Source: Lathyrus oleraceus (Eukaryota; Streptophyta; Magnoliopsida; Fabales; Fabaceae). Taken from it: a stretch of DNA of 64,000 bases. The notes beneath the pieces were generated by a model. It was not told where the DNA came from and did no database searches. It was given only the letters and a program-made list of their open reading frames with translations. The position numbers were made by a program, and so were the translations under genes. The stretch lies in assembly GCF_024323335.1 (NCBI RefSeq), contig NC_066580.1, positions 83,933,391-83,997,390 of the forward strand. Direction: 5' to 3'. Below are positions 1 through 64,000 of this stretch, piece by piece. Numbering within the stretch: position 1 is the first letter of the stretch; each line of letters opens with the position of its first letter.

Positions 1-1455
1 TATATTGTGACCGGGAGCACCGGAATGATAAACACAATGCTGGTCGGGCTTGTACCACCACTGCGGGTTAGCAGGTACAGCCGGAGGATCCCTCGGGGTA
101 ATCAGTTTCCGCTCTATTAAAGAGGGATATAGCTCAGCGTATGACATAGGAATAGGATCGAAAGTGATCTTCTTCCTATCATAATTCAAATTAGCCTGAT
201 TACTGTTGCCACGAGGCTGGTAAGCCTGTTACGGTTGGCGATGTTGTTGTTGATATTGAGGTTGTTGCTGATTATGCTGATTGTTGTCTCTGAAGACAGG
301 TGCTATATGAGCCACTTGATGCTGACTGCTGGCATGACGCACAGGCTTCCTCTTGGCAGAGGGTCTTCTTGGTTTAGCATGGGATTGCACAGCATGTGCC
401 TCCCTATCTTTCTTCTTAAACGCCCCATATCGTTTAGAAGAGCCTTCATCCTTAGATAAACGTCCTTCCCGGACTCTTTCCTCCAATCGCATCCCCATGT
501 TCACCATTTCGGTGAAATCAGAGGGAGCACTAGCAACCATCCGCTCATAATAAAATGAACTAAGAGTTTTCAAAAAGATCTTAGTCATCTCCTTTTCTTC
601 CAGCGGAGGAGTAATCTGAGCTGCCAGCTCTCGCCACCTCTGGGCGTACTCTTTAAATGTCTCTTTGTCCTTCTGGGACATAGCTCTGAGTTGATCACGG
701 TCAGGAGCCATATCAACATTATATTTGTATTGCTTGACGAAGGCTTCGCCAAGATCATTGAAGGAACGGATGTTTGCACTATCAAGGCTCATATACCAAC
801 GAAGAGCTGCACCAGACAAACTATCCTGAAAATAATGAATCAGCAGCTAATCATTATCTGTCTGAGTAGACATTTTCCTGGCATACATAACCAGGTGGCT
901 GAGAGGGCAGGTGTTCCCCTTATACTTCTCAAAGTCAGGAACTTTGAATTTGACGGGAATCTTAACACCGGGAACCAAACATAATTCAGCAGCAGACTTG
1001 CCGAACAAATCTTTCCCTCGAAGGGTCTTCAATTCCTTGCGGAGTTCAAGGAATTGGTCATTCATAGCTTCCATCTTTTCATTAACATCTGGGCCCTCAG
1101 ACGGCTCAGAATGATAGATGGTGTCGTCTACCCTAGGAATGGTATGCACGACAGGAGGAGGCATTGCAAGGACCGGGCTAGATGCCGGCATGGAAGCTAA
1201 TGTAGGAGCTGGAATATCTGGCATAAAACCAGGAGGCATACCCCACGGAAACCCGGCTGGCATGGCATTCGGCATGAAATGGGCACTGGCAGCTGCCACT
1301 GTTGAGGAGACAATCTCTGATATAACAGTCCTCTGGGGAGGAGTTGCAGGAGGTGGAGATGGTTGATTCTGAGCAGCTAGAAACTGCTCCATCAGGGAAC
1401 TCAGGCTAGCAACCTCTTCCTTCAGCTCTCGGTTCTCTTGTTCAAGTTGATCCAT
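1..1455 (-). pseudogene. Ogre gag remnant, two in-frame stops, runs off window
   Basis: Gag is the structural capsid protein that packages element RNA in cytoplasmic particles. From an ATG at 1455 the frame shows a short coiled-coil-like start (MDQLEQENRELKEEV), a proline/methionine-rich linker, then the conserved Ogre gag core (GKDLFGKSAAELCLVPGVKIP; KFKVPDFEKYKG). It is cut by TAG at 847-849 and TAA at 229-231, yet stays in one frame through SGAALRWY, the middle of gag and a Q/H-rich tract, and is still open at position 1. The open frame extends upstream to 1560 without an ATG, so the true start is uncertain. Assignment to the Ogre/Tat lineage rests on recalled motifs. Protease should follow beyond the left edge. 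Confidence 0.8.
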
Positions 1456-1764
1456 CACTCTCGCAGAATTGGCTCGGGTGTAGTACCGATGAGTCAGCTT
1501 GTCTTCAAAATAAATGAAGAGCACAGAGTCAGATAACAAACAAGAAGACCAGAACAACACCTGCTTATGCGAGATGATGCATGCAATGCTTGTGCATATG
1601 CTTTGTTTTTATTTCAAGGAACCTTTAGGGTATTATTTGCAAAATTTTGAAATTTTAAACATTTAATAGCATATGGAAAAAAAAATATCTCATCAAATAT
1701 ATATTCGAGACAAAGAAGTACAACATTGTTGATCATATTACAAGGGAAAAGGAAAATGAACATC
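1456..1764. other. Spacer between Ogre-1 ORF1 and gag
   Basis: On the minus strand this holds the end of ORF1 trailing sequence, an A/T-rich stretch around 1650-1700 and an open but ATG-less extension of the gag frame (1456-1560). No promoter or RNA gene was seen. Ogre elements are known to use splicing elsewhere; I see no splice pair I would defend here. Confidence 0.5.
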
Positions 1765-3213
1765 CTATGGATCCCTAGAAGCTCGAGATGCCGGAAGACG
1801 AGATGCACAAAGCCTCTTGATCTCTCTCTCGTATGCTGCTTCCATATCTGCTTTCTCCTTAGCAAGTCAATCATACTTCCTTTTCCAGAATTTGGAAGAC
1901 TGAGGAAGCTGAGAAGTCCAGGTATCATTCGGATCGTCTATCACCTGATGCTCGAGGAATTCGATCAGAGTGTCCTTCTCTTTAAGCTGTTGAAGCAACT
2001 CTTCTCTTTCACGGATCCAGGCATGTGAAAGGTCTTCGTCTCTCAACTCTTCTACGCCTTGGTTAGGAAGGGTTGAAGGCCCAGCCACAACCAACGGTGT
2101 AGGTCTCGGATAATCATATGGCATAAGATACTCTGATGCTCTCTGCCTGACCCAAGAAGTATATGGCTCCAAAGCAATGCAGTTCTTCGGACCCAACTCA
2201 CTTCTACCCTTCTTGTGAATCTTGCGCCAAGCGCGGACCATCCTGGCTTTCAGGCCTTGGGGATCTTTACCCTCCTGAAAGAACACACCTTCTAACAGAA
2301 TGTTATGAGGTTTATCCTTTAGGGGGAACCCGAGCTGACGACGTGCTAAGATAGGGTTGTAGCTGATCCCACCACATGTACCAAGAAGAGGCACATTAGG
2401 GAATTCACCATAATAATCAATGATCTGAACTGTATCGTACACGCGATCATACCAAGAGATATCGTCATTAGTGAGAGACATAAGTCTCGTAGACCACCGT
2501 AGACATCCCTTGTTCTCCTTGAAAGCAACCGTCTGCGGTAAGTGAGAAATAAACCACTTATACAACAGAGGCAAACAACACACAATAGCTCCTCCGCCCT
2601 TTGCATTCCTTAGGTGCAAAGAGAAATAGGCATCACCCAACAGAGTAGGAACGAGATTAAGAACAGAAAATATCCTAATGGCGTTCACATCCACAAATTT
2701 GTCGATGTTGGGGAACAATACCAAACCATAGATGAGCAGCACGAATATGGCCTCAAAGGCATCCTCACTCATGGCCTTCCCATAAACGGTAGCTTGAGCG
2801 ATGAGGAAATCAGAAGGAAGACCCTGAATTCCACCTTTGGTAGTCATATGCGCTTCAATCAGGGATTCATCTATGTGCAACAAGTCTGCGATCTCTCGAG
2901 AAGTCGGAATACTCTCTAAGCCACTGAACGGCACCTGATCCAGAATAGGAATACCCACAAGATGAGCATACTCCTCGAGCGTAGGCAACAACTGAAAGTC
3001 CAAAAAAGAGAAGTAGTGATACAGAGGATCATAGAACTGCGCCAAAGTACTCATCAACCCTTCGTTAACCTGAGTAGTCAACAGAGGCAGAAGCTTCCCA
3101 TAACGAGCCTTGAAACCCAAAGGATCTTATACATAAGATGTCAGATTCCTTAACTCTTTCAGATCGGGTTGGCGAAAGCTGTACTTCTTTGTATGCCTTT
3201 TTGGTCTTTCCAT
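1765..3213 (-). pseudogene. Ogre ORF1, unknown function, broken by two stops
   Basis: ORF1 is the extra protein that Ogre elements encode upstream of gag; its role is not known. The best start is the ATG at 3213 (MERPKRHTKKYSF...), which matches the start of the ORF1 at 57931 in Ogre-3. The frame meets TAA at 3127-3129, continues with FYDPLYHYFSFLDFQLLPTL, EEYAHLVGIP and a GL-rich core, meets TGA at 1867-1869, and runs on as a charged helical tail to TAG at 1765-1767. The FYDPL..CFTF.DYQL.PTLEEY signature is what I recall from plant-mobile-domain-like/DUF7745 proteins of legumes. The stretch 3120-1867 is open for 417 codons but lacks its own ATG. Confidence 0.8.
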
Positions 3214-4207
3214 GTCTGAAAATTTTGCAAATAAACCCTTTAAGTTCCTTGAAAGTTTTTTGATTTTTCTGATGACATGAATGCAAATGAATGCATGAAT
3301 GTATGAATGCAACAATCACACTCAAGGATCAAGCAAAACACACCAGACAAAGGTCATGGGAAAGCTCATAGCATCCTTAATATCAATCATCCATTTTGGT
3401 GGATTATGGTTTACACCTTATCGACACCCAAGTTCCATTGATATTAACGATACATGAACCGACTCAATCATCCTTAATATCAATCATCCATTTTGGTGGA
3501 TTATGGTTTACACCTTATCAACACCCAAGTTCCATTGATATTAAGGATGTCTGAACGACTCAACCATGAATCACGGGTTTGTTGAGAGTCACGAGCATGG
3601 AGTCTCGGTTAAGAACCACCCAAAGGGAGTGTACTAGGGTTTAAACCTGCCGAACATGTTCTACACGAGGTTCCCATAGTCATCATCCCATCTTTCGAAT
3701 ATTATCGGAGGAACGAATACTCGTATTCCAAAAATATTCTCAAGAGAGATTCTTATGAGTGTAGTATCGCGTAACAATCGCATCAGATCTTACATCTGAA
3801 CGACCTCCGCACTACGTCCTAAAAATAGGCCAAGATGGGCTTGGTAAACTAAGGTCCTTGGATTCTAAGGCACATGATTGAAAGAATAATGCCTAACCAC
3901 AAATAACTTGTGTGACATTATTAATCCAACATGACCTCCACCAAGTGAATGGACTCACAAGTCAACTTGCTAAGGAATACTCCACACAAGTCGACAAGAC
4001 TATGCCATTCTCCTATCCTAAGATGCACTCGAGTTCGGGTATAGAACTCATCTCATAGAGATCACCAAGCAAACAACAATTGTATATCAAGCAATTCAAT
4101 CATTACAATCAATACAGTAATCCCAAATCGTACAAAAATATGTCATATAACAAATAAACAATATCATAAAACAAGGGTGAAAAGTAGGCAAAACCACCAA
4201 GGAATAG
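3214..4207 (-). other. Ogre-1 untranslated leader
   Basis: This lies between the primer site and ORF1. No coding frame is credible. It contains a 97-bp tandem duplication (separate entry) and aligns by eye over most of its length with the Ogre-3 leader (57932-58783), including the shared stretches around CACAAATAACTTGTGTG and the ACTACTCCACACAAGTCGA-like segment. Conservation of leader sequence is expected for packaging and dimerisation signals, but which part does this is not shown. Confidence 0.7.
3372..3549. repeat. 97-bp tandem duplication with a 16-bp inverted repeat in Ogre-1 leader
   Basis: Copy 1 starts at 3372 and copy 2 at 3469, both opening CATCCTTAATATCAATC. Within copy 2, 3469-3484 (CATCCTTAATATCAAT) and 3534-3549 (ATTGATATTAAGGATG) are perfect reverse complements and could form a 16-bp stem. 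Copy 1 has the same arms with one change. Ogre-3 has only one copy of this block, so the duplication is specific to this element. Confidence 0.85.
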
Positions 4208-4225
4208 TCCCCAGCAGAGTCGCCA
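4208..4225 (-). promoter_or_regulatory. Ogre-1 primer binding site
   Basis: The minus strand reads TGGCGACTCTGCTGGGGA just inside the LTR end (4232). TGG at the start pairs with the CCA end of a tRNA. Ogre elements are reported to use tRNA-Arg; I could not check the tRNA sequence. Confidence 0.85.
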
Positions 4226-5235
4226 CTTTTCTGTAGCGGTGTATTCGTCACTTTATGATTTATTGATTAAATCAAAAGCAAAGCATACAAAGAATCGAGT
4301 CGCCATCGCACTTTTATTTATCCAAAGGAATGGCTAAAAAGCGAACAAAAGCCTAAGAAGTTTTACACATAGAAAACTAATGAAAAGATCAGAGATCGGG
4401 GTAAGGGGTTAATTACGCAATGGGAAGGTGTTAGGCACCCAAAACGTCCTAGGTACTCCTAGGGAGCCCTTTTCACAACTTGTTGTATGAAATGTTATTT
4501 GTTTATGAAATATTTATTGTGCAAACATGATTGAAGGGATGAGAAAAGAATATACAAGTTATTATTTTTGTGTTTGAACGGATGAACCCGTTGTCTACGT
4601 ACCTTTCCATGGAAGGTAAGGATCAAAACGCCGTAGTTCGGCTAAAAGATTTCCAAAATATGAGTGGATTGATTTTAAAACAAAATCCCTATGGTCTTTC
4701 GTTATCCACGGGAGAAAACTCAACCTGTACAAACACAAGTCCACCATGTGAGAAAAGCTTCAACTTGCTAGTGAGGGGTTAACCCTATAATAAGCAAGGA
4801 AGTCTTACAATTCAATCACTAAGGACAAAAGGTGAGATTAACATCAACCAACTAGGATAAATCAAACTTATGGCTAATGTATGAAAACTTATCAAGAATG
4901 GACAAAGCCACAAAACAATTGAGTGGGTGAAATTAACCAATTAGGATTATTCACAAAAGTGGTCAAGATATGATTAGAATTCAATTCAAAAGAAGTATTA
5001 TGAAAATGAAGTTTGAAAAATCAGAGGCTTAAGGCCTAGGTTTCTAATTTGAAAAGAACAAATGAAAATGTTTGCACAATAGTTTTCAGTTTAACATGCA
5101 AATGGAGGTTTGAGGAAACAAAAGGTGGGAAGGTTAAGGGATGTAAAACTTCTTAGATGTTCACCTCTTGAGATCATATGTAAATGATTCAAGTGATTCC
5201 TTTGGAATAGGCAACAAGCAAGTAATAGATGGACA

Positions 5236-5442
5236 AAGTAAATGGATACCGGATGCCAATCAATGGACTTATTCCAATCTCACAAAACAAAAATGGATAT
5301 CGGATGCCAATCAATGGACTTACACCAATCTCCTAAAACAAAGAGCAAACATGGATACCAGATGCCAATCAATGGACTTATACTAGTCTCCTAAAGCAAA
5401 GAAACCAGGATACAAGATGCCAATCAATGGACTTATATTAGT
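5236..5442. repeat. Tandem repeat of about 51-58 bp inside Ogre-1 LTR
   Basis: The core GATGCCAATCAATGGACTTA starts at 5252, 5303, 5361 and 5416, with spacers ending in TCTCCTAAAACAAAG-like sequence. A fifth, weaker copy lies past the inserted element at about 13967-13985. The Tekay-like element thus landed inside this minisatellite. A 72-codon frame across it is a by-product of the repeat. Confidence 0.85.
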
Positions 5443-5561
5443 TGTAACACCCCGATAATAATAAAATAATTATTTAAATTAAGTTAATAATGTAATTATT
5501 AATTTGATTAAATAATTAGAAATTTTATTATTATTATTATTTTTGGATTATTATTTTGGAA

Positions 5562-5573
5562 TAAATATATAAG
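5562..5573 (+). promoter_or_regulatory. Probable TATA box in Tekay-like LTR
   Basis: AATAAATATATAAG-like sequence lies about 120 bp into the LTR, repeated in the 3' LTR at about 12078-12089. A conserved ATAAATATAT-like stretch sits near the same end of the solo LTR, on its minus strand. Confidence 0.45.
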
Positions 5574-6064
5574 TTGGAATTCAGTAAAAAGGTCCCATTT
5601 GGTAAAAAGGTTTATTGTTTTCACGTGAAAAGGAAAAGAGAAGCGGCTGAAAGAGAGAAAGGGCAAAAGGCAGAGCAAGAGAAGAGGAAAAGCTTGAAGC
5701 TGCAGAATTTGCCGGATTAACTCAGGTAAGGGGGGTTTATCGTTGATTAACGGGTATTGTATGATAATATGTCATGGGTAGTGATAGACCTTTAAATTAC
5801 CTCTGTATTGGATGATTATGATGAATTGTGAATCTTTTTGGATGAACGAAATTGGAATAGAGTGGAGAGGAATTCGTAGGAATTTGATGTAAACGTGTTA
5901 GGTTTTGTGTAATCGAATAAGATATGAATGGTGTTGAGAATATGGACGGTTAATTGGTGTAAATTGGACTGTAGAAGGTTGGATCGGATAGGTTTCGTAA
6001 TAGGGAAAAACCATTGTAGATCTGAAATCTGGGTTCTGTAGCAGAGGGTTCTGCTAGCGCGCGA

Positions 6065-6161
6065 TTCGCGGCGCGAAGCCCTGTTCGCGGCGCGAACTGG
6101 AAAATCCAGAGAGGGGTTCTGTAACGCACAGGTCGCGGCGCGAACCCTGCTGCGCGGCGCG
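6065..6161 (+). repeat. Paired GC-rich palindromes, TTCGCGGCGCGAA type
   Basis: Four dyads: 6065-6077 and 6084-6096 (TTCGCG-G-CGCGAA, perfect arms), 6133-6143 (TCGCG-G-CGCGA) and one centred on 6157 (CGCG-G-CGCG). Centres within each pair are 19 bp apart and the pairs are 67 bp apart. The same block recurs in the 3' LTR at about 12581-12677. The arms match the plant E2F consensus (WTTSSCSS), which is suggestive only. Comparison with the solo LTR at 24698 is given in the findings. Confidence 0.85.
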
Positions 6162-6533
6162 AACTGTGCTGTGCAGAAGTGGATATTGGTGAATTTCTGT
6201 GCTGTTGTTGTGCAGTTTTTGGTTGTTTAGGCTGAGTGATGTAACTTAGCTGAGGGATGATGTGATAGGGATCAATTCCCGTTGTTTTGAGTAGTGTAGG
6301 TATTAGTAGAGAGTGCTAATACTGTGTTTGATTATGTGGCATGAGATGATATGCTTTTGTGATAAAATGTGTTAATACATGTGTTGATGGTGTGTGATGA
6401 TATGAATGATGCTGTGAATGTATCAGTTATGTATGCAATTGTGAATAGACTGTTCTATGGCTTAGAGTGTGAGCATATGTCTATTCTTGAGTTGTTGGTG
6501 ATGTTGCATTGCTAGGTGATTAGCATGCGTTGT

Positions 6534-6863
6534 CTAGCCTCTGGGGCTGTAGCTAATTCCCATAGTGAGGAATTAGTGAGTTGTGAATTGTTGTTGATGT
6601 TTGCATACTAGATGAGTAGTGTGCATAGTCTAGCCTTTGGGGCTGTAGCTAATTCCCATAGTGAGGAATTAGTGAGTGAGTCATTAGATCTCAATGAGTG
6701 GGACTAGTGGGCTCAGTAGCCGTATCTGGAGGGATCGGTGAGCTTGGACTATATGTTCAAGAAGAGTCGGTACCGCATTTCATGGAGTCTCATTGCATAA
6801 TGAATGCATGGCATAGCCTGTGGGGCTGTAGCTAATTCCCATTGTGAGGAATTAGTGAGTAAA
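6534..6863 (+). repeat. Three dispersed hairpin repeats in Tekay-like LTR
   Basis: A block of about 45 bp reading GGGGCTGTAGCTAATTCCC followed by GAGGAATTAGTGAGT occurs near 6538, 6634 and 6819. Each contains CTAATTCC and GGAATTAG as 8-bp arms around an 8-nt loop (CATAGTGA twice, CATTGTGA once). The solo LTR of the same family has two copies (minus strand, near 25386 and 25492) with loop CATGGTGA. Confidence 0.8.
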
Positions 6864-7424
6864 TCGCTGTGTTGTGTTGTTGGTGTTGAATATGGATTGA
6901 GATTATACATATGATATATATATATTTGTTGAGTATAATGTTGCGTTGATACTGCCGTTATGGAGTGTGTAGTCTGGTTAGGGTGATTTGATGCGTTAGT
7001 TACTTAACATTACATAATGTTGTATAATGCTTATTATATTGATTGAGGAACTCACCCTTACAACTATGTTTTCAGGTAACGAGCAGTGACTGAGTAGAAG
7101 CTAGTCCTTGGAGTCTAGTGTCGTCCTTAGTGGTCATGCTCTGGTAGATGTAACATCGGGAGGGGATGTTTGACTATGTTTTAATCATTTTGATGTTGAT
7201 TGTTGAATAATTCCCATGTAATGTGGTACATGTTATTACATGATTGAATTGATTTTCTATCCGCTGCGAATTATGCAAAAGTGCCTTATATTGGTTAAAT
7301 AAATGAGCATGACAGGATATTTTGATGAATATTGTGTGACACCCTTCGGGGCATAATTACTCTGATTGTCATATGTTAATATTTTAATTAATTATTTGGG
7401 GTATTTAGAAGGGTGTTACATTAG

Positions 7425-7436
7425 TGGTATCAGAGC
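7425..7436 (+). promoter_or_regulatory. Primer binding site (tRNA-iMet type)
   Basis: TGGTATCAGAGC begins 4 nt after the 5' LTR end. This is the standard plant initiator-methionine tRNA complement. Confidence 0.93.
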
Positions 7437-7545
7437 ATAGTCGGTCGTGTCGAGTCGTAACTATTCTATTTCCCCTGTACGGGATAGGTGTTGTGTAACC
7501 CTATCAGTACTTATTGTTTAGCTTGTTTGGGTTTTCAGAATAGAG

Positions 7546-10500
7546 ATGGCTGGAAGAGGTAGAGATGATGCTGCAATTGCTGAGGCTCTGGGTATGCTAG
7601 CTGGAGTGCTTGGAGGAAATCAGAATGTTATGGGAATGGGAGCTGCTCGTCAACTGAGTGAGTTCCAGAAGAACAATCCTCCAATGTTCAAGGGAGCATA
7701 CGATCCAGATGGTGCTCAGAAGTGGTTGAAGGAGATAGAGAGAATCTTCCGAGTAACTGAGTGTGCTGATAACCAGAAGGTCAGGTTCGGTACACATATG
7801 CTGTCAGAAGAAGCTGACGATTGGTGGGTTGCTACCCGCACTGAGTTGGAATCTGCTGGTAATACTGAGATCACTTGGGCTGTGTTCAGGGAAAGATTCC
7901 TGAGGAAGTATTTTCCAGAGGATGTCAGGGGGAAGAAAGAAATAGAATTCTTGGAATTGAAGCAGGGTAACAGGTCGGTTACCGAGTATGCTGCGAAATT
8001 CACAGAGCTGTCAAAGTACTATACTCCCTATAGTGAGGCTGCTGGAGAATTTTCGAAGTGTGTGAAGTTTGAGAACGGGTTGCGTCCCGAGATCAAGCAG
8101 GCGATTGGATATCAGCGAATCAGGGTGTTTTCTGATTTGGTTGACTGTTGTAGAATTTTTGAACAGGATTCCAAAGCCAGAGCAGAGAGCTATCAGCAGA
8201 GGGTTGATAGGAAGGGTAAGAATCAGATGGATCGTGGAAAACCGTATGCAGCTGGCAAAGGTTTTCAGAAGCAGAGTGGGATGAAGAGGCCTAGTGGGGG
8301 AGACTCTAGTGCTCCTGTTAAGTGTTATAGATGTGGTCGGGCTGGACATCGTGTTCATGAGTGTACCAGTGCTGAGATGAAGTGTTTCAAGTGTGGGAAA
8401 GGTGGTCACTTGGCTGCAGAGTGCCGATTGAAGACTGTAACTTGTTTCAACTGTGGAGAGTTGGGTCATATCAGTCCCCAGTGCCCTAAGCCAAAGAAGG
8501 AGAATCAGTCAGGAGGCAAGGTCTTTGCCTTATCGGGTTCTGAGACTTCTGCAGATGATCGTTTGATCAGAGGTACGTGTTATATAAATGGCTTTCCTCT
8601 TGTAGCTATCATTGACACCGGTGCTACTCATTCCTTTATATCTTTGGATTGTGCTGTGAAACTTAAGTTAGAGATATCTGAGATGTATGGTAGTATGGTG
8701 ATTGATACTCCTGCAAAGGGTTCAGTGACTACTACTTCAGTTTGTTTGAGTTGTCCTTTGAGTATTTTTGGTAGAGACTTTGGGATAGACCTTGTGTGTC
8801 TTCCGTTAGTGCAGATTGATGTTATTCTGGGTATGAACTGGTTGGTGTTTAACCGAGTCTATATCAATTGTTTTGATAAGACTGTGGTCTTTCCTGATAT
8901 GGAGGAAGAAAAGAGTCTGTTTCTATCAGCCAGGCAGGTGAATGAGGAAGTGGCAGATGGGGCAGAGTTGTTTATGCTGTTGGCAACTTTAGAGGCTAAA
9001 GATAAACTGGTGATTGGCGATCTAGCTGTGGTGTGTGATTTTCCTGATGTGTTTCCAGAAGAAGTGAATGAATTACCGCCAGAGCGTGAAGTTGAGTTCT
9101 CGATTGATTTGGTACCTGGTACTAGACCGATATCGATGGCTCCGTATCGTATGTCTGCTGTTGAGTTAGCTGAATTGAAGAGTCAACTGGAAGATCTGTT
9201 GGATAAGAAGTTTATTCGTCCGAGTGTGTCACCGTGGGGTGCACCAGTGTTATTGGTTAAGAAGAAGGAAGGTACTATGAGGTTGTGTGTGGACTACAGG
9301 CAACTGAATAAAGTGACGATCAAGAATCGGTATCCTTTGCCGAGGATTGATGATTTGATGGATCAGTTGGTTGGTGCGAGTGTGTTCAGTAAAATAGATT
9401 TGAGATCGGGATATCATCAGATACGTGTGAAAACTGAGGATATTCAGAAGACTGCTTTCAGAACAAGGTATGGACATTATGAGTATTCCGTGATGCCTTT
9501 TGGTGTGACTAATGCGCCTGGAGTATTTATGGAGTATATGAATAGGATTTTTCATCCGTACCTAGATCAGTTTGTTGTGGTGTTTATTGATGACATTTTG
9601 GTGTATTCGAAATCTGAAGAAGAGCATGCTGAGCATTTGAGAGTGGTGTTGGAAGTTCTACGAGACAAGAAGTTATTTGCTAAATTGTCAAAGTGTGAAT
9701 TTTGGTTAGAAGAGGTTAGTTTTCTTGGTCATGTGATTTCAAGAGGTGGTGTTGCTGTTGATCCTTCTAAGGTAGAAGCGGTATCTAAGTGGGAAGCTCC
9801 TAAGTCTGTTGCTGAAATTCGAAGCTTTCTTGGTTTGGCAGGTTATTACAGGAAGTTTATTGAAGGATTTTCCAAGTTGGCGTTACCGTTGACGATGTTG
9901 ACTAGAAAGGGGCAAGCGTTTGTTTGGGATTCAAAATGTGAAGAAGGTTTCCAAGAGTTAAAGAGAAGGTTAACTACTGCTCCTATTCTGATATTACCGA
10001 GTTCGTCGGAATTATTTGAAGTTTACTGTGATGCTTCATTGTTGGGTTTAGGTGGTGTGTTGATGCAAAATAAGCAGGTTATAGCTTATGCTTCGAGACA
10101 GCTGAGGGTTCATGAGAGGAACTATCCGACGCATGATTTAGAGTTGGCAGCTGTGGTATTTGTTCTGAAGTTGTGGAGGCATTATTTGTACGGGTCAAGA
10201 TTTGAGGTTTTCAGTGATCATAAGAGTTTAAAGTATTTGTTCGATCAGAAAGAGCTGAATATGAGACAGAGGAGATGGTTAGAATTTCTGAAGGATTATG
10301 ATTTTGGTTTGAATTACCATCCGGGTAAAGCAAATGTAGTGGCTGATGCATTGAGTCGGAAATCATTACATATGTCTATGTTAATGGTTAAGGAATTGGA
10401 TTTAATTGAGCAGTTTAGAGACTTGAGTTTGGTGTGTGAGAGTACTCACAACAGTGTTAAATTGGGAATGTTGAAGTTAACGAGTGGTATTCTGGAGGAG

Positions 10501-11916
10501 ATCAGAGAGGGTCAGAAATCCGATATGCATTTGGTTGATAAGTTGACTTTAGTGAATCAAGGTCGAAGTGGTGAATTCAGAGTTGATGAGAATGGTGTTT
10601 TGAAATTTGGTAGTCGGGTGTGTATTCCGAATGTTATTGAGCTTAAGAAGAGTATTCTTGAGGAGGGACATCGTAGTGGCTTAAGTATTCATCCTGGAGC
10701 TACGAAGATGTATCATGATTTGAAGAAGTTATTTTGGTGGCCGGGAATGAAAAGAGAAATTGCGAGTTTTGTTTATTCTTGTTTGACTTGTCAGAAGTCA
10801 AAGATTGAGCATCAGAAGCCGTCTGGACTAATGCAACCGTTGGCTATTCCAGAGTGGAAGTGGGATAGTATCAGTATGGATTTCGTTTCTGGTTTACCGA
10901 GAACAGTTAAGAATTTTGAGGCTATTTGGGTGATTGTTGACAGATTGACGAAATCGGCTCATTTCATTCCGATCAGAATGGATTATCCGTTACAGAGATT
11001 GGCTGAGTTGTATATTGAGAAGATTGTAAGTTTACATGGTATTCCGTCGAGTATTGTTTCGGACAGAGATCCTAGATTTACATCGAAGTTTTGGGAAGGT
11101 TTGCAGAAGGCTTTGGGAACTAAGCTGAGATTGAGTTCTGCATATCATCCGCAGACTGATGGTCAGACTGAGAGGACGATTCAGTCATTGGAGGATCTTT
11201 TGAGAGCTTGTGTTTTGGAAAAGGGAGGTTCTTGGGATTGTTATTTACCTTTGGTTGAGTTTACCTACAACAATAGCTTTCATTAGAGCATTGGTATGGC
11301 ACCGTTTGAAGCTTTGTATGGTAGGAGATGTCGGACACCTTTATGTTGGTATGAGTCCGGTGAGAGTACTGTAGTTGGACCGGAGATTGTTCAGCAGACT
11401 ACGGAAAAGATTAAAATGATTCAGGAGTAGATGAGAATTGCTCAGAGTCGTCAGAAGAGTTATCATGACAAGAGGAGGAAGTCACTTGAGTTCCAAGAGG
11501 GAGATCATGTGTTTCTTCGTGTTACTCCGATAACTGGTGTTGGTCGAGCTCTGAAGTCGAAGAAGTTGACACCTCGATTTATTGGTCCTTATCAGATTTT
11601 GGAGAGGATAGGAGGGGTAGCCTATCGTATCGCTTTACCGCCGTCGCTTGCGAATTTGCATGATGTTTTTCATGTGTCTCAGTTGAGGAGATACATTCAT
11701 GATCCGTCGCATGTAGTCCAAGTAGATGATGTACAGGTGAGAGATAACCTGACTGTTGAAACATCACCTATGAGGATCGAGGATCGAGAGTTGAAGCAGT
11801 TGCGGGGTAAAGAGATTGCCTTAGTGAAGGTAGCTTGGGGAGGACCAGCAGGTGGCGATGTGACTTGGGAACTGGAGAGTAAGATGAAGGAGTCTTATCC
11901 AGAGTTGTTCGATTGA
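7546..11916 (+). pseudogene. Tekay-like gag-pol polyprotein with two in-frame TAG codons
   Basis: One frame from ATG 7546 encodes the polyprotein that forms particles, copies element RNA and integrates the DNA. Order: gag core (about residues 30-215); three CCHC knuckles (about 260-313); protease with DTGATHSF (357-364); reverse transcriptase with FIDD (680-683); RNase H with VYCDAS (D829); integrase with an HHCC finger in the WWPGMKREI region and a DD35E triad at D1112, D1173 and E1209; C-terminal integrase and chromodomain-like segment ending KESYPELFD. TAG at 11284-11286 and TAG at 11428-11430 interrupt the integrase after its catalytic residues, with no frame change, so the tail reopens at 11431-11916. 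All catalytic residues named are present. Either the stops are read through or the copy was mobilised by helper proteins. Confidence 0.93.
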
Positions 11917-11941
11917 GGTATGTTTTCGAGGACGAAAACTC

Positions 11942-11958
11942 TTTTAGTGGGGGAGAGT
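11942..11958 (+). promoter_or_regulatory. Polypurine tract of the Tekay-like element
   Basis: TTTTAGTGGGGGAGAGT abuts the 3' LTR start at 11959. It primes plus-strand DNA synthesis. Confidence 0.9.
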
Positions 11959-13936
11959 TGTAACACCCCGATAATAATAAAATAATTATTTAAATTAAGT
12001 TAATAATGTAATTATTAATTTGATTAAATAATTAGAAATTTTATTATTATTATTATTTTTGGATTATTATTTTGGAATAAATATATAAGTTGGAATTCAG
12101 TAAAAAGGTCCCATTTGGTAAAAAGGTTTATTGTTTTCACGTGAAAAGGAAAAGAGAAGCGGCTGAAAGAGAGAAAGGGCAAAAGGCAGAGCAAGAGAAG
12201 AGGAAAAGCTTGAAGCTGCAGAATTTGCCGGATTAACTCAGGTAAGGGGGGTTTATCGTTGATTAACGGGTATTGTATGATAATATGTCATGGGTAGTGA
12301 TAGACCTTTAAATTACCTCTGTATTGGATGATTATGATGAATTGTGAATCTTTTTGGATGAACGAAATTGGAATAGAGTGGAGAGGAATTCGTAGGAATT
12401 TGATGTAAACGTGTTAGGTTTTGTGTAATCGAATAAGATATGAATGGTGTTGAGAATATGGACGGTTAATTGGTGTAAATTGGACTGTAGAAGGTTGGAT
12501 CGGATAGGTTTCGTAATAGGGAAAAACCATTGTAGATCTGAAATCTGGGTTCTGTAGCAGAGGGTTCTGCTAGCGCGCGATTCGCGGCGCGAAGCCCTGT
12601 TCGCGGCGCGAACTGGAAAATCCAGAGAGGGGTTCTGTAACGCACAGGTCGCGGCGCGAACCCTGCTGCGCGGCGCGAACTGTGCTGTGCAGAAGTGGAT
12701 ATTGGTGAATTTCTGTGCTGTTGTTGTGCAGTTTTTGGTTGTTTAGGCTGAGTGATGTAACTTAGCTGAGGGATGATGTGATAGGGATCAATTCCCGTTG
12801 TTTTGAGTAGTGTAGGTATTAGTAGAGAGTGCTAATACTGTGTTTGATTATGTGGCATGAGATGATATGCTTTTGTGATAAAATGTGTTAATACATGTGT
12901 TGATGGTGTGTGATGATATGAATGATGCTGTGAATGTATCAGTTATGTATGCAATTGTGAATAGACTGTTCTATGGCTTAGAGTGTGAGCATATGTCTAT
13001 TCTTGAGTTGTTGGTGATGTTGCATTGCTAGGTGATTAGCATGCGTTGTCTAGCCTCTGGGGCTGTAGCTAATTCCCATAGTGAGGAATTAGTGAGTTGT
13101 GAATTGTTGTTGATGTTTGCATACTAGATGAGTAGTGTGCATAGTCTAGCCTTTGGGGCTGTAGCTAATTCCCATAGTGAGGAATTAGTGAGTGAGTCAT
13201 TAGATCTCAATGAGTGGGACTAGTGGGCTCAGTAGCCGTATCTGGAGGGATCGGTGAGCTTGGACTATATGTTCAAGAAGAGTCGGTACCGCATTTCATG
13301 GAGTCTCATTGCATAATGAATGCATGGCATAGCCTGTGGGGCTGTAGCTAATTCCCATTGTGAGGAATTAGTGAGTAAATCGCTGTGTTGTGTTGTTGGT
13401 GTTGAATATGGATTGAGATTATACATATGATATATATATATTTGTTGAGTATAATGTTGCGTTGATACTGCCGTTATGGAGTGTGTAGTCTGGTTAGGGT
13501 GATTTGATGCGTTAGTTACTTAACATTACATAATGTTGTATAATGCTTATTATATTGATTGAGGAACTCACCCTTACAACTATGTTTTCAGGTAACGAGC
13601 AGTGACTGAGTAGAAGCTAGTCCTTGGAGTCTAGTGTCGTCCTTAGTGGTCATGCTCTGGTAGATGTAACATCGGGAGGGGATGTTTGACTATGTTTTAA
13701 TCATTTTGATGTTGATTGTTGAATAATTCCCATGTAATGTGGTACATGTTATTACATGATTGAATTGATTTTCTATCCGCTGCGAATTATGCAAAAGTGC
13801 CTTATATTGGTTAAATAAATGAGCATGACAGGATATTTTGATGAATATTGTGTGACACCCTTCGGGGCATAATTACTCTGATTGTCATATGTTAATATTT
13901 TAATTAATTATTTGGGGTATTTAGAAGGGTGTTACA
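11959..13936 (+). repeat. 3' LTR of the Tekay-like element
   Basis: 1978 bp, the same length as the 5' LTR and matching it in every segment compared by eye, including the palindrome array and the three hairpins. It ends GGGTGTTACA followed by the TSD TTAGT. Confidence 0.95.
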
Positions 13937-15800
13937 TTAGTCTCCTACCATATCATAGGAAACAACTGCCAATCAATGGACTTATGCTTGCCTCCTCCAT
14001 GGACAAAGCCAAATGTTATTAAGTAATGAACAATGTTTAGGAAATGATATACAAGTAATGAAGATACATGCACAAAGGCACACTCAAGCAAATATGCACA
14101 GATGAATCAAGTAAGCAAACACACAAGTCAATTAGCACACACTATATACAATCAATTAGGCTCAAGCAAGGTTAGGCTTTACAGCCAACTGGAATGGGGT
14201 ATTTTGTGCTCTTAACCCTAACATTGAGAGTTAGGGTGAAGCAGATGAAAAGGAGATGAGGGGTGTGCCTCATAGCTCTTATCCCTGGTCAGGGAGAGCT
14301 TTGATAAATGGAAAGTGTGGGAGTTCAGAAAGTTGGAACTCTTCTCCACAAATAATTGACTCTATAAGATCTTAGGTTATTATTCACCATGCATCAACAC
14401 ATGGTGTGAGCAAGGTGAATGACACACTGAGTAGTAGGAGATGGATTACACATCTCTTTTATCTGCCAATTGCCTCATAAGAGGACTTTTCCTGCTTGGC
14501 ACAACATTAAACAAACACAAGCATTGCCTCTTAAGGAGGACTTCAGACAGGTGCCTACCAATAACAGTAGGTCTTCCAGACTACATGAAGATTAGAGATT
14601 ATATCAAACCAAAACCAAAATGTCAAGCAATGTGTCTAGATTCATATGAAAATTTTCAGGTTCATTGGATTAGAATCAAGCATTTCATGATAGGATAAGC
14701 AAGGCAAGGTCACACATGCATATGTATCCAATCATCCTAGAACGAATTACTTTTCCAGCCAAGCACAACTTGAAATTTCATGCTCATAAAATACTAGACA
14801 GAATAAGGAGCATTTTGCAAAAAATTGGAGTGAAATTGGATGAGTTTTCAATTTATTATGATTTTTTTAAGTTGAAGAAAATATTGAAACTCAAAAATGG
14901 ACCAAGGCGTGAAAATGGGAGGGAAAGTGAAAAAATGCAAGGCAGTTTGAAAAGTTCCTTCGCTCAGTATCGAACCGAGCACACATTCAAATTTGGCGTG
15001 CCAACCTAAAACGACCACGTTTTGGTCTTAAACCCTAAACCTGCGCGTTTCCAGAATTCGTAGCTAATCCTATGAACATTTCGTAGCAAAATCTTAGCAA
15101 AGTCATAGCGAATCTGGAAACGCTATGAACTTCATAGGTTGAAGATGAAGATCATGATGATCTTCATGTGAATTTCCAGAAAATCCAAAAAGTGTCCAGA
15201 ATCCAACCAAAATTATACCATTCGAATCATCATCACATGCACATGCAAGATCCATAAACAATTCATGCAAAAACATCAAAACAAGTTCGGATCGAAGAGA
15301 ATCATTTCAACATGTCAAATATTCAATCATCCATAACTAACTCAAAACAGCACCAAATCACACGACTCAAAGCTCAGATTCATCAGGACAACAAGATCTA
15401 CAATAATATCCTAATGGATTTCAAAATTAAGAGATGCGAATTATGACCTCTTGAAGTGCAGAGCCTTTGAATCGCACGCTACAAGCTCAGCCAAGCCTCA
15501 AATCTCCTCTACAATGCTTATGGAGTTGATTGATGATGAATTTGAAGCTCAAATGTACGTGAATCCAACTCAATTTCCAATCTCCATTGATGCTTCAAGC
15601 TTCGAATCTGGTCCAAACTGGCACGGTTTCGTCCAATTCCACGTTCAAATCTCCTCTAAAATGCTTCAGGATCATGAATCAATCAATAGAAAAGGTTCTT
15701 GTGTGAAGAATTGAAAAATATTTTTGAGAGAAAAATTTGGAGAAATTTTGAGATTCAGATCTGAAAATGTAGTTAATGATGAAAACAGTTGAGATTATCC

Positions 15801-15809
15801 TTATATATG
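15801..15809 (-). promoter_or_regulatory. Probable TATA box of Ogre-1 5' LTR
   Basis: The minus strand reads GCATATATAA. It lies about 1.1 kb into the LTR, a plausible U3/R position. Only the motif supports it. Confidence 0.45.
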
Positions 15810-16939
15810 CCATGCTAATCATGTTGAAAACCTGTTTAAGCAAAAGCTAATTGAAATTAATCAAGTTTTAAGGTGTATGCACAAATTGGATTTTCACCCC
15901 CATGCATGAGGTAGCCACGTGAACAGTACACGAATCTGATCCAAATCCTCTTAAACAAGGCCCATGCACACTTTTGAATTGGTTTTGTATGCATACAATC
16001 ATCCAAAATGGTTTTATGAAATTTCTCTTCAAAAACTTCATGAATGAGCACATGATAATGCAAATGGAATTCAAGCCATGTAATGAGATGTTAAGAAACT
16101 ATAAGTCATGAGGAGAATATAGCAAAAAGAACCACTCATTTTGGAGCTTTGGTTGAAAAGTTATGCTCATTTGAAGTCCCATGCATATTTTGCCATGATT
16201 TGATCATATCTCTTCAACCACACATTAGAAATTCATGATCTTTGACTTTTTGGAAATGGGAGAGAAAGATCTACAACTTTCATGTTCAACAAAATTTCAT
16301 TTGAAGCCTTCTTGATGATTTAATATTGAGTTGAAGTTGGTCCAAAATCTTTCCATTTTTGGAAAGTTCAAATTATAGGTCACTTGCTATTTTTGGAAAG
16401 TCTTGACCTGACTTCAAATTCTTCAATGTGAGTGTTTGAAATGTCAAATGAGACTTGTTTGAACATGAATGAAGTATTTCTAATCACTTCCCACCTCCAA
16501 ATCCACAGTTGACTTTGCAGTTGACTTTCTAGGTCTTTAGATGACTTGAAAATGTTCTGATGAATATCAAGCCTCTACTAATTGGGATTTTGCTTCAACA
16601 TGACATCATAGCTCATATGAACTCTTGATAATGATTGTGGGGTCCAAATCTCAAGAATGACCACCATCTATTGCTCAATGAATGCCTTTGATTGCCTTGA
16701 CCTGTTATTACTTCATCTGCAAGACAAATGTTAGATGACATATTTTTGTACTTTTTGGTTAGTGATTAAAAGGAAAACAATGATATACAAATGCAAACAT
16801 GCTTGGTGATCAAGAACCACTCTCAAAAAGATGACCCACCCACAGGGAAGGAAGCAAGGTGTCCAATGATCCTTGAGGCAATGCAATGATAATGATATGA
16901 TGCCCTGAGGGATCTTAGGGACAAAATTGGGGTCTTACA

Positions 16940-17614
16940 GTTTCAATGGACACTCTCTTAATCAAACTTTTTCATAACCATTAGCCATTAGGTTTGAGTT
17001 ATCATTGAGGTAGATGTAATACTCACCTATATCCTTAGTGATGGACAATGAGTCTTCCATGCTTATTATAGGGTTAACCCTTCACTAGCATGTTGAAGTT
17101 ATCCTCAAATGGTGGATTTGTGGTTTTTAGGTTGAGTTTTCTCCCTTGGATAACAAAAGACCTTAAGGCTTTTGGACCAATCAATTCACCAACTTGTTTT
17201 GAGATTTTTACCCAGAACTACGAGGTTTTGATCCTAATCTTTTTCAAGATGGTACGTAGGCAATGGGTTCATCCATTCAAACACAAAATGTAAATAACTT
17301 GTATATTCTTTTCTCATCTCTTCAATCATGTTTGCACAAACCAATTTTCACAAAATACCAACCTTACAACAAATGTGAAAAGGTCTCCCTAGGAGTACCT
17401 AGGATGTTTTGGGTGCCTAACACCTTCCCATTGCATAACCAACCCCCTTACCCAGATCTCTGTTTCTCTTTTACTAGTTTTTGTTAAAACTTTTAGGTTT
17501 TTGTTCGCTTTCTAACCATTCCTTTGGATAAATAGAAGTGCGGCGGCGACTCGACTTGTATGATTTACCTTGGATTTAGTCAATATCTCTAATGGTAACG
17601 AATACCCCGCTACA
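16940..17614 (+). repeat. Ogre-2 5' LTR, 3'-terminal part only
   Basis: It aligns with the end of the Ogre-2 3' LTR: GGTTTGAGTTATCAT, the ACTACGAGGTTTTGATCC and GTACGTAGGCAATGGGTTC blocks, and the end ACCCCGCTACA. The U5 nonamer of the other Ogre LTRs appears here with one change (CGGCGACTC, about 17544-17552). The rest lies beyond Ogre-1. Confidence 0.88.
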
Positions 17615-17719
17615 GCCTGTATTATGGGTTTGGAATAGTGTATTGATCTTAGGATCAAACATCTTGATGTTTATGGAGATTCGACCCTTGTTGTTAATCA
17701 GATTAAGGGTGAATGGGAG
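17615..17719 (+). pseudogene. Ogre RNase H fragment fused to the LTR end
   Basis: Directly after the LTR end the frame of the following integrase reads CIMGLE, then TAG at 17636-17638, then DLRIKHLDVYGDSTLVVNQI, the middle of Ogre RNase H with its catalytic-region YGDS motif. The start of RNase H and all upstream pol is missing. Confidence 0.85.
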
Positions 17720-19204
17720 ATGAATCAACATGGCCTCATCCCATACAGAGATTATGCGAGGAGGATTTCAACTTTCTTTACTGAGGTTGACTTCCATCAT
17801 ATTCCTCGAGATGAGAATCGGATGGCAGATGCTCTTGCTACACTTGCTTCGATGATTGTGGTGAAATTTTGGAATGAAGTCCCTAATATTACTGTGATGC
17901 GCTTGGATAGACCAGCTCTTGTATTTGCAGTTGAAGAAGTAAAAGAGGATAAACCATGGTATTATGATATCAAGTGCTATCTCCAAATTCAGATCTACCC
18001 TCCTGGGGCATCTGTTAAAGATAAGCAGACTTTGAGGAGACTATCTGGTAGTTTCTACCTCAATGGTGATGTGCTTTATAAGAGGAATTTTGACATGGTT
18101 CTGCTCAGATGCGTGGATAGACACGAAGCAGACTTGTTGATGACTGAAGTCCATGAGGGTTCATTTGGTACTCATTCCAATGGACATGTCATGGCGAAGA
18201 AGATGTTGAGAGCAGGCTACTATTGGTTGACAATGAAGTCTGACTGCTGCAAATATGTGAAGAAATGCCACAAGTGTCAGATTTATGCGGACAAGATTCA
18301 TATTCCCCCGATACTTCTGAATGTTATTTCATCACCATGGTGTTTCTCTATGTGGGAAATTGACATGATTGGCATGATAGAGCCAAATGCATCTAACGGT
18401 CACCTTTTTATTCTCATAGCAATTGATTACTTCACCAAGTGGGTTGAAGCGGCATCATATGTCAACATGACCAGGCAGGTGGTTGTGAAGTTTATCAAGA
18501 ATCAACTCATATGTCGTTATGGTGTGCCAGATAAGATCATTACTGATAATGGATCTAACTTGAACAACAAGATGATGAAAGAGCTGTGTAGCGAGTTCAA
18601 GATTGCACATCATAATTTTTCTCCCTATAGACCCAAGATGAATGAGGCTGTTGAAGCTGCTAACAAGAACATCGAGAAGATTATCCAAAAGATGGTTGTT
18701 ACGTACAAAGATTGGCATGAGATGCTTCCATTCGCTTTGCATGGATATCGTACACCTGTCCGCACTTCAATAGGGGCAACCCCTTTCTCTCTTGTATATG
18801 GCATGGAGACTGTGCTCCCCGTGGAGGTTGAGATCCCATCAATGAGAGTCTTCATGGAAGCCAAGTTGACTGAAGCTGAATGGGTTCAGAGTCGTTATGA
18901 CCAACTGAATTTAATTGAAGAGAAGAGATTAACTGCCATGTGCCATGGTCAGTTATATCAGCAAAGGATGAAGAGAGCCTTTGATAATAAGGTCAAGCCT
19001 CGTGTGTTCCGAGAAGGTGACCTCGTGCTCAAGAAAGTTTTGTCTTTCGCGCCCGATTCTAGGGGTAGGTGGACTCCAAATTTTGAAGGTCCATATGTTG
19101 TTAAGAGAGCCTTTTCAGGCGGTGCTTTGATACTTACAACTATGGATGAGGAGGATTTCACTAATCCTGTGAATTCAAATGCAGTCAAGAAATACTTCGC
19201 CTAA
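17720..19204 (+). CDS. Ogre RNase H end plus integrase, intact frame in a deleted element
   Basis: 494 codons from ATG 17720, which is an internal methionine, not the natural start of pol. Residues 1-45 are the end of RNase H (HHIPRDENRMADALATLAS). Integrase follows: HHCC finger H145, H152, C183, C186; DD35E triad D215 (WEID), D276 (ITDNGS) and E312 (NEAVEAANKN); then a conserved RTSIGATPFSLVYGMETVLP block and a C-terminal DNA-binding part ending NAVKKYFA. Integrase joins element DNA to the chromosome. The family usually has a glycine before AVEAANKN where this copy has glutamate. No working promoter-to-start context remains, so the protein is probably not made even though the frame is open. 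Confidence 0.85.
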   Translation: MNQHGLIPYRDYARRISTFFTEVDFHHIPRDENRMADALATLASMIVVKFWNEVPNITVMRLDRPALVFAVEEVKEDKPWYYDIKCYLQIQIYPPGASVKDKQTLRRLSGSFYLNGDVLYKRNFDMVLLRCVDRHEADLLMTEVHEGSFGTHSNGHVMAKKMLRAGYYWLTMKSDCCKYVKKCHKCQIYADKIHIPPILLNVISSPWCFSMWEIDMIGMIEPNASNGHLFILIAIDYFTKWVEAASYVNMTRQVVVKFIKNQLICRYGVPDKIITDNGSNLNNKMMKELCSEFKIAHHNFSPYRPKMNEAVEAANKNIEKIIQKMVVTYKDWHEMLPFALHGYRTPVRTSIGATPFSLVYGMETVLPVEVEIPSMRVFMEAKLTEAEWVQSRYDQLNLIEEKRLTAMCHGQLYQQRMKRAFDNKVKPRVFREGDLVLKKVLSFAPDSRGRWTPNFEGPYVVKRAFSGGALILTTMDEEDFTNPVNSNAVKKYFA

Positions 19205-19224
19205 AATAAAAACAGAATAGCTCG

Positions 19225-19378
19225 CTAAGTTGAAAACCCAAAAGGGCGACTTAGGCAAAAATGAGTGTCTCGGTGGATTGAAAACCCGAAAGGGCGATCC
19301 AGGCAAAAGTTAGAGACATGAAAAAAAATGAAAATATATATCCCGCTAGATTGAGTACCTCACCATGGGGAAATCTAG
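19225..19378 (+). other. Three tandem RNA hairpins after Ogre-2 integrase
   Basis: HP1 19225-19254: arms CTAAGTTG and CGACTTAG, inner CCC-AAAA-GGG. HP2 19274-19301: arms TGGATTG and CGATCCA, inner CCC-GAAA-GGG, a GNRA-type tetraloop. HP3 19346-19378: arms CTAGATT and AATCTAG, inner loop changed. HP1 and HP2 are followed by GGCAAAA. Stem sequences differ but pairing is kept, which supports a structured RNA. Confidence 0.75.
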
Positions 19379-19834
19379 GCAAAAATTAGGGATTTGGCAA
19401 GTAACTGCATCTTGACAAAACTTTGTTCTATAGTTGTCGTCTGTCAAAGATTCTTGCTCAATCATTGTCAACTGAAGTTTCAAATACATTGGATTCAGAG
19501 TTGGTGGAGAAATGGTCATTATGTTCAATGTAGCCCTTATTTCCGATATATATATCACCAATTTCAAATTTGTAAAGATCCATGGAGTCCCGTCATTTGC
19601 GGACTACCATTCTATCAAATAAATTTGAGCCTTTATCCAATTCTTTGCACTCTTATTTATTTCTGTTTAACAAATGTTTGCATGTTTTAAATTGACGAAT
19701 ATCATTGTTTTAAAACAAATAAAGTTTTTAAAAACTATTTTTTAAACAAAGTGAACATTCACAAAAGACTAAAAGGATAGTTGGAATATCTTCAGTGCTC
19801 TAAGTTGAGCTAGTAATGAAGATGTTGTGCCCTT

Positions 19835-20255
19835 CCCCAGCAGAGCAATGGTTCCCTCTCCTCTTAGCAGAGATGTCTCTCCAGCAGATAAGAGGAAGTG
19901 TTTTGATTGTTAGAACTTCTGTTTGGAGGTTGTTCCCCACTGGATTTCATATCATTCCTCGATAAGTTTCCCCAGTAGAGTTCCTTATACGAAGGATCGT
20001 GTTCGTGTTGAGTCCCTAGTAGAGTTTCCTCTACGTTGATTGTTATGTCTGTTCAATAGTACATACCTGGTTGGTGGTTGTTCCCCCTGGAGTCTCACAT
20101 CTTTCCCTGATAAGATCCCCAGTAGAGTTCTTCTGTGGTAGATCTTATTGATATCTCTGCATGTTCCCCGGCTGAGACTTTGCTTATCCCCAACAGTGGT
20201 CTTTGTCCCCAGCGGTGATTGGTGTCTCCTGGTATTTGATGCTCCCCACCAGAGT
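19835..20255 (+). repeat. Degenerate TCCCCAGYAGAG repeats
   Basis: About eleven copies, for example TTCCCCAGCAGAG (about 19836), TTCCCCAGTAGAGTT (about 19969), ATCCCCAGTAGAGTT (about 20117), TCCCCAGCGGTGATT (about 20208) and CTCCCCACCAGAGTT (about 20242). The core equals the complement of the Ogre primer site 3' part (TCCCCAGCAGAG of TCCCCAGCAGAGTCGCCA). Confidence 0.75.
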
Positions 20256-20725
20256 TGATTTCTCCTGTGGGTCTGGCCTTTCTCTTTTGAGATGTTATAT
20301 CGGATGTCCGTTTTTGATTCTCGGACCTGTTTGTGTTAGATATGTCTGTCTGTCAGCATTAGTCATACATAAACCACGCATATACATGCATAATCACAAC
20401 ATTCAAATATTAATGTTGCATTCTTTGCCATATATCTTTTCTTGTTATCTCCTGCTGTTGGTGAAATATTCTCCCCTCAAGCAGATGTATGTGTCTGATC
20501 TCTTCATATAGAGTCAGCCCTTCTATACTCCCCACTGAGTTATATCCTCGCGGATGATTATTGTTTCAGTTTCCTCCCCATTCGTGTATCTGGATGGAAT
20601 TACTCCCCTGAGTTATATCCTAATTGGGTTGAGTTTTGTTTGATTGTGTCCTTCTAGTTTGTTCCTCGATTGACTCATTTCTTGTTATTCCCCTGCAGTT
20701 CCCCGTGGTTTAGTTGTTCAATTGC

Positions 20726-21605
20726 TCAGTAACCAGTAATTGTCCATCTTTTCCCCAGTGGATATTTCTGTGGCCTTCTACCCAGTAACTGGTAGTTGTA
20801 AGTCCTATTTATTTGGTTTTCTACCCAGTAACTGGTAGATAACTGGTAGATGTAATCCCCTCCTTGTTGGTTATCTTTATCCAATATTCGGTATTGATAT
20901 TCCTTCGTTTTTGAGTATACCACCCAGTAACCGGTGATATATCTCTTGGCTGATTACTTTTGTCAAGCAATTTATCCCCCGTGAGTCATCTTTCGTTTAC
21001 CCTTTGTTTGGTAATGATTGTTTCTCATTTGGATTGGTCATCATTTTATACCCAGTAACCAGTATCCTGATGTCCTTTCTTTTCGGTCGATTTATCCTTT
21101 ATTAACCCAGTAACCGGTTGTGGATAATCTTCCATGCGAGTATGTTATCTACATTCTGACGGTAATAGATAATATATCTCATTCTCTCTTTAGTCGAAGT
21201 CTTTTTCTTCCCCAGTTGAGTAAGATTTGTATTTCCTTATGGAATCGAATGCCCATCCTATAAATTGAGTTTGCTTTTTTAGCCCTTCTTTTCGGATGAT
21301 GAGTGTCTTGGATTTGTTCCCAATTCGTGTCTGGTTGGTCACCTATTATATGCCCAGTAACCGGTATCCCTGGTGTTCCTGCCTTCTGCTTCCTATTATG
21401 ACTTTTTTTGTCCCTTGTGGAGTCATATTTTCCTAAGTTGAGATATGCCTTTTGGGTAGTCCTCAGATGTCTCGGATGATTGATATCTCTCACCCTTATA
21501 CCGGTCTTAGATATTCTTTCTCCTTGAGCATGTTGTTCTCTCACCCAGTAACCAGTGTTTTAATAACATGTCTCGCCTTGAGTTTATTATCTAGTAACCG
21601 GTAAT
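20726..21605 (+). repeat. Degenerate ACCCAGTAACCGGT repeats
   Basis: About nine copies at irregular spacing: near 20728, 20781, 20823, 20921, 21049, 21104, 21352, 21542 and 21592. Several are near-palindromic (CTACCCAGTAACTGGTAG). A 64-121-codon minus-strand frame in this stretch is chance. Confidence 0.78.
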
Positions 21606-22070
21606 ATCTCGTTTGTTTCTTCCTCAACTGAATCCTTTATTGGATCTCCCCATCTGAGTCCGGATTTTTATCCGAAGTATCCTTCGCGGATAGTTTTTGC
21701 TGTATTGGCATATTCCCCAATACATGCATCTTTGCATCAGCTTGAGTCTTTCCATCGATTTATTTTCGAGGAATCCCTTCGTGTCTCCCAGCAAGTTTTC
21801 AAGTCGTGACCTGCTCACACATTTTACCCCTATTTATCCCTAGAGTCTCTGTCTCCCTAGTGAGTGTATTACTCCTATGGATTTTCAGTCTTTCTCTGAT
21901 TTCTTTTTTCCTTTGTGGTCATATCCCCATAGAGTATTAACTTTTGCATGCATACATTTGCATCATGAGGTCTGTTAGGGACCAAAATTCGTCTCTTTGT
22001 TATTATTTAAGCCCATTCTACCGCGTCGAGATGAAGATTTTAACCTTCATATCTCCGGCTAGAATGACCT

Positions 22071-22084
22071 TAAATAGGGGCATC
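22071..22084 (+). promoter_or_regulatory. Ogre-2 polypurine tract
   Basis: TAAATAGGGGCATC abuts the 3' LTR start at 22085. It is short and ends in a pyrimidine-containing tail, as I recall for Ogre. Confidence 0.75.
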
Positions 22085-22221
22085 TGTAAGACCCTAATTT
22101 TGACCCTAAGATCCCTCATGGCATCATATCATTGCTCATTGCATTGCCTCAAGGATCATAGCATGTGTGGATCCTTAACCCTAGGGTTGGGACTTGTGTG
22201 AGTGGTTTGGGACCACCAAGC

Positions 22222-22434
22222 TGAAGGAGAATTGCCATCCAAGGCGCAGCAGAATTTAAAAATTTCTCCATTTAGTGATCCTTACGAATGGGCATGATCA
22301 GTGATAGAATCGTTACCTCTTATGGCGATTCAAACCTTTGGTGCAGATCTCTTGTAACGATCAAAACCTTGGATACAAATCCACGGAGCGATCACGAACG
22401 TTGAACGATGACAACGTCTCTACTCAGTCCACAC
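22222..22434 (-). repeat. copia-1 3' LTR, last 213 bp only
   Basis: It matches 27718-27930. It ends (minus) TTCTCCTTCA like the 5' LTR. The inner edge at 22434/22435 is the deletion junction, marked by a 14-bp direct repeat (ACAACGTCTCTACT at 22411-22424 and 22433-22446). Confidence 0.92.
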
Positions 22435-24058
22435 AACGTCTCTACTTTCCTCCCACTGGTTCCTTTGGAAATAAAATCCTTTTCTAGGAAAACTCCAGTT
22501 TGAGCGACAAACACTTTGCCCTCAGAAGGATTGTAGAAGTAATATCCTCTTGTTTCTTTAGGATACCCCACAAATAAGCATCTGTCAGATTTGGGCTCAA
22601 GCTTAGTTGAAATTTGTCGTTTCACATAAACTTCGCAACCCCAAATCTTCATGTAAGACATATGTGGTTTCTCACCACTCCATATCTCATATGGTATCTT
22701 CTCAACCTTTTAGGATGGAACACGGTTAAGTGTGTAAGCTGCTGTCAACAGCGCATGTCCCCAAAAGGAGTTTGGAAGATCGGCGTGACTCATCATGGAT
22801 CGGACCATGTCCAACAGGGTTCGATTTCTTCTCTCAGATACACCATTCCATTGGGGTGTTCCAGGAGGAGTGAGTTGGGATAGGATCCCACACTCTTTCA
22901 GATGGTCATCAAACTCTAGGCTTAAATACTCACCGCCTCGATCTGATAGAAGAGTTTTAATATTCTTACCTAGTTGGTTTTGTACTTCATTCTTGAATTC
23001 CTTGAACTTTTCAAAGGACTCTGATTTGTGTTTCATTAAATACACATAACCATATCTACTGAAATCATCAGTGAATGTGATGAAGTACTGAAAACCTCCT
23101 CTGGGTGGTATGTTCAGTGGTCCACATACATCAGTATGTATGAGGGCCAAAAGATCATTAGCTCTTTCACCTTTTCCTGTGAATGGAGACTTTGTCATCT
23201 TTCCAATTAAACAAGATCTGCATGTCTCATATGATTCATAATCAAAAGAGTCCAACAGTCCATCTTTATGGAGTTTGGAAATTCGTTTCTCATTTATGTG
23301 GCCTAATCGACAATGCCAAAGGTAAGTTGGATTCAACTCATTAGGTTTCATCCTTTTAGTATTAATGTTATAAACTGGCATTTCAAGATCAAGGACATAT
23401 AATCCATTGTTCATTTGAGCAGTAGCATAGAATATATCATTCAAATAAATTGAACAACAATTGTTCTTTATTATGAATGAAAAACCGAACTTGTCCAAAC
23501 AAGAATGGAAATAATATTCCTGCTAATTGCTGGTACATAATAACAGTTCTCTAACTGAATTATTAAACCACTAGGTAAAGTCAATTCATAAGTTCCTACG
23601 GCTAAGGCAGCAACCTTTGCTCCATTGCCAACTCGTAGGTCGACTTCACCTTTTGCCAAATCTCTACTCCTTTTTAGTCCATGCACATTTGTACAAATGT
23701 GAGAACCGCATCCAGTATCTAATACCCATGATGCAGAAGTAGATAAATTAATTTCAATAACAAAAACACCTGAAGTTGGAGTCTCTACTCCATTCTTCCT
23801 ATCTTCCAGGTACTTTAGGCAGTTCCTCTTCCAGTGTGCGGTCTTACCGCAATGGAAGCAGGTGCCTTCTTTTTCTATGCTTCCACTAGGCTTCAAAGCA
23901 GCAATAGTGGGTTTGGGTTTGGCAACTTCCTTGCCCTTCCCGTTATCATTTTTGAGGACAATCCTCATGTTTCGGTACCAATCCAGAAAATTTGTCCCAG
24001 ACAATTTTTCCTTCTCAAGGTTTGATCGCAATATGTTGTTAGAGGTGTTGGTTGTCAT
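22435..24058 (-). pseudogene. Ty1/copia gag-protease-integrase remnant
   Basis: From ATG 24058: a gag start (EKEKLSGTNFLDWYRNMRIVL) joined early to a lysine-rich segment, so most of gag is deleted; one CCHC knuckle (CFHCGKTAHWKRNC); protease with DTGCGSHIC. A one-base shift near 23510 moves the frame. Integrase follows with HHCC (HCRLGHINE ... CRSCLIGK) and the DD35E residues in HTDVCGPL, SDRGGEYL and NGVSERRNRT. TAA lies at 22710-22712, then the frame continues as the post-integrase segment (KIWGCEVYVKRQ, GYPKETRGYYFYNP) to the deletion junction. RT and RNase H are absent. Gag before integrase and integrase before the lost RT is the Ty1/copia order. Confidence 0.9.
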
Positions 24059-24692
24059 GGTAATCTACACAAGGATTAATGAAAATATAAGTATCATTGA
24101 CATATTTAATTAGGCCTTTAATTAAATATGGTCCCACTATTTTACTCAAAACAAATGACCCTCATCATTTGATTCGGAAAATCCCATTGGAAGATTTTCT
24201 AGTGGGTCGAGATCCATATTTCACTTCGTTCTAAGTCCGTGTAGGCGGATTACACAAAACTAGGTTATTTAGGTAGGAACTCCTTCCTATTGTATCTCAT
24301 ACAACTCTCGAAAATTTCAATTGGATGAATAACTCCTTATTCCAATCCATCATATGGATTATTCCCAACTCTTGCTTCTAAACATATATATAATCTTATT
24401 ATAATTTGTTTAGTTAAGTTTGACCCATTGTTTTAACAGTTGGATATTATAATTATCCCATCACACCTTACTAATATAGAACATGCACCTCGCGTAGGCG
24501 AAACCTACATTATTCGATACTAGTCTTGATGAGTGTTGAAACTTGGAAAGCATAAACTTAATATTTAATTTGAGGGAATTGCAATTTTTCTGATCTCACC
24601 GGCTTGTTTATCATATAAACCGTCTCTCACATGCATCAACATACATTCACATGCATCAACATAGATACATGCATAATGAAACAGTTATGGCC
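24059..24692 (-). other. copia-1 leader, part next to gag
   Basis: Non-coding, with no repeat noticed. It continues the leader beyond the solo LTR insertion at 24698-26596. Confidence 0.65.
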
Positions 24693-24697
24693 CCTAG

Positions 24698-26596
24698 TGT
24701 AACACCCTTCTAAAATACCCCAATAATTAATTAATTCAACAAAATATAAATCAGAGTAGATATGCAATTTAAGGGTGTCACACTTGACACTTCACACCAT
24801 TCACCATAATAACTTGTCATGCTCGTTTATTAATCAAAATAAAACATTGCACAATTCGCAGCGGATAGAGATCTAATCAATCATGCAAACCATGTAACAC
24901 ATTACATGTAAAGTTGTTCAACAACCAAAATGAAAACAAAGTAAAACATCCCGTCCCGATGTTACATAGACCAGAGCATGACCCACTAAGGAACTACACT
25001 AGACTCCAAGCACTAGCTTCTACTCAATCACTGCTCGTTACCTGAAACATAGTTGTAAGGGTGAGTTCCTCAATCGATATAATAAGCATTATGAAATATC
25101 ATGTAATGCTAAGTAATTTAACACATTTCATCACCCAAATCAGATCACACATTCAGCAATGGCAACATCAACTCAAAATCATAATCATACTCAACCCAAC
25201 ACAAAACACACGTATAATATTGGAATACATCCATTCATATTATACGCCATACATACATTATGCAATGAGACTCCATGCATGCGGTACCGACTATTCGTGA
25301 ACACATAGTTCAACCTCACCGATCAAATCCAGATACGGCTACCAAGCTCACTAGTCCCACTCATTTGAGACCTAGTGACTCACTCACTAATTCCTCACCA
25401 TGGGAATTAGCTACCACCCCAAGGGCTATGCTATGCACGCTAAATCACCTAGCATGCAAACATCAACAACAATCCACAATAACTCACTCATTAATTCCTC
25501 ACCATGGGAATTAGCTACCACCATAAAGGCCATACTATGCACGCTAAATCACCTAGCATGCAACCATCAACAACAATCCACAATGGACATATGCTCACAC
25601 TCTAAGCCATAAACAGTCCATCCACAATTGCATACATAACAGATACATTCACAGCATTATGCATACCATCATACATCATCAGCATATTTATCACAGAATC
25701 ATATTCATATCATGCCAAATAATAAATCACAGTATTAGCACACTCTACTAATACCTATACTGCTCAAAACAACGGGAAATGATCCCTACTATATCATACA
25801 CCAATATAGGCCAAACGTCAAATATGTACACAATATTTGAATATCAATTTCCCACTTTTCCAACAGTGTTAACCGGTTAACGCCCTGGGTTAACCGGTTA
25901 ACGCAAAACAGAACACGCTTCCTGGCACATTTTAACAGTGTTAACCGGTTAACACCCTGGGTTAACCGGTTAACGCAAGACAGACAGCAATTTCTCATAA
26001 TTCATAACAGTGTTAACCGGTTAACACCCTGGGTTAACCGGTTAACGCAAGACAGAAAGTTGTTCCTGCGCTAACACGAACAGAATGCAGAATCCCCGCA
26101 TTTTTCACCGTCGGAGGACTTCCGGACCTCCGATTTCAATTCCGTAAAAAGCTACACGTTCAGAAATTTACGATTCACCCACATATAGATTCAATTACAG
26201 TTTTAACATAACTTATTCATCATCATTTACAGCATTCATCATCCCAATTAGGGTCAATTCAATGGCTTATTACTATCCATCACATGTTAATCCATAATAC
26301 CCATTAAACGACGATAAACCCCCCTTACCTGAGTTAATCCGGCAAATCCTTTACTTCAAGCTTTTCCCTTCTTCAACCCTTGTTCTCTTGCTCTTCCTCT
26401 TTGCCCTTTTCTCACTTTCTGTCGCTTCTCTGGTTTTCACGTGAAAACCCTTTTTACCAAATGGAACTCTTTATATATATTCCAACTTTATTATTCCAAT
26501 AATAATAATCCAATAATATTCCAATTATTTAATTAAATTAATAAATATACTATTAACTTAAATTAAATAATTATCATATTTTATCGGGGTGTTACA
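24698..26596 (-). mobile_element. Solo LTR of a Tekay-type element
   Basis: 1899 bp. The minus strand begins TGTAACACCCCGATAA and ends GGGTGTTACA, matching the family of the LTR at 5443. Perfect TSD CCTAG at 24693-24697 and 26597-26601, with no internal region: the product of LTR-LTR recombination. It is clearly diverged from the 5443 LTR, with indels and a different palindrome array. Confidence 0.93.
25868..26046 (-). repeat. Six GTTAACCGGTTAAC palindromes in three phased pairs (solo LTR)
   Basis: Perfect 14-bp palindromes start at 25868, 25889, 25940, 25961, 26012 and 26033. Partners are exactly 21 bp apart and pairs exactly 72 bp apart. The seven-base spacers are GCCCTGG, ACCCTGG and ACCCTGG. 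On the LTR strand each pair is flanked by TTGC and ACTGTT, the third TTGC-side flank being shared with the leader array at 27062. Confidence 0.95.
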
Positions 26597-26601
26597 CCTA
26601 G

Positions 26602-27702
26602 CGCAATTGTTCTCCCAAGCCAATGACAGAACCTAAGCTAACCTAACAACGATCTAAGCTTCTCCAAGCAAGATCTTCAAGGTTGTCCTCCTTTGACACT
26701 GACTTCTTTGCCTTCTTCATATCATAACATTACATGAAAGAAACTCGTTTTACATACAAGGGAGTGAGATGAGAAAAGAAGTTACATTTGGGAGATTAAG
26801 AGAGAGGCACGACACGCAAGTCGTATTTAAAACCCAAAACAAAAAAAAGGAAAACTAAGGCCATAACCGATCACCACAAGACAATAATAAACACTTTATT
26901 ATTATTATTAATTCCTTTAATTAATTAAAATCAAATTAAATCTCGACGACCGATCACCACATTTTAATGAACAATTCATTTAAAATCGATGTCGCTTTTC
27001 GGTATCAACACTTGATACTTTTAAAGCACTGAGTTAGCCGAACGGGTGAATTTTTCCTTGCGTTAACCGGTTAACACTGTTTGAAAACTGTTAGAAAATT
27101 CTTTTCTGCCTTGCGTTAACCGGTTAACCAAATGCGTTAACCGGTTAACACTGTTTGAAAATATCTTGGAAAACTGTTTTCCGTCTTGCGTTAACCGGTT
27201 AACCAAATGCGTTAACCGGTTAACACTGTTGAAAAACTCAAAAAAAAAATCGTATTGCGTTAACCGGTTAACCATACGCGTTAACCGGTTAACACTGTTC
27301 CAAAAAGTGTTTAGAAAGAACAACTCTTGTGCGGTCAAACCCCAATCGCATAACTCTCTGACAACACAACCCTTGTGCCGTCACTAACCCTGATGCACCA
27401 ATTTCAAACCGTCAAACACATCTCGATTGTTGATTCACTATGATTGATCAACACGTCATTGCTTCACCATACTAATGTCGGATCAAGAAGCAAATGTCCA
27501 TTGATCGCTCAAAGGAAAACAATCATTGAGTGTTTGAATGAACGAAACGAGAACACTATATCATATATAATGTATTTTGCATCAGGATTACATATATCAT
27601 ATATATGTAAATTGATCGATCTCAATTTAATCTTTGATTCATTCTGTCTTTAATCATATTATTACAGAACAAAAACAGTTATCAGATTCATGGTTTCGTA
27701 AG
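26602..27702 (-). other. copia-1 leader, part next to the primer site
   Basis: Non-coding. It holds the palindrome array 27062-27293 and otherwise A/T-rich sequence. With 24059-24692 the leader totals about 1.7 kb, long for a Ty1/copia element. Confidence 0.7.
27062..27293 (+). repeat. Seven GTTAACCGGTTAAC palindromes, three phased pairs (copia-1 leader)
   Basis: Starts at 27062 (single), 27115 and 27136, 27190 and 27211, 27259 and 27280. Partners are exactly 21 bp apart in all three pairs. Spacers are CAAATGC, CAAATGC and CATACGC. Flanks TTGC (left) and ACTGTT (right) match those in the Tekay-type solo LTR. Translations give VNRLT-type peptide repeats in several frames, an artefact of the palindrome. 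Confidence 0.95.
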
Positions 27703-27716
27703 TGGCTCTGATACCA
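27703..27716 (-). promoter_or_regulatory. copia-1 primer binding site (tRNA-iMet type)
   Basis: The minus strand reads TGGTATCAGAGCCA, one base inside the LTR end at 27718. Confidence 0.93.
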
Positions 27717-27717
27717 T

Positions 27718-29089
27718 TGAAGGAGAATTGCCATCCAAGGCGCAGCGGAATTTAAAAATTTCTCCATTTAGTGATCCTTACGAATGGGCATGATCAGTGA
27801 TAGAATCGTTACCTCTTGTGGCGATTCAAACCTTTGGTGCAGATCTCTTGTAACGATCAAAACCTTGGATACAAATCCACGGAGCGATCACGAACGTTGA
27901 ACGATAACAACGTCTCTACTCAGTCCACACGAACGGATTCTTTCAATCGCAGTGCTAGCTGTTATGAATGAAGGCTTTGAGTGAGAGAGAGAGAGGGAAA
28001 CGAAATTCCAAGTCTCTACTTGAATTTCAGTCTGAGTGGAGTGACAATGCTTCTACCCAAGGGGTTCTATTTATAGAACCACTTGTGTGGGCTTCAAGCT
28101 AAAAAGCCCATTTAAGTGTATTTTGGCCCATATCTTATAATATGCCCAAAATCACTTAAGTATCTGGTACCTTACCATATTTCGTATTCCACTTAAGTGC
28201 ATCGTACCTTACGATGTTCCATAGTTATTCTATCTCTCATCAATCCGTCCTTTGTGTGTGACCCTGTAGGTTTTCGCGATGTTGGCAATTATAATAAATC
28301 ACGCATTTAACATAATAAACAGTGAGCGGTATCTAGCAACACATCACTGCTACCCAAGTCACGAAAATGTCATGTGATCTGACAAAACCTCCTGTGATAA
28401 TAATTATGTGTATAATTACCCCTTTGCCCTTATGTCTATATTGAACACAAGGTATAGACCGTGTCATCCTTGTCCAGTTCAATATTGGGCCCATAGACAT
28501 TTATCCTGTTACGCAGGATGAGCAAATTTCATCTAGGACACTCATGTTCCTCAACATGCTTCGTGGAGTACCCATCAACTGTCTTTATGGTTATCCAGTT
28601 ACGGACAACGTTGGATCAACAATAAAGCACTCAACTCTACATCTAGGATCCATAGTGGTTTCAGGTCGAAGAGTGGTATACACTATTATCACCATGAGAA
28701 TAACTTATGACACTTTGCATAACTTTCTATATAGTATTCTCATAGCGGGTCAATCCGATATAAATATTACTCCTAATATTCATACCTATGTTTAAGACTT
28801 GATAACTCTTTATCCATGATCCATGAGATGTGATCATCAGTCTACAAACATAATAGTCTTAATGCTTTAATGTTATCCCACTTCACACTAAAGCTCGACT
28901 ACGGATACTTTAAGAATAGTGTCCTTATGTTTAATGTGTTCTCATGATTAAGTCACACTTAATACATTAAACGGACTATCTATTCCGGGGACTTTATTAA
29001 TCAACCATAATAAAGAAAATGCCTTTTATTATTAATAAATAATTCGATACAAGTACCAAAAGTATTGGCCTCTAGGGCTTACACCAACA
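27718..29089 (-). repeat. copia-1 5' LTR
   Basis: 1372 bp from TGTTGGTGTAAGCCC to TTCTCCTTCA on the minus strand. A probable TATA box (minus CTATAAATAG) is at 28067-28076, followed on the plus-strand map by a GA-rich run at 27983-28000. A second copy of this LTR family is at 33807-34691. Confidence 0.93.
28067..28076 (-). promoter_or_regulatory. Probable TATA box of copia-1
   Basis: The minus strand reads CTATAAATAG about 1.0 kb into the LTR, a canonical plant TATA sequence. Transcription would start near 28040. Confidence 0.6.
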
Positions 29090-30441
29090 CAAGCATGCTT
29101 GAATTGTATATAATTGCTTTTCTTATGTTGTTTACTAACCAAAAGCACAAAAATATGTCACTAACTCTTTTTGTTTTGAAGCTCAAGCAATCATGAGATC
29201 CCCTGCTCTTAGGAGACTCATATGCTCAATGAAGTTGGCTAAATGAAGATGAGAACAAGAATGACAATGGTCCACAAGGTTTCTAATCATCATATATTTC
29301 TCCCAAGTATCTCAATTTTCCAATTTGATCAAGATAAACCAAAGGGCTTGAGGATTGCTTCCCAAGGAAACCCTAATTCAACTGTGCATTGATTGTGCCT
29401 TACTCATGAAGCAACCTCAACCTATGCATATATGAGCCTATGTGAGTATGCTCAATCATTCATTCGTCAAGATTTGAAGTTTGGCTTTGAGAAGTTAACT
29501 AGTCAAGTCATCTGACTAAATTGAGATCCACTGAGACCTAACTTTTGATGTGTTTGTCGAATGAAGTTACCCCAAGAGAAAAAATGTTCTTAATAACCAT
29601 ATGAACAACTTTCATGTTCATCAAAATTTCATTTGAAACTTGGAAGGTCATCATTCATTTCAAAGCATTATAGGTCATTTTGACTGAAGCCCTAATTTTG
29701 GGTCAACTTACCAAGGACCTAACTTCCTCATTTTTTATTATTTTGGGGTGAGGCCAATTGTATTGGAAAGCTTAAGATGTCCACTTAAAATGTTATGTTG
29801 GACAAAATTTCATAATCCTAAAAGAAACACATGTGATAATACAAAACATTATAGGTCACTTTGGACCAAAACCATTGAATCTTGAAAATGTCCAACTTCA
29901 AGTGCCCATAACATTATCATAAAAAGTCCAAATGATTCAAGATTTAAGTCTAAATTGATCATCGGGAAAAGATCTACAACTTTTATGTTGGAGGTGTTTC
30001 CATTTGAGGCTTTCATCATTGAAACATAAGTGCTCGAAGTTGATCACTTTTGGGAAAAATTTCAAAGGGAACTTATACAGGTTTTGTACCTCAAATTTCA
30101 AGGCCAATTTTCATAATTTTCCAAACTCCAAATGGATTTTTGCTCAACATAGCTTTTGTTTCTTATTTCAAGACCTTTCTAACCATTACTCACATACCTA
30201 TGTTTGGATTTTCTATGTGTGACTTTCGAAGAGGTGAACATTTGTGACCAATTATGCAATTCACATGGAATCTTCATGCACAAGCAAACACAAGGCTAAT
30301 TGCACGTCCATTTCAACTTCAAATGATATCAGCATGCAATTCCAATCAAGTTTGGGCATCACATGCTCCTGTACAGGCCCATGCATGGAGGACCCAAAGC
30401 TTCATGCACACGAGTTTTCCCTCACTTGGCATCAGCTCCAA

Positions 30442-30450
30442 CTATAAGTA
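30442..30450 (+). promoter_or_regulatory. Probable TATA box in Ogre-2 3' LTR
   Basis: CTATAAGTA after CAGCTCCAA, about 1.5 kb into the LTR without the insertion. Motif only. Confidence 0.4.
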
Positions 30451-33400
30451 CAATGCTTCCCTCATTCAAATCTCAACCTCAAGGAAACCTGAAACTCTGT
30501 AGAAGTGAAAACCCAACCATACCAAAGGAATTCTGATTTTTATTTCTCACTTTGAAGCTTGAATTTCAACAAAATCAGTTGATCTTCAAGACTTATTCCT
30601 TAGCTTCGCATTCGTATCACATCTCAAGATCAATTTAGAAGCAAGAGATTGAGTGGATCGTGCTGATCAAAGCTGCTCTTTAAAGGTATATGACCCAACT
30701 ATTTTAACCTAAATCTCATCATACAATGTGAATTGCTTGTGTTCAAATGGTTTTCTGAAGTCCTCGAGCAAGAGGCAGACCAGTGGTGGTCTTGATTTCA
30801 TGTTTTGAGAAGTCTCAGTTTGCATACCTGGATTTTCAAGCTCAGATTTCTCATTCCATAGAAACTTTGAGCACAATCAAAGGTTACAGGGGTGATGTAC
30901 ATCACCCCAGCTTTATTTTGGTACCTGGCTCGTGCGTTTTGGTTGAGGTTCAAAAACCTGCAACTGATGGCCGGAGTTGGTTGGTCCATCGGAGAAGATA
31001 GTGGTTTCCACCACCATCCCCACATGGAAGCACCTGAGCCCTTGGATCCTCCTCAGATGATCTAATCATGGCCTTTGTTTCATTTGACCTTTTTTAATTC
31101 AGTTTGCTTCGCGTTTAACTCATGACCATGGTACACAAGCGCTCCTAGACCGCTTGATGCGTCCACGGCATTTAATGAGCTAGATCCAGCGCTCTTGGTT
31201 TTTTTGCATTTTTTAATTTCTGTTTTATTTTCTTTTATTCCTTTTTATTTCAAAAATTCATAACTATTTTATTTGGAATCACAAAAATATGAGACCAACA
31301 CAAAAAAAAATCTTGAAAAATTTGGTTTCATAATCTGATTTTTAATTATTTTGTGATTCCATTTAATATTTTTTGTGAATTATTTTGTTTTTAATAGTTT
31401 TTAAGTCATTTTAAATACTTTTTGATATTAAAAAATTCCAAAAATATTTTCTTAATTCATATGGATCATGATAAGTATATGAAAAATATTCTCATCAATT
31501 TCTTAATTGATTTGAGATTTATTTGATATTTTAATTCATTTATGTTATTTTTCCTTGGTTTTTAATTGTTTTAAAATAGTTTCTGTTTTCAAAAAATGTT
31601 GAAATTTTTTGTAAAACATTGTTTGACCATGTTAGACCTATGATGATTCAATTGGACTTGTTGAAGTTGATTTGAATTGAATTTGAGGTTTGACCTTATT
31701 TTGTCCATTTTAATTTTGCATTTATTTTAATTTCAAAAAATACCAAAAAATATGTTTGACCTTGTTGACTTCTAATCTTGATTTCTCTTCTGTTTTACAT
31801 TGGTTGATGTTGATTTTGATTCACATTTGACCATTGTGTTTTGATTATGTCATTTGATTTCTCCTTTTATCCATTTCATTTCATCTTCATCTTCTTCTTT
31901 TTTCTTTTGGCCAATGAGTTAATGATTTGGGGTTGGTCTTAACATATGGGAGGCTTAACCTTCTTTGATCCAAATCAAACTCAACTTTATCAACGATCAA
32001 ATGAGTTGCTTTGTGTCCAAGATAGGTTGCTTCTTGGTCAAGCAAAAAACCTAAAATCCATACAAGGCTTTCCTTCTTTTCTTTTGGCATGACAAGTTGT
32101 AGGAGTTTGGCTTACTAGTCATGATCTTTAACTTATGTTTATTTGCCTATAGTTCTATTGACCGGCCTCAGATAGGTGTGACTACTACATTAGTCCACTT
32201 ACGATAGCTTAACATAGCGCTAAATTGTCTTATGACACACTAACATTAACTACTAATTACTAACTTTAATTTGAGCATTTAATTCTTGCAATTTACTTTA
32301 ATGCAATTTACTTTCTTGCTCATTTATTCATATTGCTTTTCCCTTTGCTCACATGAGCTCATACTTTATGTTTATGCCATTTTCCTTTTGCTCATTTGAG
32401 CTCATTATTGTAGAAATATATTGTGGCTTTGTGCTTGTTTTGTCTTTGTTTGTGTGAACCCAATGCAAAAAGGAGAAAGGACTTAGAATTAGGACCTTAC
32501 CTATGCTTAAAAGGAGTTCAAAAGCAACTAGGCCTCATGCCTTTAGAATGCTAAATTTGTTGAAGAGCAACTAGGCCTCATGCCTTTAGAATGCTTAATC
32601 TTAAAGTTGACTTGAAAGGCCCCCTAATCTAAACTCATTCTTTGTCCATTCCTCTTATTGTGTTATGAACTTTTTGATTGTTTGTTCTTGTGTGATAGGG
32701 ATTCCATCTTGAGATAGTAAGAAGGATCATTGTCATGAATAGCTAAGTTATGAGAGACAAGCCAAATGGAGATCCTAGGAGCTTGAATATAATATTTGTT
32801 TGATTGCTTGAGTAATTGCTAAGTCCAAAGGAAATGAGCATCTTGAATCATCTTTATGATCTCAAGAAAGGGAACTCCAAGGGTTTTATCTCTTCTCTTA
32901 TCTTTGCATGTTTAGGACTAGCCCTTCTCTTATTCTCCCCACTCTAACCCAAGCCAAACTCATTTTTTGCAAACTTTGACATTGTTTTCAAAACTAGAAA
33001 CCTAGGCTATATGCCTTTGATTTTTCAAACCCTTTTCATTAATACCTATTTCGAATGAACCTTAAGTCAACTTTGACTTCATTTTTGTGAATACTTCTAA
33101 TTTGTAAATATAACTCACTTCAAGTGATTTTTGTGGTTCCAATGGCCACCTTTGTTAAAACTTTTCCTAAACATTAGCCATAGGTTTGAGTTATCATAGT
33201 GGTTGATGTAAACCTTACCTTATCCTTAATGATTGGACTATAAGTCTTCCATACTTATTATAGGGTGGATCCCTCACTAGTATGTTGAAGCTCTCCTCAC
33301 ATGGTGGGTTGTTGGTTTAGGTTGAGTTTTCTCCCTTTGATAACAAAAGACCTTAAGGCTTTTGATCAAATCAATTCACCAATCTTTTGAGATTTTTACC

Positions 33401-33806
33401 CCGAACTATGAGGTTTTGATCCTACCTTTTTGATGGTACGTAGGCAATGGGTTCATCCATTCAAACAACAGAATTGTAAATAATATGTATATTCTTTTCT
33501 CATCTCCCTAATTTTGTTTGCACAAATATTTTCACAAATACCAACCTACAACACACATTTGCAAAAAGGGCTACCTTAGAATACTAAGGATATTTTAGGT
33601 GCTTAAAACCTTCCCATTTCATAATCAACCCCCTTACCCAGATCTCTGACATTTTTATTAGTTTTTTATTTGATAAAACTTCTTACATTGTTTTTGTTTG
33701 CTTTCTAACCTTTCCTTTGGATAAATTGAACTTCGGTGGCGACTCGAATTGTATGCTTACTTTTGATTTAATCAATAAATCTAAAGATAAAGAATACCCC
33801 GCTACA

Positions 33807-34691
33807 GTACCTTACGGTGTTACTTAGTTACTCTATCTCTCATCAATCCGTCCTTTTATGTGTGACCCTGTAGGTTTTCGCGGCATTGGCAATTATATTA
33901 AATCACGTATTTAACATAATAAACAGTGAGCGGTGTCTAGCAACACATCACTGCCACCCAAGACACGAAAATGTCATGTGATCTGACAAATCCTTTTGTG
34001 ATAATACTTATGTGTACAATTACCCTTTTGCCCTTATGTCTATATTGAACACAAGGCATAAATCGTGTCATCCTTGTCTAGTTCAATATTGGGCCCATAG
34101 ACATTTATCCTGTTACGTAGGATAGGCAAATTCCATCTAGGTCACTCATGTCCCTTAGCATGCTTCGTGGAGTACCCATCAATTGTCTTTTTGGTTATCC
34201 AGTTACAGACAATGTTTGATCAGCAATAAAGAACTCGACTCTACATCTAGGGTCCATAGGTTTCAGGTCGAAGGGTGGTATACACCATTGTCACCATGAG
34301 AATAACTTATGACACTTTGCATAACATTCTATATAGTATTCTCATAGCGGGTCAATCCAGTATAAATATTACTCTTAATATTCATACCTATGTTTAAGAC
34401 TTGATAAGTCCTTATCCATGATCCATGAGATGTGATCATCAGTCTATATACATAATAGTCTTCATGCTTTAATGTTATCCCACCTCACAATAAAGCTCGA
34501 CTACGGATACTTTAAGAATAGTGTCCTTATGTTTAATGTGATCTCATGATCAAGTCACACTTGATAAATTAAACGGACTAGCTATTCTAGGGACTTTATT
34601 AAACAAACATAATAAAGAAAAAGCCTTTTATTATTACTAAATAATTTGATACAAGTACCAAAAGTACTGGACTCTAGAGCTTACACCAACA
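33807..34691 (-). repeat. copia-1-family LTR fragment, target of Ogre-2
   Basis: It aligns with 28206-29089 of the copia-1 5' LTR and ends at the same TGTTGGTGTAAGC (minus, 34691). The missing part lies beyond Ogre-2's left end. It sits inside copia-2 gag; the flank GCTTC (34692-34696) is a candidate TSD. Whether it was a solo LTR or part of a full element cannot be seen. Confidence 0.88.
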
Positions 34692-34878
34692 GCTTCTGGC
34701 CAATGGCAATGCCAGCATCAGATACAGGAGGTATGTAGCCAATACTAACTATGTCCCATAAATCAGCGTCATAACCTAGAAAGAAACTTTCGATTCTGTC
34801 TTTCCAGTAATCAAATTTTTCTCCATCAAAGATTCAAGGTTTAACATTGTAGCTATCTCTTTCATTGGTGTTGGCCAT
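34692..34878 (-). pseudogene. copia-2 gag N-terminus, stop at codon 15
   Basis: ATG at 34878 (MANTNERDSYN...). TGA at 34834-34836 is codon 15, then FDGEKFDYWKDRIESFF and GYDADLWDIV, a Ty1/copia gag start with the conserved F-DG-Y--W pattern. It is cut at 34692 by the copia-1-family LTR. The downstream gag and pol are not in the window. Confidence 0.8.
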
Positions 34879-34947
34879 AGTTTTTTTTCACGCTGGATCT
34901 CTCTACATTGTTATGTGTTTGATTAGAAAATCAATAACACAGCCGAA

Positions 34948-34959
34948 GCTCTGATACCA
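34948..34959 (-). promoter_or_regulatory. copia-2 primer binding site (tRNA-iMet type)
   Basis: The minus strand reads TGGTATCAGAGC, two bases inside the LTR end at 34962. Confidence 0.88.
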
Positions 34960-35011
34960 ATTGAAGGTAGAGAAAAAAAAGAAAGGGGGGTTTGAATTGT
35001 TTTAGAGAGAA

Positions 35012-36607
35012 TGATAAGTCTCGTGACTGTATATAGAATATAGTTTATCGGGTACTTGACTGTAAGTGCACAGTCCAGTCGTTTTAGTTTTAAAAGATAT
35101 TGAACCCACAGGGGCTGATGGTCAAACTAATGTTACCGACGTTACTATGTTTAGCTAAGGGGATAATTTTTAGAAGTTTGGTTGAAGAAAATTAAATCTA
35201 AGGGAAGTTGAGTTTTAAGAAAATATTAATAGGAGGATATCAGTATGCAACACATTAATCGTAAGGTATTCGATATGTCCTCGGTGTAAAATTTAAGTAC
35301 CAAATATCTTTAGAAATAAAATACTTATTTAAAAGGCTTTATCTCACACTCTCGTGATTGTTGATCCGGACTATACCTTTAAGTCAGAATGTACACTCTC
35401 GCAGTCCCATTTGAAGTTAAAAATACTTTTTGAAAATAAATAAGTTCTAATTGCTTTTAAAGTGCTCTCGCTGATTTAAAATCAATGCCTAGTTTTTAAT
35501 ATCCAGTTCGACCCTCACGCTCTCCCGATTGTTGGTTCTCACCTTGGTTAATTTCCCACTCTCGTGGCAAAAATCGTATTAAACAGCTTCTCACTCTTGT
35601 GACAAAGTTAAATAAATTTAAATCAAAAACCATAGCCAAAAAGATTGTTTGAGGAAAGATGTTTTACACCGATTATTATTAAATCCCGTCTAATTAAATT
35701 GTTACATACCGATACCGGTAGTTTAGCCAAACATGTTAAACAACGCAAACACAGACGGACATAAACAGATCAACAATAAAACAGACATGATTACAATAAT
35801 AATAAATAAATAACAATTGAATAAAAACCTGGAAATTGGATTAATAGAATACGCTGAATCTTGAAGTACTTGAGCAGTCCTCCACAGGTCGGTAGGATTC
35901 TGCCTCTTGGAAATAATAGCTTAAACTAAATTAAATAAATCGTAGTAGTTCCCCAGTGTAGGAAACTACTACTTTGGCTAAATGAAAGGCGGAAAGGAAA
36001 AGGGGAAAATCAAAGTTCTAAATGGTAGAAGAAAATTAATGTTGATGAAGAGAAGTAAAATACAAAGTAGAATTACTATGAAAAAATGAAGAGAGAAAAA
36101 GGTCTTCAAGGATGGCTTCCAAAATAAAAATTAAGCTTCCCCGTAGGTTTCCAACTTCCATGTTTTTATATCCCTCATTAGGTCTTGGCGGTTGAGAGAA
36201 ACAAGGATGACTCGGTTGAGTGAGGAAATCATGGGCAAGTGGTTGAACCCCGAGAATTCAAGCCTGTTGTCTCACTTCTGTTTGACTGTTTCAAGGCGCT
36301 GATCATGGTTGCGTGACGTTCGTGATGGGCCTATGACGGTCGTCACAGGCTGGGCGTGCCGGTCGTTACATGCTTTGTGACGGTGTTCACATCCATAAAG
36401 TTTGTATTCTCTGCTGCTTTTTCTGCTGCTTTTTCTTTTGTTTCTTCTTCTTTTCCTTCCTTTTCTATACTTTGGTCATTTAAGCATGGGGTTGAAATAC
36501 CTGCAAAAATAACTCGAACACTTGCGGAATAATCGGAATATAAATGAAAGTGTAACAATTATTGAGTGTAAATCAAGGTAATTATACGATGTCTTTTCGC
36601 GTTATCA
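35012..36607 (-). repeat. Athila-like 3' LTR
   Basis: 1596 bp, plus-strand ends TGATAAGTC and GTTATCA. It aligns with 53366-54950 with many point differences (an older element). A probable TATA box (minus GATATAAAAAC) is at 36164-36172, matched at 54518-54526. A set of TGACG palindromes lies at 36313-36390. Confidence 0.92.
36313..36390 (-). repeat. TGACG-type palindromes in Athila-like LTR
   Basis: Degenerate copies of GTGACGGTCGTCAC start at 36313, 36333, 36356 and 36377, that is 20, 23 and 21 bp apart. The 5' LTR has the counterpart at 54667, 54687 and 54722. The best copies are near-perfect inverted repeats of TGACG. Confidence 0.75.
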
Positions 36608-36622
36608 AACTCCCCTAAACTT
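36608..36622 (-). promoter_or_regulatory. Athila-like polypurine tract
   Basis: The minus strand reads AGTTTAGGGGAGTT immediately before the 3' LTR. This fixes the element's orientation. Confidence 0.85.
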
Positions 36623-38135
36623 GAATCTTTGCTTGTCCTTAAGCAAATAGAATTTGAAAACACTAGTTAAACACGAATACATAACATATTTCCAATTCGT
36701 ACGTGGTTGCTAGGTACTTTGTTCAGGTGGCAGATACTCAAGTAAAACACTAAAGATACAGTGACGACACAAGCAATAAGCATTAACGTAGATCTCTCCT
36801 TTGTACAAGCTAGTTTGAATCATGTTATTATAGCTCAACCTAGTGTTTCTCGTTGCTATTTCACCCGGTTTCTTTCTAGCGCAATCACATTAAGCCCTTT
36901 GCCTTCACACGCACTTAGTGAAGCAGCCGGTTAGTGACTTTGATCCTTTTCTTAGCACGGGGTTTGGTACACTAGTGTGGTACCCCTTTATATATCCCAT
37001 TTGAAGGTTGTAGGGGATCGAACCGTAGTTCGCCCTACTTAGTCCATTACCAGGTACCTTTGAACCAACCAACCGGGTTTTTCCGTTCCTTCCTTTTGTA
37101 TATCTTGTAACCGTTTGTATGCTTCATTTATCAATTTCTCGATAGAAAAAGTATGAAGAATATTCTTAATTCGTAGGCATCAATCACTTATATTCATCAG
37201 CTTTTCACATGGTTTGTGCTTAAGAAGGTGTTGACTGTTAGTATAAACTACTAGTGGTTAATCTAGAACGGAGACTTAAGGTATCGGTATAATGGGTATT
37301 CAAACTGATCTCGCAAAAGTGAGATATCTAACTTGTCGGGACGGTATCAATCTTGTTAATTTTTCCCAGTTTCCTAACAGAACCTCTGTAAGACAACCTA
37401 TATACTCGTAGGGTATGCATTTAATCTTAAGAATAAAAAATTTGTTATGTTATGTCAAATTAGATATAAATGAATGAACGATGGTAACGATTAGATAGAG
37501 ACAAACAAAAAATTGTTATGGCTAAGAATAGAAACAAGTAAAGGAAAGATAAGGATTTCCTCCCACATTTAAGCAAAGCATTGTCCTCAATGCTACAATA
37601 AAAAGAAAAAGGGAAGAAACACGAAGATCACTACTCGTCGTCACGACGTTGGCCTCTGCGTGCTTTGGCTCTTGCTCGTGCATGCTCACTTCTTCCTCGC
37701 TGGGTAGGATCCAACCCCACATGCTTAGTGTACTCCTAGATGGCATCAATGCGATGTGTCAGGGCACTCATCTCTTCGGAAAGCTCAGTCATCCCCTGGT
37801 CATGCCAGTTTGCATAGTCGTGCTGATCCCTCTGTATATGCTAGATTGTTTGCATCATTTTTGTCTGGCGCTCCTCCATCCTCTAGTTGTGTCGCAACTT
37901 CTCAGCGTAGATGTCTTCCATGGTGGCGGGTCATCGTTCATTTCTTCGTTGGCCTCGGGAAGATGTCTCTGCAGTGTACTCAGGAGGTGGTTGTGGCATT
38001 CTCAGTCACGTTCCTCTTCGACCTCATCTGCTCCATTATTAGGATCTCCTTCATTTGCCTCAGGGGCGTTCAGATCAAAATCCAATTTGCCATATTCCGT
38101 GGATCTGTACGGTTCCTGTTGGGCATGATGATGCT
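36623..38135 (-). other. Athila-like 3' region
   Basis: No intact gene. From 38135 to about 37633 the minus strand keeps a decayed, acidic then arginine-rich tail of the ATHILA ORF (ends ARAKARRGQRRDDE). At 37557-37602 lies the motif ATTGAGGACAATGC followed by AAATGTGGGAGG, also found after the second ORF copy (39578-39626). The rest, 36623-37556, shows nothing recognisable. Confidence 0.65.
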
Positions 38136-38943
38136 TCAAACTATCTTGTTTCTAACCACAGGATGATACTTCCCGTTGTCTCTGGCCTTGATGAGGTGTG
38201 AAGAATGACAATAGTCGATGTCGAGGGACTCGGCTGGCAAGGCGGGTAAATCGGCGAGCCTATCCCCCAGATTCAGGCCTAGTGCTATGGAGGTGATAAT
38301 TCCTCCAAAATAGAATGCCTGGATGCCTCTCTTGCGTGCAGCCTGTATTTTGGCCAATAGGAATGGGGTGGCATTGAACGCAATCGGGGTGAACACACAG
38401 TGAAGAAAGAAGAGTTCCTTAGAGTTTACCTTGTGATTGTTGACTCTTCCGAAAACAGTGTGCCTTAGGACTCGGTGGAAATATCTTATAGCTGGGTTGT
38501 GGATGTAAGTTGCGTTGAGCGCATCCCAGCTTGTGACGTTCATGTTGGTAAGTCTATGCCACACTCCAAATGCTATTTCTGACCATCCGTCAGGGATACA
38601 GCAGTGAACTCCCTCTCCATGTCGAAAGCCAAGCATTTGCGCTATATGGGTTTGGTTCAGGGAATACTCGGTACCGAACATTCTGAATGTGGCAACTCCA
38701 ATGGTGAACTGAGTTGCGCCTGGAGGGGTAATGTAGGAGAAAGAACTCAGGAATTCTAAGGTCAGCACCTCATAAGTTGGTTGCGGTGTGGTGCAAAGCT
38801 CCGTCAAGCCGGAGTTGGTCAGCATCCATCCCACGCCATCTAAAAGTCCTAGCTCCGTCAGACATTCGTTATCAACATACCTCGTAGCTTGGACAGAACG
38901 TTGATAGAATTTGAGGTAGTTGTCTCTCTGTCGCTCGCCGACT
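38136..38943 (-). pseudogene. ATHILA ORF, copy a
   Basis: This resembles the plant-specific ATHILA ORF family (recalled as PF03078), a protein of unknown function carried by Athila-like elements; it is not a pol product. The frame is open from about 38943 (ERQRDNYLKFYQRSVQATRY) through YEVLTLEFLSSFSY, FGTEYSLNQTHIAQMLGF, IHNPAIRYFHRVLRHTVFGR and FGGIITSIALGLNLG to TGA at 38136-38138. An ATG at 38834 lies within the conserved part, and the upstream frame lacks an obvious ATG before its TGA. The C-terminal tail continues past the stop in decayed form. A diverged second copy lies at 40060-40747. Confidence 0.78.
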
Positions 38944-39201
38944 TCTCAATTTTTGAATACGATAGTTGAGAGGTCAGGAGCAGCTCTCTCTTAACGGGTT
39001 ATTAGTGTGGTTTATGAAAATATAGGTGTCAGTGGGAGAGATGGATTTCGTGAGTTATAAGGTACTCACACGTTTCTCGCTTAAAAGGATATAAATAAAT
39101 GGTTAATGGAGAAAAGAGTGGTGTGAGTGGGAAAGTAGGATGATTTGATGAGGAAGAAGAGAGGAAGTGCGCCTGTTTTTATAGGCGGGCCCTCTGAATC
39201 C

Positions 39202-39374
39202 GTGACGGTCGTCACATGGGGGTTACGGTCGTCACATATAACGGTTGTGTAACGATCGTCTGCAACGGTCATCTATGTGTACGGTCATCTGCATGATGTG
39301 TGATGGGCGTGGTGCATCCTTGACGGGCGTCACGCCTGTGTGACGGGCGTCACACTACATGTGACGGTCGTCAC
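39202..39374 (-). repeat. GTGACGGTCGTCAC palindrome array
   Basis: Strong copies start at 39202, 39222 (GTTACGGTCGTCAC), 39320 (TTGACGGGCGTCAC), 39340 (GTGACGGGCGTCAC) and 39361. Neighbours are 20, 20 and 21 bp apart. About five weaker copies fill 39238-39312 at irregular spacing. The motif contains two opposed TGACG half-sites, the core of as-1/TGA-type bZIP sites; binding is not shown. Confidence 0.85.
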
Positions 39375-39577
39375 ATGCAACGTTCACAAATTTTTAAAGT
39401 AAATGTAACAGCAAAATAATAAAATGACTGGAAAATTGAATTTATTGTAGAAGCGTAAATAAATAGCAATGTTATTTAAATTAAATTAAAATATTAAAGT
39501 TAAATGTAATATTAAAAGAAATAATAACAATAAAAGTGTTAAATAAGAGCAATAAATAAAAGCAATAAAAATGCTCC

Positions 39578-39626
39578 CTCCCCACACTAAAACATAGCAG
39601 TGTCCTCATTACTTTAATTTGAGTAG
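39578..39626 (-). repeat. Conserved motif after ATHILA ORF copy b
   Basis: The minus strand reads AATGAGGACACTGC, then GTTTTAGTGTGGGGAGG. The counterpart after copy a (37557-37602) reads ATTGAGGACAATGC, then TTAAATGTGGGAGG. Its presence after both ORFs shows the duplication covered ORF plus motif. I recall a similar GAGGACA...GGGGGAG block in Athila elements; a purine-tract role is possible. Confidence 0.7.
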
Positions 39627-40059
39627 GAGAGGTCAGCGGTCGATGAAATCAGCCACAGTTCTGTCCGAATGCAGCTATAGCCTGGTTCAAGTGATCAAAC
39701 TGTTCGACGGTGACATCCATTAGGCCTAAGACATCAAGGCGCATGCTCTTTATTTCTTCTTTCACATTGGTAATGTCAGTATGGAAATCATCCAGACGGG
39801 TAAGGAGTATGGCAAGACTTTCTGCATAGGTTGGAAGTTCCGGTTCATCTATGTTATAGTAGTTTGGAGGGGTTTCAGGGTCAGATTCATCAACAGGGAT
39901 AGGGTCATCTAAATACTCATATATAGGCGGTGTCTCAAGAGGTGAAGGTGGATCAATTGGGTGTTCATCTAAATCATAAATCCAGTTATTTCAGTTATGA
40001 ACACTTGTTCTCTCATGGTTAGGTAGGGTAAACAGCTGGACAACTTCGTTATTAATTAG

Positions 40060-40747
40060 TTAATCAAAAGTATTTGGCCCAAGGTTTCCTATGATTCTAC
40101 GGTCAAAGCAAAATTCAATGTCCATGGGTCGGATGTGTCCAAACGGTACATGCTCGTAAAGTGGGCGTCTAAGTCCAATTGCATTAGCTATCATGGTTAT
40201 TAGGCCACCTATTATGATTGGGGTGTGATTGTTCTTTGAAAGGTGAATGAATCTCTCCATCATAAATGTTACAACATTGACATGTCGACCTTGGTCAACA
40301 CAAAGTAAGATGAAAAGTTCATCTCGTGACACTATGGTGTTGTTCGCTTCCTTTCTAAACAGGGTGTGGGATAGTATTTTATGGAAGTAGCGGATAGCAG
40401 GGTTGTGTATCATTAGGGAGTGCATCTCGTTTGGGTTAGGGTGGTAGTCTCCAGTTAAACTACCCTAAAAATAATCTAGGTCGATGTCATCGATTAATTC
40501 CTCCTGGCGGGTAGTGAAAACAAATGGGCCACTAGGAAATCCTAGGAGGTCAATAAGGTCTCTACGGTTATAAGTGAAGTCCATTCTAAATAGCCTAAAG
40601 GAAATCAACCCTTTGTTGAGTCTGTAACCATGCTCGGGGTTGTAAACTAGGGAGCTAAGGAATTCGAGGGTGAGTTCACGGTAAGTGACAAACCTTCTCT
40701 TAATAGCAGCATTCTCCTATCCTAGCTGGTTAAACATAAACAAGATG
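40060..40747 (-). pseudogene. ATHILA ORF, copy b, broken
   Basis: In the same domain as copy a: RELTLEFLSS, FTYNRRDLIDLLGFPSGPF, a TAG near 40466, then IHNPAIRYFHKILSHTLFRK (shared with copy a), RDELFILLCV and IIIGGLITMIANAIGL, ending at TAA by 40060. Its start abuts the end of gag at 40747/40748. Copies a and b share the IHNPAIRYFH core but are much diverged elsewhere, so this is an old duplication or a composite of two elements. Confidence 0.75.
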
Positions 40748-41780
40748 CTATCTTGGGACTTCTGCTAATATCTGACATTCTGGTGCAGTGTGTCCAGGGG
40801 TTCCACATAACTCACAGTTTGGAGTCACGACAGCCACGGTGGTTGCGGGTGGTATGGTCAAGTGGTCTAGCTTTTCAACAAGGGCATCTACCTTAGCATG
40901 GACATGGTCAAGGCTACTGATTTTGTACATTCCACTTTTTGTTTGGGACTTTTCTACTGGAGTTCTTTCACCCCCCCCATTGGCAATGGTTTTGGGTCAT
41001 GTTTTCAATGAGTTGATAGGCTTCGTTGTACGGCTTGTCCATAAGTGCACCGCCTGCGGCAGCGTCTACTATCAGTCTTGTGTTATACAAAAGCCTATTG
41101 TAAAATGTGTGAATGATCACCCAGTCTTCGAGACCGTGATATGGACATGTCCTCATCATGTCTTTGTTTCTTTCCCATGCGTCGTAGAGAGATTCTACAT
41201 CTTTTTGTCGAAATCCGTTGATTTGAGCTCTCAGCATAGCAGTTTTGCTTGGCGGAAAATATTGGGATAAAAAAATGTTCTTCAGTTCTTCTCATGTTGT
41301 AACTGAGTTGGATGGCAAGGATTGCAACCAAGCCCAAGCTCTGTCTCTTAGTGAGAAAGGAAAGAGGCGTAGTCTTATCGCATATTGAGATACACCATTC
41401 GCCTTCACATTGTCTGCGTACTGCACAAACTTGGTCAAATGTTCATTAGGGTCGTTCGTAGGATTTCCAACAAATTGATGTTGTTGGATGGCTGATAATA
41501 CTGAGGGTTTCAACTCGAAATCGTTTCGATTGATAGCAGGCGCAACAATGTTGTTGTGAGGTTCTTGTTGGGACGGGGTAGCATAGAACTTATGAGGACG
41601 ATTCAGTGGTCCTACTACAGCCATGGTTGGTTTTTCAACCGGTTCAACAGTAGGAAAGAAGATATCGGGAATATTGTACCTTTGTGGGTACTCTAGTGTT
41701 CGGTGTCTTAAATATAAGAAACATTCTAATTCAGCGATTGGCGGTGCTAAGTTATCGCCTTGTGAGCGAGTACTTGGCAT
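40748..41780 (-). pseudogene. Athila-like gag, unit U0 (the copy joined to the rest of the element)
   Basis: ATG 41780 (MPSTRSQGDN...). Acidic/proline N-terminus, then the capsid core (SAIQQHQFVGNPTNDPNEHL; AIRLRLFPFSLRDRAWAWL), TGA at 41292-41294 where the family has tryptophan, then the continued core (ERNKDMMRTCPYHGLEDW; YNRLLYNTRLIVDAAAGGAL), a linker, and one CCHC-type knuckle (CELCGTPGHTAPEC). It ends at TAG 40748-40750. One extra C in a C-run near 40971-40978 also shifts the frame, so U0 is one base longer than the other units. The TGA is shared by all nine copies. Confidence 0.88.
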
Positions 41781-42205
41781 ACAATCGGGGGAAATAAGGG
41801 AAAGGAAATTAGTTTTTACCTTAGTTTATACTGCGCAACGAAAGAATCGCACTATTTGACTAAATCAGGTCCCCGACAACGACGCCAAAAACTTGATACG
41901 TCTCGTGACTATATATAGAATATCGTCTATCGGGTACTTGTCTGCAAGTACACAGTCCAATCGTTTTAGTTTTAAAAGATATCGAACCCACGAGGACCGA
42001 TGGTCAAACTAATGCTACCGACGTTACTATGTTTAGCTAAGGGGATAATTTTTAGAAGTTTGGTTGAAGAAAATTAAATCTAAGGGAAGTTGAGTTTTAA
42101 GAAAATATTAATAGGAGGGTATCAGTATGCAACACATTAATCATCAGGGATTCGATAAGTCATCGGTGTATAATTTAAGTACCAAATATCTTTAGAAATA
42201 AAATA

Positions 42206-43214
42206 TCTGACAAACTGGTGCAGTGTGTCCAGGGGTTCCACATAACTCACAGTTTGGAGTCACGACAGCCACGGTGGTTGCGGGTGGTATGTTAAAGTTG
42301 TCTAACTTTTGAACAAGGGCATCTACCTTAGCATGGACATGGTCAAGGCTACTGATTTTGTACATTCCACTTTTTGTTTGGGACTTTTCAACTGGAGTTC
42401 TTTCACCTCCCCATTGGCAATGGTTTTGGGCCATGTTTTCAATGAGTTGATAGGCTTCGTTGTATGGCTTGTCCATAAGTGCACCGCCTGCGGCAGCGTC
42501 TACTGTCAGTCTTGTGTTATACAAAAGCCTATTGTAAAATGTGTGAATGATCACCCAGTCTTCGAGACCGTGATATGGACATGTCCTCATCATGTCTTTG
42601 TTTCTTTCCCATGCGTCGTAGAGAGATTCTACATCTTTTTGTCGAAATCCGTTGATTTGAGCTCTCAGCATAGCAGTTTTGCTTGGCGGAAAATATTGGG
42701 ATAAGAAAATGTTCTTCAGTTCTTCTCATGTTGTAACTGAGTTGGATGGAAAGGATTTCAACCAAGCCCAAGCTCTGTCTCTTAGTGAGAAAGGAAAGAG
42801 GCGTAGTCTTATCACATCTTGAGATACACCATTCGCCTTCACATTGTCTGCGTACTGCACAAACTTAGTCAAATGTTCATTAGGGTCGTTCGTAGGATTT
42901 CCAACAAATTGATGTTGTTGGATGGCTGATAATAATGAGGGTTTCAGCTCGAAATCGTTTCGATTGATAGCAGGCGCAACAATGTTGTTGTGAGGTTCTT
43001 GTTGGGACGGGGTAGCATGGAACTTATGAGGACGACTCAGTGGTCCTACTGCAGCCATGGTTGGTATTTCAACTGGTTCAACAGTAGGAAAGAAGATATC
43101 GGGAATATTGTACCTTTGTTGGTACTCTAGTGTTCGGTGTCTTAAATATAAGAAACATTCTAATTCAGCGATTGGCAGTGCTAAGTTATCGCCTTGTGAG
43201 CGAGTACTTGGCAT
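42206..43214 (-). pseudogene. gag copy in array unit U1
   Basis: ATG 43214; shared TGA at 42726-42728. The 3' end is cut at the junction, so PVCQ runs into LTR sequence (IFYF, stop). Subtype A (primer site with GGTAAC; VEIPTM and LSRPHKFHA in gag). Confidence 0.85.
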
Positions 43215-43639
43215 ACAATCGGGGGAAATAAGGGAAAGGAAATTAGTTTTTACCTTAGTTTATACTGCGCAACGAAAGAATCGCACTATTTGACTAAATC
43301 AGGTCCCCGGTAACGACGCCAAAAACATGATACGTCTCGTGACTATATATAGAATATAGTCTATCGGGTACTTGACTGCAAGTGCACAGTCCAGTCATTT
43401 TAGTTTTAAAAGATATCGAACCCACAAGGACCGATGGTCAAACTAATGCTACCGACGTTACTATGTTTAGCTAAGGGGATAATTTTTAGAAGTTTGGTTG
43501 AAGAAAATTAAATCTAAGGGAAGTTGAGTTTTAAGAAAATATTAATAGGAGGGTATCAGTATGCAACACATTAATCATCAGGGATTCGATAAGTCATCGG
43601 TGTATAATTTAAGTACCAAATATCTTTAGAAATAAAATA

Positions 43640-44648
43640 TCTGACAAACTGGTGCAGTGTGTCCAGGGGTTCCACATAACTCACAGTTTGGAGTCACGAC
43701 AGCCACGGTGGTTGCGGGTGGTATGTTCAAGTTGTCTAACTTTTGAACAAGGGCATCTACCTTAGCATGGACATGGTCAAGGCTACTGATTTTGTACATT
43801 CCACTTTTTGTTTGGGACTTTTCTACTGGAGTTCTTTCACCTCCCCATTGGCAATGGTTTTGGGCCATGTTTTCAATGAGTTGATAGGCTTCGTTGTATG
43901 GCTTGTCCATAAGTGCACCGCCTGCGGCAGCGTCTACTGTCAGTCTTGTGTTATACAAAAGCCTATTGTAAAATGTGTGAATGATCACCCAGTCTTCGAG
44001 ACCGTGATATGGACATGTCCTCATCATGTCTTTGTTTCTTTCCCATGCGTCGTAGAGAGATTCTACATCTTTTTGTCGAAATCCGTTGATTTGAGCTCTC
44101 AGCATAGCAGTTTTGCTTGGCGGAAAATATTGGGATAAGAAAATGTTCTTCAGTTCTTCTCATGTTGTAACTGAGTTGGATGGAAAGGATTTCAACCAAG
44201 CCCAAGCTCTGTCTCTTAGTGAGAAAGGAAAGAGGCGTAGTCTTATCACATCTTGAGATACACCATTCGCCTTCACATTGTCTGCGTACTGCACAAACTT
44301 AGTCAAATGTTCATTAGGGTCGTTCGTAGGATTTCCAACAAATTGATGTTGTTGGATGGCTGATAATAATGAGGGTTTCAGCTCGAAATCGTTTCGATTG
44401 ATAGCAGGCGCAACAATGTTGTTGTGAGGTTCTTGTTGGGACGGGGTAGCATGGAACTTATGAGGACGACTCAGTGGTCCTACTGCAGCCATGGTTGGTA
44501 TTTCAACTGGTTCAACAGTAGGAAAGAAGATATCGGGAATATTGTACCTTTGTTGGTACTCTAGTGTTCGGTGTCTTAAATATAAGAAACATTCTAATTC
44601 AGCGATTGGCAGTGCTAAGTTATCGCCTTGTGAGCGAGTACTTGGCAT
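43640..44648 (-). pseudogene. gag copy in array unit U2
   Basis: ATG 44648; shared TGA at 44160-44162. Nearly the same as U1 (subtype A). Confidence 0.85.
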
Positions 44649-45073
44649 ACAATCGGGGGAAATAAGGGAAAGGAAATTAGTTTTTACCTTAGTTTATACT
44701 GCGCAACGAAAGAATCGCACTATTTGACTAAATCAGGTCCCCGGTAACGACGCCAAAAACATGATACGTCTCGTGACTATATATAGAATATAGTCTATAG
44801 GGTACTTGACTGCAAGTGCACAGTCCAGTCATTTTAGTTTTAAAAGATATCGAACCCACAAGGACCGATGGTCAAACTAATGCTACCGACGTTACTATGT
44901 TTAGCTAAGGGGATAATTTTTAGAAGTTTGGTTGAAGAAAATTAAATCTAAGGGAAGTTGAGTTTTAAGAAAATATTAATAAGAGGGTATCAGTATGCAA
45001 CACATTAATCATCAGGGATTCGATAAGTCATCGGTGTATAATTTAAGTACCAAATATCTTTAGAAATAAAATA

Positions 45074-46082
45074 TCTGACAAACTGGTGCAGTGTGTCCAG
45101 GGGTTCCACATAACTCACAGTTTGGAGTCACGACAGCCACGGTGGTTGCGGGTGGTATGCTCAAGTTGTCTAACTTTTGAACAAGGGCATCTACCTTAGC
45201 ATGGACATGGTCAAGGCTACTGATTTTGTACATTCCACTTTTTGTTTGGGACTTTTCTACTGGAGTTCTTTCACCTCCCCATTGGCAATGGTTTTGGGCC
45301 ATGTTTTCAATGAGTTGATAGGCTTCGTTGTATGGCTTGTCCATAAGTGCACCGCCTGCGGCAGCGTCTACTGTCAGTCTTGTGTTATACAAAAGCCTAT
45401 TGTAAAATGTGTGAATGATCACCCAGTCTTCGAGACCGTGATATGGACATGTCCTCATCATGTCTTTGTTTCTTTCCCATGCGTCGTAGAGAGATTCTAC
45501 ATCTTTTTGTCGAAATCCGTTGATTTGAGCTCTCAGCATAGCAGTTTTGCTTGGCGGAAAATATTGGGATAAGAAAATGTTCTTCAGTTCTTCTCATGTT
45601 GTAACTGAGTTGGATGGAAAGGATTTCAACCAAGCCCAAGCTCTGTCTCTTAGTGAGAAAGGAAAGAGGCGTAGTCTTATCACATCTTGAGATACACCAT
45701 TCGCCTTCACATTGTCTGCGTACTGCACAAACTTAGTCAAATGATCATTAGGGTCGTTCGTAGGATTTCCAACAAATTGATGTTGTTGGATGGCTGATAA
45801 TAATGAGGGTTTCAGCTCGAAATCGTTTCGATTGATAGCAGGCGCAACAATGTTGTTGTGAGGTTCTTGTTGGGACGGGGTAGCATGGAACTTATGAGGA
45901 CGACTCAGTGGTCCTACTGCAGCCATGGTTGGTATTTCAACTGGTTCAACAGTAGGAAAGAAGATATCGGGAATATTGTACCTTTGTTGGTACTCTAGTG
46001 TTCGGTGTCTTAAATATCAGAAACATTCTAATTCAGCGATTGGCAGTGCTAAGTTATCGCCTTGTGAGCGAGTACTTGGCAT
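45074..46082 (-). pseudogene. gag copy in array unit U3
   Basis: Subtype A. Besides the shared TGA (45594-45596) it has its own TGA in the N-terminal part (near 46018), from a single substitution. It shares LTR variants (CTATAGGG) with U2. Confidence 0.83.
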
Positions 46083-46507
46083 ACAATCGGGGGAAATAAG
46101 GGAAAGGAAATTAGTTTTTACCTTAGTTTATACTGCGCAACGAAAGAATCGCACTATTTGACTAAATCAGGTCCCCGGTAACGACGCCAAAAACATGATA
46201 CGTCTCGTGACTATATATAGAATATAGTCTATAGGGTACTTGACTGCAAGTGCACAGTCCAGTCATTTTAGTTTTAAAAGATATCGAACCCACAAGGACC
46301 GATGGTCAAACTAATGCTACCGACGTTACTATGTTTAGCTAAGGGGATAATTTTTAGAAGTTTGGTTGAAGAAAATTAAATCTAAGGGAAGTTGAGTTTT
46401 AAGAAAATATTAATAAGAGGGTATCAGTATGCAACACATTAATCATCAGGGATTCGATAAGTCATCGGTGTATAATTTAAGTACCAAATATCTTTAGAAA
46501 TAAAATA

Positions 46508-47516
46508 TCTGACAAACTGGTGCAGTGTGTCCAGGGGTTCCACATAACTCACAGTTTGGAGTCACGACAGCCACGGTGGTTGCGGGTGGTATGTTCAAGT
46601 TGTCTAACTTTTGAACAAGGGCATCTACCTTAGCATGGACATGGTCAAGGCTACTGATTTTGTACATTCCACTTTTTGTTTGGGACTTTTCTACTGGAGT
46701 TCTTTCACCTCCCCATTGGCAATGGTTTTGGGCCATGTTTTCAATGAGTTGATAGGCTTCGTTGTATGGCTTGTCCATAAGTGCACCGCCTGCGGCAGCG
46801 TCTACTGTCAGTCTTGTGTTATACAAAAGCCTATTGTAAAATGTGTGAATGATCACCCAGTCTTCGAGACCGTGATATGGACATGTCCTCATCATGTCTT
46901 TGTTTCTTTCCCATGCGTCGTAGAGAGATTCTACATCTTTTTGTCGAAATCCGTTGATTTGAGCTCTCAGCATAGCAGTTTTGCTTGGCGGAAAATATTG
47001 GGATAAGAAAATGTTCTTCAGTTCTTCTCATGTTGTAACTGAGTTGGATGGAAAGGATTTCAACCAAGCCCAAGCTCTGTCTCTTAGTGAGAAAGGAAAG
47101 AGGCGTAGTCTTATCACATCTTGAGATACACCATTCGCCTTCACATTGTTTGCGTACTGCACAAACTTAGTCAAATGTTCATTAGGGTCGTTCGTAGGAT
47201 TTCCAACAAATTGATGTTGTTGGATGGCTGATAATAATGAGGGTTTCAGCTCGAAATCGTTTCGATTGATAGCAGGCGCAACAATGTTGTTGTGAGGTTC
47301 TTGTTGGGACGGGGTAGCATGGAACTTATGAGGACGACTCAGTGGTCCTACTGCAGCCATGATTGGTATTTCAACTGGTTCAACAGTAGGAAAGAAGATA
47401 TCGGGAATATTGTACCTTTGTTGGTACTCTAATGTTCGGTGTCTTAAATATAAGAAACATTCTAATTCAGCGATTGGCAGTGCTAAGTTATCGCCTTGTT
47501 AGCGAGTACTTGGCAT
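46508..47516 (-). pseudogene. gag copy in array unit U4
   Basis: Subtype A. Shared TGA at 47028-47030 plus a private TAA near 47501, six codons from the start. Confidence 0.83.
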
Positions 47517-47941
47517 ACAATCGGGGGAAATAAGGGAAAGGAAATTAGTTTTTACCTTAGTTTATACTGCGCAACGAAAGAATCGCACTATTTGACTAAA
47601 TCAGGTCCCCGGTAACGACGCCAAAAACATGATACGTCTCGTGACTATATATAGAATATAGTCTATCGGGTACTTGACTGCAAGTGCACAGTCCAGTCAT
47701 TTTAGTTTTAAAAGATATCGAACCCACAAGGACCGATGGTCAAACTAATGCTACCGACGTTACTATGTTTAGCTAAGGGGATAATTTTTAGAAGTTTGGT
47801 TGAAGAAAATTAAATCTAAGGGAAGTTGAGTTTTAAGAAAATATTAATAAGAGGGTATCAGTATGCAACACATTAATCATCAGGGATTCGATAAGTCATC
47901 GGTGTATAATTTAAGTTCCAAATATCTTTAGAAATAAAATA

Positions 47942-48950
47942 TCTGACAAACTGGTGCAGTGTGTCCAGGGGTTCCACATAACTCACAGTTTGGAGTCACG
48001 ACAGCCACGGTGGTTGCGGGTGGTATGGTCAAGTTGTCTAACTTTTGAACAAGGGCATCTACCTTAGCATGGACATGGTCAAGGCTAACGATTTTGTACA
48101 TTCCACTTTTTGTTTGGGACTTTTCTACTGGAGTTCTTTCACCTCCCCATTGGCAATGGTTTTGGGCCATGTTTTCAATGAGTTGATAGGATTCGTTGTA
48201 TGGCTTGTCCATAAGTGCACCGCCTGCGGCAGCGTCTACTGTCAGTCTTGTGTTATACAAAAGCCTATTGTAAATTGTGTGAATGATCACCCAGTCTTCG
48301 AGACCGTGATATGGACATGTCCTCATCATGTCTTTGTTTCTTTCCCATGCGTCGTAGAGAGATTCTACATCTTTTTGTCGAAATCCGTTGATTTGAGCTC
48401 TCAGCATAGCAGTTTTGCTTGGCGGAAAATATTGGGATAAGAAAATGTTCTTCAGTTCTTCTCATGTTGTAACTGAGTTGGATGGAAAGGATTGCAACCA
48501 AGCCCAAGCTCTGTCTCTTAGTGAGAAAGGAAAGAGGCGTAGTCTTATCACATCTTGATATACATCATTCGCTTTCACATTGTCTGCGTACTGCACATAC
48601 TTGGTCAAATGTTCATTAGGGTCGTTCGTAGGATTTCCAACAAATTGATGTTGTTGGATGGCTGATAATAATGAGGGTTTCAGCTCGAAATCGTTTCGAT
48701 TGATAGCAGGCGCAACAATGCTGTTGTGAGGTTCTTGTTGGGACGGGGTAGCATAGAACTTATGAGGACGATTCAGTGGTCCTACTTCAGCCATGGTTGG
48801 TTTTTCAACCGGTTCAACAGTAGGAAAGAAGATATCGGGAATATTGTACCTTTGTTGGTACTCTAGTGTTCGGTGTCTTAAATATAAGAAACATTATAAT
48901 TCAGCGATTGGCGGTGCTAAGTTATCGCCTTGTGAGCGAGTACTTGGCAT
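47942..48950 (-). pseudogene. gag copy in array unit U5
   Basis: Subtype B (primer site with GGCAAC; VEKPTM and LNRPHKFYA). Shared TGA at 48462-48464 and a second stop, TAA near 48896, that is common to U5-U8. Confidence 0.83.
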
Positions 48951-49375
48951 ACAATCGTGGGAAATAAGGGAAAGGAAATTAGTTTTTACCTTAGTTTATA
49001 CTCCGCAACGAAAGAATCGCACCATTTGACTAAATCAGGTCCCCGGCAACGACGCCAAAAACTTGATACGTCTCGTGACTATATATAGAATATAGTCTAT
49101 CGGGTACTTGACTCCAAGTGCACAGTCCAGTCGTTTTAGTTTTAAAAGATATCGAACCCACGAGGACCGATGGTCAAACTAATGCTACCGACGTTACTAT
49201 GTTTAGCTAAGGGGATAATTTTTAGAAGTTTGGTTGAAGAAAATTAAATCTAAGGGAAGTTGAGTTTTAAGAAAATATTAATAGGAGGGTATCAGTATGC
49301 AACACATTAATCATCAGGGATTCGATAAGTCATCGGTGTATAATTTAAGTACCAAATATCTTTAGAAATAAAATA

Positions 49376-50384
49376 TCTGACAAACTGGTGCAGTGTGTCC
49401 AGGGGTTCCACATAACTCACAGTTTGGAGTCACGACAGCCACGGTGGTTGCGGGTGGTATGGTCAAGTTGTCTAACTTTTGAACAAGGGCATCTACCTTA
49501 GCATGGACATGGTCATGGCTACTAATTTTGTACATTCCACTTTTTGTTTGGGACTTTTCTACTGGAGTTCTTTCACCTCCCCATTGGCAATGGTTTTGGG
49601 CCATGTTTTCAATGAGTTGATAGGCTTCGTTGTATGGCTTGTCCATAAGTGCACCGCCTGCGGCAGCGTTTACTGTCAGTCTTGTGTTATACAAAAGCCT
49701 ATTGTAAATTGTGTGAATGATCACCCAGTCTTCGAGACCGTGATATGGACATGTCCTCATCATGTCTTTGTTTCTTTCCCATGCGTCGTAGAGAGATTCT
49801 ACATCTTTTTGTCGAAATCCGTTGATTTGAGCTCTCAGCATAGCAGTTTTGCTTGGCGGAAAATATTGGGATAAGAAAATGTTCTTCAGTTCTTCTCATG
49901 TTGTAACTGAGTTGGATGGAAAGGATTGCAACCAAGCCCAAGCTTTGTCTCTTAGTGAGAAAGGAAAGAGGCGTAGTCTTATCACATCTTGATATACACC
50001 ATTCGCTTTCACATTGTCTGCGTACTGCACAAACTTGGTCAAATGTTCATTAGGGTCGTTCGTAGGATTTCCAACAAATTGATGTTGTTGGATGGCTGAT
50101 AATAATGAGGGTTTCAGCTCGAAATCGTTTCGATTGATAGCAGGCGCAACAATGCTGTTGTGAGGTTCTTGTTGGGACGGGGTAGCATAGAACTTATGAG
50201 GACGATTCAGTGGTCCTACTGCAGCCATGGTTGGTTTTTCAACCGGTTCAACAGTAGGAAAGAAGATATCGGGAATATTGTACCTTTGTTGGTACTCTAG
50301 TGTTCGGTGTCTTAAATATAAGAAACATTATAATTCAGCGATTGGCGGTGCTAAGTTATCGCCTTGTGAGCGAGTACTTGGCAT
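49376..50384 (-). pseudogene. gag copy in array unit U6
   Basis: Subtype B, with the TAA common to U5-U8 (near 50330) and the shared TGA at 49896-49898. It carries the unit variant SSHDHVHA, shared with U7 and U8. Confidence 0.83.
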
Positions 50385-50809
50385 ACAATCGTGGGAAATA
50401 AGGGAAAGGAAATTAGTTTTTACCTTAGTTTATACTGCGCAACGAAAGAATCGCACTATTTGACTAAATCAGGTCCCCGGCAACGACGCCAAAAACTTGA
50501 TACGTCTCGTGACTATATATAGAATATAGTCTATCGGGTACTTGACTCCAAGTGCACAGTCCAGTCGTTTTAGTTTTAAAAGATATCGAACCCACGAGGA
50601 CCGATGGTCAAACTAATGCTACCGACGTTACTATGTTTAGCTAAGGGGATAATTTTTAGAAGTTTGGTTGAAGAAAATTAAATCTAAGGGAAGTTGAGTT
50701 TTAAGAAAATATTAATAGGAGGGTATCAGTATGCAACACATTAATCATCAGGGATTCGATAAGTCATCGGTGTATAATTTAAGTACCAAATATCTTTAGA
50801 AATAAAATA

Positions 50810-51818
50810 TCTGACAAACTGGTGCAGTGTGTCCAGGGGTTCCACATAACTCACAGTTTGGAGTCACGACAGCCACGGTGGTTGCGGGTGGTATGGTCAA
50901 GTTGTCTAACTTTTGAACAAGGGCATCTACCTTAGCATGGACATGGTCATGGCTACTAATTTTGTACATTCCACTTTTTGTTTGGGACTTTTCTACTGGA
51001 GTTCTTTCACCTCCCCATTGGCAATGGTTTTGGGCCATGTTTTCAATGAGTTGATAGGCTTCGTTGTATGGCTTGTCCATAAGTGCACCGCCTGCGGCAG
51101 CGTCTACTGTCAGTCTTGTGTTATACAAAAGCCTATTGTAAAATGTGTGAATGATCACCCAGTCTTCGAGACCGTGATATGGACATGTCCTCATCATGTC
51201 TTTGTTTCTTTCCCATGCGTTGTAGAGAGATTCTACATCTTTTTGTCGAAATCCATTGATTTGAGCTCTCAGCATAGCAGTTTTGCTTGGCGAAAATTAT
51301 TGGGATAAGAAAATGTTCTTCAGTTCTTCTCATGTTGTAACTGAGTTGGATGGCAAGGATTGCAACCAAGCCCAAGCTTTGTCTCTTAGTGAGAAAGGAA
51401 AGAGGCGTAGTCTTATCACATCTTGATATACACCATTCGCCTTCACATTGTCTGCGTACTGCACAAACTTGGTCAAATGTTCATTAGGGTCGTTCGTAGG
51501 ATTTCCAACAAATTGATGTTGTTGGATGGCTGATAATAATGAGGGTTTCATCTCGAAATCGTTTCGATTGATAGCAGGCGCAACAATGCTGTTGTGAGGT
51601 TCTTGTTGGGACGGGGTAGCATAGAACTTATGAGGACGATTCAGTGGTCCTACTGCAGCCATGGTTGGTTTTTCAACCGGTTCAACAGTAGGAAAGAAGA
51701 TATCGGGAATATTGTACCTTTGTTGGTACTCTAGTGTTCGGTGTCTTAAATATAAGAAACATTATAATTCAGCGATTGGCGGTGCTAAGTTATCGCCTTG
51801 TGAGCGAGTACTTGGCAT
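50810..51818 (-). pseudogene. gag copy in array unit U7
   Basis: Subtype B with both shared stops (TGA 51330-51332; TAA near 51764). Private variants (IPIIFAKQN, SSNQWIS, NDFEMKPS) are shared only with U8. Confidence 0.83.
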
Positions 51819-52243
51819 ACAATCGTGGGAAATAAGGGAAAGGAAATTAGTTTTTACCTTAGTTTATACTGCGCAACGAAAGAATCGCACTATTTGACTA
51901 AATCAGGTCCCCGGCAACGACGCCAAAAACTTGATACGTCTCGTGACTATATATAGAATATAGTCTATCGGGTACTTGACTCCAAGTGCACAGTCCAGTC
52001 GTTTTAGTTTTAAAAGATATCGAACCCACGAGGACCGATGGTCAAACTAATGCTACCGACGTTACTATGTTTAGCTAAGGGGATAATTTTTAGAAGTTTG
52101 GTTGAAGAAAATTAAATCTAAGGGAAGTTGAGTTTTAAGAAAATATTAATAGGAGGGTATCAGTATGCAACACATTAATCATCAGGGATTCGATAAGTCA
52201 TCGGTGTATAATTTAAGTACCAAATATCTTTAGAAATAAAATA

Positions 52244-53252
52244 TCTGACAAACTGGTGCAGTGTGTCCAGGGGTTCCACATAACTCACAGTTTGGAGTCA
52301 CGACAGCCACGGTGGTTGCGGGTGGTATGGTCAAGTTGTCTAACTTTTGAACAAGGGCATCTACCTTAGCATGGACATGGTCATGGCTACTAATTTTGTA
52401 CATTCCACTTTTTGTTTGGGACTTTTCTACTGGAGTTCTTTCACCTCCCCATTGGCAATGGTTTTGGGCCATGTTTTCAATGAGTTGATAGGCTTCGTTG
52501 TATGGCTTGTCCATAAGTGCACCGCCTGCGGCAGCGTCTACTGTCAGTCTTGTGTTATACAAAAGCCTATTGTAAAATGTGTGAATGATCACCCAGTCTT
52601 CGAGACCGTGATATGGACATGTCCTCATCATGTCTTTGTTTCTTTCCCATGCGTTGTAGAGAGATTCTACATCTTTTTGTCGAAATCCATTGATTTGAGC
52701 TCTCAGCATAGCAGTTTTGCTTGGCGAAAATTATTGGGATAAGAAAATGTTCTTCAGTTCTTCTCATGTTGTAACTGAGTTGGATGGCAAGGATTGCAAC
52801 CAAGCCCAAGCTTTGTCTCTTAGTGAGAAAGGAAAGAGGCGTAGTCTTATCACATCTTGATATACACCATTCGCCTTCACATTGTCTGCGTACTGCACAA
52901 ACTTGGTCAAATGTTCATTAGGGTCGTTCGTAGGATTTCCAACAAATTGATGTTGTTGGATGGCTGATAATAATGAGGGTTTCATCTCGAAATCGTTTCG
53001 ATTGATAGCAGGCGCAACAATGCTGTTGTGAGGTTCTTGTTGGGACGGGGTAGCATAGAACTTATGAGGACGATTCAGTGGTCCTACTGCAGCCATGGTT
53101 GGTTTTTCAACCGGTTCAACAGTAGGAAAGAAGATATCGGGAATATTGTACCTTTGTTGGTACTCTAGTGTTCGGTGTCTTAAATATAAGAAACATTATA
53201 ATTCAGCGATTGGCGGTGCTAAGTTATCGCCTTGTGAGCGAGTACTTGGCAT
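52244..53252 (-). pseudogene. gag copy in array unit U8
   Basis: Subtype B; identical to U7 in all the coding variants checked. It is the first gag after the full 5' LTR, so it would be read first in a transcript. Stops: TGA 52764-52766 and TAA near 53198. Confidence 0.85.
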
Positions 53253-53341
53253 ACAATCGTGGGAAATAAGGGAAAGGAAATTAGTTTTTACCTTAGTTTA
53301 TACTGCGCAACGAAAGAATCGCACTATTTGACTAAATCAGG

Positions 53342-53359
53342 TCCCCGGCAACGACGCCA
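53342..53359 (-). promoter_or_regulatory. Athila-like primer binding site (tRNA-Asp type)
   Basis: The minus strand reads TGGCGTCGTTGCCGGGGA, six bases inside the LTR end at 53366. tRNA-Asp priming is known for Athila-like elements. Eight further copies lie in the array (for example 41870-41887 in U0); U5-U8 keep this sequence, U1-U4 carry one change and U0 another. Confidence 0.85.
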
Positions 53360-55026
53360 AAAACTTGATACGTCTCGTGACTATATATAGAATATAGTCT
53401 ATCGGGTACTTGACTCCAAGTGCACAGTCCAGTCGTTTTAGTTTTAAAAGATATCGAACCCACAAGGACCGATGGTCAAACTAATGCTACCGATGTTACT
53501 ATGTTTAGCTAAGGGGATAATTTTTAGAAGTTTGGTTGAAGAAAATTAAATCTAAGGGAAGTTGAGTTTTAAGAAAATATTAATAGGAGGGTATTAGTAT
53601 GCAACACATTAATCATCAGGGATTCGATAAGTCATCGGTGTATAATTTAAGTACCAAATATCTTTAGAAAAAAAATACTTATTTAAAAGGCTTTATCTCA
53701 CACTCTCGTGATTGTTGATCCGGACTATACCTTTAAGTCAGAATGTACGCTCTCGCAGTCCCATTTGAAATTAAAAATACTTTTTGAAAATAAATAAGTT
53801 CTAATTGCTTTTAAAGTGCTCTCGCTGATTTAAAATCAATGCCTAGTTTTTAATATCCAGTTCGACCCTCACGCTCTCCCGATTGTTGGTTCTCACCTTG
53901 GTTAATTTCCCACTCTCGTGGCAAAAATCGTATTAAATAGCTTCTCACTTTTGTGACAAAGTTAAATAAATTTAAATTAAAAACCACATCCAAAAAGATT
54001 GTTTGAGGAAAGAAGTTTTACACCGATTATTATTAAATCCCGTCTAATTAAATTGTTACATACCGATACCGGTAGTTTAGCAAGACATGTTAAACAACGC
54101 AAACACAAATGAACATAAACAGATCAACAATAAAACAAACATGATTACAATAATAATAAAGCAATAACAATTGAATAAAAACCTGGAAATTGGATTAATA
54201 GAATACGTCGAATCTCGAAGTACTTGAGCAGTCCTCCACAGGTCGGTAGGATTCTGCCTCTTCGAAATAATAGCTTAAACTAAATTAAATAAATCGTAGT
54301 AGTTCCCCAGTGTAGGAAACTACTACTTTGGCTAAATGAAAGGCGGAAAGGAAAAGGGGAAAATCAAAGCTCTGAATGGTAGAAGAAAATTAATGTTGCT
54401 GAAGAGAAGTAAAATACAAAGTAGAATTACTATGAAAAAATGAAGAGAGAAAAAGGTCTTCAAGGCTGGCTTCCAAAAGAAAAACTAAGTGTCCCCGTAG
54501 GTTTCCAACTTCCGTCTTTTTATATCCCTCATTAGGTCTTGGCGGTTGAGAGAAACAAGGATGACTCGGTTGAGTGAGGAAATCATGGGCAAGTGGTTGA
54601 ACCCCGAGAATTTAGGCATGTTGGATAACTTTTGTTTGACTGTATCAAGGTGCTGATTGTGGCCGTGTGACGTTCGTGATGGGCCTATGACGATCGTCAC
54701 AGGCTGGTCGTTACATGCTTTGTGACGGTCGTCACATCCACAAAGTTTGTATTCTCTGCTGCTTTTTTTGCTGCTTTCTCTTCTGTTTCTTCTTCTTTTC
54801 CTTCCTTTTATATACTTTGGTCATTTAAGCATGGGGTTAAAATACCTTCAAAAATAAGTCGAACACTTGCAGAATAATCGAAATATAAATGAAAGTGTAA
54901 CGATTATTGAGTGTAAATCAAGGCAAATATACGATGTATTTTCGCGTTATTGTAACACCCCAAAATTTGCCCTCCTCATTCATGCATTCATTTAGCATTT
55001 CATCATGTCAATCAGAATTAGATCCA

Positions 55027-55208
55027 AAAAAAAAATAAAAATAAAAAATAAAAAACGAAAAAAAAAAGAAAAAAAAACGAAAAAGAAAAGAAAAAAAAAA
55101 CGAAAAAAAAAACGAAAAAATAAATAAATAAATAAATAAATAAATAAAATAAATAAATTTAATTAATTAATTAAATAAATAATTAAATAAATAAATAAAT
55201 AATAAAAA
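55027..55208 (+). repeat. A-rich low-complexity tract in the solo LTR
   Basis: About 180 bp of A-runs broken by CG, then AAATA repeats. It lies upstream of the TATA box and is the least complex stretch in the window. Confidence 0.9.
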
Positions 55209-55260
55209 AATCTTGGACTTGGACCTTTCTCAAAAGCCCACTAAGCTACCAATATTAGCC

Positions 55261-55268
55261 TATAAATA
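55261..55268 (+). promoter_or_regulatory. Probable TATA box of the Tat/Ogre-type LTR
   Basis: TATAAATA after ATATTAGCC, 310 bp into the LTR. A start about 30 bp downstream would fall near 55295. Confidence 0.6.
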
Positions 55269-56770
55269 CTAGAGTTTCATTGAAACAAAAGCCACACAAA
55301 AGAGGAGAAGAAGGAAGAGAAGCAAAATACTCTGAGGTTTCCTTGGAACAAAACCCTGAGGAAAAAGATAGTGAGAGAAGACCTAACGGAGTTCAGAGCA
55401 GCCTCCAAACCCCGAAGGGAACTCAGCTACACAGAATCGCCTCTGCCTCACATAAACCCTGAAGATTGTTTTGTAAACCTCACGGGTGCAACTCAATTTC
55501 AATCAAGCTCTCCAATCAGGTTTGCCTTTATTCCCATTACCTTTTGCTTTGAAGTTGAATACTCTGAATGTATGAGGTATGATGGATGAATTTCATTAGG
55601 TTTTTCGCCCATGGGTTTAATATGTATATGAATGTATAAACAATGCCTTGAATGTTTAACCGTTTAATTTTTGAGTGTATGCCACAGGGTTTGAGTTTTT
55701 CTGAAACCATACTGTTGATCATGAAAAAATGCTTATGGTGTTTCACTAACCCTTTTGTTGAATTTTTGTGAGGGCTCACATGACTTTTGCAGGGATAACT
55801 TGCATGGTTTCCCACTTTATTTGTGGGATAACCCCTGGAGGTTCATTCCGATTACCTGTACTGACTCACTTTTCTTTGATGGCATTAGCTTGGAAGGATC
55901 TCAGGGTTTCCCATTCCTCTAATTGCTGTTACTTCGGATCTTTATCCGCGTGGTACTTTTACATTTTCCCCGCATTTTACTGCTTTCCTAGCTGGAAGAC
56001 CTCGATAGGAGGCAACGTTTGAGCCCCTTGGTGGCATTTTACTTTGAGATACATGTTTTGTGTTTTGTATTCATATCCCTGCAGGTAGCGCGGTTCCTTC
56101 GTCAAGGACTGCCTTTTTGCCCTTGAGCATCCCAAACCCTAACCCTTTATTGATTTTTCTTCTCCATAACACACGTTTACTCCTTCTACTACAGGCGAGT
56201 AAGTCTCCAAAGGTCGAGCATCCGGTAGATTGCGTAGTAATGTCGTTCGTCCAAAACCCAATCCATAACCCCGTAGTTAGCCGAACTACGTTTTGCTCTG
56301 ATTCTCAGGCCAGATGAGATACGTAGGCATAAGACGCGATGTCTTAGCGAGCACACATCCCCCAACCCATAGGTCAGCCGAGCTACGAAGACTCTGATTC
56401 TCATATTCAGATGAGATATGTATGCAGTGGATGCGACATCCGCGCGAGTCATTTTCATTTAACCCTTTTTTTGGGTAAACAGCACAAGATAAACCCACAC
56501 CCTTTAGACGAAAACTACAAAAGTGGATCCCGTAGAGTACTACGGATGCGTAGGGGTGCTAATACCTTCCCTTCGCATAACCGACTCCCGAACCCAAGAT
56601 TTGGTTACGAGACCCCGTCTTGTCCTTTCCTTTTTTCAGGTTTACTTCGAGCGTTTCCTTTCCCTCCTTTGGGATGAATAACGCACGGTGGCGACTCTTC
56701 TGTCATTTTCTTTCGCCGGTTGTTTTTTTTTGCGCACTGTATTTTTCAGGTTGCGACAGTTATCAGAGAA

Positions 56771-57552
56771 TAAAAACTTTTTGGAAATTAGACACACGTA
56801 GAAACAAATAAATTCAACACTGAATTTTATACTGGTTCGCTTGAAATTCAAAACTACTCCAGTCCACCTGGCCAAGGTGATTTCGCCTTCAAAAAGGACT
56901 TAATCCACTAATATTGAAAGATTACACAAACAATCGTCTAAGAGAATAAAGTTCTCTTACCCCTCTCAAGTTTACAGGCTTGACAAGTCACTTGAGGAGA
57001 TTTTTTCAGCAAATAAATAGAATTACATTAATGCTTAGTGTTTCTAGGTAAGCAGAGATTATACAAGGTAAAAGAAAATATTTGTTCACACTTTAAAACA
57101 GCAGCTCGTGTGAGAGAATGAATAATGATAGGAGTGTTGTATATTTGTTTGTTTTCTGTGTCTTCTTAGAGAGGTGTTCCATCTTTTATATAGGAGTGAT
57201 GAGAAGACCGTTGATGGTTTGAAAGTCAGAATATTTGGCAATGATGGATGATTAATGTCATTAATCTCTGTGTTCTTTCCAAAACAATTTTGGGGCCCCA
57301 TAAACTTCTTCCTGAAATAGATTCTTTCCATAAGTAAATTCCTTCATAGCTAAGCGTTATGAATCAGAAGGTTAGAACATCAGAGTCTCTATTAAGTAAG
57401 AGTATCTTCAAATAGATGCTTTGTTACTGATTATCTTAAGAGCTTCTTTCACTTGATTTCATCAGAGCGCGAGGCTTCATATCCTAGAGGCGTTCTCCAA
57501 CTTCAGAGTGTCTGATATCTCTTGTTTAATTTCCGCTTATGTTGTTCTTACA
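56771..57552 (-). repeat. copia-2 5' LTR, larger part
   Basis: 782 bp; the last 50 bp are at 34962-35011 on the other side of the Athila-like element. A probable TATA box (minus CTATATAAAAG) is at 57183-57194. No coding content. Confidence 0.82.
57183..57194 (-). promoter_or_regulatory. Probable TATA box of copia-2
   Basis: The minus strand reads CCTATATAAAAG, about 360 bp into the LTR. Confidence 0.55.
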
Positions 57553-57931
57553 CTTTCTTCACCCAGTGAGCCTCAATCTCATACTTCTTCAGATGAAGAG
57601 CTTCAACTATAATATGAGATTTGGGAATCTCCTTCAATCCACTAAAGGGAAACTTGTCAGAAACAGGTATTCCCAGGAGATGGGCATATTCCTCCAACGT
57701 AGGCATAAGCTGATAATCGAGAAAAGTGAAGCAACGGTAGAGAGGGTCATAAAACTGAACCAACACACTCAAGAGTCCTTCCACTCCATCAATAGATAAT
57801 ACAGACAGAAGCTTCCTACGATGTTGCTTGAAGTCCAAGGGATCTAATACAAAAGATGATAACTTCCTTAACTCTTTTAGGTCGGGACATCTGAAACTAA
57901 ACTTCTTAGTGTTCCTTCGTCCATAATCCAT
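57553..57931 (-). pseudogene. Ogre-3 ORF1, first 126 codons
   Basis: ATG 57931 (MDYGRRNTKKFSFRCPD...). Open to 57553, where EAHWVKK meets the copia-2 LTR. It shares FYDPLYRCFTFLDYQLMPTL and EEYAHLLGIP with Ogre-1 ORF1 and, unlike that copy, has no stop in the shared part. Function unknown; resembles DUF7745/plant-mobile-domain-like proteins from memory. This copy supports the start chosen for Ogre-1 ORF1. Confidence 0.85.
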
Positions 57932-58783
57932 GGTCTGAAAATATTTGCAAATAAAACCTCAGCTCCTTGAAATTATTTTTTGTGTTATGTATGTCATGAT
58001 GCGCATGAATGCATCAATGCAACAATTACAAAGAAGGGATCACACACAAGGAAAACAAACAAAGGTCAAGGGACGAATCAAGTCATCATCAAGATCAATC
58101 ATCCATTTTGAAGGATTATGTTTTTCACCTTATTAACACCCAAGTTCCATTGATATTGACAACACTTGATTAGATCAACCAAGAATCAAGGGTTTGTTGT
58201 GAGTCACGAGCATGGAATCAGGTTAAGAACCATCGCAAAGGAGTGTACTAAGGTTAAAAACCTGTAGATCATGTTCTAAAAATTTCCCAGAGTCTTAATT
58301 CCATCTATCGGATATTACAGGTTAGGATGACTGACTCATCAACCCATAATATTCTTAAGAGAATCTCGTCTGAGTGTAGTATCGTGTAACAACTGTTATC
58401 AAGTCTACACCTGAATAGTCTCCGCACTACGCCCTAAATAGGACAAGTTGGGTTAAATGTTCTACGGTCCTCAACTTCTCGATCCCCAAATCAGAGAATG
58501 TATTGCCTAACCACAAATAACTTGTGTGTCATCAATAACTCCAAAAGGGTCTCCACTGAGTAGATAGGTCTCAAGCCAACTTGTTAAGGACTACTCCACA
58601 CAAGTCGAACATGACTATACCACCCTCCTATCTTAATTTCACTCAAGTACGGGTTAGAACGTATCTCACCACTCAGAGATCACCAAGCACAACAAGCAGA
58701 TTATATCACACATACAAATACAAACAAAAAATATACAATTATATACACACATAAAAAAGTAGGCTAAACCCACTAAGGACTAC
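57932..58783 (-). other. Ogre-3 untranslated leader
   Basis: Non-coding; aligned by eye with the Ogre-1 leader. It has one copy of the block that is duplicated there (about 58082-58160), with weaker inverted-repeat arms (GATCAAT and ATTGAT). Confidence 0.7.
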
Positions 58784-58801
58784 TCCCCAGCAGAGTCACC
58801 A
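58784..58801 (-). promoter_or_regulatory. Ogre-3 primer binding site
   Basis: The minus strand reads TGGTGACTCTGCTGGGGA, one change (T for C at base 4) from the Ogre-1 site. Confidence 0.85.
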
Positions 58802-58810
58802 CTTAATTTT

Positions 58811-61800
58811 TGTAGCGGTAAATTCATGACCATTAAGTTATGGATAAACTTAACGTCAATAAAACCAGAGTCGCCACCGCTCTTTTATTGTTTCCAAAGG
58901 AAAATAGAAAAGTACGAACAAAACCCAAAGATAAGAAATTTTCAAATCAAAACTAATGAAATGCCAGAGATTACAGGTAAGGGGGTTGGTTACACAGAGG
59001 GAAGGTGTTAGCACCCAAAGTGTCCTAGGTACTCCTTGGGAGCCCTTTTTTATGTGTGTATGTGTTTTTGGTATAAAATATTTATGCAACAAATAGAGTG
59101 TGGGGATGAGAAAAGAATTCATTAATTATATTTTTGTGTTTGACAAGACCTTCTGACTTGTGCCTACGTACCAACATAAAAATAAGAGATCAAAACCTCG
59201 TAGTTCGTGGTAACAATTTCAAAATGAGTTGATTGCTTTTAGTAAAAGTTTAAGTTTAAAAGAGGCACAAGGGGCCTAAAAGAATTTGAGTGAGTGTTAT
59301 TTATCTTCGTCTTTTGAAATTTTAAGTCAATATGGTTAGATTCATTTACAAGTTTGATTTAAGAAAAGAGTTTTAAAATGCAATGGCATAAGGCCAAAGT
59401 TTCTAATTTGCAATAAAGTCTATGTTTATAAATCACAATTAAAGAATGTTTTTAAAAGAGGGGAGATATTTTGAAATTTAAGAGAATAGGAGGAGATGAA
59501 AAGACTAATCCTAAGCAAAAATTTAAAAGTTAAGAGTTGAAAAGATTTGACCAATGGGATGCAATCCAATAGACAAGAATGTCATATAAAAACCCACTTT
59601 TCCTTTGGACTTTTAAAATCAAGCAATATCAGTAAACAAGCAGCAAGATGAAGAGCAAGGCATCAAATAAAGATAGCCATATCCAAGCAAGCAACTTCAC
59701 AATCTTCTTCTTAATCTTCTCATGTATCAGATGAACTACTCCTTGATTGGACTGGAATAAGGCATTAGGCACAAGTTCAAAATAACATTTTCATCAAGGC
59801 CATCTAGCAGATGAATTCATGTGGATCTCCATACTTGCATCAGATGGAAGCTCAACTCACAATAACTTGGATTCAAAAATGTTGGCATTGGTCAAGTCCT
59901 TTTGCATAGGAAAGGTTGCCTAATTCTAAGTCCAAAGCTCATATCAAATCCAACGGTCCACACAAACATTTTTTTAGGGTTTTTTGTTGTTTATTAAGTA
60001 TTTTAAGGTCCTAAGACGACAAGCACAAACAAGATACACAAACAAATATATACAACCACAATATATGGCTCAAGTGAGCAAAATGAAAATGGCATAGACA
60101 TAAACAAGTAAAATGATATGTAAATGTCAAATGAAATGGTAAATAGCTTGAATTTAAATTGCATAAAGTAAATGACTTGAAAATAAAAAGCAATATTAAT
60201 AAAAGTTAGTCAAATGTTAGTTGATTAGATGTTAGTGATGTTTTGCTTTTCAATTGATTAAGTCATTCTTTGGAGAAGACTCAACCCTCTATTCACAAGC
60301 ATGGATCCTTGAACCAAGACATCTTCCAAAGGAAGGAAAAAAGGCCAAGTTTCCACACAATACCATGAAAGGGGGGAGACTTACAATCTCACTTACTAGA
60401 ATGTTATGCCTTTGGGTCAAAATTTAGCGTTAGATTAAGCAATCGTAATTGGACTTATGTAGAAGTCACAACTATCTGAGGTCGGGCAATAAATTTTTTG
60501 GTGTTAATGCATGTTAGAGATATGGTATAATGAACCATACTCCTAAAACATACGACACACAAAAAGAAAATGATCAAAGGATGGACCTAATCTCATCCAT
60601 ACTTGTATTGGTTCATCTAACACAAAGTTATTGATGAACCAATTAGGCTTAGGATATTGAGACTTCATTGGTCAATGAAAGGGATGGGATAGAATGGGAT
60701 TGAAGATGAAGAGGAAGGGGAGATGAGATCAACACAAATTGGTCATGGGAGGACTTTTAGCAAATTAAAATCATCCATTCATTTTGGGAGATGAAATGTA
60801 CCTTTCATCAATCCCCTAAATCCAATGATTTTAGTCCAACAAAAGTCAAATCAACCTTGACCAAGGCCCAAACACATAGTCAAACTTCACAAGTCAATAA
60901 AAATGGCTCAACATAATTTCTACACAATTAATCAATTAAAAATCAGATTAAAATGCATTTAAATTAAATTATGTTTGATTAAAAACCTAAAACCTCTTCA
61001 AAACACTAAATAAATGGCCAAGAGATTTATCCTAGGTAAAACAAGGTCAAAGGACCTTAGACAAAAAAAGTCATTATTTTTTTAAAGTCAGAAGTATTTT
61101 TAAATAATTAAAAATATGCATAAAACAATTAAATCATGAAAAATATCAAAGTTAATCCAAAAATTAATTTTAATTCAAAAAATGAGAGAGGAAAATATTA
61201 GAAATTTTTTGGTGAAAGTCCCATATTTTTTGGATTAAAAATGAAATTAATATGAATTAATAAAAAATAAAAGATTAAATGAAATAAACAGAAGAAAAAA
61301 AAAGCTATCTGATCTCCCTCATTCGTTGAGGTGGCAGATCAGATGCTAGAAACACGCGTTCCAAATGCACACGAGTCAAACACGTTGCAGGCATGGTAAT
61401 CTGTTAGGACGCATGAGATTAAAACAATTCAAATAGATCAGATGGCCTGGATTGATCCAGCGCACCACCAGAGCCCTGGCTCCGGTCATCTTCTCCGGTG
61501 AGGGCCACCAGACTGGTCCAACCAAAACCTTATGCAAAATTAAAAGTGAATACACTAATTTAAAGGAAAAATGCTCAGGAGCACGAATCTGGCCTCAATT
61601 TTGTCCAATTCCAAATATATAAAAAGATACAGGGATTTGAATTTTGAGGATCATGAACTAAGTTACTTCGATTTGACCTCAAAGCAACTCAATCTTCTTG
61701 CCTATATTGATAGGACTTCAGACAACCAAAAGTCAACAAGAATGGTGGAGAATTGAGAGAGAATCGAAGAGATGAAAATTCTGAAAATTCACCTTCAATG

Positions 61801-63562
61801 GAGGTTCAGATTGGCACGACCTTGCTTTCAATTATGCTTGACCTTGCTTCAGATGCTTAATGGAGGCGAAATAGATCAAGGAAAGGTGTGGACTCTTGGA
61901 GTTTCAATCTCAAAACAGGTGGAGAATTGAAACTCGGTTTTCAAAGAAAATCATCAAGTTTATCCTGCAATGGTGAGGGTTTGGAGTTGCAGGTTCGAAG
62001 CTTGGCCATGAGGTCCTTAATTTTGAGCAAAGAGGGTCTTATTTATAGCCAAGGATATTGATTTCCACACACTTCCAATTTTGGAAAAATTTCAAAATTC
62101 CCTTTGCATGGTTGCATGGGCGTGTGCTAGGCCTATGAAATGATGTGTTCTGATCCAAAAATGAGTGTGCATCATGCTGAATTCATGTTGGAAGGCCGTG
62201 CAAATGTGTATGAAAAGTGGAAGTGGAAAACATCCAAATGGTCCTTCAACTTACACCCATGCGCAAGTCCTTCATTCTTTGGCCAAATGAGATGATGTTA
62301 GACTTTTTAGAAAGGTGAGATCAAGGGGAACAACTTTCATGCTGAACACTCTTTCATTTGAAGCTTGGATCATGATGAATTTTGAGGTGGAAGTTTGGGA
62401 AATCAAACATATTTGAAACTTTTCTAAGTCCCAAGTCAAATATTCACTTCTTCCACCTTGAATAACGTTTTCTATGGACTTCAAATGAGAAATGTTCCTT
62501 CATCAAAGTTGTAGATATTTCAAAACTATTCAATTTGGTCACAAATTTGACATCATTTGGGTTTGGCACGAAGGAGTTATGCATTTTAGAAGTTGAGGAA
62601 AATCACTTGTTCAATGGTATTGGCCCAAAATGACCTATAATGTTTCCTCTTGGCACATGCAATTGAAATTTGAATTTTAACTTCCTCCAAACATAAACGT
62701 TTAATTAGACACCTTGAATTTGATCATGGAATTTGAATATTTTTCATATCATAAAAATTGAGGAAGTTATGGTCTTGAGAAGTTGACCTCCAAACTAGGG
62801 TTCAGACAAAATGACCTATAATCTTTCATCATAAAAAATGACTTTCCAAGAAAAAATAGCTCTTGACCTTAACATGAAAGTTGTTTGGAATGTTATTTTG
62901 AGTAAATTTTCTCATGGAATCATTTTCATATGACAAACATTGTAGGATATAGGGTCTAGGGAACCCTAGTTTTGACTAGTTGACTTTCTTTGGTCAACCA
63001 CCATGATCCATCTTGCTAGCTTGACATTCTATTGACTTTTGGGACTCATGGAGGATCACATATGCATAAGATGATGAAATATGAAGTATCCCTTGAAATA
63101 TTTGATCAATTGTTGAAGAAACTTGTTGAAGAAGTCAGACAAGATACCTAGATGAATTAGGGTTTCCAAGGCAAACAAACTCCAAACTCTTGATGATTTC
63201 TTGATCAAAATAACATGTGAAGATCATGGGGATCCGTATATGATACTTAGAGTCAATGTGAACCACTTATTGATTGTACTCCTTGCATTGAGGGTCTTAA
63301 ACCTTAGATATGAGCTTGATGGAGCATAGGTGAGCATGCACACTACCTACAAAAGCAACAAATTATACATTGACATATTTTTGGTATTTTGGTTAGTAAA
63401 TAATGAAAAACAAAGTATGATACAATCAAGATATGCTTGGTGATCTCTCCCAATGCAAACCTAATGGATGAGAGGTAAGGAGAATGTCAAGGTGTGATCC
63501 CAATGCTAATGCATATGATGAGATAGCATGAGGGATCTTAGGGTTAAAATTGGGATCTTACA
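58811..63562 (-). repeat. Ogre-3 5' LTR, uninterrupted
   Basis: 4752 bp, the only whole Ogre LTR in the window and the best reference for the split ones. U5 nonamer TGGCGACTC (minus) at 58868-58876. A probable TATA box (minus GGCTATAAATAAG) at 62039-62048, about 1.5 kb into the LTR. No credible coding frame. Confidence 0.92.
62039..62048 (-). promoter_or_regulatory. Probable TATA box of Ogre-3
   Basis: The minus strand reads CTATAAATAAG, a strong plant TATA match at the same relative place as the candidate in the Ogre-2 LTR. Confidence 0.6.
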
Positions 63563-64000
63563 AAAGGGTTATGCATAATACCTAAATACGAACCTTAATT
63601 TATTTTCTTAAATAAATTAAAATATCATTTTTACAAGGGATAAAGGGATATAATCAATTCAAACTCACTTCAAATTGTATGACCTCTACCCTAGCGTATT
63701 GAGGCATTTTCTAAACTGAGTATTTCTCGGTCCCCGATACGTGAGAATTTTTCAAGGGATAAAAACAACCAATCAACCAACATTTTCAAAAAGAACTACG
63801 GTACTCTGATCCTTCGCCTAATGCGAAGGTACGTAGGCATATCGTTGTAAACTATAGCGAATACAGTTATAAAAAAACCTATTATGGGTCTCTCATCCAT
63901 TTAAGTAAAATACATTCTGTAAAAAAATGAATAATCAACCAGTAATCAATCAAATACATTAGGAATGCACATTAACCCTAGAATTGAAGGAGGATCTCAT
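63563..64000 (+). repeat. Ogre/Tat-type LTR fragment at the right edge
   Basis: It contains GAACTACGGTACTCTGATCC and AAGGTACGTAGGCATATCG (63794-63843), the U5 landmark of Ogre/Tat LTRs, in plus orientation. It is the target into which Ogre-3 inserted. It runs off the window. Confidence 0.6.

What the first reader, a model, noticed from the sequence alone, without database searches (positions are those of the whole stretch)
40771..53677. A retrotransposon's own LTR end, primer site and gag amplified into a nine-copy, 1434-bp macrosatellite
Nine head-to-tail units of LTR end + PBS + gag lie inside a single Athila-like element, still bounded by its LTRs and a perfect TSD. U1-U8 are exactly 1434 bp with no indels over 11.5 kb, so the expansion is recent relative to the element, whose two LTRs are visibly diverged. 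This is a satellite caught at birth. Tandem repeats derived from retrotransposon parts are known in legumes, but a unit that spans the LTR/PBS/gag border is unusual.
Basis: seen in the sequence. Interest (0 to 1): 0.9.

Follow-up and report, generated by a model that had tools for sequence, protein, structure and literature searches.

The report
Tandem array inside one pea retrotransposon
Inside one old, broken retrotransposon in the pea genome, a 1.4-kb piece has been copied nine times head to tail, and the sequence still shows how a new tandem repeat began.

Summary
Confirmed. Nine head-to-tail copies (eight of 1434 bp, one of 1435) lie inside one Athila-type element on the minus strand, with both LTRs and a perfect 5-bp TSD (GAGAA). 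Each copy holds the last 312 bp of the LTR, the primer-site region, the leader and gag as far as its zinc knuckle. The genome is pea (3.8 Gb). The unit-to-unit junction occurs 8 times in it, all here. The 30 relatives fetched each show one unit. The nine copies form one clade, share a premature gag stop absent from those relatives, and are most alike next to each other. The LTRs differ by K=0.053, the copies by K=0.002-0.029. Best reading: a microhomology-joined (AATA) tandem duplication in an already inserted, decaying element, enlarged later by homologous exchange.

One repair event may have made both scars.

The kind is known: maize CRM1TR and CRM4TR also start in an LTR and cross into the element, and this pea family has another tandem array (3 x 5.5 kb). 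New here: the parent still frames the array, the unit reaches into gag, and the founding scars are readable. "Satellite" overstates nine copies at one locus.

The parts
35007..35011 (.). Left target-site duplication GAGAA
   Evidence: matches 56766-56770
35012..36607 (-). 3' LTR of the element (TG...CA)
   Evidence: pairs with 53366-54950 at K2P 0.053
38139..38945 (-). Stop-free frame with ATHILA ORF-1 domain (PF03078), downstream copy
   Evidence: frame; on 38136-38834: PF03078 E=1.1e-13
40063..40756 (-). Second, diverged and broken ATHILA ORF-1 copy (PF03078), now fused to gag
   Evidence: on 40060-40425: E=5.1e-6; 35% aa identity to the other copy over 112 positions
40753..40756 (-). Deletion junction gag/ATHILA; about 4.8 kb (pol region) missing compared with relatives
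   Evidence: junction 30-mer occurs once in the genome. Overlap CCAA if the parent had CCAA (4 of 29 relatives); with CCGA (25 of 29) the uninterrupted overlap is one base
40767..42201 (-). Unit u1 (1435 bp), the most diverged copy; keeps the original gag continuation
42202..43635 (-). Unit u2 (1434 bp)
43636..45069 (-). Unit u3
45070..46503 (-). Unit u4
46504..47937 (-). Unit u5
47938..49371 (-). Unit u6
49372..50805 (-). Unit u7 (mosaic between u6 and u8/u9)
50806..52239 (-). Unit u8
52240..53673 (-). Unit u9, continuous with the 5' LTR
42202..42205 (.). First of eight founding junctions (LTR to gag, 4-bp microhomology AATA); repeats every 1434 bp to 52240-52243
   Evidence: 8 exact 30-mer hits in the genome, all here
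53342..53359 (-). Primer-binding-site region next to the 5' LTR (tRNA-Asp type by recall, not tested); repeated in each unit
   Evidence: sequence; assignment recalled, search did not complete
53366..54950 (-). 5' LTR; its last two bases lie at 56764-56765
54951..56758 (.). Apparent solo LTR of another element (TG...CA) inserted 2 bp inside the 5' LTR end (TSD GTTAT 54946-54950 and 56759-56763)
   Evidence: its family was not searched
56766..56770 (.). Right target-site duplication GAGAA

Best explanation
A single Athila-type element inserted in pea chromosome C2 and began to decay. After insertion, a break or stalled fork near the gag zinc knuckle was repaired through short microhomology. A gag end was joined through AATA to a point 312 bp before the LTR's end, giving one 1434-bp tandem duplication. 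About 15 bp away the gag was joined to the ATHILA ORF, deleting about 4.8 kb with pol, perhaps in the same event. Two long direct repeats then allowed unequal homologous exchange and gene conversion, which grew the array to nine and keep neighbours alike. It makes no working gag and needs no function: it is a by-product of repair plus recombination, and a possible seed for a satellite. Shown: one junction type, unique to this locus; one clade; a stop shared by all copies; neighbour similarity; mosaics; the AATA microhomology. Inferred: duplication after insertion, the link between the two scars, exchange as the growth mechanism.
For: Junction 30-mer (up to 3 mismatches) found 8 times in 3.8 Gb, all in this array and all exact; deletion-junction 30-mer found once. 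30 of 30 fetched relatives (of 39 scored, of 4650 first-look candidates) show one unit beside an LTR in the 1.5-kb flanks held; 29 run on into the same further gag sequence and one (L003) into unrelated sequence. The nine units form one clade, support 1.000, stem 0.033. The gag stop is in 9 of 9 units and at that codon in 0 of 30 relatives. In the LTR part, 3 changes are shared by all units while the 3' LTR keeps the relatives' commonest state, as expected if they arose after insertion. LTR K 0.053 against 0.002-0.029 between units. Unit distance against order: Mantel r 0.57, 81 of 20000 permutations as high. Mosaicism: 27 of 378 site pairs incompatible, at least 4 exchanges. Overlap of 4 or more at random breakpoints 2.0%. 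A 2-base change 8-9 bp from AATA is in all 8 junction copies, not in u1, and not the commonest state in relatives (29 of 30 as u1).
Against: Gene conversion could make an older array look young and could spread changes to all copies; only 3 LTR-segment changes speak directly for duplication after insertion. A C>T/G>A excess on the units' stem (30 of 50 on a loose count) is weak under a filter like that used for relatives (7 of 14, against 152 of 436), so it is not used. The single-event link rests on closeness of two scars noticed after the fact, and the second scar's 4-bp overlap holds only if the parent had the minority state (4 of 29 relatives). No reads were available.
Confidence: 0.8

Rival explanations
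1. The array (or its first duplication) was made during reverse transcription by abnormal strand transfer, and the element inserted with it.
For: Proposed for Tat/Ogre 3'UTR repeats (discussion of PMC7004042, citing Macas 2009). The unit starts inside the LTR and includes the primer region, where strand transfers happen.
Against: Junction unique in the genome, so no sibling element carries it; unit divergence is about half the LTR divergence or less; 3 LTR changes shared by all units are absent from the 3' LTR. The breakpoints lie in mid-LTR and mid-gag, not at the LTR ends. Conversion among units could explain the last two of these numbers.
Confidence: 0.1
2. Rolling-circle copying of an excised 1434-bp circle, put back by homologous recombination.
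For: Would give exact-length units and one junction; named as not excluded for CRM repeats in PMC3648361.
Against: A burst predicts a star of equally distant units; instead there is graded neighbour similarity in two blocks and a deep u1. Later exchange could blur this.
Confidence: 0.07
3. Assembly artefact.
For: Repeats of 1.4 kb can be mis-assembled; no reads were available here.
Against: All 36 unit pairs differ (minimum 3 differences), with ordered similarity; an artefact would more likely repeat copies exactly. The copy number could still be off.
Confidence: 0.03

Closest known systems
CRM1TR and CRM4TR of maize (PMC3648361; passages seen)
   Same: Monomer derived wholly from one LTR retrotransposon, starting inside the LTR and crossing its 3' border; CRM4TR monomer 1369-1391 nt at a single genomic locus; local homogenisation; illegitimate recombination proposed as the start.
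   Different: Maize arrays are larger (187 and 39 full-length monomers extracted), lie in centromere or pericentromere, and stop in the UTR; the passages I saw mention no framing parent element. The pea unit runs on through gag, the parent with LTRs and TSD still frames it, and the founding junction and its microhomology are readable.
Ogre-derived satellites of Lathyrus sativus (PMC7004042; abstract and sections 7 and 10 read)
   Same: Fabeae; array inside an LTR element; a short array as a possible satellite precursor; some in pol-less elements.
   Different: There the short repeats lie in the 3' UTR of many Ogre copies dispersed in the genome. Here the repeat lies at the 5' end of one Athila-type copy and its junction is unique.
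Cassandra TRIM tandem arrays (PMC7215508; abstract and outline seen)
   Same: LTR plus internal sequence repeated in tandem.
   Different: There the unit is a whole LTR plus the internal domain. Here the unit is a part, with new breakpoints in mid-LTR and mid-gag.
Tandem triplication on pea C7 (L070, L071)
   Same: Same family, LTR and gag within the unit.
   Different: 3 copies of about 5.5 kb, about 99.87% alike; the unit also takes in 1.27 kb beyond the LTR, so it is not confined to the element.

Membership tests
Athila lineage (Ty3/gypsy, OTA) | ATHILA ORF-1 (PF03078), a lineage-specific extra ORF found in 16% of Athila elements (passage of PMC6317226) | tested here: met
   Two copies, E=1.1e-13 and 5.1e-6, both above the curated cut-off
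Athila lineage (Ty3/gypsy, OTA) | Reverse transcriptase phylogeny and absence of aRH | not tested
   pol is deleted here; pol of relatives was not examined
Athila lineage (Ty3/gypsy, OTA) | Retrotransposon gag with zinc knuckle | tested here: met
   C-terminal piece: PF03732 E=5.8e-4 but 20.5 bits, below the 24.1 cut-off; N-terminal piece: no family. 111 of 144 protein candidates at E <= 0.001, among them one named retrotransposon gag protein (Asparagus) and Vicia villosa at 73%
Athila lineage (Ty3/gypsy, OTA) | tRNA-Asp type PBS | not tested
   Assignment recalled; the genome search did not complete
CRM1TR/CRM4TR-like retrotransposon-derived tandem repeats | Monomer from one element, spanning LTR and downstream sequence, one junction type | tested here: met
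CRM1TR/CRM4TR-like retrotransposon-derived tandem repeats | Dozens of monomers or more | tested here: not met
   9 copies; junction nowhere else
CRM1TR/CRM4TR-like retrotransposon-derived tandem repeats | Centromeric or pericentromeric place | not tested
   Window is C2:83.93-84.00 Mb of 493 Mb; no centromere map used
Satellite DNA | Long arrays, usually at several loci | tested here: not met
   12.9 kb, one locus
Ogre 3'UTR-derived satellites | Derived from the Ogre 3' UTR | tested here: not met
   Unit is LTR end, leader and gag of an element with ATHILA ORFs

The most novel reading that the evidence does not exclude
One break, two scars: a single repair event in the gag of an inserted element made both the founding duplication and the pol deletion. 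A trimmed gag end primed through AATA on its own molecule's LTR, copied 1434 bp and ran off at the broken end about 15 bp further on, and that end was then joined to the far side, losing 4.8 kb. On this reading a satellite can be founded by self-templated end repair, leaving the founding scar at the array's edge. The same signature (array edge a few bases from a deletion junction) could be searched for at the edges of other tandem repeats.
Probability: 0.3. Interest if true: 0.65.

Novelty: new variant of a known kind. Interest (0 to 1): 0.5.

Why it matters
How the first tandem copy of a satellite arises is hard to see once an array has grown and lost its parent and edges. Here parent, insertion site, founding junction, microhomology, an adjacent deletion and the growth history can all be read at one locus in a crop genome, so stepwise growth, age and the role of repair can be tested directly in other pea accessions.

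Tried and rejected
Rejected: separate insertions (one TSD, 8 identical junctions). Rejected: the array as a family-wide feature (30 of 30 fetched relatives show one unit in the flanks held). Rejected: selection for an open frame because 1434 is a multiple of three. All nine gags carry stops, and relatives over the same stretch show 0-3 indel events each, so equal length needs no selection. Rejected as evidence: a 5mC-decay signature on the stem (7 of 14 under a filter like that of the relatives' 152 of 436). Rejected: the C1 pair (8.6 kb apart) as a proven tandem duplication, since 500-bp pieces are only 96.4% alike. Not obtained: the tRNA-Asp check of the PBS and a full list of PBS places (182 hits and 169, each listing cut at about 100). 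A literature search combining satellite DNA, rolling circle, unequal crossing over, microhomology, tandem duplication and retrotransposon found 0 papers. Seven other searches and the CRM1TR search showed no title or abstract start about this array; that is a statement about those listings only.

Full report
Place. The window lies at G000:C2:83933391-83997390 in a genome of 3.795 Gb. The lengths of its large contigs (for example C6 523395090, C5 652929960) equal those given for Lathyrus oleraceus (pea) proteins, so the plant is pea.

The array. Self-comparison gives nine direct copies, 1434 bp apart. Seen on the minus strand, which is the element's sense, each unit is the last 312 bp of the LTR, the primer-site region, a leader, and gag as far as just past the zinc knuckle (sequence; translations). 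Eight copies are exactly 1434 bp and u1, at the far end from the 5' LTR, has one extra homopolymer base. Differences: 3-9 within u2-u5, 4-23 within u6-u9, 25-34 between these blocks, 34-41 from u1 to all others; 71 variable columns.

The parent. The 3' LTR is 35012-36607 and the 5' LTR 53366-54950 with its last two bases at 56764-56765, because an apparent solo LTR (54951-56758, TSD GTTAT) landed 2 bp from the end. Read past it, the element has a perfect 5-bp TSD, GAGAA. LTR K2P is 0.053 (50 transitions, 31 transversions, 1584 sites). Between array and 3' LTR are two diverged ATHILA ORF-1 copies (PF03078), and the stop-free frames printed there show no pol (by eye).

Relatives. A genome search with the unit scored 39 places of 4650 first-look candidates, 92-94% identical; the window's own copies are not among the 39. 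In the 30 fetched, one unit stands beside an LTR that continues past the unit, within 1.5-kb flanks, and no match to the window's 36608-40767 stretch is seen there. Gag runs on into the same further sequence in 29; in L003 unrelated sequence starts at that point. The unit junction, with up to 3 mismatches in 30, occurs 8 times in the genome, all exact and all in this window.

A second scar. In u1 gag homology continues 15 bp past the array breakpoint and then switches to the ATHILA ORF. The ATHILA side (40 places scored of 1940 candidates, one of them the window itself; 29 relatives fetched) matches down to 40756. At the overlap the window reads CCAA; 4 of 29 relatives have CCAA and 25 of 29 CCGA. 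So the overlap is 4 bp if the parent had the minority state and one uninterrupted base otherwise. In five relatives whose two matches lie close (coordinates, my subtraction) 4.5-4.8 kb separates gag and ATHILA, against 11 bp here; five other same-chromosome pairs lie 21-53 kb apart, perhaps through later insertions. The fused 30-mer occurs once in the genome. So both rearrangements are private to this element and lie about 15 bp apart. If independent, a deletion end within 15 bp of the array edge has a chance of roughly 0.6% in an interior of about 10 kb (my estimate, made after seeing the closeness). The array junction has 4-bp microhomology (AATA); the chance of 4 or more at random breakpoints here is 2.0%.

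Order of events. A tree of nine units and 30 relatives puts all units in one clade (support 1.000, stem 0.033). All nine carry the same premature gag stop, which none of the 30 relatives has at that codon; further stops mark u6-u9 and u8-u9. In the 312-bp LTR part, 13 changes are on the 3' LTR alone, 3 are shared by all units while the 3' LTR keeps the relatives' commonest state, 13 columns vary among units and 10 are derived in both. The three shared ones date from after insertion and before, or by conversion during, the array's life. Divergence from u1 to the rest is K 0.023-0.029, about half of the LTR value; u2-u5 differ by K 0.002-0.006. With a rate of 1.3e-8 per site and year (recalled, for rice) that is about 2 million years for the insertion, about 1 million for the first duplication and 0.08-0.24 million for the u2-u5 copies. 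Gene conversion makes the last two lower limits.

Growth. Similarity falls with distance along the array (Mantel r 0.57, 81 of 20000 permutations as high; without u1 r 0.64, 198 of 20000). u7 is a mosaic of u6-like and u8/u9-like sites, and 27 of 378 pairs of informative sites are incompatible with one tree, needing at least 4 exchanges. This fits unequal exchange and conversion between neighbours. A two-base change 8-9 bp from the AATA is in all eight junction copies, not in u1, and 29 of 30 relatives have u1's state, as expected if it arose when the junction formed.

Is it unique in kind? The LTR-end/PBS pattern has 182 hits with up to 3 mismatches (nine are the window's, listing cut at about 100) and 169 for the commoner variant with up to 1 (listing cut). 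Besides the window, one further regular series is listed: C7, 3 copies 5494-5495 bp apart, about 99.87% alike, each with 1.27 kb beyond the LTR, the LTR, gag and 1.5 kb more (the third copy ends 25 bp early). A pair on C2 6303 bp apart matches over 500 bp without mismatch but with 2 gap positions. So tandem duplication across the LTR-gag border recurs in this family; among the listed places the many-copy array inside an otherwise framed element is only here.

Known kinds. CRM1TR and CRM4TR of maize are tandem repeats of LTR-UTR units; CRM4TR has monomers of 1369-1391 nt at one locus, and the authors propose illegitimate recombination followed by gene conversion (PMC3648361, passages). In Lathyrus sativus nine satellites grew from short repeats in the Ogre 3' UTR (PMC7004042, sections 7 and 10). 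The pea array looks like the same kind of process at an earlier stage, in another lineage and from another part of the element. It is therefore a new variant of a known kind.

Limits. No reads, no second accession, no centromere map; RT-based lineage and the tRNA type of the PBS were not tested; flanks of relatives were 1.5 kb; the single-event link was noticed after the fact.

Noticed in passing
window 5443-13936: Another LTR element with identical LTRs (1986 bp of identity between 5440-7425 and 11956-13941), apparent TSD TTAGT and a 1254-codon stop-free frame: a very recent insertion.
   Followed up: partly
G000 C7:298769406-298785863 (L070, L071): Three tandem copies of about 5.5 kb holding LTR and gag of the same family, 5-8 mismatches per pair.
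   Followed up: partly
G000 C2:297333378 and 297339681 (L074, L075); C1:188651150 and 188659780 (L072, L073): Same-strand PBS pairs 6.3 and 8.6 kb apart; 500-bp pieces 99.6% and 96.4% alike. The first looks like a recent duplication.
   Followed up: partly
G000 C2:42177763, 42202062, 42206554: Three same-strand PBS hits within 29 kb, two of them sharing a variant: perhaps another local duplication.
   Followed up: no
L003: In this relative unrelated sequence begins in gag at the same short motif where the window's element has its deletion junction: chance, or a fragile or preferred site.
   Followed up: no
window 38139-38945 and 40063-40756: Two diverged ATHILA ORF-1 copies in one element, 35% identical in protein over 112 positions.
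   Followed up: partly
window 28204-29089 and 33807-34691: Direct repeats 91.9% alike, perhaps the LTRs of another, older element directly left of the array element.
   Followed up: no
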